64,000 nucleotides of DNA. It comes from Liolophura sinensis (Eukaryota; Mollusca; Polyplacophora; Chitonida; Chitonidae). The stretch covers positions 4,898,001 through 4,962,000 of the forward strand of contig NC_088304.1 in the NCBI RefSeq assembly GCF_032854445.1. Direction: 5' to 3'. The notes beneath the pieces are model-generated. The model worked only from the letters and a program-made list of their open reading frames with translations, had not been told where the DNA came from and made no database searches. Made by a program: the position numbers and the translations under genes. This document shows positions 1 through 64,000 of this stretch, piece by piece (position 1 is the first letter of the stretch; each line of letters begins with the position of its first letter).

Positions 1-842
1 GTCTTCCTCAATATTAACTGATCATCTAATTTAATAACACAAAACATGATCAAACTTATCAAATGAGTAGCATCTAGTAGAAGCTATATATAGCTATATA
101 TATATATGTGTGTGTGTTGGATAAGTTTTTATAACAGTAGTTACAGTCATTGGTAACTAAATTAAACCTTAATAAATCACAGGTTAAACTGATCTTGGAC
201 TGATGTAACTGTTATATTAGTCCCAAGTTTAATTAGTGCTTGTTTTACACTACTCGCCAGATCAGGGGGTTAGCCAGAAATGTGTCAAGGGTGTCCAAAC
301 ATCCATTTGCGAGGCCATTTTGTTATAGCAGGGTGTCCAGATTTCATGTTTTCCTATCTCTGCCATGTTTAAAGTACTGAAAAAAGGGTGCCTGAATAGC
401 ACCAATTTGTTTATTTCACCCATCCACTTTGACAGGTGGACGGGTAACTGATTAACCCTATGCACCAGATCCAAATTTCACCAGCCTTAAATCAACCGTT
501 GCAACAATGTATATTGCAAGCCCTACATATCTGAGACTTCAACATTGGCTATCTTTGTATGTGATGATCACTTGCTCATCAGTAGGCATATGGATCAAGT
601 ACAGTTCAGACAAATTGTTTGGACATCAGTCTGGTATCCAAATCATAGCATTCCATGGAGACAGCACTCTAAAATTATTACATGTATGATTAGGACAGAC
701 CAGCTATAGGGTATAACTATGGTAATATGTCCCAAACAATGATTCAATAATATGTAAAAGAAAAAAAAAAAAAAAATCCTCATTTCTGTTGGTGTCATAG
801 TGCCTTGCAATTTTCGCTGTGATGCCTGTTTTCTATGTCAAG
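1..842. other. Intronic or upstream sequence of FBXO21
   Basis: AT-rich sequence ending in the acceptor of the first visible FBXO21 exon (AG at 841-842). It holds a short TA-rich and GT-rich microsatellite near 85-118 and an A-tract near 760-775. I see no exon; small open frames at 262-474 and 507-689 have no family features. Confidence 0.5.
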
Positions 843-3800
843 ATGGCCAGATCTGGTAGAGAAATATCCTCGAGGAGCTTCTCACTGGTGGCAGGATGTC
901 TACAAATACCAGCACAGCTGTCGACAGAGGGTTCAGGCTATGGTCAAGGAGTTCTCTCCCCTATACTACAGCAGTGATGAAATCTCCAAGGATGGCTTTC
1001 TTCCATTCATGGCACTCATGGAGGAGAGTGAGCATTCTCCAATGGCTGTGATTGATGAACTAATGGAGACATTTCGTCATGGAGAACGGTAAATAGTGTT
1101 GTAAACAGAAAGTAAAATATGTCAAAAGAAATGAAAATCCACGAGAATCAACAAATTGCTAAGCCATGCAGCCTGTGACAGACAGCTGGGAATGAATACT
1201 TTCTGTGTTAACTTATTGTCTCACAAATTTAGATTAAGGTAACGTAAGGTAGCCTTGAGTTGTAAATGTCTAAACATGGCAACCCACTCACGTTCCCCTC
1301 AAACTGAGTTTGAATAACCTCTAGATAGTCCTTCTGTAATTGCATGCTGGTGATATGTACACTTACAGCTCAGCTCAAAACCCAGCTGGTAGTGCATTTT
1401 TTTTTTTTTTTTTTTTTTTTTCTTTTTGCATCTAGCTGGCACGTTTTTAGAGAGACTGTAGCTTTACTGGTTTCACTCAACACTTAATGGGTGAATAGTC
1501 CTCACAAGCATACGTGAGAAAAAATAGGTCTGCCTTGTACATAAGCTCTATGTGATGTATACTCAGTGGAGTACACGTACCTGACAAATCACATTACATA
1601 AACTATAATGTTTTATTTGTGGTTATGATGCAGTACCCTGTCGTTGAGAGGACGGAATCATGGTACCTGAGTGTAAGATAACCCCAACTTACTGCCTCAC
1701 AAATAACCCAATCTAAGATCAAAAGAACGGTCAGAATCAGGCATCATGTGCAGTTTAGTAACAGGCAGAGGTTTTGGTCATTTATCGTGATGACAGCTAC
1801 AGAGTGGCCGGAATCTGTATTCTGAGCTAGGAGAAAGGTGTGTTGAATGAGTTATGACAAACAGGCAGATAGCGTGTATCCTGCTATGGTGTCATCGATA
1901 AAATTCTTAAGATTTTCTTGTTCCAGGCACTCAAACCTTACCAACAAGTACTACGCGGAGAAAGTGTTACGATATCTCCTTCAGCTTCACCTGTCTCATG
2001 AGCTGACAGCCTTCCTTGCCCAACCCTCTGAGGACCAGCTTATTGAGAATGGTAACAATGTTCCAGTTAATACTGAACAGGTTTCAATTAGACTCCACCA
2101 ATGTGGTCGCTGTGAGTTCAAGTCCAGCTCATGCTGGCTTCCTCTCCGGTCGTACATGGGAAGGTCTTCCAGCAGCCTGCGGATGGTTGTGGGTTTCCCC
2201 CGGGCTGTGCCCGGTTTCCACCCACCATAATGCTGGGCGCCGTCGTATAAGTGAAATATTCTTGAGTACGACGTAAAACACCAATCAAATAAATAAATCA
2301 ATTAGACTCTGTGTTGATTGTGGCAATATTTGATGTTCTGATACATTTTTCTGAAAAGTGTGCAGCAGAAAGAATCTCAAAGAAAATCAGCTTTCATAAT
2401 TTTAAAAGAAGAGAGCAAGGAGCTACTGCATCACTTGTTAGCATAATGTTTTTCCCCACCAAAGATTAAGTTGATTTTCTGCAAGATTTTTTTCTTCCGC
2501 ACACTCATCAGGGTTCTTTTGATTTTAAGTTGTTTTGGTAAACATTGATTTTGCAGATGGTCGTGGGTTTCCCCCGGGCTCTGCCCGGTTTCCACCCACC
2601 GTAATGCTGGCCGGCGTTGATATAAGTGAAATATTCTTGAGTACTGCGTAAAACACCAATCAAATAAATAAATCTTCTCTCTGTTTCCTATTAACTCACA
2701 GGAGCTGTTCTTGTTGCTCAGTGGTGCCAGCCTACTGTTGACATCACAGAAGCCTGTGTCAGTCGTATGTTGGACGCCATCGCCGTGAGAGTTGAGAACA
2801 GGATTAAGGAACGCCATCCTACTCACCCTGTCTGCTCAGTACAACTTAACAGTGACAAACGTAAGCTCATCGTTGTGTCTGGCTGATTCATATTTTACCT
2901 TTGACCAGATATTTTCTTATGGCAGATTTATCAAAGCCATTGTTTGTCTGTACACAAAGTAAGCCATAATTGGACAGATTCATGTGTTGATCACCTTTCA
3001 TTCATCTCTGGGTGAATCAGCCTATGAATCATGATTTGTTTATGTGTGAATCAGCCTGTGAGTCATCTTTTTTTTTGTGTCTGAATCAACGTTTATTTCC
3101 TGTGCGAAGCATCTTTTATCTGTGTGAATCATCGTTTATTTCCTGTGTGAAGCATCTATTTTCTGTGTGAATCATCATTCATTTTCTGTGAAAATAATCA
3201 TTTATTTTCTGTGAATCACCATTATTTCCTGTGTGAGCCGTGATTAATTTTCTGCATGAATTAGTCTGTGAAAATCATCATTCATTCCTGTGTGAATCGT
3301 CATTTATTTCCTGTGTAAAGCATATATTTTCTGTGTGAATCATCATTTATTTTGTGTGTGAATCATCATTTATTTTCTGTGTAAATCATCATTTATGGTG
3401 GATGAATGATGAAGCATTCCTCTGTGTAATCTAAAAATGTTGAAAAGTATAAAATCTTCATGTACTTGAAGAAGAAAATGTTGATGGCTGAGACAGTGTG
3501 AATTGTCTATTTGTAGCTCTGTACGAGTCCCAGTGGAAGCCGGCCCAGTGTAGGCAGGTTTTGGAGGCTGTCAATCAGGTTCTCTACACAGATATGGGCT
3601 TCTCTGGTAACTCTGTCAACTATTACAGCCCAGAAAACTCTTATATCAACAAGGTTAGTGTGGAAAATCAAGGCTCACACGCTGTTTGTAATATCTGTGT
3701 ACTGAAGAATTCAATCGTCTGCATGCATTTAATTCCACTTGAAAAGGTTTAAAACTGTGGATAAAGATATCAAATTTTCAACAGTATTTCTAGTGATGAT

Positions 3801-6800
3801 TATTTCAGTTTTGCTGGTCAGGTCATACCTGTCCAGTGACTTTGAAAGTTGTACTTGTGACTGCTTTGCATGGCACACAGCTAGGAAAAAGAACTAGTTG
3901 ACCCTGTGTCAGTGTAGTTTGACTGGGTTGGGATGTGCTGTCTTCGCCATAATGGTTCAGTGGCGGCAGCACTTTGATGTTGTGGACTTGCCCTGCCACA
4001 AAAAGACACAGTACATGTTCACACACCTAATAACTCCTTGTCGTCATATGACTGAAAAATTGCTAAGCACGACATAAAACCAATGTATATTCACATACAT
4101 ACTTCAAGTTTGAGCTGTCTTTTCCATAAAGCAATTTTCTTGGTGTAATTATATCCCATTTTGCCTCCCGATTCTAATTTCAGGTGCTTGAACGACGCAT
4201 TGGTATCCCGATCTCATTGGCTATTGTGTATTCGGCTGTTGCTAGGCGACTCGGGGTGCTCTGCTCACCAGTTAATTTTCCCTCCCACTTCCTGCTCAAG
4301 TGGAGGGAACATCCCATGTAAGTTTGTGAAATCTTAGCTCACAGTCATCGTATGAAACTAGTTTAAAAACTAATCAGAATGTTTTCCTAAATTCATTTGT
4401 CCCCAGACTTTTGATTATGCCAGGTGTATATTATTCGCACCCCAAGACTTTGTTTCAGGAGTGCGTTACTTGTGGGAGCATGATAGGATGCTTCGTATTC
4501 AAAGGCCTCTGTAAGCTTGCAGTGGCTTTGTCAGACAGGGTCCAGAACTAGGTATTCGTTGTTTGCTGAATGAACAAAAATTTTGCCAAAAAAGTGCTTT
4601 TTTAGATGCAAATTAATTTCATAAAAGTATTATGTTGGGTGATGAATTGAGATTTTTAGTAGGATAACACTCTACCTTCCAGACAAACCTCAAAATTCCT
4701 TCATTAGATTTGTAGCACTCTCAGAATCGGGCAAAAGGAGTAAATTTGTCATGTGCAAAAGTTTAGGCCATTTGTATTGAAGTAATAGTTCTTGTAGACA
4801 TTTCTTTTGCCATGTTTGGATTCATGGTGTTCCGTGTTGTTTTGTCTACTTGCAGGCTTCCGGACCCCCAGCAAGATACATACATTGACGTGTTCCGTGC
4901 AGGCAGATTCCTGACACAGCAAGAGTGTGGGTCAGCCCTCCAGATTACTCAGTCTGCACTCAATGACCCCAAAGTCTATTCAGCAATAGAACCTCGTCTG
5001 GTAGGTGCTTTACCGATTCCTGTCCCATCCCATCATCAAATCTTGACTTTTGCATATTTTGCTCTTTAGTCCGTGGTCAAATTCCATCGTTGTACAGGTT
5101 TTATATATGTTCAGTTGTTCAGTGGTATTTCGCTGTCCCATGTTAAATCACTCATGTTATACAACAGTTGGACTATTTTAAAGTACATAAACTTCATAAG
5201 CATTTCAGGTTTACAAGGTAAGCCCTTTTCTCAGGTATAAAGATTGAAATTAATTAATACATGTATGAGGTAAACACTTCACACTGAGTAGAATTCACAT
5301 CAGTTTGTGCGAGATCAGAGTCACTCAGGTACTTTCTTTGACTCACTTCTCTCAGCCAGTCACTGACTAGGACCTCACAGTGGCGTCTCTGTACAAGCAG
5401 ATGAAAGTTCATTACCGTGAAAGTACACATAAAATCCACGTCACAGCAAATTTAAAATGTATAACAATAATTAATACAGCTCACCTTTGGTATGCAATGC
5501 AAGTATGTGAGTTCTCATGTTTCCTATGACACTAGAATTTGTGTTTTACTGTTATTAGACTTATGAAATATATCGCAAATACTCTCTACCAAAACACCAA
5601 TGAGAATGAATCATGTGAATGCGTCGCTGTTCTGTCTGCGTCTATATACTCACCCAGGTTTACGAGAGAATGGCAAGGAATCTGGTGTACATCGGTCGCC
5701 AGCAGGGACAGATGGGGGACAGTATGCTGTGCTTGAGAAACGCCCTGGAACTATACCTGGTTATCTCCCCTGATGACCTTGAGAAGCGCCTCCTCCTAGC
5801 CAGGGTCAACCTTCACCTTAACATCAACCTGCCTGACGTGAGTTAAATCTACTATTCCTCATTTAATAGGATATTATTCTGCAGTGTGAAATTTTTTATC
5901 TTTTACTATGAATAGAAAGAAATCTGTAACCTGCATAATGATAACTGTTTCGAGTGGGTGAGTGGGTGCTTAGGGTAGATAGCTGTTTCAAGTGGGTGAG
6001 TGGGTGCTTAGGGTAGATAGCTGTTTTGAGTGGGTGAGTGGGTGCTTAGGGTAGATAGCTGTTTTGAGTGGGTGAGTGGGTGCTTAGGGTAGATAACTGT
6101 TTTGAGTGGGTGAGTGAGTGCTTAGGGTAGATAGCTGTTTTGCGTGGGTGAGTGGGTGCTTAGGGTAGATAACTGTTTCAAGTGGGTGAGTGGGTGCTTA
6201 GGGTAGATAACTGTTTCAAGTGGGTGAGTGGGTGCTTAGGGTAGATAGCTGTCTCTAGTGGTGCCTTAGTATGCATATGTTTAACGTGTCATGTTGGATA
6301 TACAAAAGCACATGATCATTGATGCCTATGGTACCACATTACAGTCTTCAACTCCAGTCTGCTTTCTTAAAATGTACTTTTCTGACTTTTTTAACAAATG
6401 TCCTTGAACCTGTGTAAAGTCTCAGATGTCCCAACAAGTGGAGTGAAATACACAGATTTGGCTGACCTGTGTGTAACTACTGAGTCATAATTCTTAAACA
6501 AGGTCACATGGATTTGTTTGTCCCCCAGCAACGAAATGTGGATTATGCGCACTGGAAACAGCTTTCCAGCTTTTAGAAGATCCGTGCATCTATTTTAAGA
6601 CCAAAACCTTAATTCCTCAACCTTTTCGCATATAAAAGAGCAACTTTCAGTGCATTTTTGCGCATGTTAAATTAGACTTTGAAGACAAACGTACATTTCT
6701 TGGATTTCCTCGATTTAAGGCTTCACAAAGAGCATAATTTAATAGTCTGCACAGAAAAAGAGGCTTCAGTCTATGTGTAGACCACATTCCTCAATATCAA

Positions 6801-6957
6801 ACCAAACCCAAGAAGATAATTCCAAAGCTCTTTCCTTTATTTCGTTACTGAGTTAATGGGTGTTAACTCAGTAACACATTGCATATCAAGAACAAAACAA
6901 TAGAGGCATTTGAATGTTTAAAGAATCCTGGTGATTAATGACTAATTATGACCTTTA

Positions 6958-6991
<34 letters not shown>

Positions 6992-9900
6992 CAGGTTGTG
7001 GAGAGAGGATAGCTGACTTGGATCAGACTCACAGGAGTCTGGTGACTTACATTAATCATGAGTCTAACCTGTCTGTCTATGTGTGTGTCTGTCTGTCTGT
7101 CTGTCTGCAGGTTGTGGAGAGAGGATAGCTGACTTGGATCAGACTCACAGGAGTCTGGTGACTTACATTAATCATGAGTCTAACCTGTCTGTCTGTGTGT
7201 CTGTCTTTCTGTCTGTCTGCAGGTAGTGAAGGGTCTACAGAGGATAGCTGACATGGATCAGGCTCAGATGAGTCTGGTGACTTATATTAATCATGACTCT
7301 AACCTTTATCTCTGTCTACCTGTTTTTCTTCAGGTTGTGGAGAGTCTACAGAGGATAGCTGACATGGATCAGGCTCAGATGAGTCTGGTGACTTATATTA
7401 ATCATGACTCTAACCTTTATCTCTGTCTACCTGTTTCTGTTCATGTTGTGGAGAGTCTACAGAGGATAGCTGACTTAGATCAGGCTCACAAGAGTCAGGT
7501 GACTTATATTAATCATGACTCTAACCTTGATGTCTGTCTGTCTGTCTGTCTGTCTGTCTGCAGGTTGTGGAGAGTCTACAGAGGATAGCTGACATGGATC
7601 AGACTCACAGGAGTCAGGTGACTTATATTAATCATGACTCTAACCTTGATGTCTGTCTTTCTGTCTGTATGCAGGTTGTGGAGAGTCTACAGAGGATAGC
7701 TGACATGGATCAGGCTCAGATGAGTCTGGTGACTTATATTAATCATGACTCTAACCTTTATCTCTGTCTACCTGTTTGTCTTCAGGTTGTGGAGAGTCTA
7801 CAGAGGATAGCTGACATGGATCAGGCTCAGATGAGTCTGGTGACTTACATGATCTCCGCAGCCCAAGCACTCATACACGAGGAGAAATCATCACAGAGTA
7901 AAGAGGTTAGTAACCGTGTAAATATCTGACATAGGATTACAGGATAAGTGGAGACATTTTTTGGTCTTGTAAATACATATATACATTTTCAAAGAACCCT
8001 TTGGTTCATCCAAGGCAGTGTTCAGTGCGTTGTTGACTCCCTTCCAGGATGGTTTGTATACTAACCTTACATCTTTGTTTTTCACCTGGTTGGGTTTGAA
8101 TGAAAATATCCTGTTATCACCAGGCACACACAGACTTAATGCCTTTTATTGTGAAGTTCCCAACCAAATTCAGGGTATCTGTCTGGCACCCTCAGATCAT
8201 GCTAGGTAGCCTGTTAGCTACAGTATTGCATGTCAGGTCTCAGTCTGGTACAGTCAGATCATGGTAGGTAGCCTGTTAGCTACAATATTGCATGTCAGGT
8301 CTCAGTCTGGCACAGTCAGATCATGGTAGGTAGCCTGTTAGCTACAGTATTGCATGTCAGGTCTCAGTCTGGTACAGTCAGATCATGGTAGGTAGCCTGT
8401 TAGCTACAATATTGCATGTCAGGTCACTGGCACAGTCAGATCATGCTAGGTAGTCTGTTAGCTACAGTATTGCATGTCAGGTCTCAGTCTGGTACAGTCA
8501 GATCATGGTAGGTAGCCTGTTAGCTACAGTATTGCATGTCAGGTCTCAGTCTGGCACAGTCAGATCATGGTAGGTAGCCTGTTAGCTACAGTATTGCATG
8601 TCAGGTCTCAGTCTGGTACAGTCAGATCATGGTAGGTAGCCTGTTAGCTACAGTATTGCATGTCAGGTCTCAGTCTGGTACAGTCAGATCATGGTAGGTA
8701 ACCTGTTAGCTACAGTATTGCATGTCAGGTCTCAGTCTGGTACAGTCAGATCATGGTAGGTAGCCTGTTAGCTACAATATTGCATGTCAGGTCGCTGTCT
8801 GGCACAGTCAGATCATGGTAGGTAGCCTGTTAGCTACAATATTGCATGTCACTCTCTGTCTGGTACAGTCAGATCATGCTAGGTAGTCTGTTAGCTACAG
8901 TATTGCATGTCAGGTCTCAGTCTGGCACAGTCAGATCATGGTAGGTAGCCTGTTAGCTACAGTATTGCATGTCAGGTCTCAGTCTGGTACAGTCAGATCA
9001 TGGTAGGTAGCCTGTTAGCTACAATATTGCATGTCAGGTCGCTGTCTGGCACAGTCAGATCATGGTAGGTAGCCTGTTAGCTACAATATTGCATGTCACT
9101 CTCTGTCTGGTACAGTCAGATCATGGTAGGTAGCCTGTTAGCTACAATATTGCATGTCAGGTCACTGGCACAGTCAGATCATGCTAGGTAGTCTGTTAGC
9201 TACAGTATTGCATGTCAGGTCTCAGTCTGGTACAGTCAGATCATGGTAGGTAGCCTGTTAGCTACAATATTGCATGTCAGGTCTCTGTCTGGCACAGTCA
9301 GATCATGGTAGGTAGCCTGTTAACTATAATATTGCATGTCAGGTCTCAGTCTGGCACAGTCAGATCATGGTAGGTAGTCTGTTACCTTCAATATTGCATG
9401 TCAGGTCGCTGTCTAGCACAGTCAGATCATGGTAGGTAGCCTGTTAGCTACAATATTGCATGTCATTTCTCTGTCTGGCACAGTCAGATCATGGTAGGTA
9501 GCCTGTTAGCTACAATATTGCATGTCGGGTCGCTGTCTGGCACAGTCAGATCATGGTAGGTAGCCTGTTACCTTCAATATTGCATGTCAGGTCTCAGTCT
9601 GGCACAGTCAGATCATGGTAGGTAGCCTGTTAGCTAAAATATTGCATGTCAGGTCGCTGTCTAGCACAGTCAGATCATGGTAGGTAGCCTGTTAGCTACA
9701 ATATTGCATGTCAGTCTCTGTCTGATACAGTCAGATCATGGTAGGTAGCCTGTTAGCTGCAATATTGCATGTCAGGTCGCTGTCTGGCACAGTCAGATCA
9801 TGTTAGGTAGCCTGTTAGCTACAATATTGCATGTCAGGTCTCAGTCTGGTACAGTCAGATCATGGTAGGTAGCCTGTTAGCTACAATATTGCATGTCAGG

Positions 9901-12900
9901 TCTCTGTCTGGCACAGAAGAGATCATGGTAGGTAGCCTGTTAGCTACAATATTGCATGTCAGGATCTTGCTCACTCAGATGGGTAAAGTGTAGGCTTGCT
10001 GCCTCTGTCATGCCTTTGATCTGTGAGGTCATTTGTGTCTCTAACTTAGGAGGTTTGTAGAGTCCCTGGCAATAGGCTGTGGTTTGCTTTCCACATTTGC
10101 TTTCCTCCACCCATTCCCAAGTAACCTGACTGCCATCGTCTTAGTCAAAAATTCTGTGCTACGCTCTTAGGCACCAGGCAAATAAGTAAGTGAATTCAAA
10201 AAATTTTTTATTCTGCATATTTTTATTCGCTTGAGTTGTGGTTACCTTTTTGAAGCTTGCATGGTGTAGAATAGTTTTGATTCCAGATTCTGCAGTTAAC
10301 AGATTAATTGTTTTTCTTCTCAGATAAAAGCCAAAACTCGGGCCCCAAATTCTGTTGTGGATTTTTCTGTAGGAATGATAATGAAACATAAAAGGTATGT
10401 GCTTATCCCAAAGGATTGTCAAGGTCTTTGGTATGTATCGGGAACATTAACTGTTAATCCTATCTTATTAGTCATGTTAGTTCCGTACTCGTACCAGAGG
10501 GGCAGTCTGTACGTTTAATCCTTATCTGTCAGGCTCTCACAAACAGTTTCCCTATTTTTTTCTAATTGGTTAACTAAATTCAGTTGAGACATGGTTTGGT
10601 ACATGGTTTCCCCATGAGAAGTTATAGATTAAGTTTGAAATTTGGGCGGAATCATTTATTTTAGTCAAAATTATGACCGTGTTTTGAGAGTTTTTCTGAC
10701 ATTTTTTCTGATTATTTTGAATTGAAACATTATTTTACTAGTTACATATAAAGTTACATGTAGAGTTTCTGTTGGTTTTGTCCATTTTTGACCACATTAT
10801 GGTCATTTTTGGACGATTATTCTGAATGGAAACTTGGTATATGGCTTCACCAAGAGAAGTTACAGGCGAAGTTTGAGTAATGGACATGTGTGTCATTTGT
10901 AATACTTCCGGAATGTTTGTTTCCTGGTTTAACGCTGCCTTGGTTTAACGCTGCCGTGGTGGTGTTTGTTTCCTGGTTTAATACTGCCATGGTGGTGTTT
11001 GTTTCATGGTTTAACACTGCCATGGTGGTGTTTGTTTCGAGGTTTAACGCTGCCCTGGTGGTGTTTGTTTCGTGGTTTAATGCTGCCGTGATCGTGTTTG
11101 TTTCCTGGTTTAACGCTGCCCTGGTGGTGTTTGCTTCGAGGTTTAATGCTGCCCTTTTGGTGTTTGTTTCGTGGTTTAATGCTGCCGTGATCGTGTTTGT
11201 TTCGTGGTTTAACGCTGCCCTGGTGGTGTTTGTTTCGAGGTTTAACGCTGCCCTGGTGGTGTTTGTTTCGTGGTTTAATGCTGCCGTGATGGTGTTTGTT
11301 TCGTGGTTTAATGCTGCCCTGGTGGTGTTTGTTTCGTGGTTTAACGCTGCCTTTGTGGTGTTTGTTTCGAGGTTTAACGCTGCCCTGGTGGTGTTTGTTT
11401 CGTGGTTTAATGCTGCCATGATCGTGTTTGTTTCGTGGTTTAACACTGCCATGGTGGTGTTTGTTTCATGGTTTAACGCTGCCCTGGTGGTGTTTGTTTC
11501 GTGGTTTAATGCTGCTGTGATCGTGTTTGTTTCATGGTTTAACACTGCCATGGTGGTGTTTGTTTCGTGGTTTAACGCTGCCTTTATGGTGTTTGTTTCG
11601 TGGTTTAATGGTGCCTTGGTGGTGTTTGTTTCGAGGTTTAACGCTGCCCTGGTGGTGTTTATTTCGTGGGTTAACACTGCCGTGGTGGTGTATGTTTCGT
11701 GGTTTAATGCTGCCCTGATGGTGTTTGTTTCGTGGTTTAATGCTGCCGTGGTGGTGTTTTTTGTGTATTAAACAACGTTCAGCGGTATCGAGTTACACAA
11801 CAAAACACCAAGACTAAGTTCAGTAAAGCAACTCTAACAAGTAAACAAACTCACATTCTTTTGTTTGTAGAAATAAACAGCATGAAATAATGTTATTTGG
11901 GGAGGTAAAGTACTCGCTGGGGTGTTGTGTGACACATTCAGTGTTGTTTGTAAGGTCATCTCTGTTTAATATGTATATCTGCACCCTACCTGCAGCAAAC
12001 AGCGGGGATAGTCATGGTTTCCACCCACCATAATGCTGGCCGCCATCACCGCTGTTGCCGCCTTATAAGTGAAATATTCTTGAGTGCAGTGTAAAACACC
12101 AATCAGATAAATAAATTAACAAGTATTGAGTTTTAGATGACACCCCATGGCCGACATGCACTTTATTGACAAGCTTGCAAACATGGATAATGACTCTGAT
12201 GGCTTCAGCATTGGTTGTTGTGGGCTTGTGCACATGGTCACTTCACTTACGTTGTAAAGCATTATCCTATATGTAGTAATAAAATATAAGGAATTAAGAT
12301 ATGATTACATGACTAATAAACATTTCTCAAAGGGATACAGAGTCGTTTCTGATTGGCTGGTGTTAGAGACAGACAAGTCCAGGCTATACCTGGCCTAAGC
12401 TTAATTTAAAGTGTGGCTGGTTTATTCAAGTTTGATCAACGCTGTGAGATTTAGCCCAGGAAACCCTTCTCCACTGTCAACCAATCAGTGTCTTTAAGAA
12501 ATGCATATCAAAAATGAAAAAGAAATGAAAACTATTTTGCCAGGTATCACTACATGTGTTTGATCTATGGCTGGGACCCAGTGTGTAAGGCCAGTCCTGA
12601 GTGGATCCTGCAGATGGGAGTCAACAACTTACCTAAGAAAGACACCCAGCCCTTCTACAACGTCCTCGTGCAGGACGGCTCCAACAGATATGCTGCTCAA
12701 GGTAAGTGGGGAGCTTGTAAACCAATCTGTTGGGTTCTTCTGAAAGAGACAGCGTGTCCATGTAGAGGACCAGTCCCAATGCTGACATATTTGCAGTGCT
12801 AGCTCACTGGATTACAATGCCACACAAGCTACCCAGTAAAAGACGCTGGGTCAACGAGTAGGTCTCGCCCTTGGAGTGGCTATAGAGGAGATTTTTGAAA

Positions 12901-15122
12901 AAAAATCGATATTTGCTAATGAAATAAAATGTTCTGTACCTACCAAGAACATTTTAAGCACAAGTAATATTCAAAAGGAGGAATGGAGACTTTTCATCGG
13001 ACAAGTTTAAAACGTGGTGGGACTTTCATTGTGTGTCATGTCAGTGGATTTTGTAGAAAATGACAATGTTTAAAACAGTTTTTCTTTCTCACGAGAGCTT
13101 TAAAAAATCTCTTAAAAAAGTAGACTTCCACACAGTTTGTATAGCGCTTTCATAGGCTTAGGTGGGCCTCTGTGGCTCAGTTGGTTAGTGCGCTAGCTCA
13201 GCATAATGACCCAGGAGCAATGACCAATACGGTCATTATGAGTTCAAATCCAGCTCATGCTGACTCCCTCTATGGCCGTACGTGGGAAGGTCTGTCAGCA
13301 GCCTGTGGATGGTTGTGGATTTTCCCAGGGCTGTGCCTGGTTTCATCCCACCATAATGCTGGCCGCTGTCGTATAAGTGAAATACTCTTGAGTACGGCAT
13401 AAAACTCCAATCATATAAATAAATAAATCATAGATTTATGTTGTATAAATATGTGCTTGTAAGCTGAGTGCCCAACCAGGGAAGTACTAAGGTTGCTAAT
13501 TTTAAGTTTGCCTTCCAGTATGTCTGAACCAGGGTTTTCTGATTGGGTGACAGACACTTTACCAATCAGCCATCGTAGTCAAGTTATTCTAATAACTAAA
13601 AGTTTATTCATTCACTTACATATATCCATTTGCTTACGTATATTCATGACTAGCTCCAGGATAATGAAGCTGTCTTTAATAGACTCAAGTCAAAGTTTTA
13701 AAGGGAAAGAAAACCCAAAAATAAAGTGTGTATGAGGTGATAGGCCATTAAAAACTGTCCAAGAAAATAGTTCTATTTGTTGTTTAGAATGTTTCCAATT
13801 CCAAGTAAAATGGTTTTCAAACATCAGAATCTATGGTGGTCTGTAATGACCCACCGGGCATCAGTGATGTTATTTCCATATTTTTTCCTTGAAATGGTTC
13901 AATTCAAGGTCCATTCAGCAAGTGCATTCATAGAACCACATGTATATGCAATTAAAACAATAAAATCAAGCCATGTGCATGTGTGAAGTGGCAAAAACCA
14001 GATAAGCTATCTGTAGAATCCAAATTTCTGAATAGAATCGAAAGTGGGTGCCATATTGGTTGAAAAAATTCTAAAAAAATAAATCCAACTATTTGTGTGG
14101 ACAAGTTTTAATGGGCTGTCCTGTGACATATACTTCATGTTAGTGTTTTCTTTTCCTATATCTTAAAAATAGTGCAATGCGATACTAAGAGTTGTCTTTA
14201 ACAGTTCTCCATGATAGAATCAATATTAGTGTTTGAGTGCAAATCTAAGTTGAGAAATGATACCATAAGTTAAGACTAAGTCTGACTTAAAAGACAGTTT
14301 TATGATGCTGGAGCCTAGGCCCAGTTATTCACAACTGTGTTAAGACTTAATTTTCAGATTTAACTTTAAGCCAAGCCTTTAGTTTTGTACAGTTCAGGGG
14401 AAAATATGAACTGAATCAGCAGCTGTTATAATTTGATATTGGACAGCTGCATTGGCTGCTGAGTTTGGCCGCTGAGTTTGGCTAAACTTTTAAGTATAAA
14501 ATATGACTTAATACGAGTATTAGCTAATACACTGTCAAACAACCCAGGTGCTAAAATGCTGTACTCAAGTCTTGAATCATTTGCTAATGTGACTTTGGCA
14601 AGGGTTAATACTGGTTTAGGAAGCTGGAGTCCAGAGGGTATATCACAGCACTTGCCCATATACAGGACCTTACATGTATGTGCCTCTTATTGACTTCAAA
14701 AACAGCTAACCCAGCAAGAGCTGGATTTGAGCCTGAGACCTCATTGGTTCAGGAGCAGATCCAATGTTAAAGTAGATATTGTGATTGGACAAGTGGGGAT
14801 TTGAGCCAGCGACCTCTGGGTTTGAAGTCCACACTTCCACCACTAGACTAAAAGGACATTTCCTGCACCCTGCAGCTAGATAACACTTGCATATCACCTT
14901 GTCACAAAATGTATGTATGTAATGGTCCTGTGTTCTGATTTTCCAGAAAACCTTGAATTTGCCGAGAACTCTCCTGAGATTACCCACCCTGAAGTGGGAA
15001 AATACTTCCAGGAATACTGCAAAACATATTACAAGCCAAACACGGAGAAAATGATGCAATACCCAGAGGACCTGGAGATTACCCGCAGAAAGACGGCACA
15101 GTTTTACCATGTGGAGAACTAA
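843..15122 (+). CDS. FBXO21: F-box only protein 21, 3' eleven exons (5' end outside window)
   Basis: Substrate-recognition subunit of an SCF (SKP1-CUL1-F-box) ubiquitin ligase. Exons by reading and splice sites: 843-1088, 1927-2051, 2702-2860, 3517-3653, 4184-4317, 4856-5000, 5658-5837, 7786-7905, 10324-10394, 12544-12701, 14947-15122. All junctions are GT-AG and phases agree throughout, giving 549 residues and a TAA stop. The first visible exon begins in mid-codon, so the F-box exon(s) lie to the left; human FBXO21 is about 628 residues. Exons 3-7 read like the SirB1/transglutaminase-like core (segments NFPSHFLLKW and YIDVFRAG). Exons 9-11 encode the YccV-like (hemimethylated-DNA-binding type) domain, with IYGWDPVC, QPFYNVLVQDGSNRYAAQ and YPEDLE. 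The pairing of these two domains is diagnostic of FBXO21. Exon 8 is preceded by seven degenerate partial copies of itself. The family is firm; the exact start is unseen. Confidence 0.93.
2096..2297 (+). mobile_element. V-SINE (RUDI-like) copy, 5'-truncated, with 12-bp target duplication
   Basis: It carries the central CCCCCGGGCTGTGCCCGG block, the TAAGTGAAATATTCTTGAG tail block and an (AAAT)n end. TCAATTAGACTC flanks it at 2084-2095 and again at 2298-2309, a perfect target-site duplication. The tRNA-like head is missing up to just before the box B region. It sits in FBXO21 intron 2, close to exon 2. Confidence 0.8.
2556..2673 (+). mobile_element. V-SINE (RUDI-like) copy, 3' half
   Basis: It begins inside the central domain (GATGGTCGTGGGTTTCCC) and continues through the shared tail to (AAAT)n. 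It lies 28 bp upstream of the exon 3 acceptor of FBXO21. No clear target duplication was seen. Confidence 0.7.
3000..3400. repeat. Degenerate tandem repeat, about 24-27 bp
   Basis: Repeated segments of the form GTGTGAATCATC followed by ATTTATTTTCTG, with many substitutions and small indels. Located in FBXO21 intron 3. Confidence 0.7.
3885..4085 (+). mobile_element. SINE family B copy (non-RUDI body)
   Basis: The body contains GTGTCAGTGTAGTTTGACTG and the tail TCATATGACTGAAAAATTG followed by ACGACATAAAACC. The same body and tail recur at 35118-35345, 42515-42745, 50720-50943 and 59205-59530. It lies in FBXO21 intron 4. The family name is not known to me; the repetition is seen directly. Confidence 0.65.
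5941..6252. repeat. 37-bp tandem array, about eight copies
   Basis: Near-identical units containing GTGGGTGAGTGGGTGCTTAG and then GGTAGATAGCTGTTT. Located in FBXO21 intron 7, about 100 bp after exon 7. Each unit contains a donor-like GGTGAGT, probably by chance because the surrounding bases do not match exon 7. Confidence 0.85.
6609..6790. mobile_element. TIR element family D, damaged copy
   Basis: It starts with the family D end (TTAATTCCTCAACCTTTTCG) and continues with internal sequence also found at 30558-30750 and, inverted, at 53489-53700. The right end is not recognisable. It lies in FBXO21 intron 7. Confidence 0.5.
6955..7785 (+). repeat. 111-bp tandem array made from the FBXO21 exon 8 acceptor plus the 5' part of exon 8
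   Basis: Seven partial exon copies precede the true exon 8 (7786). Copies start after the acceptor at 6995, 7111, 7223, 7334, 7445, 7564 and 7675; spacings are 116, 112, 111, 111, 119, 111 and 111. Each unit holds about 66 bp of exon (peptide pattern VVESLQRIADMDQ), a short intronic piece (TTAATCATGACTCTAACC), a (CTGT)n-like pyrimidine tract and a new AG. Copies 1 and 2 lack 7 bp and run into TAG; copy 5 has lost its AG (CAT). Copies 6 and 7 are open in frame into the real exon. Confidence 0.93.
8170..9963. repeat. About 60-bp tandem array, roughly 30 copies
   Basis: Units contain GGTAGGTAGCCTGTTAGCTA, ATATTGCATGTCAGGTC and CAGTCAGATCATG, with a few recurring variants (GCTGTCTGG, TCAGTCTGG, CACTGGCAC). 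The variants recur in blocks, which suggests later multi-unit duplications. Located in FBXO21 intron 8. No coding content is seen. Confidence 0.93.
10918..11762. repeat. 33-bp minisatellite, about 25 copies, open on both strands
   Basis: Units run GTTTGTTTCGTGGTTTAACG then CTGCCCTGGTGGT. The period is a multiple of three, so stop-free frames of about 290 codons (plus) and 276 codons (minus) result. The reading is purely repetitive (FVSWFNAALVV; HETNTTRAALN) and the array lies in FBXO21 intron 9, so I call it a minisatellite and not a gene. Confidence 0.9.
12013..12118 (+). mobile_element. V-SINE (RUDI-like) 3' fragment
   Basis: Tail half only: ATAATGCTGGCCGCC, then an insertion of about 15 bp, then AAGTGAAATATTCTTGAG and ACACCAATCAGATAAATAAA. 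Located in FBXO21 intron 9. Confidence 0.7.
13164..13430 (+). mobile_element. V-SINE (RUDI-like), near full length
   Basis: The tRNA-like head GGGCCTCTGTGGCTCAGTTG contains a box A-like TGGCTCAGTTGG. It is followed by box B-like GAGTTCAAATCC, the central domain, the tail block and (AAAT)n. It is diverged (for example TTTTCCCAGGGCTGTGCCTGG). Located in FBXO21 intron 10. Confidence 0.8.
13788..13990. repeat. Interspersed repeat family G, copy 1
   Basis: The reverse complement of this stretch resembles 36840-37085; shared pieces on the minus strand include TCACTGAT, ACAGACCACCA and AATCTGATG. Type unknown; it could be a transposon remnant. Located in FBXO21 intron 10. Confidence 0.45.
14793..14897 (-). 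mobile_element. tRNA-derived SINE family C copy
   Basis: On the minus strand it shows a box A-like TTAGTCTAGTGGTGGAAG and a box B-like GGCTCAAATCC. The same element, also inverted, occurs at 31797-31910 and 32040-32140. It sits about 50 bp upstream of FBXO21 exon 11. Confidence 0.6.
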
Positions 15123-15173
15123 TAGATCAGGTTTGGTTAGAAACAGAGCCCGTAAAAGCCTGACATCAGTGAG

Positions 15174-15179
15174 AATAAA
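15174..15179 (+). promoter_or_regulatory. Candidate polyadenylation signal of FBXO21
   Basis: AATAAA lies 52 bp after the TAA stop. Many other A/T-rich hexamers follow, so the true 3' end may be further on. Confidence 0.35.
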
Positions 15180-17487
15180 AGATCCCTGGGCAATTATTAG
15201 TTAAGACAGCCCAAGATAGGGGTGCATATGTCAAGTGCAATGGCAGTTGCTCTGGTACAGTTGCACTGGAACAGTTGTCACTTCCTATTAACCTGGACAA
15301 TCACAGATAAAACAAGGAAAGAAGAAATGTGCTCGTCTTTTTTTATAATATCTCTGTTGATAATATTTTTGTATCTAAAAAATTCATCTTGATATCACCT
15401 TTGATGTTAAAACTCTTTTGAAGTTTCACTTCTCAAGTGCAAGCTGCGTATTGGTACCCTGCATTTCCATGGCTGTGAGATTGCATTTGTGAGCCTTCGT
15501 CTGATGCTAGCACAATTGTGCGATTGTTTAACGCACGTGTTAACGCAGAGCAAATGAAATGGATTGAGGTAGGATTTATTCCTGAGGTAGATTGAGAGAA
15601 TCATAGAATCCTACAGGTAAACACAGCTGTTGGCGCATGGACCATAGAAACACTGTAGCGATTAATTCAAATGATCGTACGAGCAAACACAAACACAGTC
15701 ACATGTCAGTGGAAACACAGCTTTAGACCAGTCAATTTCAAGATTATCTTTTACGTGGATTTTGAAAATCATCACTCCACCTCCTGCACTCAAAACATAA
15801 TGTAAGGGTGTTCAGTCCCATTTGTTCCAAGCAGCAGTAAAAGTGCTTGTGATGAAAATAATACTGACAAATACATCAACCCATGCTGTCTTTCTTCTTA
15901 TACATCTTTATTAATTGTGTATTTTCTAGAACGTTTTTTGAAAAAAAAAAAAAAGAAAACAAAGCTACCAAACTGGTTCAAATGTATCTGTTTGTCAAAA
16001 CATTATGATAAGGTTTGCTGGAAATCAGTGTTTTTAGTGCAACATGTATTTGTTGAAACATTGCAATATTTGTTTTGCCGTTTTTTTCTTTTTCTTGAGC
16101 ACAGTCACTTTCCAGTGAACTTTGTATTGAAGGTGATTTCCTGCCAACTTTATTCCATAAATAACCTCTGGACTAGAATGTCACAGAACACTGATTTAAA
16201 CAGAAAACCTTCAGAAAAATTTTTTCATTAAGTACTAGCATTTTACTACTGAAATGTTTTCATGATGTTCAGGTCTATTTTCTGTTCAGGTCTGTTTTCT
16301 GTGATATTGTTCTATGAGATGCAGACCTGTCCCTTATTACAATGCTGTTGTTAGAAGACATATCTGGCCACCGTGATGCGTATTGTATAAGGGTGTTTTA
16401 TTGTCAAGCCAAATCTTTATAACGTAATTATGTTTCTGAGCAATACGTTACTGAGTCTAGGAAGTGCAAACAACATGAACAAGGTGCAAAATCTGAATCT
16501 GAAATCTGACAGATTAACTTTGTTGGGTAAAATGCTGGCGTCATCGAATACCAAGTAATCTGATTGACTGCATGATGTAGTATGATTGGCAGTAGAAGTC
16601 AGTCGGATAATTTTGATCGACGGAAAGCGTAGATCAGTTCATAAAGTCAACCAAATTTTGTTGTCTCCCCTTGATTGTGTTGTTGGGATATGTTCATGAT
16701 ACCAGGTGAACTGGGTCGTCGGCTTATTTGGTTAATGAAAACCTCTCGATGACAGGTTCTTGTAGGATGATATTATAACATCGTTCATGCATTTTTGATA
16801 TCAGAGTTCTTATTTTTGAGTAAAACTTTCTCACAGATGTATTGTTTGGTAATTTATCTGATATTATTGACCTTAATTCATCATCAGAATGCTTTGTGTT
16901 TTTGGATATGTTCAAATGTGCGAGTCTTGCCAGGAGAATTGGGAATTGGGCATGCTGTTTTTTTACTCAGTAAGTTACCTTAGGTTGTGCTGTGATAAGT
17001 GGAAATATATGGACCTTCTGACCTTGAGTTGAAGGATCTTCACATCATTGCATTTAAACCAGAACACACATGGCATATGTTAATCTCTTCCTTTAGATGC
17101 CTTCAAATCACTGTGCGCTAGCAATACGCAGCCTGTTCAGTGGATGTCCGTTATCTTTGAAGCATTGTTAGCCAATCAGAAATTTGCTACTTCAGGGGCT
17201 TCTTCCCTGAATGGAGTAATAGCCAGTCAGAAATTTGCCACTTTATTGACTTTGTGTAAGATGACAGTTGATACATAGGAAGGAGAAATTGTAAGATTTT
17301 TCTCTTCAACACAGATATAAGGACGTGCAAATGAAGGCATTTTTTATGAAGCAACTTTCCTCTATTTACATATAGTTAGAAGTTATGGCCACATTGCTGT
17401 ATTATGACAATAAGTATGTCATCAAAGGTCACCAAGAGGTCACCGAACTAGCTCCTGTATTGTGTGTTAAAATTCTTATTAGTGTGA

Positions 17488-17555
17488 GGGGTCTGTTGCC
17501 ATATAGTTAGCGTACTAGTACAGCACAATGATCCAGGAGCGTCTCACCAATTGAG
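17488..17555 (+). mobile_element. V-SINE head fragment
   Basis: Matches the RUDI-like head in this window: TTAGCGTACTAGTACAGCAC, AATGATCCAGGAGCGTCTCA and CCAATTG. The body and tail are absent. Confidence 0.5.
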
Positions 17556-20500
17556 AATTGAGTGTCAATCTGAAGGTTGCAATAAGCATTTATTCGTGTG
17601 TTAAATCTACTGCTACGCTCTTAATTTTTTATATCATGTTAATGAAATTCTGTGAAAACCTTTTGAGAACTGTGTGTAATTGTTTCTGTTTTGTTTTTGT
17701 TTTTTGGAGATTTTTTTCATTTTTTTTTTATTATTATTATTATTGATTATGATTCTAGTAGCGGTATGCATGGCAAATAGCAGGTCTGCAAGAATTGGTT
17801 TAATAGTATCGATAGTTTTAATAATGAGGCACTGTTCTTTTTTTTAAGTTTTGTGTCGGAGAGACTATATTCCAAGTTTTACAGGCTAGGGGTTAAACCA
17901 GCCCCAGCCAATCTAGATTGTTGATATTGAACAAAAATTAAAGAAGGATTTTATGCACCTAATTTTTAACCTAAGAATTGTCTAAGCCTAAGTCTCAATT
18001 GGGTACAGATTAAGCTGTGAAACTTAATGCAATGTAACTATAGGTTAAACAAATGACACGGAGTACAAATATCGTTGGCATTTCGAAGCCCCCTGATTAG
18101 GTACATGTACATTCTATACTGGTCTAGTGTTTTTTGTATTGCTACGTCCTACTGTAAAAGTCCCTTAATTTACCTGACTGATGATCATGTTTGTTCGTCT
18201 TAGACATATCACCAGATGACTGAAAAAATCCTTGTATAACAGTAGAAGTAAAGGTTTACTGCTGATTTCTGTGATGACCTAGCTCATTATATACTGTAGC
18301 TAAAAAAGAGGGAGGGTTGGAAGCCATATTTAAAACATATCTATTCTGACACAGTCTGATTCTGAGAAAAGAGCTTGAATTTGGGCTGATTAGTTGCCAC
18401 CTGGCTAAAACAGGTTTAGGTGAAGCTAAATTTTAAATTTTGTGGGTTATTTACTGGGTTATTTACTCTGTGTGAAGCTCTATGTGTTGCTTTTGTTTGT
18501 GTGTGTAAATGTGTCATAAAATGGCTAGAAAATTCTCAACTTATTTAGTTTTAGCACCAGGAGTTATACATTTGTGCATGTACTGTAATATATACAATTG
18601 TTATGTGTGTGTGTGTGTTTTTTTTTGTTTTTTTTTCTCTTCTTCTTTAAAGGTATTATAACTTAGTATGATTACCAGTTCACAGATTTCCTTAAACTTA
18701 AACTTCATAGCAAAGATATGTTCTTTCCCTCGGCATAACGAGGAAGTGATGTGTGGGAGATTTATGTTAAAGAAATGTGGTAGAAGTATACTAGAGTATT
18801 AGCTTTAGGAGTGTGATCCATGCACCAGAATTCACACACATGTACAATGATATTTTACTTTCTCTGTTATACTCATTTGTGATACATAATGGATCTGTAT
18901 TAATATTTATAGGTGTTTGTGATGTTGTGTGATATATATGTGAACCAAAAGCATTGAGCTTGTTTATTCTGTGTGTGCCTTGTTAATAATCTCATTATTT
19001 GTTTCACTTTCACTTTCCACAGACTTATATTTATATATATACCTGTATACACATAATTTGATATACTCATTGTTAGAACATAGCCTACTTTACATGTTCA
19101 GGTACAAGTGTGTTTGTTTTTGTTCTGTCTTCAGTTTTAGCATTATTTACATAGAAGTAATACCCTAATAATCCCATTAACATCGAGGACACTTTGTGTG
19201 GTACAAAACATGGGCGCTGAAGTCAAGTTGGGGGAGAGAGCAGATTGTCCTTGAAGATAAGGATGAAATCTGCAGGCCATCCTAATTTTATTTTGTGTTT
19301 TGCTGACAAAAAAAGTATTAAAGCTGAATTATTAAAAGTGTAATGCTAGTACATTGTATCTACAATGGACCAGGTAGATTTTGTCCCTGTCTAATACTAG
19401 TAAGTGATAGAGACTTGAGCTACGGTTCCAAAGTTCATGGGTTCAAACCCCAACAGGGTCAGTCTGTCACAATGGTGCACACTATTAGAGTATGACCAGA
19501 ACATCAGGTTTTAATCCAAATATTATCTCCAGCAAATTAGCTAGTCATCATCGGTTCTGTCACATCAGTATGCATGCTATAATTGCATTTAATTGATTTA
19601 TGAGAAAAGTTTGGTATTATTTGAATGAATAACGACATATGCTGTATTGTAGATTACATTTAGGCGTAAGCATAATGCGATTCTTGGTTTGACAGTTAGC
19701 CCTTTAGAGATCTACTTCTGTTCCAAAGTCTAGTGCTCCATAGTACTCCTGTAGCACAAGAAAAAACAGCCAGTCCAGCGTGGATCTGAGTGAACATTGC
19801 CTGAAGAAAGGTACCTCACATGTGTGTGGCGCTTGGAATTGGAGTAGCTCTTTGAGGACCTTTGTACCCATTGTTATTATAGCAGTTATAAAGAGGCAAT
19901 TTGTCCCACAAACACCCCTTGTGAAACGAAGTCTGTAGAACAGTTCAAAACAATCAAACTGAATTCATTAAAACTAGATAGAGTTTGGAGCAGTGTTATG
20001 TGTCCCATTTGTTTTAGATACTGACATTACATGTATTTAACGTTTTCGAGCCACTTATATCGTGCATATACATACTTTCTTGTATCAGTCAATCCTGCAG
20101 AGTTTGGATAATGTTTACATTCGGATAGAAGTTCGTGTGTCGTAAGGTTATCAGTGTATAACTGTATGGGGTGTAATGCTGGGTGTCCTTTGTAAATGCT
20201 ACTGTGTGGCAGCACGACAACCAGGGCCCGTCTAACAAAGCAGTCACAGTGTCTATGCTGCTGCATGTCTCGGCCACAAGTGAGAAAGCTTGTCAGTAAA
20301 ATGAAAGAAGTGAATGGTTTATTCCTTTCTGGTTTCCTACACCCATACAAACTGATCATTATATGCTTTTAACATTATTTCACTGACATCACCACAACGT
20401 CTTAGCTATATCAGGCCAGTTTCATTGTGAACAACTGTCAGTGCTGCCTCACTGGAACATTATGCTGATGACACCGCACTATGTAGTCCAGCCTGAGCCA

Positions 20501-21187
20501 CAGTATACTAAACCTGGACCAACCACTGTCTGATCAGCATATCCAAATATACTGAGTGAACATACAAAGACTGTCCATTTCAAAATCTCACAGTTTGTAG
20601 TGCCATCTGGATGTTGTCTAAGGAGAGATTTAAATGATCCAAGATAGGTTTTCCTCCACCCATGACACTACAGGTGTTTGGTAATGACTGTTCAACAAGC
20701 TGATCATCAGGTATAGATATTGTGCAATACAACTGGGTTGCAGGGAAAATAAACTGGAAATTCAAGGACAGTATAATAGCATTGTGTATATGAACGTATA
20801 TATTTTCTTCAGAAAAACCTGTGTTTCTTTAGGTAGTATCACACAGCCAAAGGCAAGTACATACCTAGAATCATGTCAGGAAAGGTGTGAGATCTATCAT
20901 AGAATCATAAATATAGAACGTAATACAGGCTTTGTTAACACTTGTGGGAATACCTTTCAAATGCTTCCCGTGAATAAAAAGTCTGATTCAAACCAGCTGA
21001 GCAGTAAGTCTCTCGGGCATTACAGCTGTAGTTTCAAAACTTTTCACCGTCTAATATTTGTGACACGCAGCACAATTAAATTTTAGTTTCAATGGAAGAA
21101 GCCATAGTTGTGATTGGATGTGGGACAATGATGATGGTTTTTAAATACTATACATTGAAAACATACAGTGTCAATTAATCACAACCT

Positions 21188-25030
<3,843 letters not shown>

Positions 25031-25283
25031 ATCTGTCAACCAGGATGCTACTGAAAGGAATGAAAACATGTAGGAAATTTAAAGCATGTTATGTCTTTTA
25101 TTTAAAAAGAAGAAAAAAAGACTGTCTCTCCTGTCCAGCTGAAATTTTTACTTCATATACTATATATTTCATCAGGAGGTATTCTAAAAGAAGGTAATAC
25201 ATGTATGGTACAAAATAAGTTTCAAGTAATCACTTATCTGGTACATGGGCATATTAGAATCAAAGGTGTGTGGTGTGGAAAGT

Positions 25284-25301
25284 GGGGGGGGGGGGGGGGG
25301 G
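25284..25301 (+). repeat. Homopolymer of 18 G
   Basis: Uninterrupted G tract in TEKT1 intron 1 (C on the transcript). A second of 17 G lies at 51564-51580. Length may be unstable or misassembled. Confidence 0.8.
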
Positions 25302-25700
25302 TAGAGTAATACATTATTACATTATTATTATTGGTAACTGTCACAAAGTCTGAGATTATTGGTGTAAAATATAGCCAAAATAATGAAAAATGAAAATTGT
25401 TCCACTGGCCGTACCAATATACCAAAAGCCTTTGACGAGAAAAAAGGGAATCAAGTGCCAAAGGCCTTACATAATGTAGGCGTATAGCCTACCTGCCATT
25501 TGTTTTTGAATAGCTATAAGAATCAGTCTCAAATTCAAATCATACAATAATTACGCTCACCAATAAAATGGTACGGAGCTTTCGAGGTTAAATTGGTGTG
25601 TCGGCAAGTCCCTGTTTCATCACTGGGATCAGTCAAAATAGGACGTCATAACAAGTTGGAGTCCGTTTAAATGTATTATTGCTGAAACAAAGTCACCTAC

Positions 25701-25850
25701 CTGTTCGTCACTTAGTTTTCTCTGCCTTAATGAAGCAATCTGTAGATCTGTTCCCTGTTTTATTGTCGACTGCTCCCGTGCAAGTTTCTTTTCGCGTCTT
25801 CTTGCCCGCACGGCTCCCTAGCAACGTAGGTTGCTACAACAGTTGATCCC
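25701..25850 (-). other. TEKT1: Probable non-coding first exon of TEKT1
   Basis: The minus strand reads GACGAACAG followed by the strong donor GTAGGTGAC (donor at 25700-25695). It pairs with the acceptor TTCCTTTCAG just before 25050, where exon 2 begins 20 bp ahead of the ATG. No ATG occurs in this exon in a useful frame. The 5' limit is only approximate. Confidence 0.6.
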
Positions 25851-25925
25851 GGTCATGCGCATTACTGTCAATCTTTCCGCTATCTCTCGGTCATTTTCGT
25901 GTGACCTCGTTTTCCGCCGGCAAAG
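25821..25925. promoter_or_regulatory. Putative bidirectional promoter of TEKT1 and SLC25A1
   Basis: TEKT1 (minus) and SLC25A1 (plus) are head to head, and the first TEKT1 exon and the 5' leader of SLC25A1 are separated by at most about 100-300 bp. The stretch is richer in CpG than its surroundings. GCAAC and GTTGC repeats at 25821-25840 (GCAACGTAGGTTGCTACAAC) resemble half-sites of the RFX X-box common in ciliary promoters, but spacing and orientation are not canonical. Confidence 0.5.
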
Positions 25926-26176
25926 TTGTCCGGAAATAAACGAGGTCGTCGCGTGAGTTTTGCCGCTGTAAATCTATGTGGCGCTGTGGTTGGTGGGCGG
26001 GCTGTATCAGTCGATGATCGAACCACGTTGAACGTCGGTTCACTAAAACTGTGTCTGGATTCTCCGAAGTCTACCTCGTCAGTGAAAAGACAATCTGACG
26101 AATGCATTTCTGATAGTGGACAGTGCACAGAAAGACGAACTGCACCTAGGAAAGCCAACAAATCAAGGCTGATAAA

Positions 26177-29100
26177 ATGAGTGACAGGAAAGAGTTCCGA
26201 AGTCCGTTCTTTCGGCCCACAGCAAATCAAATGGCAGCAGTGACAAGCGAGAAGACGTCCACGTTTTCTTTTCTACCGTCTCAAAAGACTCTCAAAGGAA
26301 TCTTAGCCGGTAAGTGTTTCAGATTGTTTTGGATTTGTTTGTGTCGACACCTGTCGTAGTGAAGGAATGGCAGGGCGTTTAGTTAGCTGCTTGCGGATGT
26401 ATAAGCCTATCCCGGGTATACGGGTCAACGAGTCTGCAGTCATTTGGGGTTAGACATGCTGTAACCTTACGTTATGGACTTGTTATTGACATGTCAAGAA
26501 ACTTAACTTTATGATGTTGGTTTCATAATAGGGTCGATATTGGATTTTGAATAGGGCAGATCCGCTGGACAGATATTTTAGTATTTGTGAAATGCTTCAT
26601 AAGAACTTCAACATCTGAAGTTTTGATGAATGAAGCTATACACTGAATTTAAAAAAGACCCCCAATGAACCAGTGGTATTGTATAGAATGACAAATACCC
26701 GATACTCTTGGTATAAATCCTGCACATCCCTCAGAGTATTATTCAGCTCAGGATTTATAGGCTAATAATAAATAATAATGCATTGGACTAAAACAAAAAC
26801 AGAATCTCAGGCTGTATATCCTGGCTGTTTCATTAATAACACATATGAAGTCAGATGATAGGTGAGTGGTGGACACATCAGTGAGACATCAGTAAGAAAT
26901 TTGTAACTTGAAACCTTATCACATTAACAACTAGCATGTATTGACTTTCATACAATGGATATACCCCCTTACTTCTTACTGCATGTGGCAGTCACGAAAC
27001 CTGTTAATAGCTATCATGAAAATAAAATGTGAAAAAATTATGATAAATACTGATAGTCTATTATACAGCCTACATCTTAAGATGGAGCAACCTTTATTTA
27101 TTCGTTTGACAAGACCCCAAACAATCTGTTACTGTTCCCATGATCTACCCAAATAATCTAACATTCATATGGCCCACCCCTAACAATCACCATTCATGTG
27201 GCCCACCCTAACATTCACCATTCATATGGCCCACCCTAACATTCACCATTCATATGGCCCACCCTAACATTCATCATTCATATGGCCCACCCTAACATTC
27301 ACCATTCATATGGCCCACCCTAACATTTTCCCTCCCAAACAGTGACCATTCATGTGGCTCACCCTAACATTCACCATTCATATGGCTCACCCTAACATTC
27401 ACCATTCATATGGCTCACCCTAACATTCGCTGCTTACCCAAACATTCAACGTTTATGTGACCACCCTAATATTCACCATTTATATGACCCATCCAAACAG
27501 GCTACCATTCCCATGGCCCACCCAAACATTCGCCATTCATATGGCCCACCCTAACATTCACCATTCATATGGCTCACCCTAACATTCACCATTCATATTT
27601 CCCACCCAAACAGTGACCATTCATGTGGCCCACCCTAACATTCACCATTCATATGGCTCACCCTAACATTCACCATTCATATTTCCCACCCAAACAGTGA
27701 CCATTCATGTGGCCCACCCTAACATTCACCATTCATGTGGCTCACCCTAACATTCATCATTCATATTTCCCACCCAAACATTCACCATTCATGTGGCCCA
27801 CCCAAACATTCGCCTCTCATATGGCTCACCCTAACATTCACCATTTATATGGTTTACCCGTACAGACTGCAATTCCCATGGCCCATTCAGACAGACTACC
27901 ATTCCCACGGCCAACCCAAGTATTCACCATTCATATGGCTCAACCCAACATTCACCATTCATATGGCACACCCAAATAGGCTGCCATTCCCATGGTGCAC
28001 CCAAATATTCACCATTCATATGGCTCACCCAAACATTCACCTTTCATATGGCTCACCCTAACATTCACCATTTGTATGGTTTACCCGTACAGACTGCAAT
28101 TCCCATGGCCCATTCAGACAGACTACCATTCCCACGGCCAACCCAAATATTCACCATTCATATGGCTCACCCTAACAATCACCATTCCTGTGGCCCTCCC
28201 AAACATTCACCATTCATATGGCACACCCAAACAGGCTGCCATACCCAAAGCGAACCCAAACATTCACCATTCATATGGCTCAACCTAACATTCACCATTC
28301 ATATGGCTCACCCTAACATTAACCATTCATATGGCACACCCAAATAGGCTGCCATTCCAGTGGCCCTCCCAAACATTCACTATTCATATGGCTTATCCAT
28401 ACAGACTGCCATTCCCATGGCCAATTCAAATAGACTACCATTCCCATGGCTCACGCGAATATTCACCATTCATATTGTCCACCCAATCATTCACCATTCA
28501 TATGGCACGTCCTCCTAATTCACCAGTCTTCTGGCCTGCCTTCCTAATTCAGTTCCATGGCCCACTCCTAATTCAGTTTACCAGTCAGATGACCCACTCC
28601 TGATTCACCACTCTCATAGACCACCCTCTGAATTCACCAGCCAGATGGCTTGACTATCTAATTCAACAATCTCCTAATTAACCAGTCTCATGGCCTACCC
28701 GTCTCTTTCATTTGTCAAATGGCCCACCCACTTAATTCCCCAGCCTCGTGGCCCACCCACTTAATTCCCCAGTCTCCTGGCCTAACCACTTAATTCTCCA
28801 GTCTCCTTGCCCACCCACTTAATTCCCCAGTCTCCTGGCCTAACCACTTAATTCTCCAGTCTCGTGGCCCTTCCTCTTAATTCCCCAGACTCGTGGCCCA
28901 CCCTCTTAATTCCTCAGTCTCATGGCCCACCCACTTAATTCCTCAGTCTCGTGGCCCACTAAATTCACTATTACCATGAATCTTAAATCACCAGTTTAAT
29001 GGTCAGCTCCTAGTTTATTGTTCAAGTGACCCATCCACCTAATTCACTGGTCAAATGACCTGTCCACCAGTCACATGGTCCATGCACATGTAAACTGATT

Positions 29101-32100
29101 GGCAGTAAAATACCACCTACTGCTTCCATGTTCCCATGTTGTTATAACTGACAATACCAATGGTTCCAATGCAGGTCCTCGAGGAGTGTTTGACACAGTG
29201 TTTACTACACACTGGGTATTTTGTTGTTCTCCGAGCTGTCATGGATGTAGGCATGTAACCTATAAACATACATTATGTAGGCAAATCTTTCGTCAGTGAT
29301 TGTTTACACAGAAATAGAACAGTGTGCAGGAGACATGCTTCATTACATATCACACAGCTATTATTGGAAACGCTTCAGTAGAACAGAAAGATCATCCAAA
29401 CAAATGTTACAAAAGCCACTCTCCTGCTCAAGATTTACTCATGTTCAAGTTTATAATAGTCATAACATGACTATATAATGACATGACTATAGTCATAACA
29501 TGACTATTATATAAAGTATAGATATAATATACATGTTATAATATAGTTATAATATACATGTTTTCATAATTGCTTACACAACGTTCTCTTAGTTAAAGGC
29601 TACATGGAACGCTTGTGTTTTTATTTCTTAATACTTCTCAATATATGATGTGGCCTAACATATAAAACTACACATTGTTTATCAGCTTTCTTTTTGAGGC
29701 ATAAAAATATATCTAAAGAACAGTTTTTGCAAGTCCACAGCGGTCAGTTCGGAAATCAAGTAGGAAGCTGTGGTGACGTCAATAGTGATAGCTGTTAAAA
29801 CAAGTTTGTAATATGGACAGCCTAAATAGGGTTCCCAGTATAGTGTAGTGTTCATCGATGACTTTATTTCCGAATATTTCCAACCTGTGGTGGAAAATAT
29901 GCATAATATAGTGGTGCTATTAAAAAATATAAAATATGCCTCAAAAATGACCATTTTTTTTACACTTACTTGTCTTTTCTTTAAAACCACACTCATTTTA
30001 CAGTACCTTTTTATGTATCCTTTAATGTATGGATGAGACCCTCACTGATGAAGGGGTTTACTGTGAATGCCTCCATTAGGATCACAAAATGTTTGCCAGT
30101 GAGGTTTCACTATTGAATTCAGGCTCTGCTTATTTGACTCGGGCACTGTTTCAGGAACTAACAGGCAAAATGTTGTTGTCTGCAAACAAAAATGTGTTAG
30201 TGAAGTATTCTGTAAAACATCATTAAATGGGAAAAAAATAAGATTTAAATAGTTATGAACATAAAAGTTAGTCAGTAATGTGATGGTTTGATGCCAACCT
30301 GGGATTAAAAGTGGTCAATAATGATTTTCGTATTGATTTATATATAATGATTCTTTTCATTACTTACAGTACATTTGGTATTCACTTCAGTTAAAAGTCA
30401 GATAAACTGCTGCCAAAAATGCTGTAAATAAACAAATAAATGTTATATGAAACAACAAGTGAAAAATTAATCTATTGAACATGTTAACAAGGAAGATGTT
30501 TGTAAGAAAAAACGTTTGTAAGTCAGTGAAGGGAGGCTATTATACATGGAAGAGTTTACCCTAATCCCTCAACTTTTTCGCATAAGAATGAACAACTTTG
30601 AGTGCAGTTTATGCTCCTTTGTAATTTGATTTTGGGGACAAAACAACATTAGTTGGATTGGTCAGATTCAGAGCTTCACAAAAAGAATAAATTTATCAGT
30701 CAACAAAGATACCTTCAGAATATGCTTGAATAATCACCTTGCAAACATGGTTATAGACTTACAGTATACTGTTTTTTGAACTTACATTGTAATAACATGT
30801 GGGTGGAAGTTGATATTGCATGTATGAACAGATGTGACATGCACTTCTGTCACATACCTGCTACTGTTTGCATTGCACAGGTGTTTTGCACATGGGAAAC
30901 TGGTCCTTTATCAATTAACTGAATTGCCACATGTAGGCAGTTGGAAAAAATGTTGTTTTGATTTGGCTTCACCAACATGTAACACCTGGCTGTGGAGTAG
31001 ATGTTGCACTGATTGTACATGGAAGCTCTAGAGACCTGGGATGGCTGTGTAAATATCAGTCTCCCTCAAAACAGAAGTACCTGGATATGTCTAAAGGTCA
31101 TGACCTTCAAGGTCACAGGTGCAGGTTAAATAAGGTCAACTTGATCTGGGCTGGAAGTTGTAGACCTAGCACACTTAGTCCACATGAGTGAAGTTTTCCA
31201 CAAAGTAATGAAGATTGTTTTTTTAGTTTTATTACAGATTCAAATGTGTGGCAGAACAGATGTTTGTTTCTGAATTTTTTAGCAGGCAAGATGTGTGTTT
31301 CAGTCTTAAGCTGAGACTATTAATAAACAAGAGTTCTGTTTCCTAGCTAAATGACCTAAAATTTTGCACTCGAAAGTGCATTTTTAGAGGCGAATAACTG
31401 TATCAAAATACTATTTCTGATGCTGAAACCTACAATTTTCTAGTAGAATGTCATCCCATGTTCCAAGCATACCTCAAAAGACCTTTCTAAAGTCAGAAGA
31501 ACTCCCAGTCAGAAAAAAAGGGTAGTTTAGTCATGGATGAGATTTATGGTCATTTAAAGTATTCTCGGGGCCTTCCAACAATAAATAAACAACTATTAAT
31601 AAACAAAATTTCTGTTTTCCCGCTATTCTGGGACCTGACAGAAGTAAGTGGTTGGCCTTAATTGGTGTTGAAGTTATCTTATATGAAGTTTTGTAGAGAT
31701 TATTTGTCTTGTACCAGGATGAAACACATTCACTAAACTTCCTGTCCTACAAGTGTACTGGGAAATAATTTTTACAATTAGTGTGTTTGTGACGTGCCTA
31801 CCAGGCAGGGGATTTGAACCAGCGATCTCTGGGTTTAGAGTCCATGCTTCTACCACTAAGCTAAAGGCAATTTTCTCCAGCCTGGAGGTAGATAGCACCT
31901 GTCACATTCACCCAAGTTTTCTTAGTCACATTCTCTTAGCTACACAGGAAGGGAGAGACAAATACACACAGAGTCCACCAAAGCATCACAGCCTTTTGCA
32001 TAAGCCACCTCAGCAACCCGGCTCGCAGTGCCAAGGGTGACAAGGCCTACCAGCTAGGGATTTGAACCAGCGATCTCTCGGTTTGGAGTCAATGTTTCTT

Positions 32101-35100
32101 CTGCCCCGGAGATAGATAGCGCATATATATCACCCTGTTACATTTTTAAAACACAAGCAAATTAATCAGACACCAAATCAAGATTTCCCAAACAGACTTT
32201 TATCTCAGACATCAACTGTTAACAACCTTCATATTGATCAGCACTACCCAAATTATTATAAAAACAATTTTACACTGGTGGGCTGTCATGCTTGGAACAG
32301 TTTAGAATGTGGAATCAAAACAGCACCACCACTTTCTGCTTTAAGGTCATGATATGTGAAAAATTATTTCAACCAGTAAATTGCAACACGTCCTGCATTT
32401 ATTGAAGAATTCAGCTGATACACAGTGTATGTAGTGATGTATTTAATACTGACTATTTTTATGTTTTAAAAAATTGTATATTCTGAACATTTCTTCTTAT
32501 TCACATATTGTTAGAGAGGCCTTGTGGGAAAAATTTTTGACAGAGTTACCCCTCTTTAACTAAACATTTCATTCATTCACTCATTCATTTCTTAGGTGAA
32601 TATCATATTCATAATTCCAAAGTTCCAAATAAGTACTGTGTTCTTTCTCAACCATGATACAAGACAAAGACTTCAACAAGACAAATGGGCACCCACTGGT
32701 TAAACTACTAACAAGATGGTAACAATGTTGAATCTTTTCAAAAGGTAGAAAAAGGGGCACCAGTATTATGATTTACACAAGTAGCTGTAAATCTAATCCT
32801 AAGGTAAATAAGAAAGATGTTTATTGATTAATACAAAAGACTATTACCTACATGTGCTTACTTGTATGTCGTTAAATATGTGCATATAGTATTGTCATAT
32901 ACACAGTATGTCTCCAAAGTTGACAAGCGACCATATACAGGCTTGATATATATTGATAGATTTATATGTATATTGCTGCCCTCCTAAACATAATTGTATT
33001 ATATTAACACCTGGATAAATAGAATTCTGATTCAACAGGTAACCCGACTTAACTGATAACTGGTGAAATTGAAAGATAGCACTTCAGATGTAATGGTACC
33101 AGATTCAACAGGTAACTGATAACTGGTGAAATTGAAAGATAGCTCTTCAGATGTAATGGTACCAGTTCAGTAAATCCTCTAATTATGGAAATCGGACGAA
33201 GTACAGGTAGTTAGTCACGAAGGTTTTGTGAGATCACATTTGTGAATGGCTACCTTTGTCGATACCCTCTTCCACTGTTTTGCATCTGTTGTCGTAGGAA
33301 CAGCCTTTCTGCATCCATCTAGAACATCGAAATTCATTTTTTCCTGATAATGTTGGGTGCAAGGTTCTAAAAACCACAAAGTATTGAATAACCTTCTAAA
33401 ACTCACCAAGTGTTGAATTAAATCGGTCTGAAATTGAGTTTTGTCTTTACATGTGGATCTCAGAACCAAATATAGGCCTCTAAAGGGATGTGCAAAAACC
33501 TGTGATATTATAATTAATACATCTCATTAAATTAAATGTGATCAAATCTGATAATAGGGGTCTGTTATGTGAAATTGTGATGCAGCACACCATGTGTAAG
33601 GTTAATCTTCTAAATCTGGGAATTTGACGTGTTAGTTGGCTTAAGTTTTGCCTTTATCTCTTGTTCTGTCATTTTGTATGCCTGTCTGCATTACGTGGAC
33701 CTAACTGGCTAAGGCATTAATGTTGAATCGTACCCAGTTTTTACTGTATTCATCCCATCTTTAAAGCTACAGCCAACAGTTGTGTAATTATAGATGAATA
33801 TAAGATACTCATAATAGGATTTTTGTTGATTGTTGTTGATTGTTACAGTTTGCTAAATTCTCTCTAATATGTAATGTATAAACATGCCCGTTGCCTGCTC
33901 TGTGGATCTTGCATTATTCTCGAGTTAATAAAATGCTGATGTAGTATATTATTGGTCATTAGATGTAATCGGTAGATTACCATTACCATTTTAGCTATGA
34001 AAATCGGTTTATCATGGCTGCCCTGTTTTCTTCCATCCATAATCCTGATGGCGGGGCCTCCGTGGCTCAGTCGGTAAGCATGCTAGCGTAGCGTAGCGTA
34101 ATGACCCAGGAGCCTCTCACCAATGCGGTTGCTGTGAGTTCAAGTCCAGCTCATGCTGGCTTCCTCTCTGGCCGTAAGTGGGAAGGTTTGTCAGCAACCT
34201 GCGGATGGTCGTGGGTTTCCCCCGGGCTGTGCCCGGTTTCCACTCACCATAATGCTGGTCGCCGTCGTATAAGTGAAATATTCTTGAGTACTGCGTAAAA
34301 CACCAATCAAATAAATAAATAAATAAATAAATAATCCTGATGGCCATTGCAAGAGTGAAGCATTCTTGAGCACAGTGCTATAACACTAATCAAGTAGTTA
34401 ATTAAATTAAAAAATAGGCTGTTAATTTGGATATATTAGAATCATTTTAATACACAGAAAGGCATTGCTGAATTCTGCCGTAAAATTCTTGTGAGCATAG
34501 TATTAAACTGTAGTGTTAATAGTTACATTGTACCATCCACAGTGATGCAGAGCTAAGGCTTAATTGCCCCAATATCCGAAGGTTGATTGAAACAAAAGTG
34601 TCATGCTCATGAAGACGAGAGCAATCACATCTTCTTAATCAACTGCCAGTATGACTTCCTGTGAGCCACAAAGCCCATGTTAGTACACGCACAGAGATTT
34701 CCGGGGTGTTTAGATGTACTGTTATCGATTACCAGCTGCCAGTTTGCCATTCCCCCCCAAATTATTGATTTTCAATTTCTCCAGGCTGGCTTAAGATTTC
34801 CTCTAGGCGGGCAAATATCGAAAGGTTTTGTACTTCTCAATCAACCATGTTTCTATTCAGCAGTGAATAAATAGCCATCTCATCTGTGATGTTGACTTCT
34901 GTTTAAGTTTCACACATAGACTATTCTTGTTATGCAGAAAGTGGGGAATATGAACGACCATTTTGGTAAAATTGTGCGCTCAATATGTAGATGGTTTAAT
35001 GTGTACTCATGGTGCTTGCGGATCAGACAGCACCACTGTGCTATGAGCATAAATTAATGCAAACCTTTAAGTGCATGTACTTAACAATGTTTCAGTCATA

Positions 35101-38100
35101 GTCGTCAGGCGTGTGTACATATATTGTGTCTTCTTGTGGCAGGGCGAGTCCATGCCACCAAAGCACTGCCGCCTCTGAAGTAACATGTCGAGGACACCAG
35201 ACATGACACCCCACCCAGTCACATTATACTGACACTGGGCCAACCAGTCCTGTTTTCTTGCTCTAACCTCTCACTGCTGTGCGCCTAGCGTCTCAACAGC
35301 TGGTACCAGTTTTAAAGCCTTTGGTATGACCCGATTGGGGTTTATCCTTGGGGTCTCATGACATCTATGTGATAAAATGACTCAAGATGTCACCAAAGAA
35401 TTGCATTTTGAGAGGTAAATAAAATATCATAAGATACTACTTTTGGTGTTTAAAGATACATTTATCTGGTATGAAATCATTCTACTTTCCAAGCATACTT
35501 GAAAACACTTTTCTGTGATCAATTGAACTTTCAGAATCAAGCAGCTTAATCATGGATGAAATCTTTGGTCATTTTATACCATAGTTTTCTGACACATCAC
35601 TGGCCGATTTAGCTAATTATATGTTATTCTCACTGCTGAGAGTGGGCTCCAGACCAGTGGGGTTGCAAGTTCAAATCCATGGCCTGCATGGGGTTTTGAG
35701 TTTGAAAATTGTTAAGCTACCTGGTGATGGCCAGTCAGCTCATAATTGCATAGGTAAGTCCAGACTTAGTTTAGCCTATTCTCCTGTTAAATTACAAATT
35801 ACAAATTAAAATGCATGTAATCCAACTTTAACCTTTTGATTCTGGTAACAATTCATGTTTGATAGTTTTGGCGACATCATGGCTGCACAGAAAATGTATT
35901 TTTTCCATCCCAGTTAGAGAAAAAATAGCACCAGGTGAACATGTGAAAAGGTCAAACAAATAGGTCATGTGTCATTTTGGATTAGAAATTACCTTAGAAA
36001 TCATTGTTGAACATATTACCCGAGGGCATGAAATAAAATTAGGTGGAGATAATAAGACTTTGCATTGTATTTTAATGTAAAACGTGATATGAAGAAAATC
36101 AATCCCAGGTATAGATTGTATTTTGTCAGATGCCACAGGCAGTATTTTCATCCCTCTGTATTAAGACAGATTTTCCTGTGTGGCAGCACCAATGCATCTC
36201 ACCCCATCAACTGAGTGACCTGGTGAATAAAGCGAATGAAAGATAACCTGTGGCTAACCTATGATTTCATTAGTTGCTAGGGCTATTTGTTCTCCTGCTG
36301 TCTAATTAATTCAGCCAGTTCACCAGTTGTTTTCTTTTGCGCCTGAAGAATTTAAGGAACTTAAGGCCGGGTAATGATCGAACTGGATAATTAAGTTGTT
36401 GCCATGGCAATGGCTTCTGGGCTAGGAGTAATTTGGGTACAGTGTTCGTTCTATGTCTGGAGCCTCTCTATTCATTGCAAGGTTTTGTCTTCATACTGAA
36501 TTGTTTCTGTGTATTGTTTGAGATGTTTAATTTATCTGATTGGGATTTTGCGCTGTTTCACATGTTTGAAGCCCACAGAAAATGACGCACTGAACATCTG
36601 ATTCATTAATACCCTGCAGCCAGAGCTGGTATACTGTATTATGGGGGAAATGTGTTAAATATGCAACTACATATAAATTTGTAACTACAGTATTGATCAA
36701 AGAATTGATAAGTAGTATTAAGTGCAGAGAAAAGACTAATGTGAAGTATATGTCAGATGAAAGATCAGCAAAGAATGTCCACAAAAATATTTGGATTTTT
36801 TTATTTTTATTACAATTTTTAAATGGATTGGAAACTTTGGTTTCTATGGTAGCCTTTTCTGACCATATTGGAAACAGTAACATCACATAAGGTTTTTGGC
36901 AATTAACACAGAGACTGTTAGATTTCTTCATTCTGAATGCATACACATATAGATTTATGAATGTAATCACGGAACAGACCTTGAAACAAACTATTTCAGG
37001 CAAAAAATATGGACTTTTCATCACTGATACCTTCTGGACTCTACAGACCACCAAAGAATCTGATGCTTTAAAACCAGTTTTCTGGGTTTTTTTTTTCCAT
37101 AACAGTTGCTCATTAATGTTGGCTTTTCATTTGAAATTTGGCATCAGTTGTTTGTAAAATTTGTGTTATGGTAAAAAGAACATTAATATCAACCAAGATA
37201 ATTACACATGAGTATATTTAGGAGAATATTGTGAAAATGCCAGGTTGAAGACTTTACAGACAATACAATCTGAGGCCTAGCTGTTATTTATAAACCAAAG
37301 ATTAACAGGTCATTTAATTTTTCTATTCAGATAGCATTTTCAGATTTAATTGTAGTAGGTCTTACTCACTTTGTTGTTCACGAGGCATTACCAGGGGCCT
37401 GAGAGTGAAGAACTCGTTCTCGCTGTGTTGTTCACGAGGCTTTACCAGGGGCCTGTGAGTTAACAAGTCGTTCTCCCTGTGTTGTTCAGGTGGCATTACC
37501 AGGGGCTTGAGAGTTTACAAGTCATTCTGGCTGTGTTGTTCAGGTGGCATTACCAGGGGCTTGAGAGTTAACAAGTATCTTTACCAGGGGCCTGAGAGTT
37601 AACAAGTCGTTCTTCCTGTCTTGTTCACGAGGCCTTACCAGGTGCCTGAGAGTTAACAAGTCTTTCTCACTGTGTTGTTCAGGTGGCATTACTGATGGTC
37701 TGGAGAGTTAAAAGTGGAGAAAAATTACATAAAGCTCAGATAAAACAGTGCATAAAGTTACATGTATTTGTAAATGTGGTCTTCACATTTTTCGAAGAGG
37801 AAAAGACATTTGAAAATGATTTTTGTTTGTGTGGTATTTGGGCACTAAAATTTGACCTTTTCAGCTAACGTGTTCATCATGGATTTTTGATCATATTTAT
37901 AGTTTAATATATTCATAAATACTATAGTAATTCAGGTTAAATGCATGTGTTTCAAAATAAACAAATAAATAAATTCAAATAAATTTAATCGATATAACAT
38001 CACATCCTTATTTAAAACATGATCTTGCTAAGACAATATATACCAAGAGATGGTCCCAATACCCACCATACAAAACTTTTTTGCAATACCCAATTCTCCT

Positions 38101-41100
38101 AAAAGAAAAAATGGAATAAAAATATTAAAGACCATATTTGGAAATAAGTTTTCAAGCTGTTTCATCTGATTTAGGCATCATTTTTTTATATTCTCATTTA
38201 ACAAGTTTTACTCTTTCTGTTGTTCAGATGGCATTACGAGTGGTCTTATGAATTAACAAGTTGTTCTCGATCCATTGTTCAGATGGCATTACAGATGATC
38301 AGACATTTCAGTTCCATTATCTTTCTATTGTTCCGGTGACGTTATAGGTGGTCTTTAAAGTTCACAAGTCTTGTTCTTTCTGTTGTTCAGGTGGCTTTAA
38401 TGATGGTCAGCAGATTTTAGAAAGTTTTTCGCTTTCTGTTGTTCAGGTGGCTTTACTGGTGGTGTGAAGATTTTAACAAGTCTCTTTTTTTGTTGTTAAG
38501 GTGGCATTACCAGTGGTCTGGAGATTTTAACAAGTCTCTTTCTTTTTGTTGTTCAGGTGGCATTACGAGTGGTCTGGAGATTTTAACAAGTCTCTTTCTT
38601 TTTGTTGTTCATGTGGCATTATCAGTGGTCTGGAGATTTTAACAAGTCTCTTTCCTTTTGTTGTTCACATGGCATTACCAGTGGTCTGGAGATTTTAACA
38701 AGTCTCTTTCTTTTTGTTGTTCATGTGGCATTATCAGTGGTCTGGAGATTTTAACAAGTCTCTTTCCTTTTGTTGTTCACATGGCATTACCAGTGGTCTG
38801 GAGATTTTAACAAGTCTCTTTCTTTTTGTTGTTCATGTGGCATTACCAGTGGTCTGGAGATTTAAACAGGTCTCTTTTTTTTGTTGTTCAGGTGGCACTA
38901 CCAGTGGTCTGGAGATTTTAACAAGTCTCTTTTTTTTTTTGTTCAGGTGGCACTACCAGTGGTCTGGAGATTTTAACAAGTCTCTTTCTTTTTGTGGTTC
39001 AGGTGGCATTACCAGTGGTCTGGAGATTTTAACAAGTCTCTTTTTTTTTGTTGTTCATGTGGCATTACCAGTGGTCTGGAGATTTTAACAAGTCTCTTTC
39101 TTTTTGTGGTTCAGGTGGCATTACCGGTGGTCTGGAGATTTGTATCACCTTCCCCACAGAATATGTGAAAACACAGTTACAACTTGACGAGCGGTCAGGA
39201 GTGGAGAAGAGGTTTAAGGGGCCAATCAACTGTGTTCAGGTGACAGTACGGGAGTATGGAGTGCTGGGCTTGTACAGGGGCCTCAGTGTTCTGCTCTATG
39301 GATCCATTCCAAAGTCGGCTGTGAGGTATGTAAATAATTGTTATAAGTTATGTACATGTGAAATGTCAAGATTGCCATCACTGATAAATATGCTGTGGGG
39401 TTTGCAAATAATTGTTATAACTTATGTACAGGTGAAATGTCAAAATTGCCAGCACTGATAAGTATGCTGTGAAGTTTGCAAATAATTATTATAACTTATG
39501 TACAGGTGAAATGTCAAGATTTCCATCACTGATAAAAGTGATGTTTCATTCAGTTAAATATCACTTTTGTTATTACATTTTGATATTTTTTGTTTTTCCC
39601 AAATTGGGAACAAAAAGTTGTTTGACTTGAGCTGTGTACAATGGAACCTTTATTGAAAGGTTTCATTTGAAAAGCAAATTCAGCCTTTGTATCATGAAAG
39701 AACATGTGGTCAGTTATTGAAAAATATGTTTTTAAACATAAATTCAAGTCAGATTGAGGTTTTATATTTTTAAAAAATATATATTTTACATTTACAACTG
39801 CACAATCATGTCCTTTTGTGCCATGATACTTGATTAGGTACTGTTTATAATGTATACACATCATGACCAGCTCATCATGTGCCATGATATTTGATTAGGT
39901 ACTATTTATAATGTATACACATCATGACCAGCTCATCATGGGCCATTATATTTGATTAGGTACTATTTATAATGTATACACATCATGACCAGCTCATCAT
40001 GTGCCATGATACTTGATTAGGTACTATTTATAATGTATACACATCATGACCAGCTCATCATGCGCCATGATATTTGATTAGGTACTATTTATAATGTATA
40101 CACATCATGACCAGCTCATCATGTGCCATGATACTTGATTAGGTACTATTTATAATGTATACACATCATGACCAGCTCATCATGTGCCATGATATTTGAT
40201 TAGGTACTGTTTATAATGTATACACATCATGACCAGCTCATCATGTGCCATGATATTTGATTAGGTACTATTTATAATGTATACACATCATGACCAGCTC
40301 ATCATGTGCCATGGAAGTTTATTTACTTACTACGAAAATTGTCAGCCAGAAGATCAAATATTATTTTTGCACTTTGTCACAAAAGCTTCACTGGAGACCA
40401 ATATTCTGATGATTCATGTACTAATTGTTTTTAGATGCTGGCAATTATTGTATATCTTGTCCCTTGTTAAATTTCACGACTAGACATATGTACCTATTGG
40501 TTCTGTGCTGGCAAGGTGTATACAGCCCTAAGTCTACGTGTACATGTATTCTTTATATAACAGACCTGAAATCCAAGCTTATTTATAGATTGTTATGTAC
40601 AAAATATCCATATTAATTAATCAAAGCTTAAGCAAAGAGTTTGGTTTTTTTTTTTTTTTTTGCGTGGTCAGATTGGCAGATGTGCACATTTTCATGGGGT
40701 TTTTTTGGTGTGTGTGTATTATTTAACAGATTTGGTGCTTTTGAAGAGCTTAAAAAACGAAACCTGTCAGAAGATGGAACTTTGTCATCATCAAAAAAAT
40801 TGCTGTGTGGTTTAGGTAAGTGTGAGGCCGAAGGTAAAGAAGGGCCAATAAAGGACCATATTCTTAATTTGGGCAATCATTTGGGTTTCTTAACATGGGC
40901 TGAAATATATAAAATTGGATAAATGTGTAAATTATTAAGGAGGAATTAATAATTCACTTTATTATTAACGCAATTTCCATTATCCATTCAGTCAAAATGA
41001 ACATATTTAAACTTGTCTCATCTGACTTTTTTTGCCCTCAGGTGTGAAGTGTTACATTTTAATCGTGGAAATTACAAGCTTAAATCCATCCATTCCTGCT

Positions 41101-44076
41101 TTCCTGTAACGATAAATGATAAAAAGGCAAATGTTATTAAAGTATATAATACATGATTACAAAATGACATAACTTTTACAATGTTTTTTTTTTGCTTGAC
41201 AGGTGCTGGAGTTAGCGAGGCAATATTAGTGGTCACGCCCATGGAGACGGTTAAAGTCAAATTCATTCACGACCAGACATCAGCCAATCCAAAATTCAGA
41301 GGGTTCTTCCATGGTGTGCGGGAAATTGTAAGGCAGCAAGGTCAGTTATGCCTGCTACAATATACCGCATTTCAACTGAATTTGCATTTTGGTTTTAAAA
41401 ATGCATTTTCTGAAGCACTTAAAGGCTTTAAAATTGTGATTTTGATGCCAAGGATTACATTTTTCTGATGGGAAATTAATCAAACGTCACAAAAAACTCA
41501 TATGTGATCCTGCAAGGTGTATGAATCAATCAGAAGCAAAATGTGTCACTTGCGAAATGCTAAACTTTAGCTGAAATACAGTAGATGAGGCTGAAAGAAC
41601 AGCCTCCATCTTGTATGCTTGTAGACAAGCTACAAGCAAACTGCTAGCAAGCCACTAGCCAGCTACTAGCCTTGGAGCGTGGAACACTGATAGAATTTCC
41701 GAGTTGGTTTCTCACCATAATTTTAATTAATGTCTTTCTGCGTGTTTCAAGTGAATTTAGTGTAAAGTTGTGAGGCACAAATTGTAATTGCAGTATGGCA
41801 TGAAGGACATTATGTAGAACAGATACATTTAGGCCAACAATGATGATTCACCATACTCGGAATTTCAGACAATTTTCTTGACACAATTATAAAGTTCAAT
41901 TAATGTACATTGTATAAAGAATATACCTGTATATGTTTATAAGTTCATAAGCATTACAAGCTTGCTCATTCTGCTATATCAAAGGCTTATTAAAACTATA
42001 TATTTGAATTTTTTTAATGACATCACTCTTTTTTTTTGTTATTAATTTATCTTTTGTTCTGTTGCAGGATTCAAGGGGACATATCAGGGACTGACGCCAA
42101 CTATATTAAAGCAGGGTTCTAACCAAGCTATTCGTTTCTTTGTGGTGGAGTCGCTCAAAGATTTGTATCGTGGAGATGATATGAAGAAATCGATTCCAAC
42201 ACCTGTGGTTGGTTGTTTTGGTGCTATTGCTGGGGCTGCCTCTGTCTTTGGTAATACTCCCATAGATGTCATCAAAACTAGAATGCAGGTTTGTACAATT
42301 TTGTAAATTTGTAGCATGTCTTAAAACAAAAATTTCTAATACAAAAAAGAAAAGGACTTATAAGATTTACCAAAATTCTTGTTCCATAAAGGCGATAGTA
42401 AAACACATGTTCATCTATGCTTCAATAAGCAAGCTGGTTTTGAGCTCTGGCTGGTTTGCCTATACATCATGTTTAAGGCCAGGAGAATAATCGGGTACTT
42501 GACGAAGGGCATTGCCACTGCTTCAGGGGCCTATTGGTTAGAGCGTCCACATTGAAGTTGGGAGACATGGGATCCAACCCGGCGTCCAGTCATACCAAAG
42601 ATTTAAACAGGGGTATTTGTTAATGCCTCGCTTGGCGCTCGACACTGAGAGGTTGGAGCAAGGAAACGGGACTGGTTTGCCCGGTGTCAGTATAATGTGA
42701 CTGGGTAGGGGGTCAGGTCTGGTGTCTTTGTGGTTCATGTGCTTGTAGTTTTATTTATTTATCTACATTGTTGTTTATTTATTTATTTATTTATTTATTT
42801 GCTTGATTGGTGTTTTACGCTGTACTCAAGAATATTTCACTTATACAACGACGGCTAGCATTATGGTGAGAGGAAATCAGGTAGAGCCCAGGGGAAACCT
42901 ACGGCCATCCGCAGGTTGCTTGTGGTTTTACGTCAAGTGACATTTCTAATCAACAGATTTGTCATAAAATATGCACAACAGGAAAGCTTTGTGAAGTGTG
43001 TTGTAACAGGCAACACTGTCAGTATTCCTAACAATCTGCATAGGCGTTCTGGAGAAAGTTTGAGGAAAATATGCCAGAACATCAAATTTATTTATCATAT
43101 CCATTTGATTGGTGTTTTACGCCGTACACAAGAAAATTTCATTTAAATGACGACAACCAGCATTATGGTGTGAGGAAACTGGTAGAGCCTGAGGGAAAAA
43201 CACAACCATTAAATATACCTGAAGCAAAGAACTAACTAAGCTAATGTAACGCTGTTTTGGATTCAGGGTTTAGAGGCCTCCAAGTACAAGAACACCTTAG
43301 ACTGCGCTGTACAAATCATGAAGCACGAGGGCCCAAGAGCGTAAGTATTTGTCCAGCAGTCAAACGTAAAACATTTTGCAGTCAGTCCAGTGTACAGGCA
43401 TGTTGTTTTTTTAAACCAGTCTTGTTTAATATATCAGCTTGGGTTTCCACTGTCATCAGAGATTAGCTATTGCTTACACAGTTCATAAAGGACTTTGAAA
43501 ACTGAGAGAGGCCTGGAAAAGCATGACGCTGTGCCTGAAAAGGCCTTGAAATTAAGAACCAGCTTTTCACAGGTACACTGGGCTGATCTATAGACAGACT
43601 ATCAAGTACACAAACGCTTAGATCCTCAATTTTCTTTGTCTTTTCAGAATGACTTTTTCTGAAAGTTTTTTCAGATTGACATGTTGTAGTAAGTGTAATA
43701 AAAATACACATGTATGCCTAGTTGTTAGATTTCCTCTCCGATTGAAGTGGAGCAGGGACAGGGTGCCTCAAAGGCGCATGAATTCCTTAAGAAGCATTAG
43801 AACTTGACACTTAACATCACTTTCTGTGTTGGAACGTACATTTAAATGGTGCAAGGAAAAAAAAAATATCAATCAAAAGTTGTGATCCATATAGAAGCTC
43901 TGTGATGTTGTCAAAGACATATGACATGTTGCAATTTTTTGGTCATTTCTGTGTGTTTCAGGTTCTACAAGGGCACAGTTCCCCGTTTGAGTCGAGTCTG
44001 TTTAGATGTTGCCATAACGTTCATGATTTATGAACAATTTATGCAACTTTTCAACAAAGTATGGCCAACAGATTAG
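26177..44076 (+). CDS. SLC25A1: Mitochondrial citrate (tricarboxylate) carrier, seven exons
   Basis: Inner-membrane antiporter exporting citrate to the cytosol for acetyl-CoA supply. Exons: 26177-26309, 39115-39325, 40730-40815, 41203-41340, 42068-42288, 43267-43340, 43962-44076; phases agree and the stop is TAG. The product is 325 residues (human about 311). The three carrier signatures are intact: PTEYVK (58-63), PMETVK (156-161) and PIDVIK (254-259). Citrate carrier-type text includes [51 protein letters not shown] and [17 protein letters not shown] chose ATG 26177, preceded in frame by a stop; an internal ATG at 26231 would give 307 residues. Intron 1 spans 12.8 kb. Exon 2 is bordered by arrays made of its own splice junctions. 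Confidence 0.96.
27150..28970. repeat. About 26-28-bp tandem satellite in SLC25A1 intron 1
   Basis: Dozens of units of CATTCACCATTCATATGGC followed by CCACCCTAA. After about 28600 a related variant takes over (CTTAATTCCCCAGTCTC, GTGGCCCACCCA). Longer sub-blocks recur, for example the pieces with GTACAGACTGCAATTCCCAT at about 27855 and 28085. The frames reading HHSYGPPK are repeat artefacts. Confidence 0.92.
30558..30750. mobile_element. TIR element family D copy
   Basis: Left end ACCCTAATCCCTCAACTTTT then TCGCATA; right end CACCTTGCAAACATGG, matching the ends of 53489-53700 in inverse orientation. Located in SLC25A1 intron 1. Confidence 0.55.
31349..31555. mobile_element. TIR element family E copy
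   Basis: Left AAATGACCTAAA and right TTTATGGTCATTT are inverted ends. Internal pieces (AGTGCATTTTTA, CCAAGCATACCTCAAAA, TAGTCATGGATGAGAT) recur at 35375-35575 and 58503-58706. Confidence 0.65.
31797..31910 (-). mobile_element. tRNA-derived SINE family C copy
   Basis: The minus strand has box A-like TAGCTTAGTGGTAGAAGC and box B-like GGTTCAAATCC, spaced as in tRNA promoters. It is followed within 150 bp by another copy. Confidence 0.65.
32040..32140 (-). mobile_element. tRNA-derived SINE family C copy, damaged
   Basis: Same minus-strand order as 31797-31910 (GGTTCAAATCCCTAGCTGG; GATCGCTGG) but with the box A region eroded. The body part reads GATAGATAGCGC on the plus strand. Confidence 0.55.
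34053..34332 (+). mobile_element. V-SINE (RUDI-like), full length with perfect target duplication
   Basis: AATCCTGATGGC flanks the element at 34041-34052 and 34333-34344. The head GGGGCCTCCGTGGCTCAGTC carries box A TGGCTCAGTCGG and box B GAGTTCAAGTCC. The central domain and the TAAGTGAAATATTCTTGAG tail follow, ending in (AAAT)n. Polymerase III transcription with LINE-mediated insertion is the established mode for such SINEs. This is the best-preserved copy here. Located in SLC25A1 intron 1. Confidence 0.88.
35118..35345 (-). mobile_element. SINE family B copy
   Basis: On the minus strand: CCCAGTGTCAGTATAATGTG, ACTGGGTGGGGTGTCATG, TCTGGTGTCC and GGCGGCAGTGCTTTGG, in the same order as at 50720-50943. 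The 3' tail is missing. Confidence 0.6.
35375..35575. mobile_element. TIR element family E copy
   Basis: Inverted ends AAAATGACTCAA and TTTGGTCATTTT, with internal text parallel to 31349-31555. Located in SLC25A1 intron 1. Confidence 0.6.
36840..37085. repeat. Interspersed repeat family G, copy 2
   Basis: Plus strand contains AAAAAATATGGACTTTTCA, ATCACTGATACC, ACAGACCACCA and GAATCTGATG, the reverse-complement counterpart of 13788-13990. Type unknown. Confidence 0.45.
37367..39114 (+). repeat. 55-56-bp array made from the SLC25A1 exon 2 acceptor plus 27 nt of exon 2
   Basis: About 22 units precede the real exon 2: six old, diverged ones at 37367-37710 and about 16 at 38220-39114, separated by about 500 bp of other sequence. 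A unit is a T-rich tract, GTTGTTCAG, then GTGGCATTACCAGTGGTCTG and GAGATTT as in exon 2, then TTAACAAGTCTC. The exon itself has GGTGG where most copies have AGTGG. The acceptor AG is kept in some units (38557, 38892, 38947, 39003) and lost in others (CAT or CAC). Pairs of CAT and CAC units alternate at 38610-38832, a dimeric sub-repeat. Confidence 0.93.
39318..39540 (+). repeat. 74-bp triplication that includes the SLC25A1 exon 2 donor
   Basis: Unit 1 starts in the last 8 nt of exon 2 (GCTGTGAG, then the donor GTATGTAAATAATTG). Units 2 (39392) and 3 (39466) begin GCTGTGGG and GCTGTGAA, each followed by GTTTGCAAATAATT. Period is 74 in both cases. Only unit 1 has a consensus-like donor. Confidence 0.88.
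39830..40312. repeat. About 61-bp tandem array, eight copies
   Basis: Units contain GTGCCATGATATTTGATTAG, GTACTATTTATAATGTATAC and ACATCATGACCAGCTCATCA. Very uniform, so recent. Located in SLC25A1 intron 2; no resemblance to an exon. Confidence 0.92.
41363..41583. mobile_element. TIR element family F, copy 2
   Basis: Ends TACCGCATTTCA and TGAAATACAGTA are inverted; the right end is the exact reverse complement of the left end of 23578-23791. Internal GAAATTAATCAAACG and ATCAATCAGAAGCAAAAT are shared. It lies 22 bp after SLC25A1 exon 4. Confidence 0.62.
42515..42745 (+). mobile_element. SINE family B copy with tRNA-like head
   Basis: Head GGGGCCTATTGGTTAGAGCG and box B-like GGATCCAACCC, then the family B body (CCCGGTGTCAGTATAATGTG, ACTGGG, TCTGGTGTC). 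The tail is lost. Located in SLC25A1 intron 5. I considered a tRNA gene and rejected it because the cloverleaf is not closed. Confidence 0.65.
42768..42915 (-). mobile_element. V-SINE (RUDI-like) 3' half
   Basis: (TTTA)n, then TTGATTGGTGTTTTACGC, CTCAAGAATATTTCACTTAT and part of the central domain ending CATCCGCAGGTTGC. Located in SLC25A1 intron 5. Confidence 0.75.
43098..43212 (-). mobile_element. V-SINE (RUDI-like) 3' fragment
   Basis: TTGATTGGTGTTTTACGCCG, then CAGCATTATGGTG and AGAGCCTGAGGG, inverted. It lies 55 bp upstream of SLC25A1 exon 6. Confidence 0.65.
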
Positions 44077-44390
44077 AGTGTGCTTAGCATTTAGTTAGGA
44101 AAAATTTACACATACACCTTAAGTGATATTCACACAACTTTTCAGTTTGTTGTAAAAGTGATGTAAATCACCAATAATTAATGCAAATTTTCATAGCAAG
44201 TTGATGTAGTAAATAACACAACTTTACACAATGTTTCACCAACAGATCACTCTTCTGTACTACAGTTTGTACTGCAGAGTGAGTAGTTGGCAAAAAATTT
44301 CATGAATTTAAAAGTGATATGCTGTAATAAGATGGGTTGTAATGAGGTAATGATTTAATGTTTAACATTTAGACAACACAAGGAGTTATA

Positions 44391-44396
44391 AATAAA
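44391..44396 (+). promoter_or_regulatory. SLC25A1: Candidate polyadenylation signal of SLC25A1
   Basis: AATAAAATAAAG lies 315 bp after the stop codon, a usual 3' UTR distance. No transcript evidence is available. Confidence 0.45.
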
Positions 44397-45076
44397 ATAA
44401 AGTATGCTCACAACATTCATGTTGCGGGGTGGTTGTCACCCTGGAGCTGCACTAGATGTTTGAGGTGCAGTGAAGTGCACTCATTGAACATGGGCCAATT
44501 TTCATTGTTTTGCAATATCGTTTCTAGAAATATAAAGGTATTTATCACTATTTTGTAATGTTCCAAGGGCTTGCTGGTGCAGTGCATTTGTAAACTTTTT
44601 CTAAAAGAACAAGAAAAGTGTGTTAATGAAAGGCAGTGAAAAGATTTAGTTTTGTGTGAAAATGGTAAATGCATTCTTTGTATTCAGCATTCATCTCTTG
44701 TGTATCATATCAGCAAATGCTTTAACTCAGATTTATTCTGTTTTTCATGGAAGCATTATTTATGTTATTTTTAATGTGTCTTTGTTTTTGGTTATCTCCC
44801 TTTTTTTCACGACACAGAGATACTTCAATATATGGCTTCCAAGATGGAGCTTCACACTTTCCACATTTAAGTCTTGTATTTACAAAGAATATGTAAGGCT
44901 ATTCGAGATATAAATATTCATTATTTTGATATAAAGGGCAACACTGAATTTAAGACCAACAATCGTTGTTGTGCCTTCATTTGTTTGATTTTAGTGTCTC
45001 GAATAGTATTAAAATTGCTGCCAGCGAAATTGATCATACTTTGCCAGGGGAGATAATCTAGTGTGACATATATTTT

Positions 45077-45079
<3 letters not shown>

Positions 45080-45134
<55 letters not shown>
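45080..45134. repeat. (TA)n microsatellite
   Basis: Uninterrupted TA dinucleotide of about 55 bp. Confidence 0.95.
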
Positions 45135-45138
<4 letters not shown>

Positions 45139-45949
45139 CTGAAGTCAAGTTTCTCAAAAATAAACTTCAGTGGCACAAGAAGGATTATAGAAATGGGTCC
45201 ATTAGTATTGTAGTTGTCACAGACTTGCTTACCATTCCAGTATATTCAGGCTCTTGAAGCATGTCTAATTTTATAGTGACAAAAGCCACTGCTTATTCAC
45301 CTGTTGAAAAATGTTTCGCAGAGAAATAGTGCTTTGGCTTCAGATATGTTTTATCTACTGGTACCAAACAAAAGTCATCTTTTTGTCCAGTAAAAGCCAG
45401 TGATATTTATTTGTAATGCTATAGCACTATGGTGTTCGTTTTGCATGTATTATCAACATTAGTTTTGGTGCTGACTTAGTGGCTTATGCAAGGTTTCATA
45501 ATCACAGTTGTTAAAAGTTTACGGTGTTGAAATGATGTTTAAAGTTGATGTTTTCAATGTATGCAGTGTCAGTTTGTTTGTCCCATAGTTTTGTGGCAGT
45601 GTATTGTTTTCTTTTATTTTGAATTCTGCTTTGTATCAGCCTGACACGAGAGCCAAATGCTCAGCTGTCTGCCTCCTGCCTCTCAAATCTCATCACGTGT
45701 ATGCTAAAATTTTTGCTGCATTTTTCAACTCGCAGCAGTGTCTCATTTTTGCCTTTTAAATATTTCTGGCCAGATGAGAGAAACACACCGTTTGTGGTGG
45801 ATTCAGCTCAGCCAGAGGTTTAATGAGACCAATAAGGATATGTAAATATATCATGTGACTTGTCAGTGTTCACCATTATGTCTGATGGGTCACATAAGCG
45901 ATCACATGATTAGCAGCATGTCAGCCAAATGCTCACAATGTACACTTAA

Positions 45950-46905
45950 TCTTTCTACCAAGGCAATGACCTTGAGGGTCTATAGTCCTACTTGTCTGCT
46001 GAGGCATAGACCTTGTGGAGTTTATTTCTCTACCTGTCTACTGAGTTATCGGCCATGTCGTGTCTATAGTAATACCTTTATAGTGAGGCAATGGCAATGG
46101 GGTCTTTAGCTGTTCCTATCTACTGAGGCACTGACCCTGCGGGGTCTATAGTAATACCTCTCTACTAAAGCTACAGCCTTGTAGGGTATATAGTGCTACC
46201 TTTCTGCTGTGGCAACAACCTTGTGGGGTCTGTAGCTGTTTCTTTCTACTGAAACCCCGACCCTACAGGGTCTATAGTAATACCTTTCTATCGAGGCATC
46301 GACATTGTGGGGTTTATATCTTTACCTTTCTATTAAAGTACCAACCTTGTGAGGTCTGTAGCTCAAAATTTGTACTAAAGGAACAAGTGTGGAATGAACA
46401 TTGAAGTGTCTGTAGTTTTACCTGTCTACTGAGGCAACAGACAGACTGGTGGGCTCTATAGCTCAGCATTTCTAGTGTGGCGTCAGCAGTGAAGTGTCTG
46501 TAGTTTTACCTGTCTACTGAGGCAACAGACAGACTGGTGGGCTCTATAGCTCAGCATTTCTAGTGTGGCGTCAGCAGTGAAGTGTCTGTAGTTCTACCTG
46601 TCTACCGAGGCAACAGACAGACTGGTGGAGTCTATAGCTCAGCATTTCTAGTGTGGCGTCAGCAGTGAAGTGTCTGTAGTTCTACCTGTCTACCGAGGCA
46701 ACAGACAGACTGGTGGGGTCTATAGCTCAACATGTCTAGTGTGGCGTCAGCAGTGAAGTGTCTGTAGTTCTACCTGTCTACCGAGGCAACAGACAGACTA
46801 GTGGGGTCTATAGCTCAGCATGTCTAGTGTGGCGTCAGCAGTGAAGTGTCTGTAGTTCTACCTGTCTACTGAGGTAACAGACAGGCTGGTGGGGTCTCAG
46901 CATTT
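45950..46905. repeat. Tandem array: degenerate 60-65-bp units grading into about 86-bp units
   Basis: The right half (about 46400-46900) has six close copies containing GAAGTGTCTGTAGTTCTACC, GAGGCAACAGACAGACTGGT and TCTAGTGTGGCGTCAGCAGT. The left half has older units with GGTCTATAGTAATACCT and CTACTGAGGCA. This looks like an old satellite from which a longer unit later expanded. Confidence 0.85.
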
Positions 46906-47194
46906 GGTTCTTGAAACTAACTAGCTTTATACTAACCTGCTTATTTATGTAATGGACCAAATTGTCATTTTGTGGGGAGAAGGCCATGTTACTGATTATA
47001 TTGTGCAAGTTAAAGGCATATATAGAACATTTATTTCTTTTCTGATTACAGAATGGTTTTTCTGTTAATTTATGTTTTTCTTTGATGCGAAATTATATTT
47101 ATCAAGAGATTTGTTTCGTATTAGTTTGGTCAGTAGATGTAAAAGATAAATATCTCTTGTAAATGTGTTCATATGTATGTCAGCACAGTTCTGG

Positions 47195-47520
47195 TTTTTG
47201 AGAAGTGTGTTCCTTTCTTTTTTCAGAACTGATCATAGTGTGAGAAGTGAGTTCATTTCTTTATTGTGAATTGTTTATGTTATAAAAAGTGTGTGCATTT
47301 TTTGTTTATGAACTGTTCATGACACAGCAGAATGTTCATTAATTTGTTCTAAACTGTATAGGTTGCAGAAGCGTGTTTAGTTCTTTGTTTCGAACTGTTC
47401 ATGTTACAGAAGTGCATGTGTTCATTTCTGTGCTCTGAACTGTTCATGTTATACAAGTGTGTTCATTTATTTATTCTGAACTGTTCGTGCTATAGAAGTG
47501 TGTTCATTTCTTTGTCCAGA
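47195..47520. repeat. Degenerate tandem repeat of about 50-60 bp
   Basis: Five or six recurrences of GTGTTCATTTCTTT, CTGAACTGTTCATG and TTATAGAAGTG, with many changes. Confidence 0.7.
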
Positions 47521-47984
47521 ACCCTCTAATTCAGCGGATGAATGCCTAATATAAGAGGTACTGACACGATACAGTTTCTGCATCCACTCACTTAATATAA
47601 ACCATGTAACTAATAATATTTGTACCACAACCTGCGTGATTCTGCATCTTATGGGGAAAGCCGGAATAATCCCAAACATGAAAAAAAAAAATCCCTTGAA
47701 AAAAGGCACTCCCTAAACCTGAAGATCTGTACACTGTATAATACCTGAGTGATATTTATACATGTATAGGTTGTAGATTTATGTGGGTTAGTGCGTCTAT
47801 AGCTTGAAAACAAAATTAAATTGCCCTTGTGTATTTCTAAAAAGAAAAATTCTAGAGAAAATTTCAAAATCCTTGTGTGATAATTTATCCATGTGTTTCA
47901 TAAACTGAGCTACTACGCAAAGTTTGCTTGGTTTTAGATAGAAAAAGTTCAATATTCTAGTCAGCATAAACAAGTCTCTTAATA

Positions 47985-48365
47985 ACAGACAGTACTGCCG
48001 GAAATATTGGACAATGCTGGTGCGAGTAATGGACAGTGCTGGTGCAAATGATGGACAGAAGATGTGAATAATGGACAGTACTGGTTGAATGATGGACAGA
48101 GCTGGTGCGAACAGTGGACAGAAGATGTGAATAATGGACAGAGCTGGTGCAAATGATGGACAGAAGATGTGAATAACAGACAGTACTGGTTGAATGATGG
48201 ACAGAGCTGGTGCGAACAATGGACAGAGCTGGTGCGAACAATGGACAGAAGATGTGAATAATGGACAGAGCTGGTGCAAATGATGGACAGAAGATGTGAA
48301 TAACGGACAGTACTGGTTGAATGATGGACAGAGCTGGTGTGAACAATAGACAGTGCTGGTGTGAA
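47985..48365. repeat. Composite tandem array, about 20-23-bp subunits
   Basis: Subunits ATGGACAGAGCTGGTGCAA, ATGGACAGAAGATGTGAATA and ACAGTACTGGTTGA occur in repeating order. Minus-strand frames reading SVHCSHQLCPLF are repeat artefacts. Confidence 0.88.
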
Positions 48366-50031
48366 TAATATTAGACAGTTATTAGGTATCCTGTCCAGGA
48401 TACAGAAATATATGATGTCAGTAACCCATATATTGTGTGAGCATTTCAGCAGAGCCTTCATGAGGGCTACACGGACTTCATATGTTTCCGTATATTATCA
48501 CAGAGAAATCGCATAACAAATTTATCTTCCAAAAAGCCCATTGATTCAGCACAGACAGTTGATGTACATTTAATGTCGTCATTGTGTTCACAGGATACAG
48601 GAGTATACACGTCCCCCATGTGACCGTTGCTGTCCAATGAAAACCCGAGTATTTTGTCTGATGCACATTGTGTCAATAGACAATGTGTCTGCATCCGAAA
48701 TGTAGTTGATCATAAAGATGCTAGCTGTCTGCTGCACATGTTAGAGTGATTTCAATGAGTTTACATGACTTTTCCATCTCAAGCACTCGCAGTATCTCTA
48801 CTTGTTCACCATATTTATCCTTCCAGTGTAACAAGGGTGAGGGTACACAAGCATTTTCCTTGCAGACTTAAATTATTCTACATGTAAGCAGCTAGCCATA
48901 CTTGAAACAGAAGATGTCAATTTTCGGTTCAGTAACGGCTAGAATTCCATATCTGAGGGTAGTGCCAGTCTCTCTTTTGTAACAAGAAGGCTTGTAAATG
49001 CATTGAAAGGTTTCACAGGAAGAAGTTTGGAAGAAGCTGGCTAGAATTGTGTTCGTTATTGTTAGTTGAATGTCCTGTGCTTAAATAACATTACCACAGA
49101 TTAACTCATAACCATTCCACAAATATTAACAAATTTGGTATCTTTCTCTTTTCTACAAAAGTATTGAATGTAATGCTCAACTTTCTCCAATCTTATGATA
49201 TTTGTTCTTCATGTGATCTTGAACTGACTATATTACTGACTCGTACTGACTTAGAGAATAGTACAGCACTGTTAATGTGTCTTTGATTAGAGCTAGAATA
49301 TGTCTCACTGTTGTTTATTTCTACCTGTCAAGTAACAGCATTAATGTGGGGGCCATTTTTGACTTGTATTTTTGCATGTGTAATGTATATAATGTATTTA
49401 GGATAAAAATTTGACTTATTTACCCTAATTCTTCACCCTTTTCAACCTTCACTGCGACCAATATTTTGAAACATTCTGAAAGAACTATGGGGTGTACAGA
49501 AATAATCTCCACAGTTTTATGAAGTTTGCATTTTAAGTGACACAAACATTTTTGGTTTCATTTTCATGATAATTGTATGCACAATTTCCACTCAAAAAAA
49601 AAGATCTGTAGAGGTCAAAAATGTTGAAGATTCACAGTAAGTTGCTCATTTTGTCTTGTGCTGAGAGTTCTGCTCAGCTTTATAGCAAGGTTGTTTTTGG
49701 GGTTGGTTTAGCAGGCACGATTATACCCTTATGGGCAAAGTTCAGCAATAGATGTAATGTTTTTCCAACTTTTATTGGCCTCTAAAAATGAGAACAATAG
49801 GGCAAACACGTACAGTATATCTAAACGCCATTTTCAGGGATATTGAATTATTCAACCACCTATTCATTATCGTGACTGTCTCGTAACTTAATACATATCA
49901 GGATGTCTCGTTAATGGATTGTATACATGTATTTAGCTGTGGGTACAGGTATGTGTACATATTAATTACGTACATGTTATTTCACTGTGATGAAAACACC
50001 TCGTCCAGTATCTTGGTGCACTATGAAAACT

Positions 50032-50176
50032 GTACGTGGGAAGGTCTGCAGCAGCCTGCGGATGGTCGTGGGTTTCTCCCGGGCTTTGCCCGGTTTCCTC
50101 CCAGCACAATGCTGGCCGCCATCGTATAAGTGAAATATTATTGAGTACGGCGTAAAACACCAATCAAATAAATAAA
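50032..50176 (+). mobile_element. V-SINE (RUDI-like), 5'-truncated
   Basis: Begins ACGTGGGAAGGTCTGCAGCA, then the central domain, the tail (TAAGTGAAATATTATTGAG) and (AAAT)n. Confidence 0.75.
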
Positions 50177-50719
50177 TAGCTACTATCAAAACTTGTGCAG
50201 ATGTAGGCATGTTTATGAATACACAAGGTTTCTTGTCTGCTTTGTTGCAGAATTTCATTTACTGCTTTAAAGAAGACATTTACTGCTTTAAAGGTGACAG
50301 TTGTGCATGCATACACTGTTTTGTAATGAAGATTCCAAGCAAGACATTTGCTTGTATCTCTTGTCCAGCTGAAATAATAATATAAGAAAATTGTTTTATT
50401 CAGGACCTCCATCTAGAAAAGAACAGGCCAGGTGCCCAGAAGTCAAGATTAGATTGCATGTATTGATAGTCTATGATACTAATGGTAAGGGGACATATAT
50501 AGGGAAAAGGTTTGTGGTGCCAAACTCTTAGAAATTGTGATCATTATTTCTCAAAGATCTCTGCACAAGAATGAGAAACTTTAGTAATCGGTTATATAAC
50601 TGCTTAACATCGGTGCTTTGTGGCCGTGTAAAAATGTAAAACAAAGTAAATATATAGTGGATTCAATGACCAATATGCGTTTCTCCTTTGTTTTGGTTTA
50701 ATACTCTTCACAGTTTGCT

Positions 50720-50943
50720 ATGCTGCCTCTCTTGGTGCTCAGCACTAAGAGGTTGATAGAACAGGGAAACAGGACTGATTGGCCTGGTGTCAGTATCATA
50801 TGACTGGGTGGGGTGTCATGTCTGGTGTCTTCAGCATGACATTTCAGTGGCAGCACTACTTTGGCAGCATGGAGAAAACACAGTATCTGTACACTCACTC
50901 CTCGTCATATGACTGAAAAATTAAGTACAACATTAAAACCCAA
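50720..50943 (+). mobile_element. SINE family B copy with intact tail
   Basis: Body CCTGGTGTCAGTATCATATG, ACTGGGTGGGGTGTCATG and TTTCAGTGGCAGCACTACTT. Tail CGTCATATGACTGAAAAATT followed by ACATTAAAACCC. Confidence 0.68.
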
Positions 50944-50991
50944 GCATACATACATACACACACAGAGACATACATACAAACAAAATCTTAT

Positions 50992-51145
50992 GGGGGCCTC
51001 TGTGGCTCATTTGGTTAGTGCACTTGCTGTGAGTTCGTCCAGCTCATGCTGGCATCCTCTACAGTGGGAAGGTCTGCCAGCAACCTGCGGATGGTAGTGA
51101 GTTTACCCCGGGCTCTGCCCAGTTTCCTTCCACAATAACGGGTGC
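50992..51145 (+). mobile_element. V-SINE (RUDI-like), internally deleted and 3'-truncated
   Basis: Head GGGGGCCTCTGTGGCTCATT, a deletion before the box B-like region, then GGGAAGGTCTGCCAGCAACC and the central domain. The tail is missing. Confidence 0.7.
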
Positions 51146-53488
51146 CGTGGTCATTCATTGCCACACTCAGGACTGATGTGTGCATGTAGACAATGGCAGT
51201 GAGTTTATGGGTGGAGGAAACTGGAGTGCCCAGGGTAAACCGCCGACCTTTGGCAAGGTACTCGTGAACTATATGATGTCAAGATATTCATACCGTATTG
51301 ATGGAGGACAAGTGGTCTTCAACAAACACTAGACTGTGCAAACTTGTCATTCAGCAGTTAGCCATGCACTTACTGTCGCCAGGCCCCACAAATCCTAAGA
51401 GCCACTGAAACACTTTGAGAAGGCTTAACTGACCAATGAACTGAAATATTTTTATTATTAAAAGAAAAACAAGGTATCAGTCAAACCACAGAAGAATATT
51501 GCCCTGAAAAGAATATGTCTTGACTACAAATTACAAATGTTATGTTTGGCTCTGTATTTTTTTGGGGGGGGGGGGGGGGGCTGAATTTCCAATTTCCATG
51601 TTATGCGGCACAAATTCTGCACTCACTCAGCATCAAAAGTTGTATTAAGTACTGGTTAACTTGGTGTCTTTACACCGTAATTGGATGAGACTTACTATCT
51701 GGTAACTTGAGAATGTTGTTCAAGTGAGGCAGCTAATGTGCGTGAATATGTCGGCAATGACACAGAACCTGTTATCAAATAACCAAACTAACACAAAACT
51801 ACCTGTATATTTAACTCCAAGCAAAACAAAAACAAGACCAATCTTATATCCATAGCCAGTAAATATTTCAAAGAAATACACATATGTTGTATTGTCATAA
51901 GTACATATATATAGGCTTAGCATAAACAACCTCAATATAACTGTACTTCTGAAGTACTCAATACTTGTACTTGTCAGATTAGAAGTACCGGTATCTATAG
52001 CTTTTATACTTATTACAAATTACGTGTATAAATGCTGCTACCCAGTACGTATAATGGGGACATGTATACTAGTAAGGTGAAACAACAAAATTTCTTGGAC
52101 ATCTAATATCCTGGCATGTCACAAGTAGAAGAATAAGCAACAATTCACCATAAATTTAACGCAATGTCTTGTTAACCAATTGTTCGATAAAATATACCCC
52201 AAAGAGACATGTTTTCATTTTCATGTGACTCGTTCAGAGACGGTTTCTGCTATCAAAAGAACGTCATCTCGCAAAATTTAAAACGATGTTGTTCCATCAC
52301 AATTAGTTTTATGGTAAATGGCCATGTTTTTTTTTTTTAATTTTTAATTTTTTTTTTTTTTGTTCTTTGGCAGAGAAATATGAAAAAAAGTTCTAAAGTA
52401 GGCTACCATGGTAAATGACTATTAAGCATCTTTTCTTAGTTCTATGGCCCATAATACACATTGCATAAATTCAAATAAAACTTTAACATAAGCTTCTTTG
52501 TTCTCCATACATGTATATCACCTCTCACCACATCACCCCATATTTACCTTCAACATTTGGTAAGATAAAAAACATCATTACCTCTACCTATTTTTCCCAA
52601 AAAAAATTGAATGTGAAGATGAAAATGTGTTTTTTTGACGACATTCAGTAGCAGTTTTCATTCAGTGTATAGTTTGAAGTCTTACTTGCACAGAAAACTT
52701 TCAACATATGGAAAATCCTTAGTGTCATGCTTTCTTCTGGAACCATATCACGCCTCTGCTTAAAGAGGCTCTACCAGAAATTTATATCAATCAGCACAAA
52801 TATAATTCTCGTGTTATTTTAGAATACTGTTAGACCAAATAGTTACATTTCACAAAACATCATTCTGTGCACATGGCCTCTTCTGTGCACATGGCACCAA
52901 TCAAATATGTAATAAAGTTTTAAAATCGAAAAAGCAGATTGCATAACAACTTCTTCAAACTTTAAAATCCTTTAAACACTTGTATAAATCACACAGGTAC
53001 ATTTAGGAGTCTTTACTGAAAGGTAATAATTTGAGCTATTCTTGGTAAATACAGAAAATTTGATTTGATTAGCGAATATGGACTTTTTGCCAAAAAATCT
53101 CTGGTATGGCCTCCTTTAAAGACAACTATACCACATTATATACTATTATATATATATTTATACATACCATTATACTATAATGCATTGTACCACATGAAAC
53201 CTGACAGACAAATACAATGATGTACAAAAATATTATAGACAAGTGATAACTAACAATGTACAATGTCGAACATTTTCCCATTTTCTTTATACACAACTTA
53301 ATATCTCGAGTTAAATAGTGGTGATAATCACATTTAAATTATAATTTTGCTCTACTCAGGTAATTGCAATATGGCACTGGAATCAGAAGCCCTATATTCT
53401 TTCTCATTCACACTTGAAGGCAAAAATTTCAGACGAACAGGTCAATGAATTAATTCACATTGTTTAAAACAAATACTTCTGCATACTG

Positions 53489-53700
53489 TAATTCTTTAAC
53501 CTCTTCACATGTTTGCAAGGTGTTTTATTCAAGCATATTCTAAAGACATTTTTCTGTGTAGACTGATAAAATTGTACTTTTTGTGAAGCCCTGATATTGG
53601 CCAATCCAACCAATGTAGTTTTGTCTTCAAAATCAAATTAAAAAAGTGCATAAATTGCATTGAAAGTTGCTATTTCATATGCGAAAAGGTTGTGGAATTA
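53489..53700. mobile_element. TIR element family D, most complete copy
   Basis: Left end TAATTCTTTAACCTCTTCAC then ATG; right end CATATG then CGAAAAGGTTGTGGAATTA, an imperfect inverted repeat of about 23-25 bp. Length 212 bp. Internal text matches 30558-30750 inverted (AATCAAATTA, TTTTGTGAAGC). No coding capacity, so it would be non-autonomous. Confidence 0.62.
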
Positions 53701-54402
53701 GGGTAGATCGTGCAAATTCTCATGAACTGACAACAATTTTTGGGAAAAGTACGGTACATTTGCAGCCTACTAAAGAATCCCCAAAACAATATGGCTACAT
53801 GCATGCACAATCAATTTTTTATATCCCTTAATCAAATTTCAAAGCTTGGTATCAATGCCATGCCATGCCATAGTCTTAGTTCCCACAAAAATAATATAAC
53901 ACAGAAATACTTAACACAAATCATAACTTAGTTGCCAAAGGACTTCACAGTTTTCACAAACAAACCCTTAAATAAGCAAACAGCCATTTCTGAGAACACC
54001 ACAGCTGTACAATGTAGTTAAATCACCGGATTGTTCGCGAATTTCAAATATCTTTGATCTGGTCGTAATTTTGTGAACAAATGTATTATAATATATTCCA
54101 AACAAGTAACATGTACTAGTTCCCCGTTTTCACTGATACATTTCAGGTCTGTGTAAAATGCTTCCATAATGTCCAAAATAAACTTAATTCAACAGATAAC
54201 TTTAAGAGGACAGAGGTTAATAAATCACGGCATAGAACAATTTGTGGCATGTTTTATGGTTGGGAAGAAACGCTAAATAATATATCACACAAATCTGAGA
54301 GGGTTTTTTTTTCTCAAAAGAAACTAGTGATGTGAAATACAGATCAACATCAACATTGTTCACACTTATACTAATACATGTATGCAACAATTCTAAAAAA
54401 TA

Positions 54403-54545
54403 AGACGTGGGAAGGTCTACCAGCAACCTGCAGATGTATGTGGGTTTCCCACAAGCTGTGCCCGGTTTCCTCCCACCATAATGCTGGTTGCCTAATATAA
54501 GTGAAATATTCTTGAGTGCGGCGTAAAACACCAATCAATCAAAAA
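54403..54545 (+). mobile_element. V-SINE (RUDI-like), 5'-truncated
   Basis: ACGTGGGAAGGTCTACCAGC through TAAGTGAAATATTCTTGAG and AAAACACCAATCAATC. Confidence 0.75.
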
Positions 54546-54773
54546 AATAAAAAAGAAGACAGTACATTGTACTTACACAAAATATAACAGTCGACAGTCA
54601 TGTCCTTTTGCTCTTTTATAGTCATTTCCAAGCTAAAAGTTATTTTTTGAAATACAATGGTCAGTTGAAAAAATTCCAGATCTAAAAATTTTGTGGAGGC
54701 ATGTACAGTTGTATGGCTTCGAAAACTGACTCCTGTGATGCCTAACATATGACTAACTGACGCCCATCTCCTG

Positions 54774-54854
54774 GCCACCAGCTCAATCACCTGACCTCCA
54801 GCTCAATCACCTGACCTCTAGCTCAATCACCTGACCTTCAGCTCAATCACCTGT
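54774..54854. repeat. 21-bp tandem repeat, four copies
   Basis: CAGCTCAATCACCTGACCT repeated with one or two changes per copy. Confidence 0.85.
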
Positions 54855-55575
54855 GGTCTATCCACAGAGCGTTTGCACTTCATCAGCAGGCTACAAAGAG
54901 CACCTTGCAGCAATGACATGGGCTAGTATAGGAACTTTACTCCAAGATGGCTGACAAGCGTTGTTCATGAACTTGGACTGTATGGTTAACTAGACGTACA
55001 CGAATGTCGGACTAGATGCTTAGATGTGAACTCTCCACGTGAATTTGTTAATCATACTAAATCAATCTTCCTGATAACATGCACAGGTGTGATGCGGATC
55101 ATCATGTAGGAGTTGATTGTCCTGATAAGATAGTAACCATGACAACAAGGTGTCTCTTTGGTTACATTGGTTAGCAAAGAGTTGTCTTTCTTGGCTGAAG
55201 CTGGACGACTACATTTCTAAGTATTTCTGAAATGTGTTCCTCCCTAGTCTAAGTTTTTTTTAACTGCTACATGCCAGTTTCTGACAAATATGCATGGAAA
55301 TCTTACTTAAAATACAATACAAAGAAGTTGTTATCCATCAGTGATGTTACATGTGGTATCAACATAGAAACATCGTAAGTCATCCACGCAAAAAAATGGT
55401 CTTGTTCCTGTTACGGACACCTCTTATTAAAATTTAAATGCCACTTACAGGTAGCAAGACTGCTTCACAATACAGTTGATCTGTTGGCTATTTTTGAACA
55501 TGGTTGGTATGAATTCCTTCCCATTCTAAAATTGTTCTGCTTGCATTCACACCTTAAGATGCATGATTTGGTTGG

Positions 55576-58500
55576 TTATCTCCTTGCATGGCTGGTATGT
55601 ATCCCTCCCCATTCTAAAATGGCTTTGTCCGGATTCTCTTCCCAGTTCGGATCCAAACGAAGCTGTGATGAAAAAAAAAAAATGCATTGAAACCTTTTTC
55701 TACATCCCTTGAGAGGACATTAATTGGAGTCATAAAGATACATTGACAAGTGATGCGGAGAAACAGCATCGCGTTTACAGTTAGGTACTTGTATCAGATA
55801 AGTAGTTCTTTTCAAAGCATCAATGAAAATAATGTTGTTGTATACATATTGCATCTGGTTCTTCAAACAAGTAAATTCAAGTTTCACAGAACATTTGTGA
55901 TATAATGCCTCCACTACTAGTTGCCATGGTAATTATATACACTGTGAACCACTTTTGCAAAAATTTCCTTAATCATTTTTTCCTTAATTTCCCTGTAAAT
56001 CCACATTATGGTGTTATAACCTATACAATTTCGTTTCAAAAAGAAACTTTTGAGAACTTGAGCTTACAAACTTTCGCCATAGACCTAAGATCATAATGTA
56101 CCAAATCCATTCCTCTGAGATTCAAAATCAACAAATGCTTAGAATTTTGAACAGCTAGACCAACGAAGTCAGATAACACACATCTAACCTTCTGTTGCCT
56201 TGATTTCTCCACTTCCTTCTTTTCCCACTGTTTTTGTTTCATCTGAGCCAGCTTAGTAGCTTGGTTTCCCACACTCCACACCTGAGGACAACAACAACAT
56301 ACTGATCATTTATCAGGCTGTATGATCAAATTTTTCTGCCTGTCTTCCACTCCATTTGGTTTTTTTTTTTTTTTGCTTGTTGCCTTATAACATCTTAAAA
56401 AGCACTTGCACTGACAGATTTCTTTGTGTAACTGTTTCCAGTTGGTTGTCATGGAAACCAGAAATTTGAACACATTTTAACAGCCATATTTTAATTTGGA
56501 AACCAGTTCATCTCAGTATGAATCTGTATACAAACCATAAAATCTTTATTTTAATTCTGTTAAGCTTCTCTCATGTCTATTGGAATTATACGGACAGATG
56601 GGCAAACATGGTGCCCCTTCAGCACAATATGTCAATGGGATAACAATAAAAACTAAACGAAACAGCTGACTGACGATGTCTTTCATACCTCAATACTGTG
56701 TAGCCTGCAGTCGACCCCGTAGTGTTGTACGGTGTCAAAATCCCGTGGGATGAAGATCGGCGGAGTCTTGCTGTCTTTGCCAATCTGGATACCTCGCCGT
56801 TTGTCTCGTGATTTCTCATTCCACAGGAACAGCCCTGCACCCACTACAGGTAAAAACACACTGTCACTTGTTGTATTCAGATTACATTAAGATCAAAGAC
56901 TAACACAGATGGGTGGAAGAACTAAAAAAGAATTCTATTTGCATTTCTTATTTTCCACATAAAATCAACTTGCTATTCAATTTATACTGAAAAGCATATT
57001 TGTCATAATTACTAAAACTTTCTAAAGTTTCATGCCGGTCACTTGTGGGAAGGTCTGCAAGTAACCCTGCGGTTCTGTGTTTTCCTCCAGCATAATGTTG
57101 GCCACCGGTAAATAAACAAATACATAAAAACTACAAATGTACTGTCTTCAGTACAGCCAAATAATTTCTATCGTAATTAATAAAATTTTAATACCACCAA
57201 GGTATCTCTTGTTGACCCAGACAACAAAATCTACAGTCATAAGCATATCCTGTTAAAATTTGTCTAGATTCACCTGTGTACTTTAAGTAGTTTCACTTAC
57301 CTTGGATCACCCTATACGAAGGGGACACCTGAATAAGCTGACAATCTGCACCTCCAAACACAGAGCCATCCTCCCTACAGAAGGAAACCAGGATGGGCAA
57401 TCATATATGTAATATACACAGATGTCACACAACTGGAAAGATCTTCAAAAAACAATTCAGCATAAGGTCCTCCCTGTTTACCGCTAGCTTTGCCATCAGT
57501 GTCTGTAAATGTCAAACGACAGCTGGTTGTTCTGTACTACGCTAATTCTTCCACCTTTTCGCATGTTTACAAGGTGTTTACTTTCTGACAGCATTATTCT
57601 ATGTACAGTAATAATAAAAATTACCCTATCCTATCTGTGCAGTCCTCACCAACCCAACCAATACAGATTTGTCTCCAAAATCAAATTAAAAAGGTGCATA
57701 AATTCCACTCGAACTCGACTAGTCAAAATTAATCTATTTAATCTGGTTCCTATGTTATGCATAAAATCAACTTGCTGTTTCAACAGCTAAAGTATTAAAC
57801 AGTCTTTCTACAATGTGTGTCACATTCGTTTTGGCCAGAATAGTCTGACACTCTTAAATGCTATGATTTTGGAAATTAGCAATTTAACACTCTTCCTTGT
57901 CCAGTGGTTAGTGTGGTAGCGCAGCACAATGACCCAGGAGCCTCTCACCAATGCGATTGCTGGGAGTTCAAACCTGGCTAATGCTGGCTTCTTCAGTCTT
58001 ACAAAGTAAGGTTTCCCAGAAACCTGAGGATGGCAATGAGTTTTCCTCGGGCTCTGCTCAGCTTACTCCCACCATAATGCTGACTGCAATCGTATAAGTA
58101 AAATATTCTTGAATTTGGCATAAAACTCCAATCAAATAAAAAAGTACAAGATCCACTATGCCACTGAGTAAGATTTACTGCTGTAACTGAGTCATTGGTC
58201 AGTGACCAATCAACAACAGCAAAAGAACACTTCAGCCAAATGAGCCAACATTATGTCTCCTGCTACAGATTTAAGAAATTTGAGCCCCTGACAAACCTCC
58301 ACTCTGTGTCCGAGGCCACACAGTAAACATGATTCCCTTCAAACGCAATCAGCATCACAGATGGACCATGGTATGAGGTCACGTGATATGAAAACCTGAA
58401 AAACAAAAACCCATTTATGGAACATGAGAAGAAGAACTAATTATTGAAGACGTGTATATTAAAAGCAGTGTCACACTTTCATAACATCAAGGCATGTACA

Positions 58501-61500
58501 TTAAATGACCTAAAATGTCAGTCAAAAAAGTGCATTCTTACAAGCAAATAAATGTCATAAAAGACCACTTTTGATGCTGAAATTTTAAATTTTATTTAGG
58601 AAAACGCAACAAGCAAACAAACCTCAAAACACCTTTCTAAGATCAACAGGTCTCTGAGAAATAGGGAAAATGTGTGACTTAGTCATACCTGAAACTTTAG
58701 GTCATTCACTGTACATGTAATTCCCCATCCCTTTATTACATTCATTGACTGCCCCCGATGACCATGTAACTTATATTCAATATTTCCTCTATGATTCTGC
58801 CATCATCAAGACTAATTGTAAAATTTTGATTTATTTTATCTGACTGGTGTTCTACGCCGTACTCAGGAATATTTTACTTACACGATGGCCGCTAGCATTA
58901 TGGTGGGAGGAAACCCCACAGACTCCAGGGGAAACAGACACCCATCATCAGGTTGTTGCCAGACCTTCCGACATACAGCCAGAGATGAAGCCAGTAAGAG
59001 CTGGACTTGAGCCTTATCATATACATCCAGCAATGAAGCCAGCCTAAGCGGCCACATTGATAACAGTTTCCTACGTCATTGTGCTGTGCTAGCACGCAGG
59101 CCCTTGCAACCAGTACATGGAGCAACAGGTAGGGGGTCCATTGCATTGAATCCTGCTTTTCTTCTCTAAACATAAGTACATGTACATGTATGCATGGATG
59201 AGCGAGTGAGTGAGTGCTTGGGGTTTAACGTCATACTTAATAATTTTTTCAGTCATATAACGATGAAGGAATCATTAGAGTGCATGGAATATGCCTCCTT
59301 GTCACAGGACGGATTTCCAAAGCTCTTTCATTTAGTGCTGCTTCAATGAGACGCTTACCGAAGGCAAGTAAGCCACCCTGCCCAAGCCATCATACTGATA
59401 CGGGTCAACCAGTCGTTGCACTACCCCCTTCATGCTGAACGCCAAGCGAGGAAGTTACAACTTCCTCTTTTAAGGGCTTAGGTGTGACTTGATCCAGGAT
59501 TGACCCTGGCTCTACCGCTCCCGAAGTGGATGTATGCATGGTTGAGAGATAGCGATGGTAGTGGTCACATACCTGTTGGCGGACAGGCCATGATCATTGC
59601 TACTGTACAACAGACTCCAGCTTTGAAACTGAGACAAATGAGCCTGAAAAATACAATTTTCAATGGAAAATAGCATCGTTTTTTGATGGTCACATGTTCA
59701 AATCTAGCTATTACTGTTTTGTATGCAGTCTTAAGTCAGACTGATTGTCAAGTGTATGATGAAGTCCAATGGCACATGCATACTCCAAGCAATTCCAATT
59801 CCTCCAATCACACAAATCATTGACATGTGCTTGATTGTTGTGTTTAATACAAATCATTTCAGTGGGGAAGCGTATATAGCCTTTAATCCCTTGAGAAGGC
59901 GCTAGGGTAAAGCAGGTCTTTGAGCCACTGTTATGTCAAAAATTGATTGTAGCATAACATCTTTAAGGAGGATTAGAGACGCGTATTGATATCTGGAAGA
60001 TCAAACCCCCACCCCCAGCTCCTGTAAGCACCTGGTGAACACCCTCCTACTGCTCTCCTAACAGGTATTCACATCACACTACAGTACTGTGGTGTGATGT
60101 GAATACCTGATACCAGACCAGAAGGCAGGGGTTCAGCAGGTGGTTATTGGAGCTAGGGGTGGAGGTTTGATCTTCCTGCTGTACTGTGGTGTTATGTGAA
60201 TACCTGATATGAGACCAGGAGGTAGGTGTTCAGCAGGTGGTTACTGGAGCTAGGGGTGGGGGTTTGATCTTCCTGCTGTACTGTGGTGTTATGTGAATAC
60301 CTGATAGGAGACCAGGAGGTAGGTGTTCAGCAGGTGGTTACAGGAGCTAGGGGTGGGGTTTGATCTTCCTGCTGTACTGTGGTGTCATGTGAATACCTGA
60401 TACCAGACCAGGAGGTAGGTGTTCAGCAGGTGGTTACTGGAGCTAGGGGTGGGGGTTTGATCTTCCTGCTGTACTGTGGTGTTATGTGAATACCTGATAG
60501 GAGACCAGGAGGTAGGTGTTCAGTAGGTGGTTATTGGAGCTAACTGTGCTGTACTGTGGTGTGATGTGAATACCTGATACCAGACCAGAAGGCAGGGGTT
60601 CAGCAGGTGGTTACTGGAGCTAGGGGTGGGGGTTTGATCTTCCTGCTGTACTGTGGTGTTATGTGAATACCTGATATGAGACCAGGAGGTAGGTATTCAG
60701 CAGGTGGTTATTGGAGCTAACTGTGCTGTACTGTGGTGTGATGTGAATACCTGATACCAGACCAGAAGGCAGGGGTTCAGCAGGTGGTTACAGGAGCTAG
60801 GGGTGGAGGTTTGATCTTCCTGCTGTACTGTGGTGTTATGTGAATACCTGATAGGAGACCAGGAGGTAGGTGTTCAGCAGGTGGTTGGTTACTGGAGCTA
60901 GGGGTGGGGGTTTGATCTTCCTGCTGTACTGTGGTGTGATGTGAATACCTGATATGAGACCAAAAGGTAGGTGTTCACCAGGTGGTTACTGGAGCTAGGG
61001 GTGGGGGTTTGATCTTCCTGCTGTACTGTGGTGTTATGTGAATACCTGATAGGAGACCAGGAGGTAGGTGTTCAGCAGGTGGTTGGTTATTGGAGCTAGG
61101 GGTGGGGGTTTGATCTTCCTGCTGTACTGTGGTGTGATGTGAATACCTGATAGGAGACCAGGAGGTAGGTGTTCAGCAGGTGGTTATTGGAGCTAGGGGT
61201 GGAGGTTTGATCTTCCTGCTGTACTGTGGTGTGATGTGAATACCTGATATGAGACCAAAAGGTAGGTGTTCAGCAGGTGGTTACTGGAGCTAGGGGTGGG
61301 GGTTTGATCTTCCTGCTGTACTGTGGTGTGATGTGAATACCTGATATGAGACCAAAAGGTAGGTGTTCACCAGGTGGTTACTGGAGCTAGGGGTGGGGGT
61401 TTGATCTTCCTGCTGTACTGTGGTGTTATGTGAATACCTGATAGGAGACCAGGAGGTAGGTATTCAGCAGGTGGTTACTGGAGCTAGGGGTGGGGGTTTG

Positions 61501-63556
61501 ATCTTCCTGCTGTACTGTGGTGTTATGTGAATACCTGATAGGAGACCAGGAGGTAGGTATTCAGCAGGTGGTTACTGGAGCTAGGGGTGGGGGTTTGATC
61601 TTCCTGCTGTACTGTGGTGTTATGTGAATACCTGATAGGAGACCAGGAGGTAGGTATTCAGCAGGTGGTTACTGGAGCTAGGGGTGGGGGTTTGATCTTC
61701 CTGCTGTACTGTGGTGTTATGTGAATACCTGATATGAGACCAAAAGGTAGGTGTTCAGCAGGTGGTTACAGGAGCTAGGGGTGGGGGTTTGATCTTCCTG
61801 CTGTACTGTGGTGTTATGTGAATACCTGATACCAGACCAGAAGGCAGGGGTTCAGCAGGTGGTTACTGGAGCTAGGGGTGGGGGTTTGATCTTCCTGCTG
61901 TACTGTGGTGTTATGTGAATACCTGATAGGAGACCAGGAGGTAGGTATTCAAGCAGGTGGTTATTGGAGCTAGGGTGGAGGTTTGATCTTCCTGCTGTAC
62001 TGTGGTGTGATGTGAATACCTGATAGGAGACCAGGAGGTAGGTGTTCAGCAGGTGGTTATTGTAGCTAGGGGTGGGGGTTTGATCTTCCTGCTGTACTGT
62101 GGTGTTATGTGAATACCTGATAGGAGACCAGGAGGTAGGTGTTCAGCAGGTGGTTGCAGGAGCTAGGGGTGGGGGATTGATCTTCCTGCTGTACTGTGGT
62201 GTGACGTAAACACCTGATACCAAACCAGGAGGTAGGTGTTCAGCAGGTGGTTATTGGAGCTAGGGGTGGAGGTTTGATCTTCCTGCTGTACTGTGGTGTG
62301 ATGTAAATACCTGATAGGAGACCAGGAGGTAGGTGTTCAGCAGGTGGTACAGGAGCTGGGGTGGGGGTTTTGATTTTTCTGCTGTACTGTGGTGTGATGT
62401 AAATACCTGATAGGAGACCAGGAGGTAGGTGTTCAGCAGGTGGTTACAGGAGCTGGGGTGGGGGTTTGATTTTTCCTGCTGTACTGTGGTGTTATGTGAA
62501 TACCTGATATGAGACCAAAAGGTAGGTGTTCAGCAGGTGGTTATTGGAGCTAGGGGTGGAGGTTTGATCTTCCTGCTGTACTGTGGTGTGATGTAAATAC
62601 CTGATAGGAGAGCAGGAGGTAGGTGTTCACCAGGTGCTTACAGGAGCTGGGGGTGGGGGTTTGATCTTCCTGCTGTACTGTGGTGTTATGTGAATACCTG
62701 ATATGAGACCAAAAAGGTAGGTGTTCACCAGGTGGTTACTGGAGCTAGGGGTGGGGGTTTGATCTTCCTGCTGTACTGTGGTGTTATGTGAATACCTGAT
62801 ACCAGACCAGGAGGTAGGGTGTTCACCAGGTGGTTACAGGAGCTAGGGGTGGGGTTTGATCTTCCTGCTGTACTGTGGTGTGCTGTGAATACCTGATACC
62901 AGACCAGGAGGAAGTTGTTCAGAAGGGGGTTACTGGAGCTGGGGGTGGGGGTCTGATCTTCCTACTGTACTGTGGTGTTATGTGAATACCTGATACCAGA
63001 CCAGGAGGTAGGTGTTCAGCCAGGTGCTTACAGGAGCTGGGGGTGGGGGGTTGATCTTCCTGCTGTACTGTGGTGTTATGTGAATACCTGATATGAGACC
63101 AAAAGGTAGGTGTTCAGCAGGTGGTTATTGGAGCTAGGGGTGGAGGTTTGATCTTCCTGCTGTACTGTGGTGTTATGTGAAATACCTGATAGGAGACCAG
63201 GAGGTAGGTATTCAGCAGGTGGTTATTGGAGCTAGGGTGGAGGTTTGATCTTCCTGCTGTACTGTGGTGTGATGTGAATACCTGAAGGAGACCAGGAGGT
63301 AGGTGTTCACCAGGTGGTTATTGTAGCTAGGGGTGGGGGTTTGATCTTCCTGCTGTACTGTGGTGTGATGTGAATACCTGATAGGAGACCAGGAGGTAGG
63401 TGTTCAGCAGGTGGTTACTGGAGCTAGGGGTGGGGGTTTGATCTTCCTGTTGCAGGTAACATGCAGGAAGCGATGTAGAGATGGTCCACACATAGGCATG
63501 GTAATCAGCTGAGTTCCTTGCTTAATACAGTCCAGGTGAGGCACATCTGCAATGTC
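55576..63556 (-). CDS. TLDc-domain protein, last seven exons (5' end outside window)
   Basis: Exons in transcript order: 63556-63461, 59643-59573, 58395-58297, 57374-57301, 56843-56689, 56281-56189, 55662-55576. All phases agree and the frame ends in TAA, giving 224 residues. The text fits a TLDc fold: SLHRFLH, then WSLLYSSNDHGLSANRF, GPSVMLIAFEGNHVYCVASD, SVFGGADCQLIQVSPSYRVI, VGAGLFLWNEKS and the closing IEVWSVG. A Lys/Gln-rich helix (KLAQMKQKQWEKKEVEKSRQ) and LDPNWEENPDKAILEW follow. TLDc proteins (OXR1, NCOA7, TBC1D24, MEAK7/TLDC1) act in oxidative stress resistance, V-ATPase or mTOR-linked functions; which subfamily this is I cannot tell. The first visible exon has an unusual donor, GTTACC. 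Further exons lie to the right of the window. Confidence 0.8.
57045..57125 (+). mobile_element. Diverged V-SINE fragment
   Basis: TTGTGGGAAGGTCTGCAAGT, then TTTTCCTCCAGCATAATG and TTGGCCACCGG. Located in a TLDc gene intron. Confidence 0.5.
57542..57715. mobile_element. TIR element family D copy, right end lost
   Basis: Left end CTAATTCTTCCACCTTTTCG then CATG; internal CCAACCCAACCAATACAG and TCAAATTAAAAAGGTGCATA as in 53489-53700. Located in a TLDc gene intron. Confidence 0.52.
57895..58143 (+). mobile_element. V-SINE (RUDI-like), near full length, diverged
   Basis: Head TTAGTGTGGTAGCGCAGCAC, CCAGGAGCCTCTCACCAATG and box B-like GAGTTCAAACC. The central domain, tail and AATCAAATAAAA follow. 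Located in a TLDc gene intron. Confidence 0.72.
58503..58706. mobile_element. TIR element family E, best copy
   Basis: Perfect 11-bp inverted ends AATGACCTAAA (58504) and TTTAGGTCATT (58696-58706). Length about 204 bp. It shares internal text with 31349-31555 and 35375-35575. No open frame of note. Confidence 0.72.
58838..59105 (-). mobile_element. V-SINE (RUDI-like), near full length, with insertion
   Basis: Inverted: GACTGGTGTTCTACGCCGTA, then ATATTTTACTTACACGATGG, the central domain and the head ending GCACGCAGGCCC. A segment around GAGATGAAGCCAG is duplicated near 58983 and 59032. Confidence 0.7.
59205..59530 (-). mobile_element. SINE family B, longest copy
   Basis: On the minus strand: head with GAGCGGTAGAGCCAGGGTC and box B-like GGATCAAGTC, then CTCGCTTGGCGTTCAGC, a body, and the tail CGTTATATGACTGAAAAAAT followed by ATGACGTTAAACCCC. 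Located in a TLDc gene intron, just after the exon at 59573. Confidence 0.68.
60050..63450. repeat. About 96-bp tandem array, roughly 35 copies, abutting a TLDc exon donor
   Basis: Units contain TGCTGTACTGTGGTGTTATG, TGAATACCTGATAGGAGACC, AGGAGGTAGGTGTTCAGCAG, GTGGTTACTGGAGCTAGGGG and TGGGGGTTTGATCTTCC. The array fills nearly the whole intron between exons 63556-63461 and 59643-59573. Its right edge, GATCTTCCTGTTGCAGGTAA, runs to within about 15 bp of the donor. Several variant classes are interleaved. Confidence 0.93.
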
Positions 63557-63604
63557 CTGGGGAAACATCCAAGTGTGACAAGAATTAAAACACAGGGTTT
63601 ATAT

Positions 63605-63745
63605 ATTTGATTGGTGTTTTACAGCGAACTCAAAATTATTTAACTTTATAAGACCGCGGCCAAGCATTATGAAGGGGATTACGCTTAATCATCCGCAGGT
63701 TGCTACAGATCTTCCCACATACGCCAGAGAGGAAGCCAGCATGGC
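63605..63745 (-). mobile_element. V-SINE (RUDI-like) partial, diverged
   Basis: TTGATTGGTGTTTTACAGCG, then CATTATGAAGGGGATTACG, ATCATCCGCAGGTTGCTAC and GAGAGGAAGCCAGCATG, inverted. It lies upstream of the first visible TLDc exon. Confidence 0.68.
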
Positions 63746-64000
63746 CTTTTTTTCTTGTTTTTTTCATAAGCGCAGTGATAACACTATATGGGTTATTGCC
63801 TCACATCCAAACCAAATTCAATGATGAAACAGAAGACAGAAAACTTGACAAAATGTACAATACAAACCTTGGGCACAGCCCTAGGTATAGACTCCAATAT
63901 ACCTCATTATTACTCTATTTAAATGACCTAATTTTTAATACATGATAAAAGTTGCCCATTTTTTCTCATTCTAGCCATTGATCTTGGAGAGGTCTTTTAC
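63746..64000. other. Window end; intron of the TLDc gene
   Basis: No exon recognised. A pyrimidine tract and AG near 63960-63975 lie on the plus strand, opposite to the gene, and are probably chance. Confidence 0.4.

Follow-up and report, generated by a model that had tools for sequence, protein, structure and literature searches.

How the acceptor of a single exon came to stand in 22 additional copies within the preceding intron, and how the gene tolerates them, is the question raised by this locus of the chiton Liolophura sinensis. The exon in question is exon 2 of a mitochondrial carrier gene that, following the naming in the original prediction, we take to be SLC25A1, the citrate carrier (Table 1). 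The 978-nt coding sequence of this SLC25A1-like gene is intact, with AG/GT at all 12 internal splice sites and a Pfam Mito_carr match over its whole length (E 1.3e-67). The repeat is very probably a ‘mirage’-type minisatellite, i.e. a tandem duplication that spans an exon/intron junction, has been amplified on the intron side and evolves near-neutrally, with the innermost acceptor/donor pair being used.

Table 1. Features discussed in the text, in coordinates of the window (the whole analysed stretch of 64,000 nucleotides).
Feature	Coordinates	Strand	Description
SLC25A1-like host gene, 7 coding exons	26177..44076	+	Intact mitochondrial carrier, 325 aa
Coding exons of the host gene	26177-26309, 39115-39325, 40730-40815, 41203-41340, 42068-42288, 43267-43340, 43962-44076	+	
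Exon 2 of the SLC25A1-like gene	39115..39325	+	211 nt, entry in phase 1
Left, older block	37353..37709	+	6 full decoys, 54-55 bp; AG in 3/6
Partial unit, left block	about 37570-37599	+	30 bp
Spacer between left and right blocks	37710..38199	+	490 bp
Right, fresher block	38200..39085	+	16 decoys, 54-56 bp; AG in 9/16
Genuine acceptor unit	39086..39141	+	Acceptor ...TTCAG, end at 39114
Donor array	39318..39536	+	3 copies of 74 bp, true one counted
FBXO21-like comparison array	6952..7856	+	Exon acceptor copied 7 times, units about 111-119 bp

At the 3' end of intron 1, where the original prediction had placed an array at 37367-39114 with about 22 copies, a scan with the unit core and alignment with the true unit delineate two blocks (37353-39141) with 22 full decoys and one partial copy, the genuine acceptor being the last unit. 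Each unit (54-56 bp) joins 29 nt of intron 1, with a branch-point-like TTTTAAC, a pyrimidine tract and AG, to the 27 nt with which exon 2 begins, and the predicted period that is not a multiple of three is supported. The proposed seed, namely the exon 2 acceptor plus 27 exonic nt, is borne out by the exon 2 homology found both in the unit alignment and in BLAST, where the acceptor region yields 19 non-self matches, 17 of which end at exon base 27. The decoys lie at an edit distance of 1-10 from the 35-nt unit core, and the closest match outside the array, in the other 7.7 kb of intron 1 sequence and the rest of the window, is at distance 11, which rules out chance similarity as the origin of the array; five weak places (37323, 37757, 37823, 37858 and 38149, distance 14-15) were left out of the decoy count. 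Neither BLAST nor the core scan detects copies of the unit elsewhere in the window, the exon 2 probe has one genomic place, and the spacer between the blocks has no second copy within the window except short AAAT-rich matches. A coding tandem repeat or an exon duplication is likewise ruled out because the copies comprise just 27 exonic nt and lie upstream of an intact exon.

The predicted age gradient, with old units on the left and fresh ones beside the exon, holds: the last 11 decoys of the right block, near-identical save for the acceptor dinucleotide, show 90.8-98.5% identity to the true unit, compared with 70-84% for the eight older ones with a BLAST match. A two-unit (112-bp) pattern runs through the array, with pairs of identical units (U14 and U16, U15 and U17). 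The unit tree, poorly resolved overall, places the exon-proximal decoy U21 with the true unit (support 82/85), and the two are identical over 40 nt, i.e. the 29 intronic nt and the first 11 exonic nt. At exon position 12, 17 of the 22 decoys, U21 included, carry A where the true exon and the five other decoys carry G, so that the true exon was no simple repeated template, a point that weighs against the preferred reading. The downstream end of exon 2 has a junction array as well, the unit of which starts with the last 8 nt of the exon followed by GT; both decoy donors (GG/GTTTGC and AA/GTTTGC, with splice points after 39399 and 39473) keep GT, and exon 2 is thus flanked by junction arrays at both ends.

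Under the preferred reading, a tandem duplication running from 29 nt upstream of exon 2 to 27 nt within it would have copied the whole 3' splice site, and slippage or unequal exchange would have amplified it, partly as two-unit blocks; the older block would then have decayed, the spacer now parting it from the fresher one, and the donor of exon 2 would have undergone the same process separately. The coding sequence remains intact because the extra copies fall on the intron side and the last one still adjoins the complete exon with its donor. The cell probably takes the innermost acceptor/donor pair, by exon definition over 211 nt at the end of a 12.8-kb intron 1, and expansion would be tolerated because the innermost acceptor wins, with the decoys mostly ignored and the arrays evolving close to neutrally. 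Locally, nothing sets U21 apart from the true site, which leaves the innermost-wins step as a matter of reasoning.

The many decoys that were predicted to have lost AG amount to 10 of the 22, the dinucleotide being kept in the other 12 (hereafter ‘live’ decoys). Compared with the neighboring columns, the expected faster decay of AG is seen for one of its letters and not for the other: G at -1 is altered in 9/22 decoys and varies more than any other column among the 11 fresh ones (6/11 versus a column mean of 3.5%), and A at -2 is altered in 1/22. The -1 G losses require five parsimony steps, a number that 5 of the 56 columns reach, this one included. When neutral evolution is roughly simulated, a column fixed in advance is this extreme in ~0.5% of cases and some column in about 22-25% of the arrays; the unusual variability of the chosen column in fresh units thus sits uneasily with near-neutral evolution. 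Only two of the 12 live decoys keep the reading frame and each of these meets a stop, which rules out in-frame use of the array; all 12 would lead to a truncated protein, so that mis-splicing should be costly.

Junction-spanning arrays recur in this genome with a similar anatomy: apart from the FBXO21-like array, they are found in an SLC13-like gene (L019) and at L029 and L034 of the mitochondrial-carrier sample described below. The original prediction that the SLC25A1-like array is independent of FBXO21 is correct, with the qualification that the phenomenon is recurrent. In five other arrays, the decoy AG/GT is intact in 28/30 cases (8/8 in the freshest array): AG persists in 22/24 acceptor decoys of three arrays, and GT in 6/6 donor decoys. 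In the FBXO21-like array (true acceptor at 7785), AG is kept in 6/7 decoys and the nearest one is live; in the SLC13-like array, it is kept in 8/9 (one tally took eight of these nine decoys), or in 8/10 with a very diverged place at 8182 that has no AG and had been left out of the nine. Eight decoys were counted in L029, a ninth one at the cut edge that also has AG lying outside the 28/30, and the GT count in L034 (4/4) was read from four BLAST copies because an exact pattern with a built-in GT cannot show loss. The donor of a trypsin exon (L011), with at most about 3 exonic nt common to the array, was set aside as a junction array, and so were L008 and L038, in which the arrays stop about 30 nt from a junction.

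These counts bear on the proposal, raised in the original prediction, that selection strips AG from decoys, in which case haplotypes with dead decoys would be favored and spread via further duplication. The changes at -1 G, with T and C as the derived letters in the fresh block, the truncation expected from every live decoy, and the dead exon-nearest decoy in both the SLC25A1-like (U22) and the SLC13-like arrays all fit this scenario. However, 12 decoys are live, three of them (U19-U21) among the four closest to the exon, A at -2 is nearly untouched, independent events are few, and the other arrays mostly retain their AG and GT, the nearest FBXO21 decoy among them. Selection at this array therefore appears unlikely, and as a general matter, the counts do not support selection against AG in decoys. 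It is even less likely that the decoys are used, with alternative or unproductive SLC25A1 transcripts tuning the expression level via nonsense-mediated decay: the 12 live decoys have 14-18 pyrimidines in the upstream 20 nt, compared with 17 at the true site, and would produce early stops, but as a class they are not conserved, and the amphioxus mirages are reported to leave regular splicing undisturbed (PMC3087553). An assembly artefact, in which the repeat was collapsed or expanded, is highly improbable: tandem arrays are prone to such errors, but the older units carry many private changes and the PacBio HiFi reads from which the assembly was built (mean 8,347 bp; PMC11068029) exceed the 1.8-kb array.

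A narrower form of the favored explanation, to which we give slightly less than an even chance, is that arrays seed anywhere in a minisatellite-rich genome and some fall on junctions by chance. Arrays of period 20 or more make up 12.7% of 264 kb, and arrays cover 18.5% of window positions 1-44076, where 3 of the 28 junctions tested lie within arrays, a comparison that rules out a simple enrichment of array coverage at junctions. Random placement of a seed segment of one period, with period lists compiled by hand, predicts 0.46 seeds that span a junction within window positions 1-44076, versus three seen (P about 0.01, in a window picked for the feature). In a sample of mitochondrial carriers, junction arrays occur at 3/24 exons versus 0.93 expected (P 0.07), or at two (P 0.24) without the marginal L023, which includes the acceptor and little of the exon; the excess of junction-spanning seeds over random is suggestive at most. 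A bolder claim, that such arrays are over-represented throughout the chiton genome at ~1/10 of exons, that exon definition by the innermost pair is generally required, and that selection has begun to kill the SLC25A1 decoys via the G of AG, is doubtful; if true, junction arrays would provide chitons with a lasting source of decoy splice sites.

Whatever their origin, the 12 live acceptors in a row upstream of one exon, five of them in a near-identical fresh block, amount to a natural experiment because little distinguishes them from the true site except position relative to the donor. The RNA-seq of Liolophura sinensis has been published for digestive gland, foot, gill, gonad and heart (PMC11068029), which makes both the choice of the spliceosome among equal sites and the purging of decoys directly testable.

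The chiton array belongs to a known, little-studied kind of repeat; among the matches listed in the open-licence literature, as judged from titles and the starts of abstracts, there are no mirage minisatellites outside amphioxus. Bivalve MITEs and Helitrons with tandem repeats also bring minisatellite-like arrays into mollusc genomes, but these are borne by dispersed mobile elements, whereas the chiton unit consists of sequence local to exon 2 and has no other copies in the window. Intron gain through tandem duplication of AG/GT proto-splice sites, reportedly described by Rogers and by Gao and Lynch (as cited in PMC3087553), similarly duplicates splice-signal sequence in tandem; in the chiton, by contrast, no new intron has appeared, the copies lying within introns 1 and 2 and the seven exons being intact. 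The closest parallel is the amphioxus mirages, of which the Adh3 case is said to date from a 2002 paper. Mirages are known from Adh3 and the globins BflGb6 and BflGb9 (PMC3087553) and from PGBD5 (PMC3902484), with units of 10-72 bp in Adh3 and about 160 bp in the globins, and AG/GT in many, not all, copies (PMC3087553, PMC3902484); they occur at both junction types, and RT-PCR is said to suggest regular splicing (PMC3087553). As in these mirages, the chiton tandem units take in the exon/intron boundary of the adjacent gene, on the acceptor and donor sides, the copies are intron-side with the coding structure intact (the chiton array being known from the sequence of one assembly), and the signals persist in part (AG in 12/22, GT in 2/2 decoys). 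Unlike the cephalochordate cases, the host is a mollusc, the array has 22 decoys compared with the 6 and 3 units given for the two BflGb6 haplotypes, and exon 2 has arrays on both sides; together with the repeated chiton cases, these features indicate that splice junctions undergo tandem amplification in distantly related animals.

The gene that holds the acceptor array, as built from the window sequence, comprises seven coding exons with continuous phase and AG/GT junctions, with a 978-nt coding sequence for a 325-aa protein that matches the Pfam family Mito_carr in three stretches (E 1.3e-67). Its closest solved relatives are mitochondrial carriers, with UCP1 at the top; the putative SLC25A1 label, which we take over from the original prediction, fits the human protein. 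About 360 nt away from the start codon of SLC25A1, the minus strand carries what may be the opening exon of a gene arranged head to head with it, which suggests a shared promoter.

When every exon end of this gene was searched against the window with BLAST, non-self matches were found for 2 of the 14, both of exon 2. The acceptor region of exon 2 accounts for 19 such matches, all inside 37349–39085, and 17 of these terminate at exon base 27. The array is real, and the original prediction correctly observed it and correctly traced it to the exon 2 acceptor. The predicted number of about 22 copies holds as well: scanning by edit distance, with the core of the unit as probe, recovers 6 full units in the left block and 16 in the right one, plus the genuine unit. 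These decoys (full copies of the acceptor) lie at distances 1–10 from the core, the closest place in a further 7.7 kb of intron 1 being at 11; five other places in the scan, among them 37323, which adjoins the array on its left, match less well (distance 14–15), are indistinguishable from chance and were excluded. The aligned unit reads TAACAAGTCTCTTTCTTTTTGTTGTTCAG/GTGGCATTACCAGTGGTCTGGAGATTT, where the slash marks the junction. Where one exon head meets the following unit, the two ends form TTTTAAC, about 26 nt upstream of the AG; by its consensus this motif is branch-point-like, so that every unit is a complete 3' splice site. According to the genome paper, whose species name was later corrected to Liolophura sinensis (PMC12441733), the assembly was made from HiFi reads averaging 8,347 bp at 14X, with heterozygosity of 1.24% (PMC11068029); reads of that length should span the 1.8-kb array.

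Junction arrays and other features in the window and in other stretches of the same genome (L-numbers)
Feature	Stretch	Positions	Strand	Description
Acceptor array, left block	window	37353-37709	+	6 decoys
Spacer	window	37710-38199		
Acceptor array, right block	window	38200-39085	+	16 decoys
True unit	window	39086-39141	+	
Donor array, exon 2	window	39318-39536	+	3 copies x 74 bp, running from the final 8 nt of exon 2 through its GT into the intron
FBXO21-like array	window	6952-7856		
Acceptor array	L019	7545-8180	minus	SLC13-like gene, 9 decoys
Acceptor array	L029	665-1301	minus	mitochondrial-carrier gene; continues past stretch end
Donor array	L034	1-689	minus	about 70 nt exon tail x 4 copies; each visible decoy donor G/GTGGGT
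61-bp array, intron 2	window	39817-40313		8.1 copies, 96% match
97-bp array	window	60084-63449		about 33 copies, split over two TRF rows
SINE-like element, by eye	window	34052-34330, 42770-42960, 50030-50180		
Possible head-to-head first exon	window	25632-25820	minus	

As predicted, old diverged units lie to the left and fresher ones beside the exon: the final 11 decoys are 90.8–98.5% identical to the true unit, 8 older ones 70–84%, and 3 have no BLAST match to it at E 1e-3. The right block shows a two-unit (112-bp) period in the tandem-repeat listing and two identical pairs of units, U14/U16 and U15/U17, and therefore multi-unit blocks have been duplicated. Unit U21 clusters with the true unit (support 82/85) through a common change at -7, yet has A at exon position 12, as do 16 other decoys, where the true exon has G; exchange therefore broke within units. 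The unit tree is poorly resolved (14 of the 18 inner branches open, none starred), and in the window only short AAAT-rich matches repeat the 490-bp spacer.

The AG is retained in 12 of the 22 decoys, and its loss had been proposed to reflect selection. The -1 G is off consensus in 9 of the 22 (the fifth most variable of 56 columns), including 6 of 16 in the right block and 6 of the 11 fresh units, whose columns differ in 3.5% on average; the -2 A has changed in 1 of 22. Compared with the other dinucleotides of the unit, AG retention is 0.55 versus a mean of 0.76; 9 of the 55 dinucleotides, AG included, are retained no better. The -1 column has 5 changes on trees lacking it and its neighbours (column mean 2.0; at least 5 in 5 of the 56 columns) and 6 on a tree built without columns -2 to +2. 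Under a simple neutral simulation with block duplication, deletion and mutation, the true unit being free to change and arrays accepted only at a mean difference of 2–6%, a given column was off the majority in at least 5 of 11 units in about 1.8–2.1%, and with three or more letters in 0.4–0.6%, and 22–25% of the arrays had some such column (three well-sampled settings; a fourth, with 13 accepted runs, gave lower values). Because the selection hypothesis arose after the data were seen, these figures are read as weak evidence. Elsewhere, the AG is present in 6 of 7 decoys of the FBXO21-like array, in 8 of 9 for the SLC13-like exon (Pfam CitMHS and Na_sulph_symp; the decoy adjoining the exon reads CCG, and the count leaves out a tenth, very diverged place) and in 8 of 8 in L029, where 28 nt round the acceptor are invariant; donor decoys have GT in 4 of 4 in L034 (read from BLAST copies) and 2 of 2 at SLC25A1 exon 2. 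Pooled, these five arrays keep the splice dinucleotide in 28 of 30 decoys, with within-array mean dinucleotide identity of 0.78–0.95, so it is not a general pattern that decoys lose these dinucleotides faster, and selection on the decoy AG is unsupported apart from a weak hint confined to the SLC25A1 array.

Whichever of the 12 decoys with a retained AG is joined to exon 1, a stop is computed to follow after 53–109 codons, even for the two that keep the frame. These decoys have 14–18 pyrimidines in 20 nt, a range that includes the 17 of the true site, from which U21 does not differ across 29 intronic and 11 exonic nt; therefore, it is probably position that protects the gene. Under exon definition, the acceptor closest to the exon 2 donor and the donor closest to the acceptor, which are the true ones, would be chosen.

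The decoy donors of exon 2 read GG/GTTTGC and AA/GTTTGC, the true one AG/GTATGT; with the acceptor array, one exon thus bears junction arrays on both sides. The 61-bp array in intron 2 contains AG/GTACTA-like sites and is matched by none of the exon ends of the gene in BLAST. The very long 97-bp array is G-rich on the plus strand (GC skew 0.34–0.40). The SINE-like element has AAATAAAT-rich ends, as is typical of molluscs.

Tandem arrays (period at least 20, TRF score at least 80) cover 12.7% of the window plus 100 kb on each side, and 3 of 28 tested junctions in the window lie inside arrays, the FBXO21 junctions, from the part of its exons found, having been placed by eye, several 1–2 bases off. 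A genome search with PF00153 gave 80 matches, of which 24, in 18 stretches selected from the match list blind to their sequence and with some matches sharing a gene, yielded junction arrays in L029 (acceptor), L034 (donor) and, marginally, L023 (acceptor); the other 21 have none. Random seeding predicts 0.93 in this sample (P 0.07 for three, 0.24 for two) and 0.46 in window positions 1–44076 (P 0.01 for three), a window selected for junction arrays. Junction arrays thus recur in this genome, but these counts do not establish that they are more frequent than chance predicts. In most units of the L029 array (65 bp), a 39-nt exon-head piece lies between ACAG/ and /GTGTGT, the former being present throughout; by its sequence, this piece could serve as a ready-made micro-exon 13 codons long.

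Tandem units that span an exon/intron boundary are known from amphioxus as mirage minisatellites, to which PMC3902484 adds PGBD5, with a mention of troponin C. Among the titles and abstract openings listed from the open-licence literature, no mollusc case was found; of the two chiton genome papers, PMC11068029 lacks the words ‘tandem' and ‘intron', and PMC12005716 has each once, both unrelated. The chiton arrays show every feature of the amphioxus mirages that could be tested here, and the SLC25A1 array is a new, large mollusc case of this already known kind.
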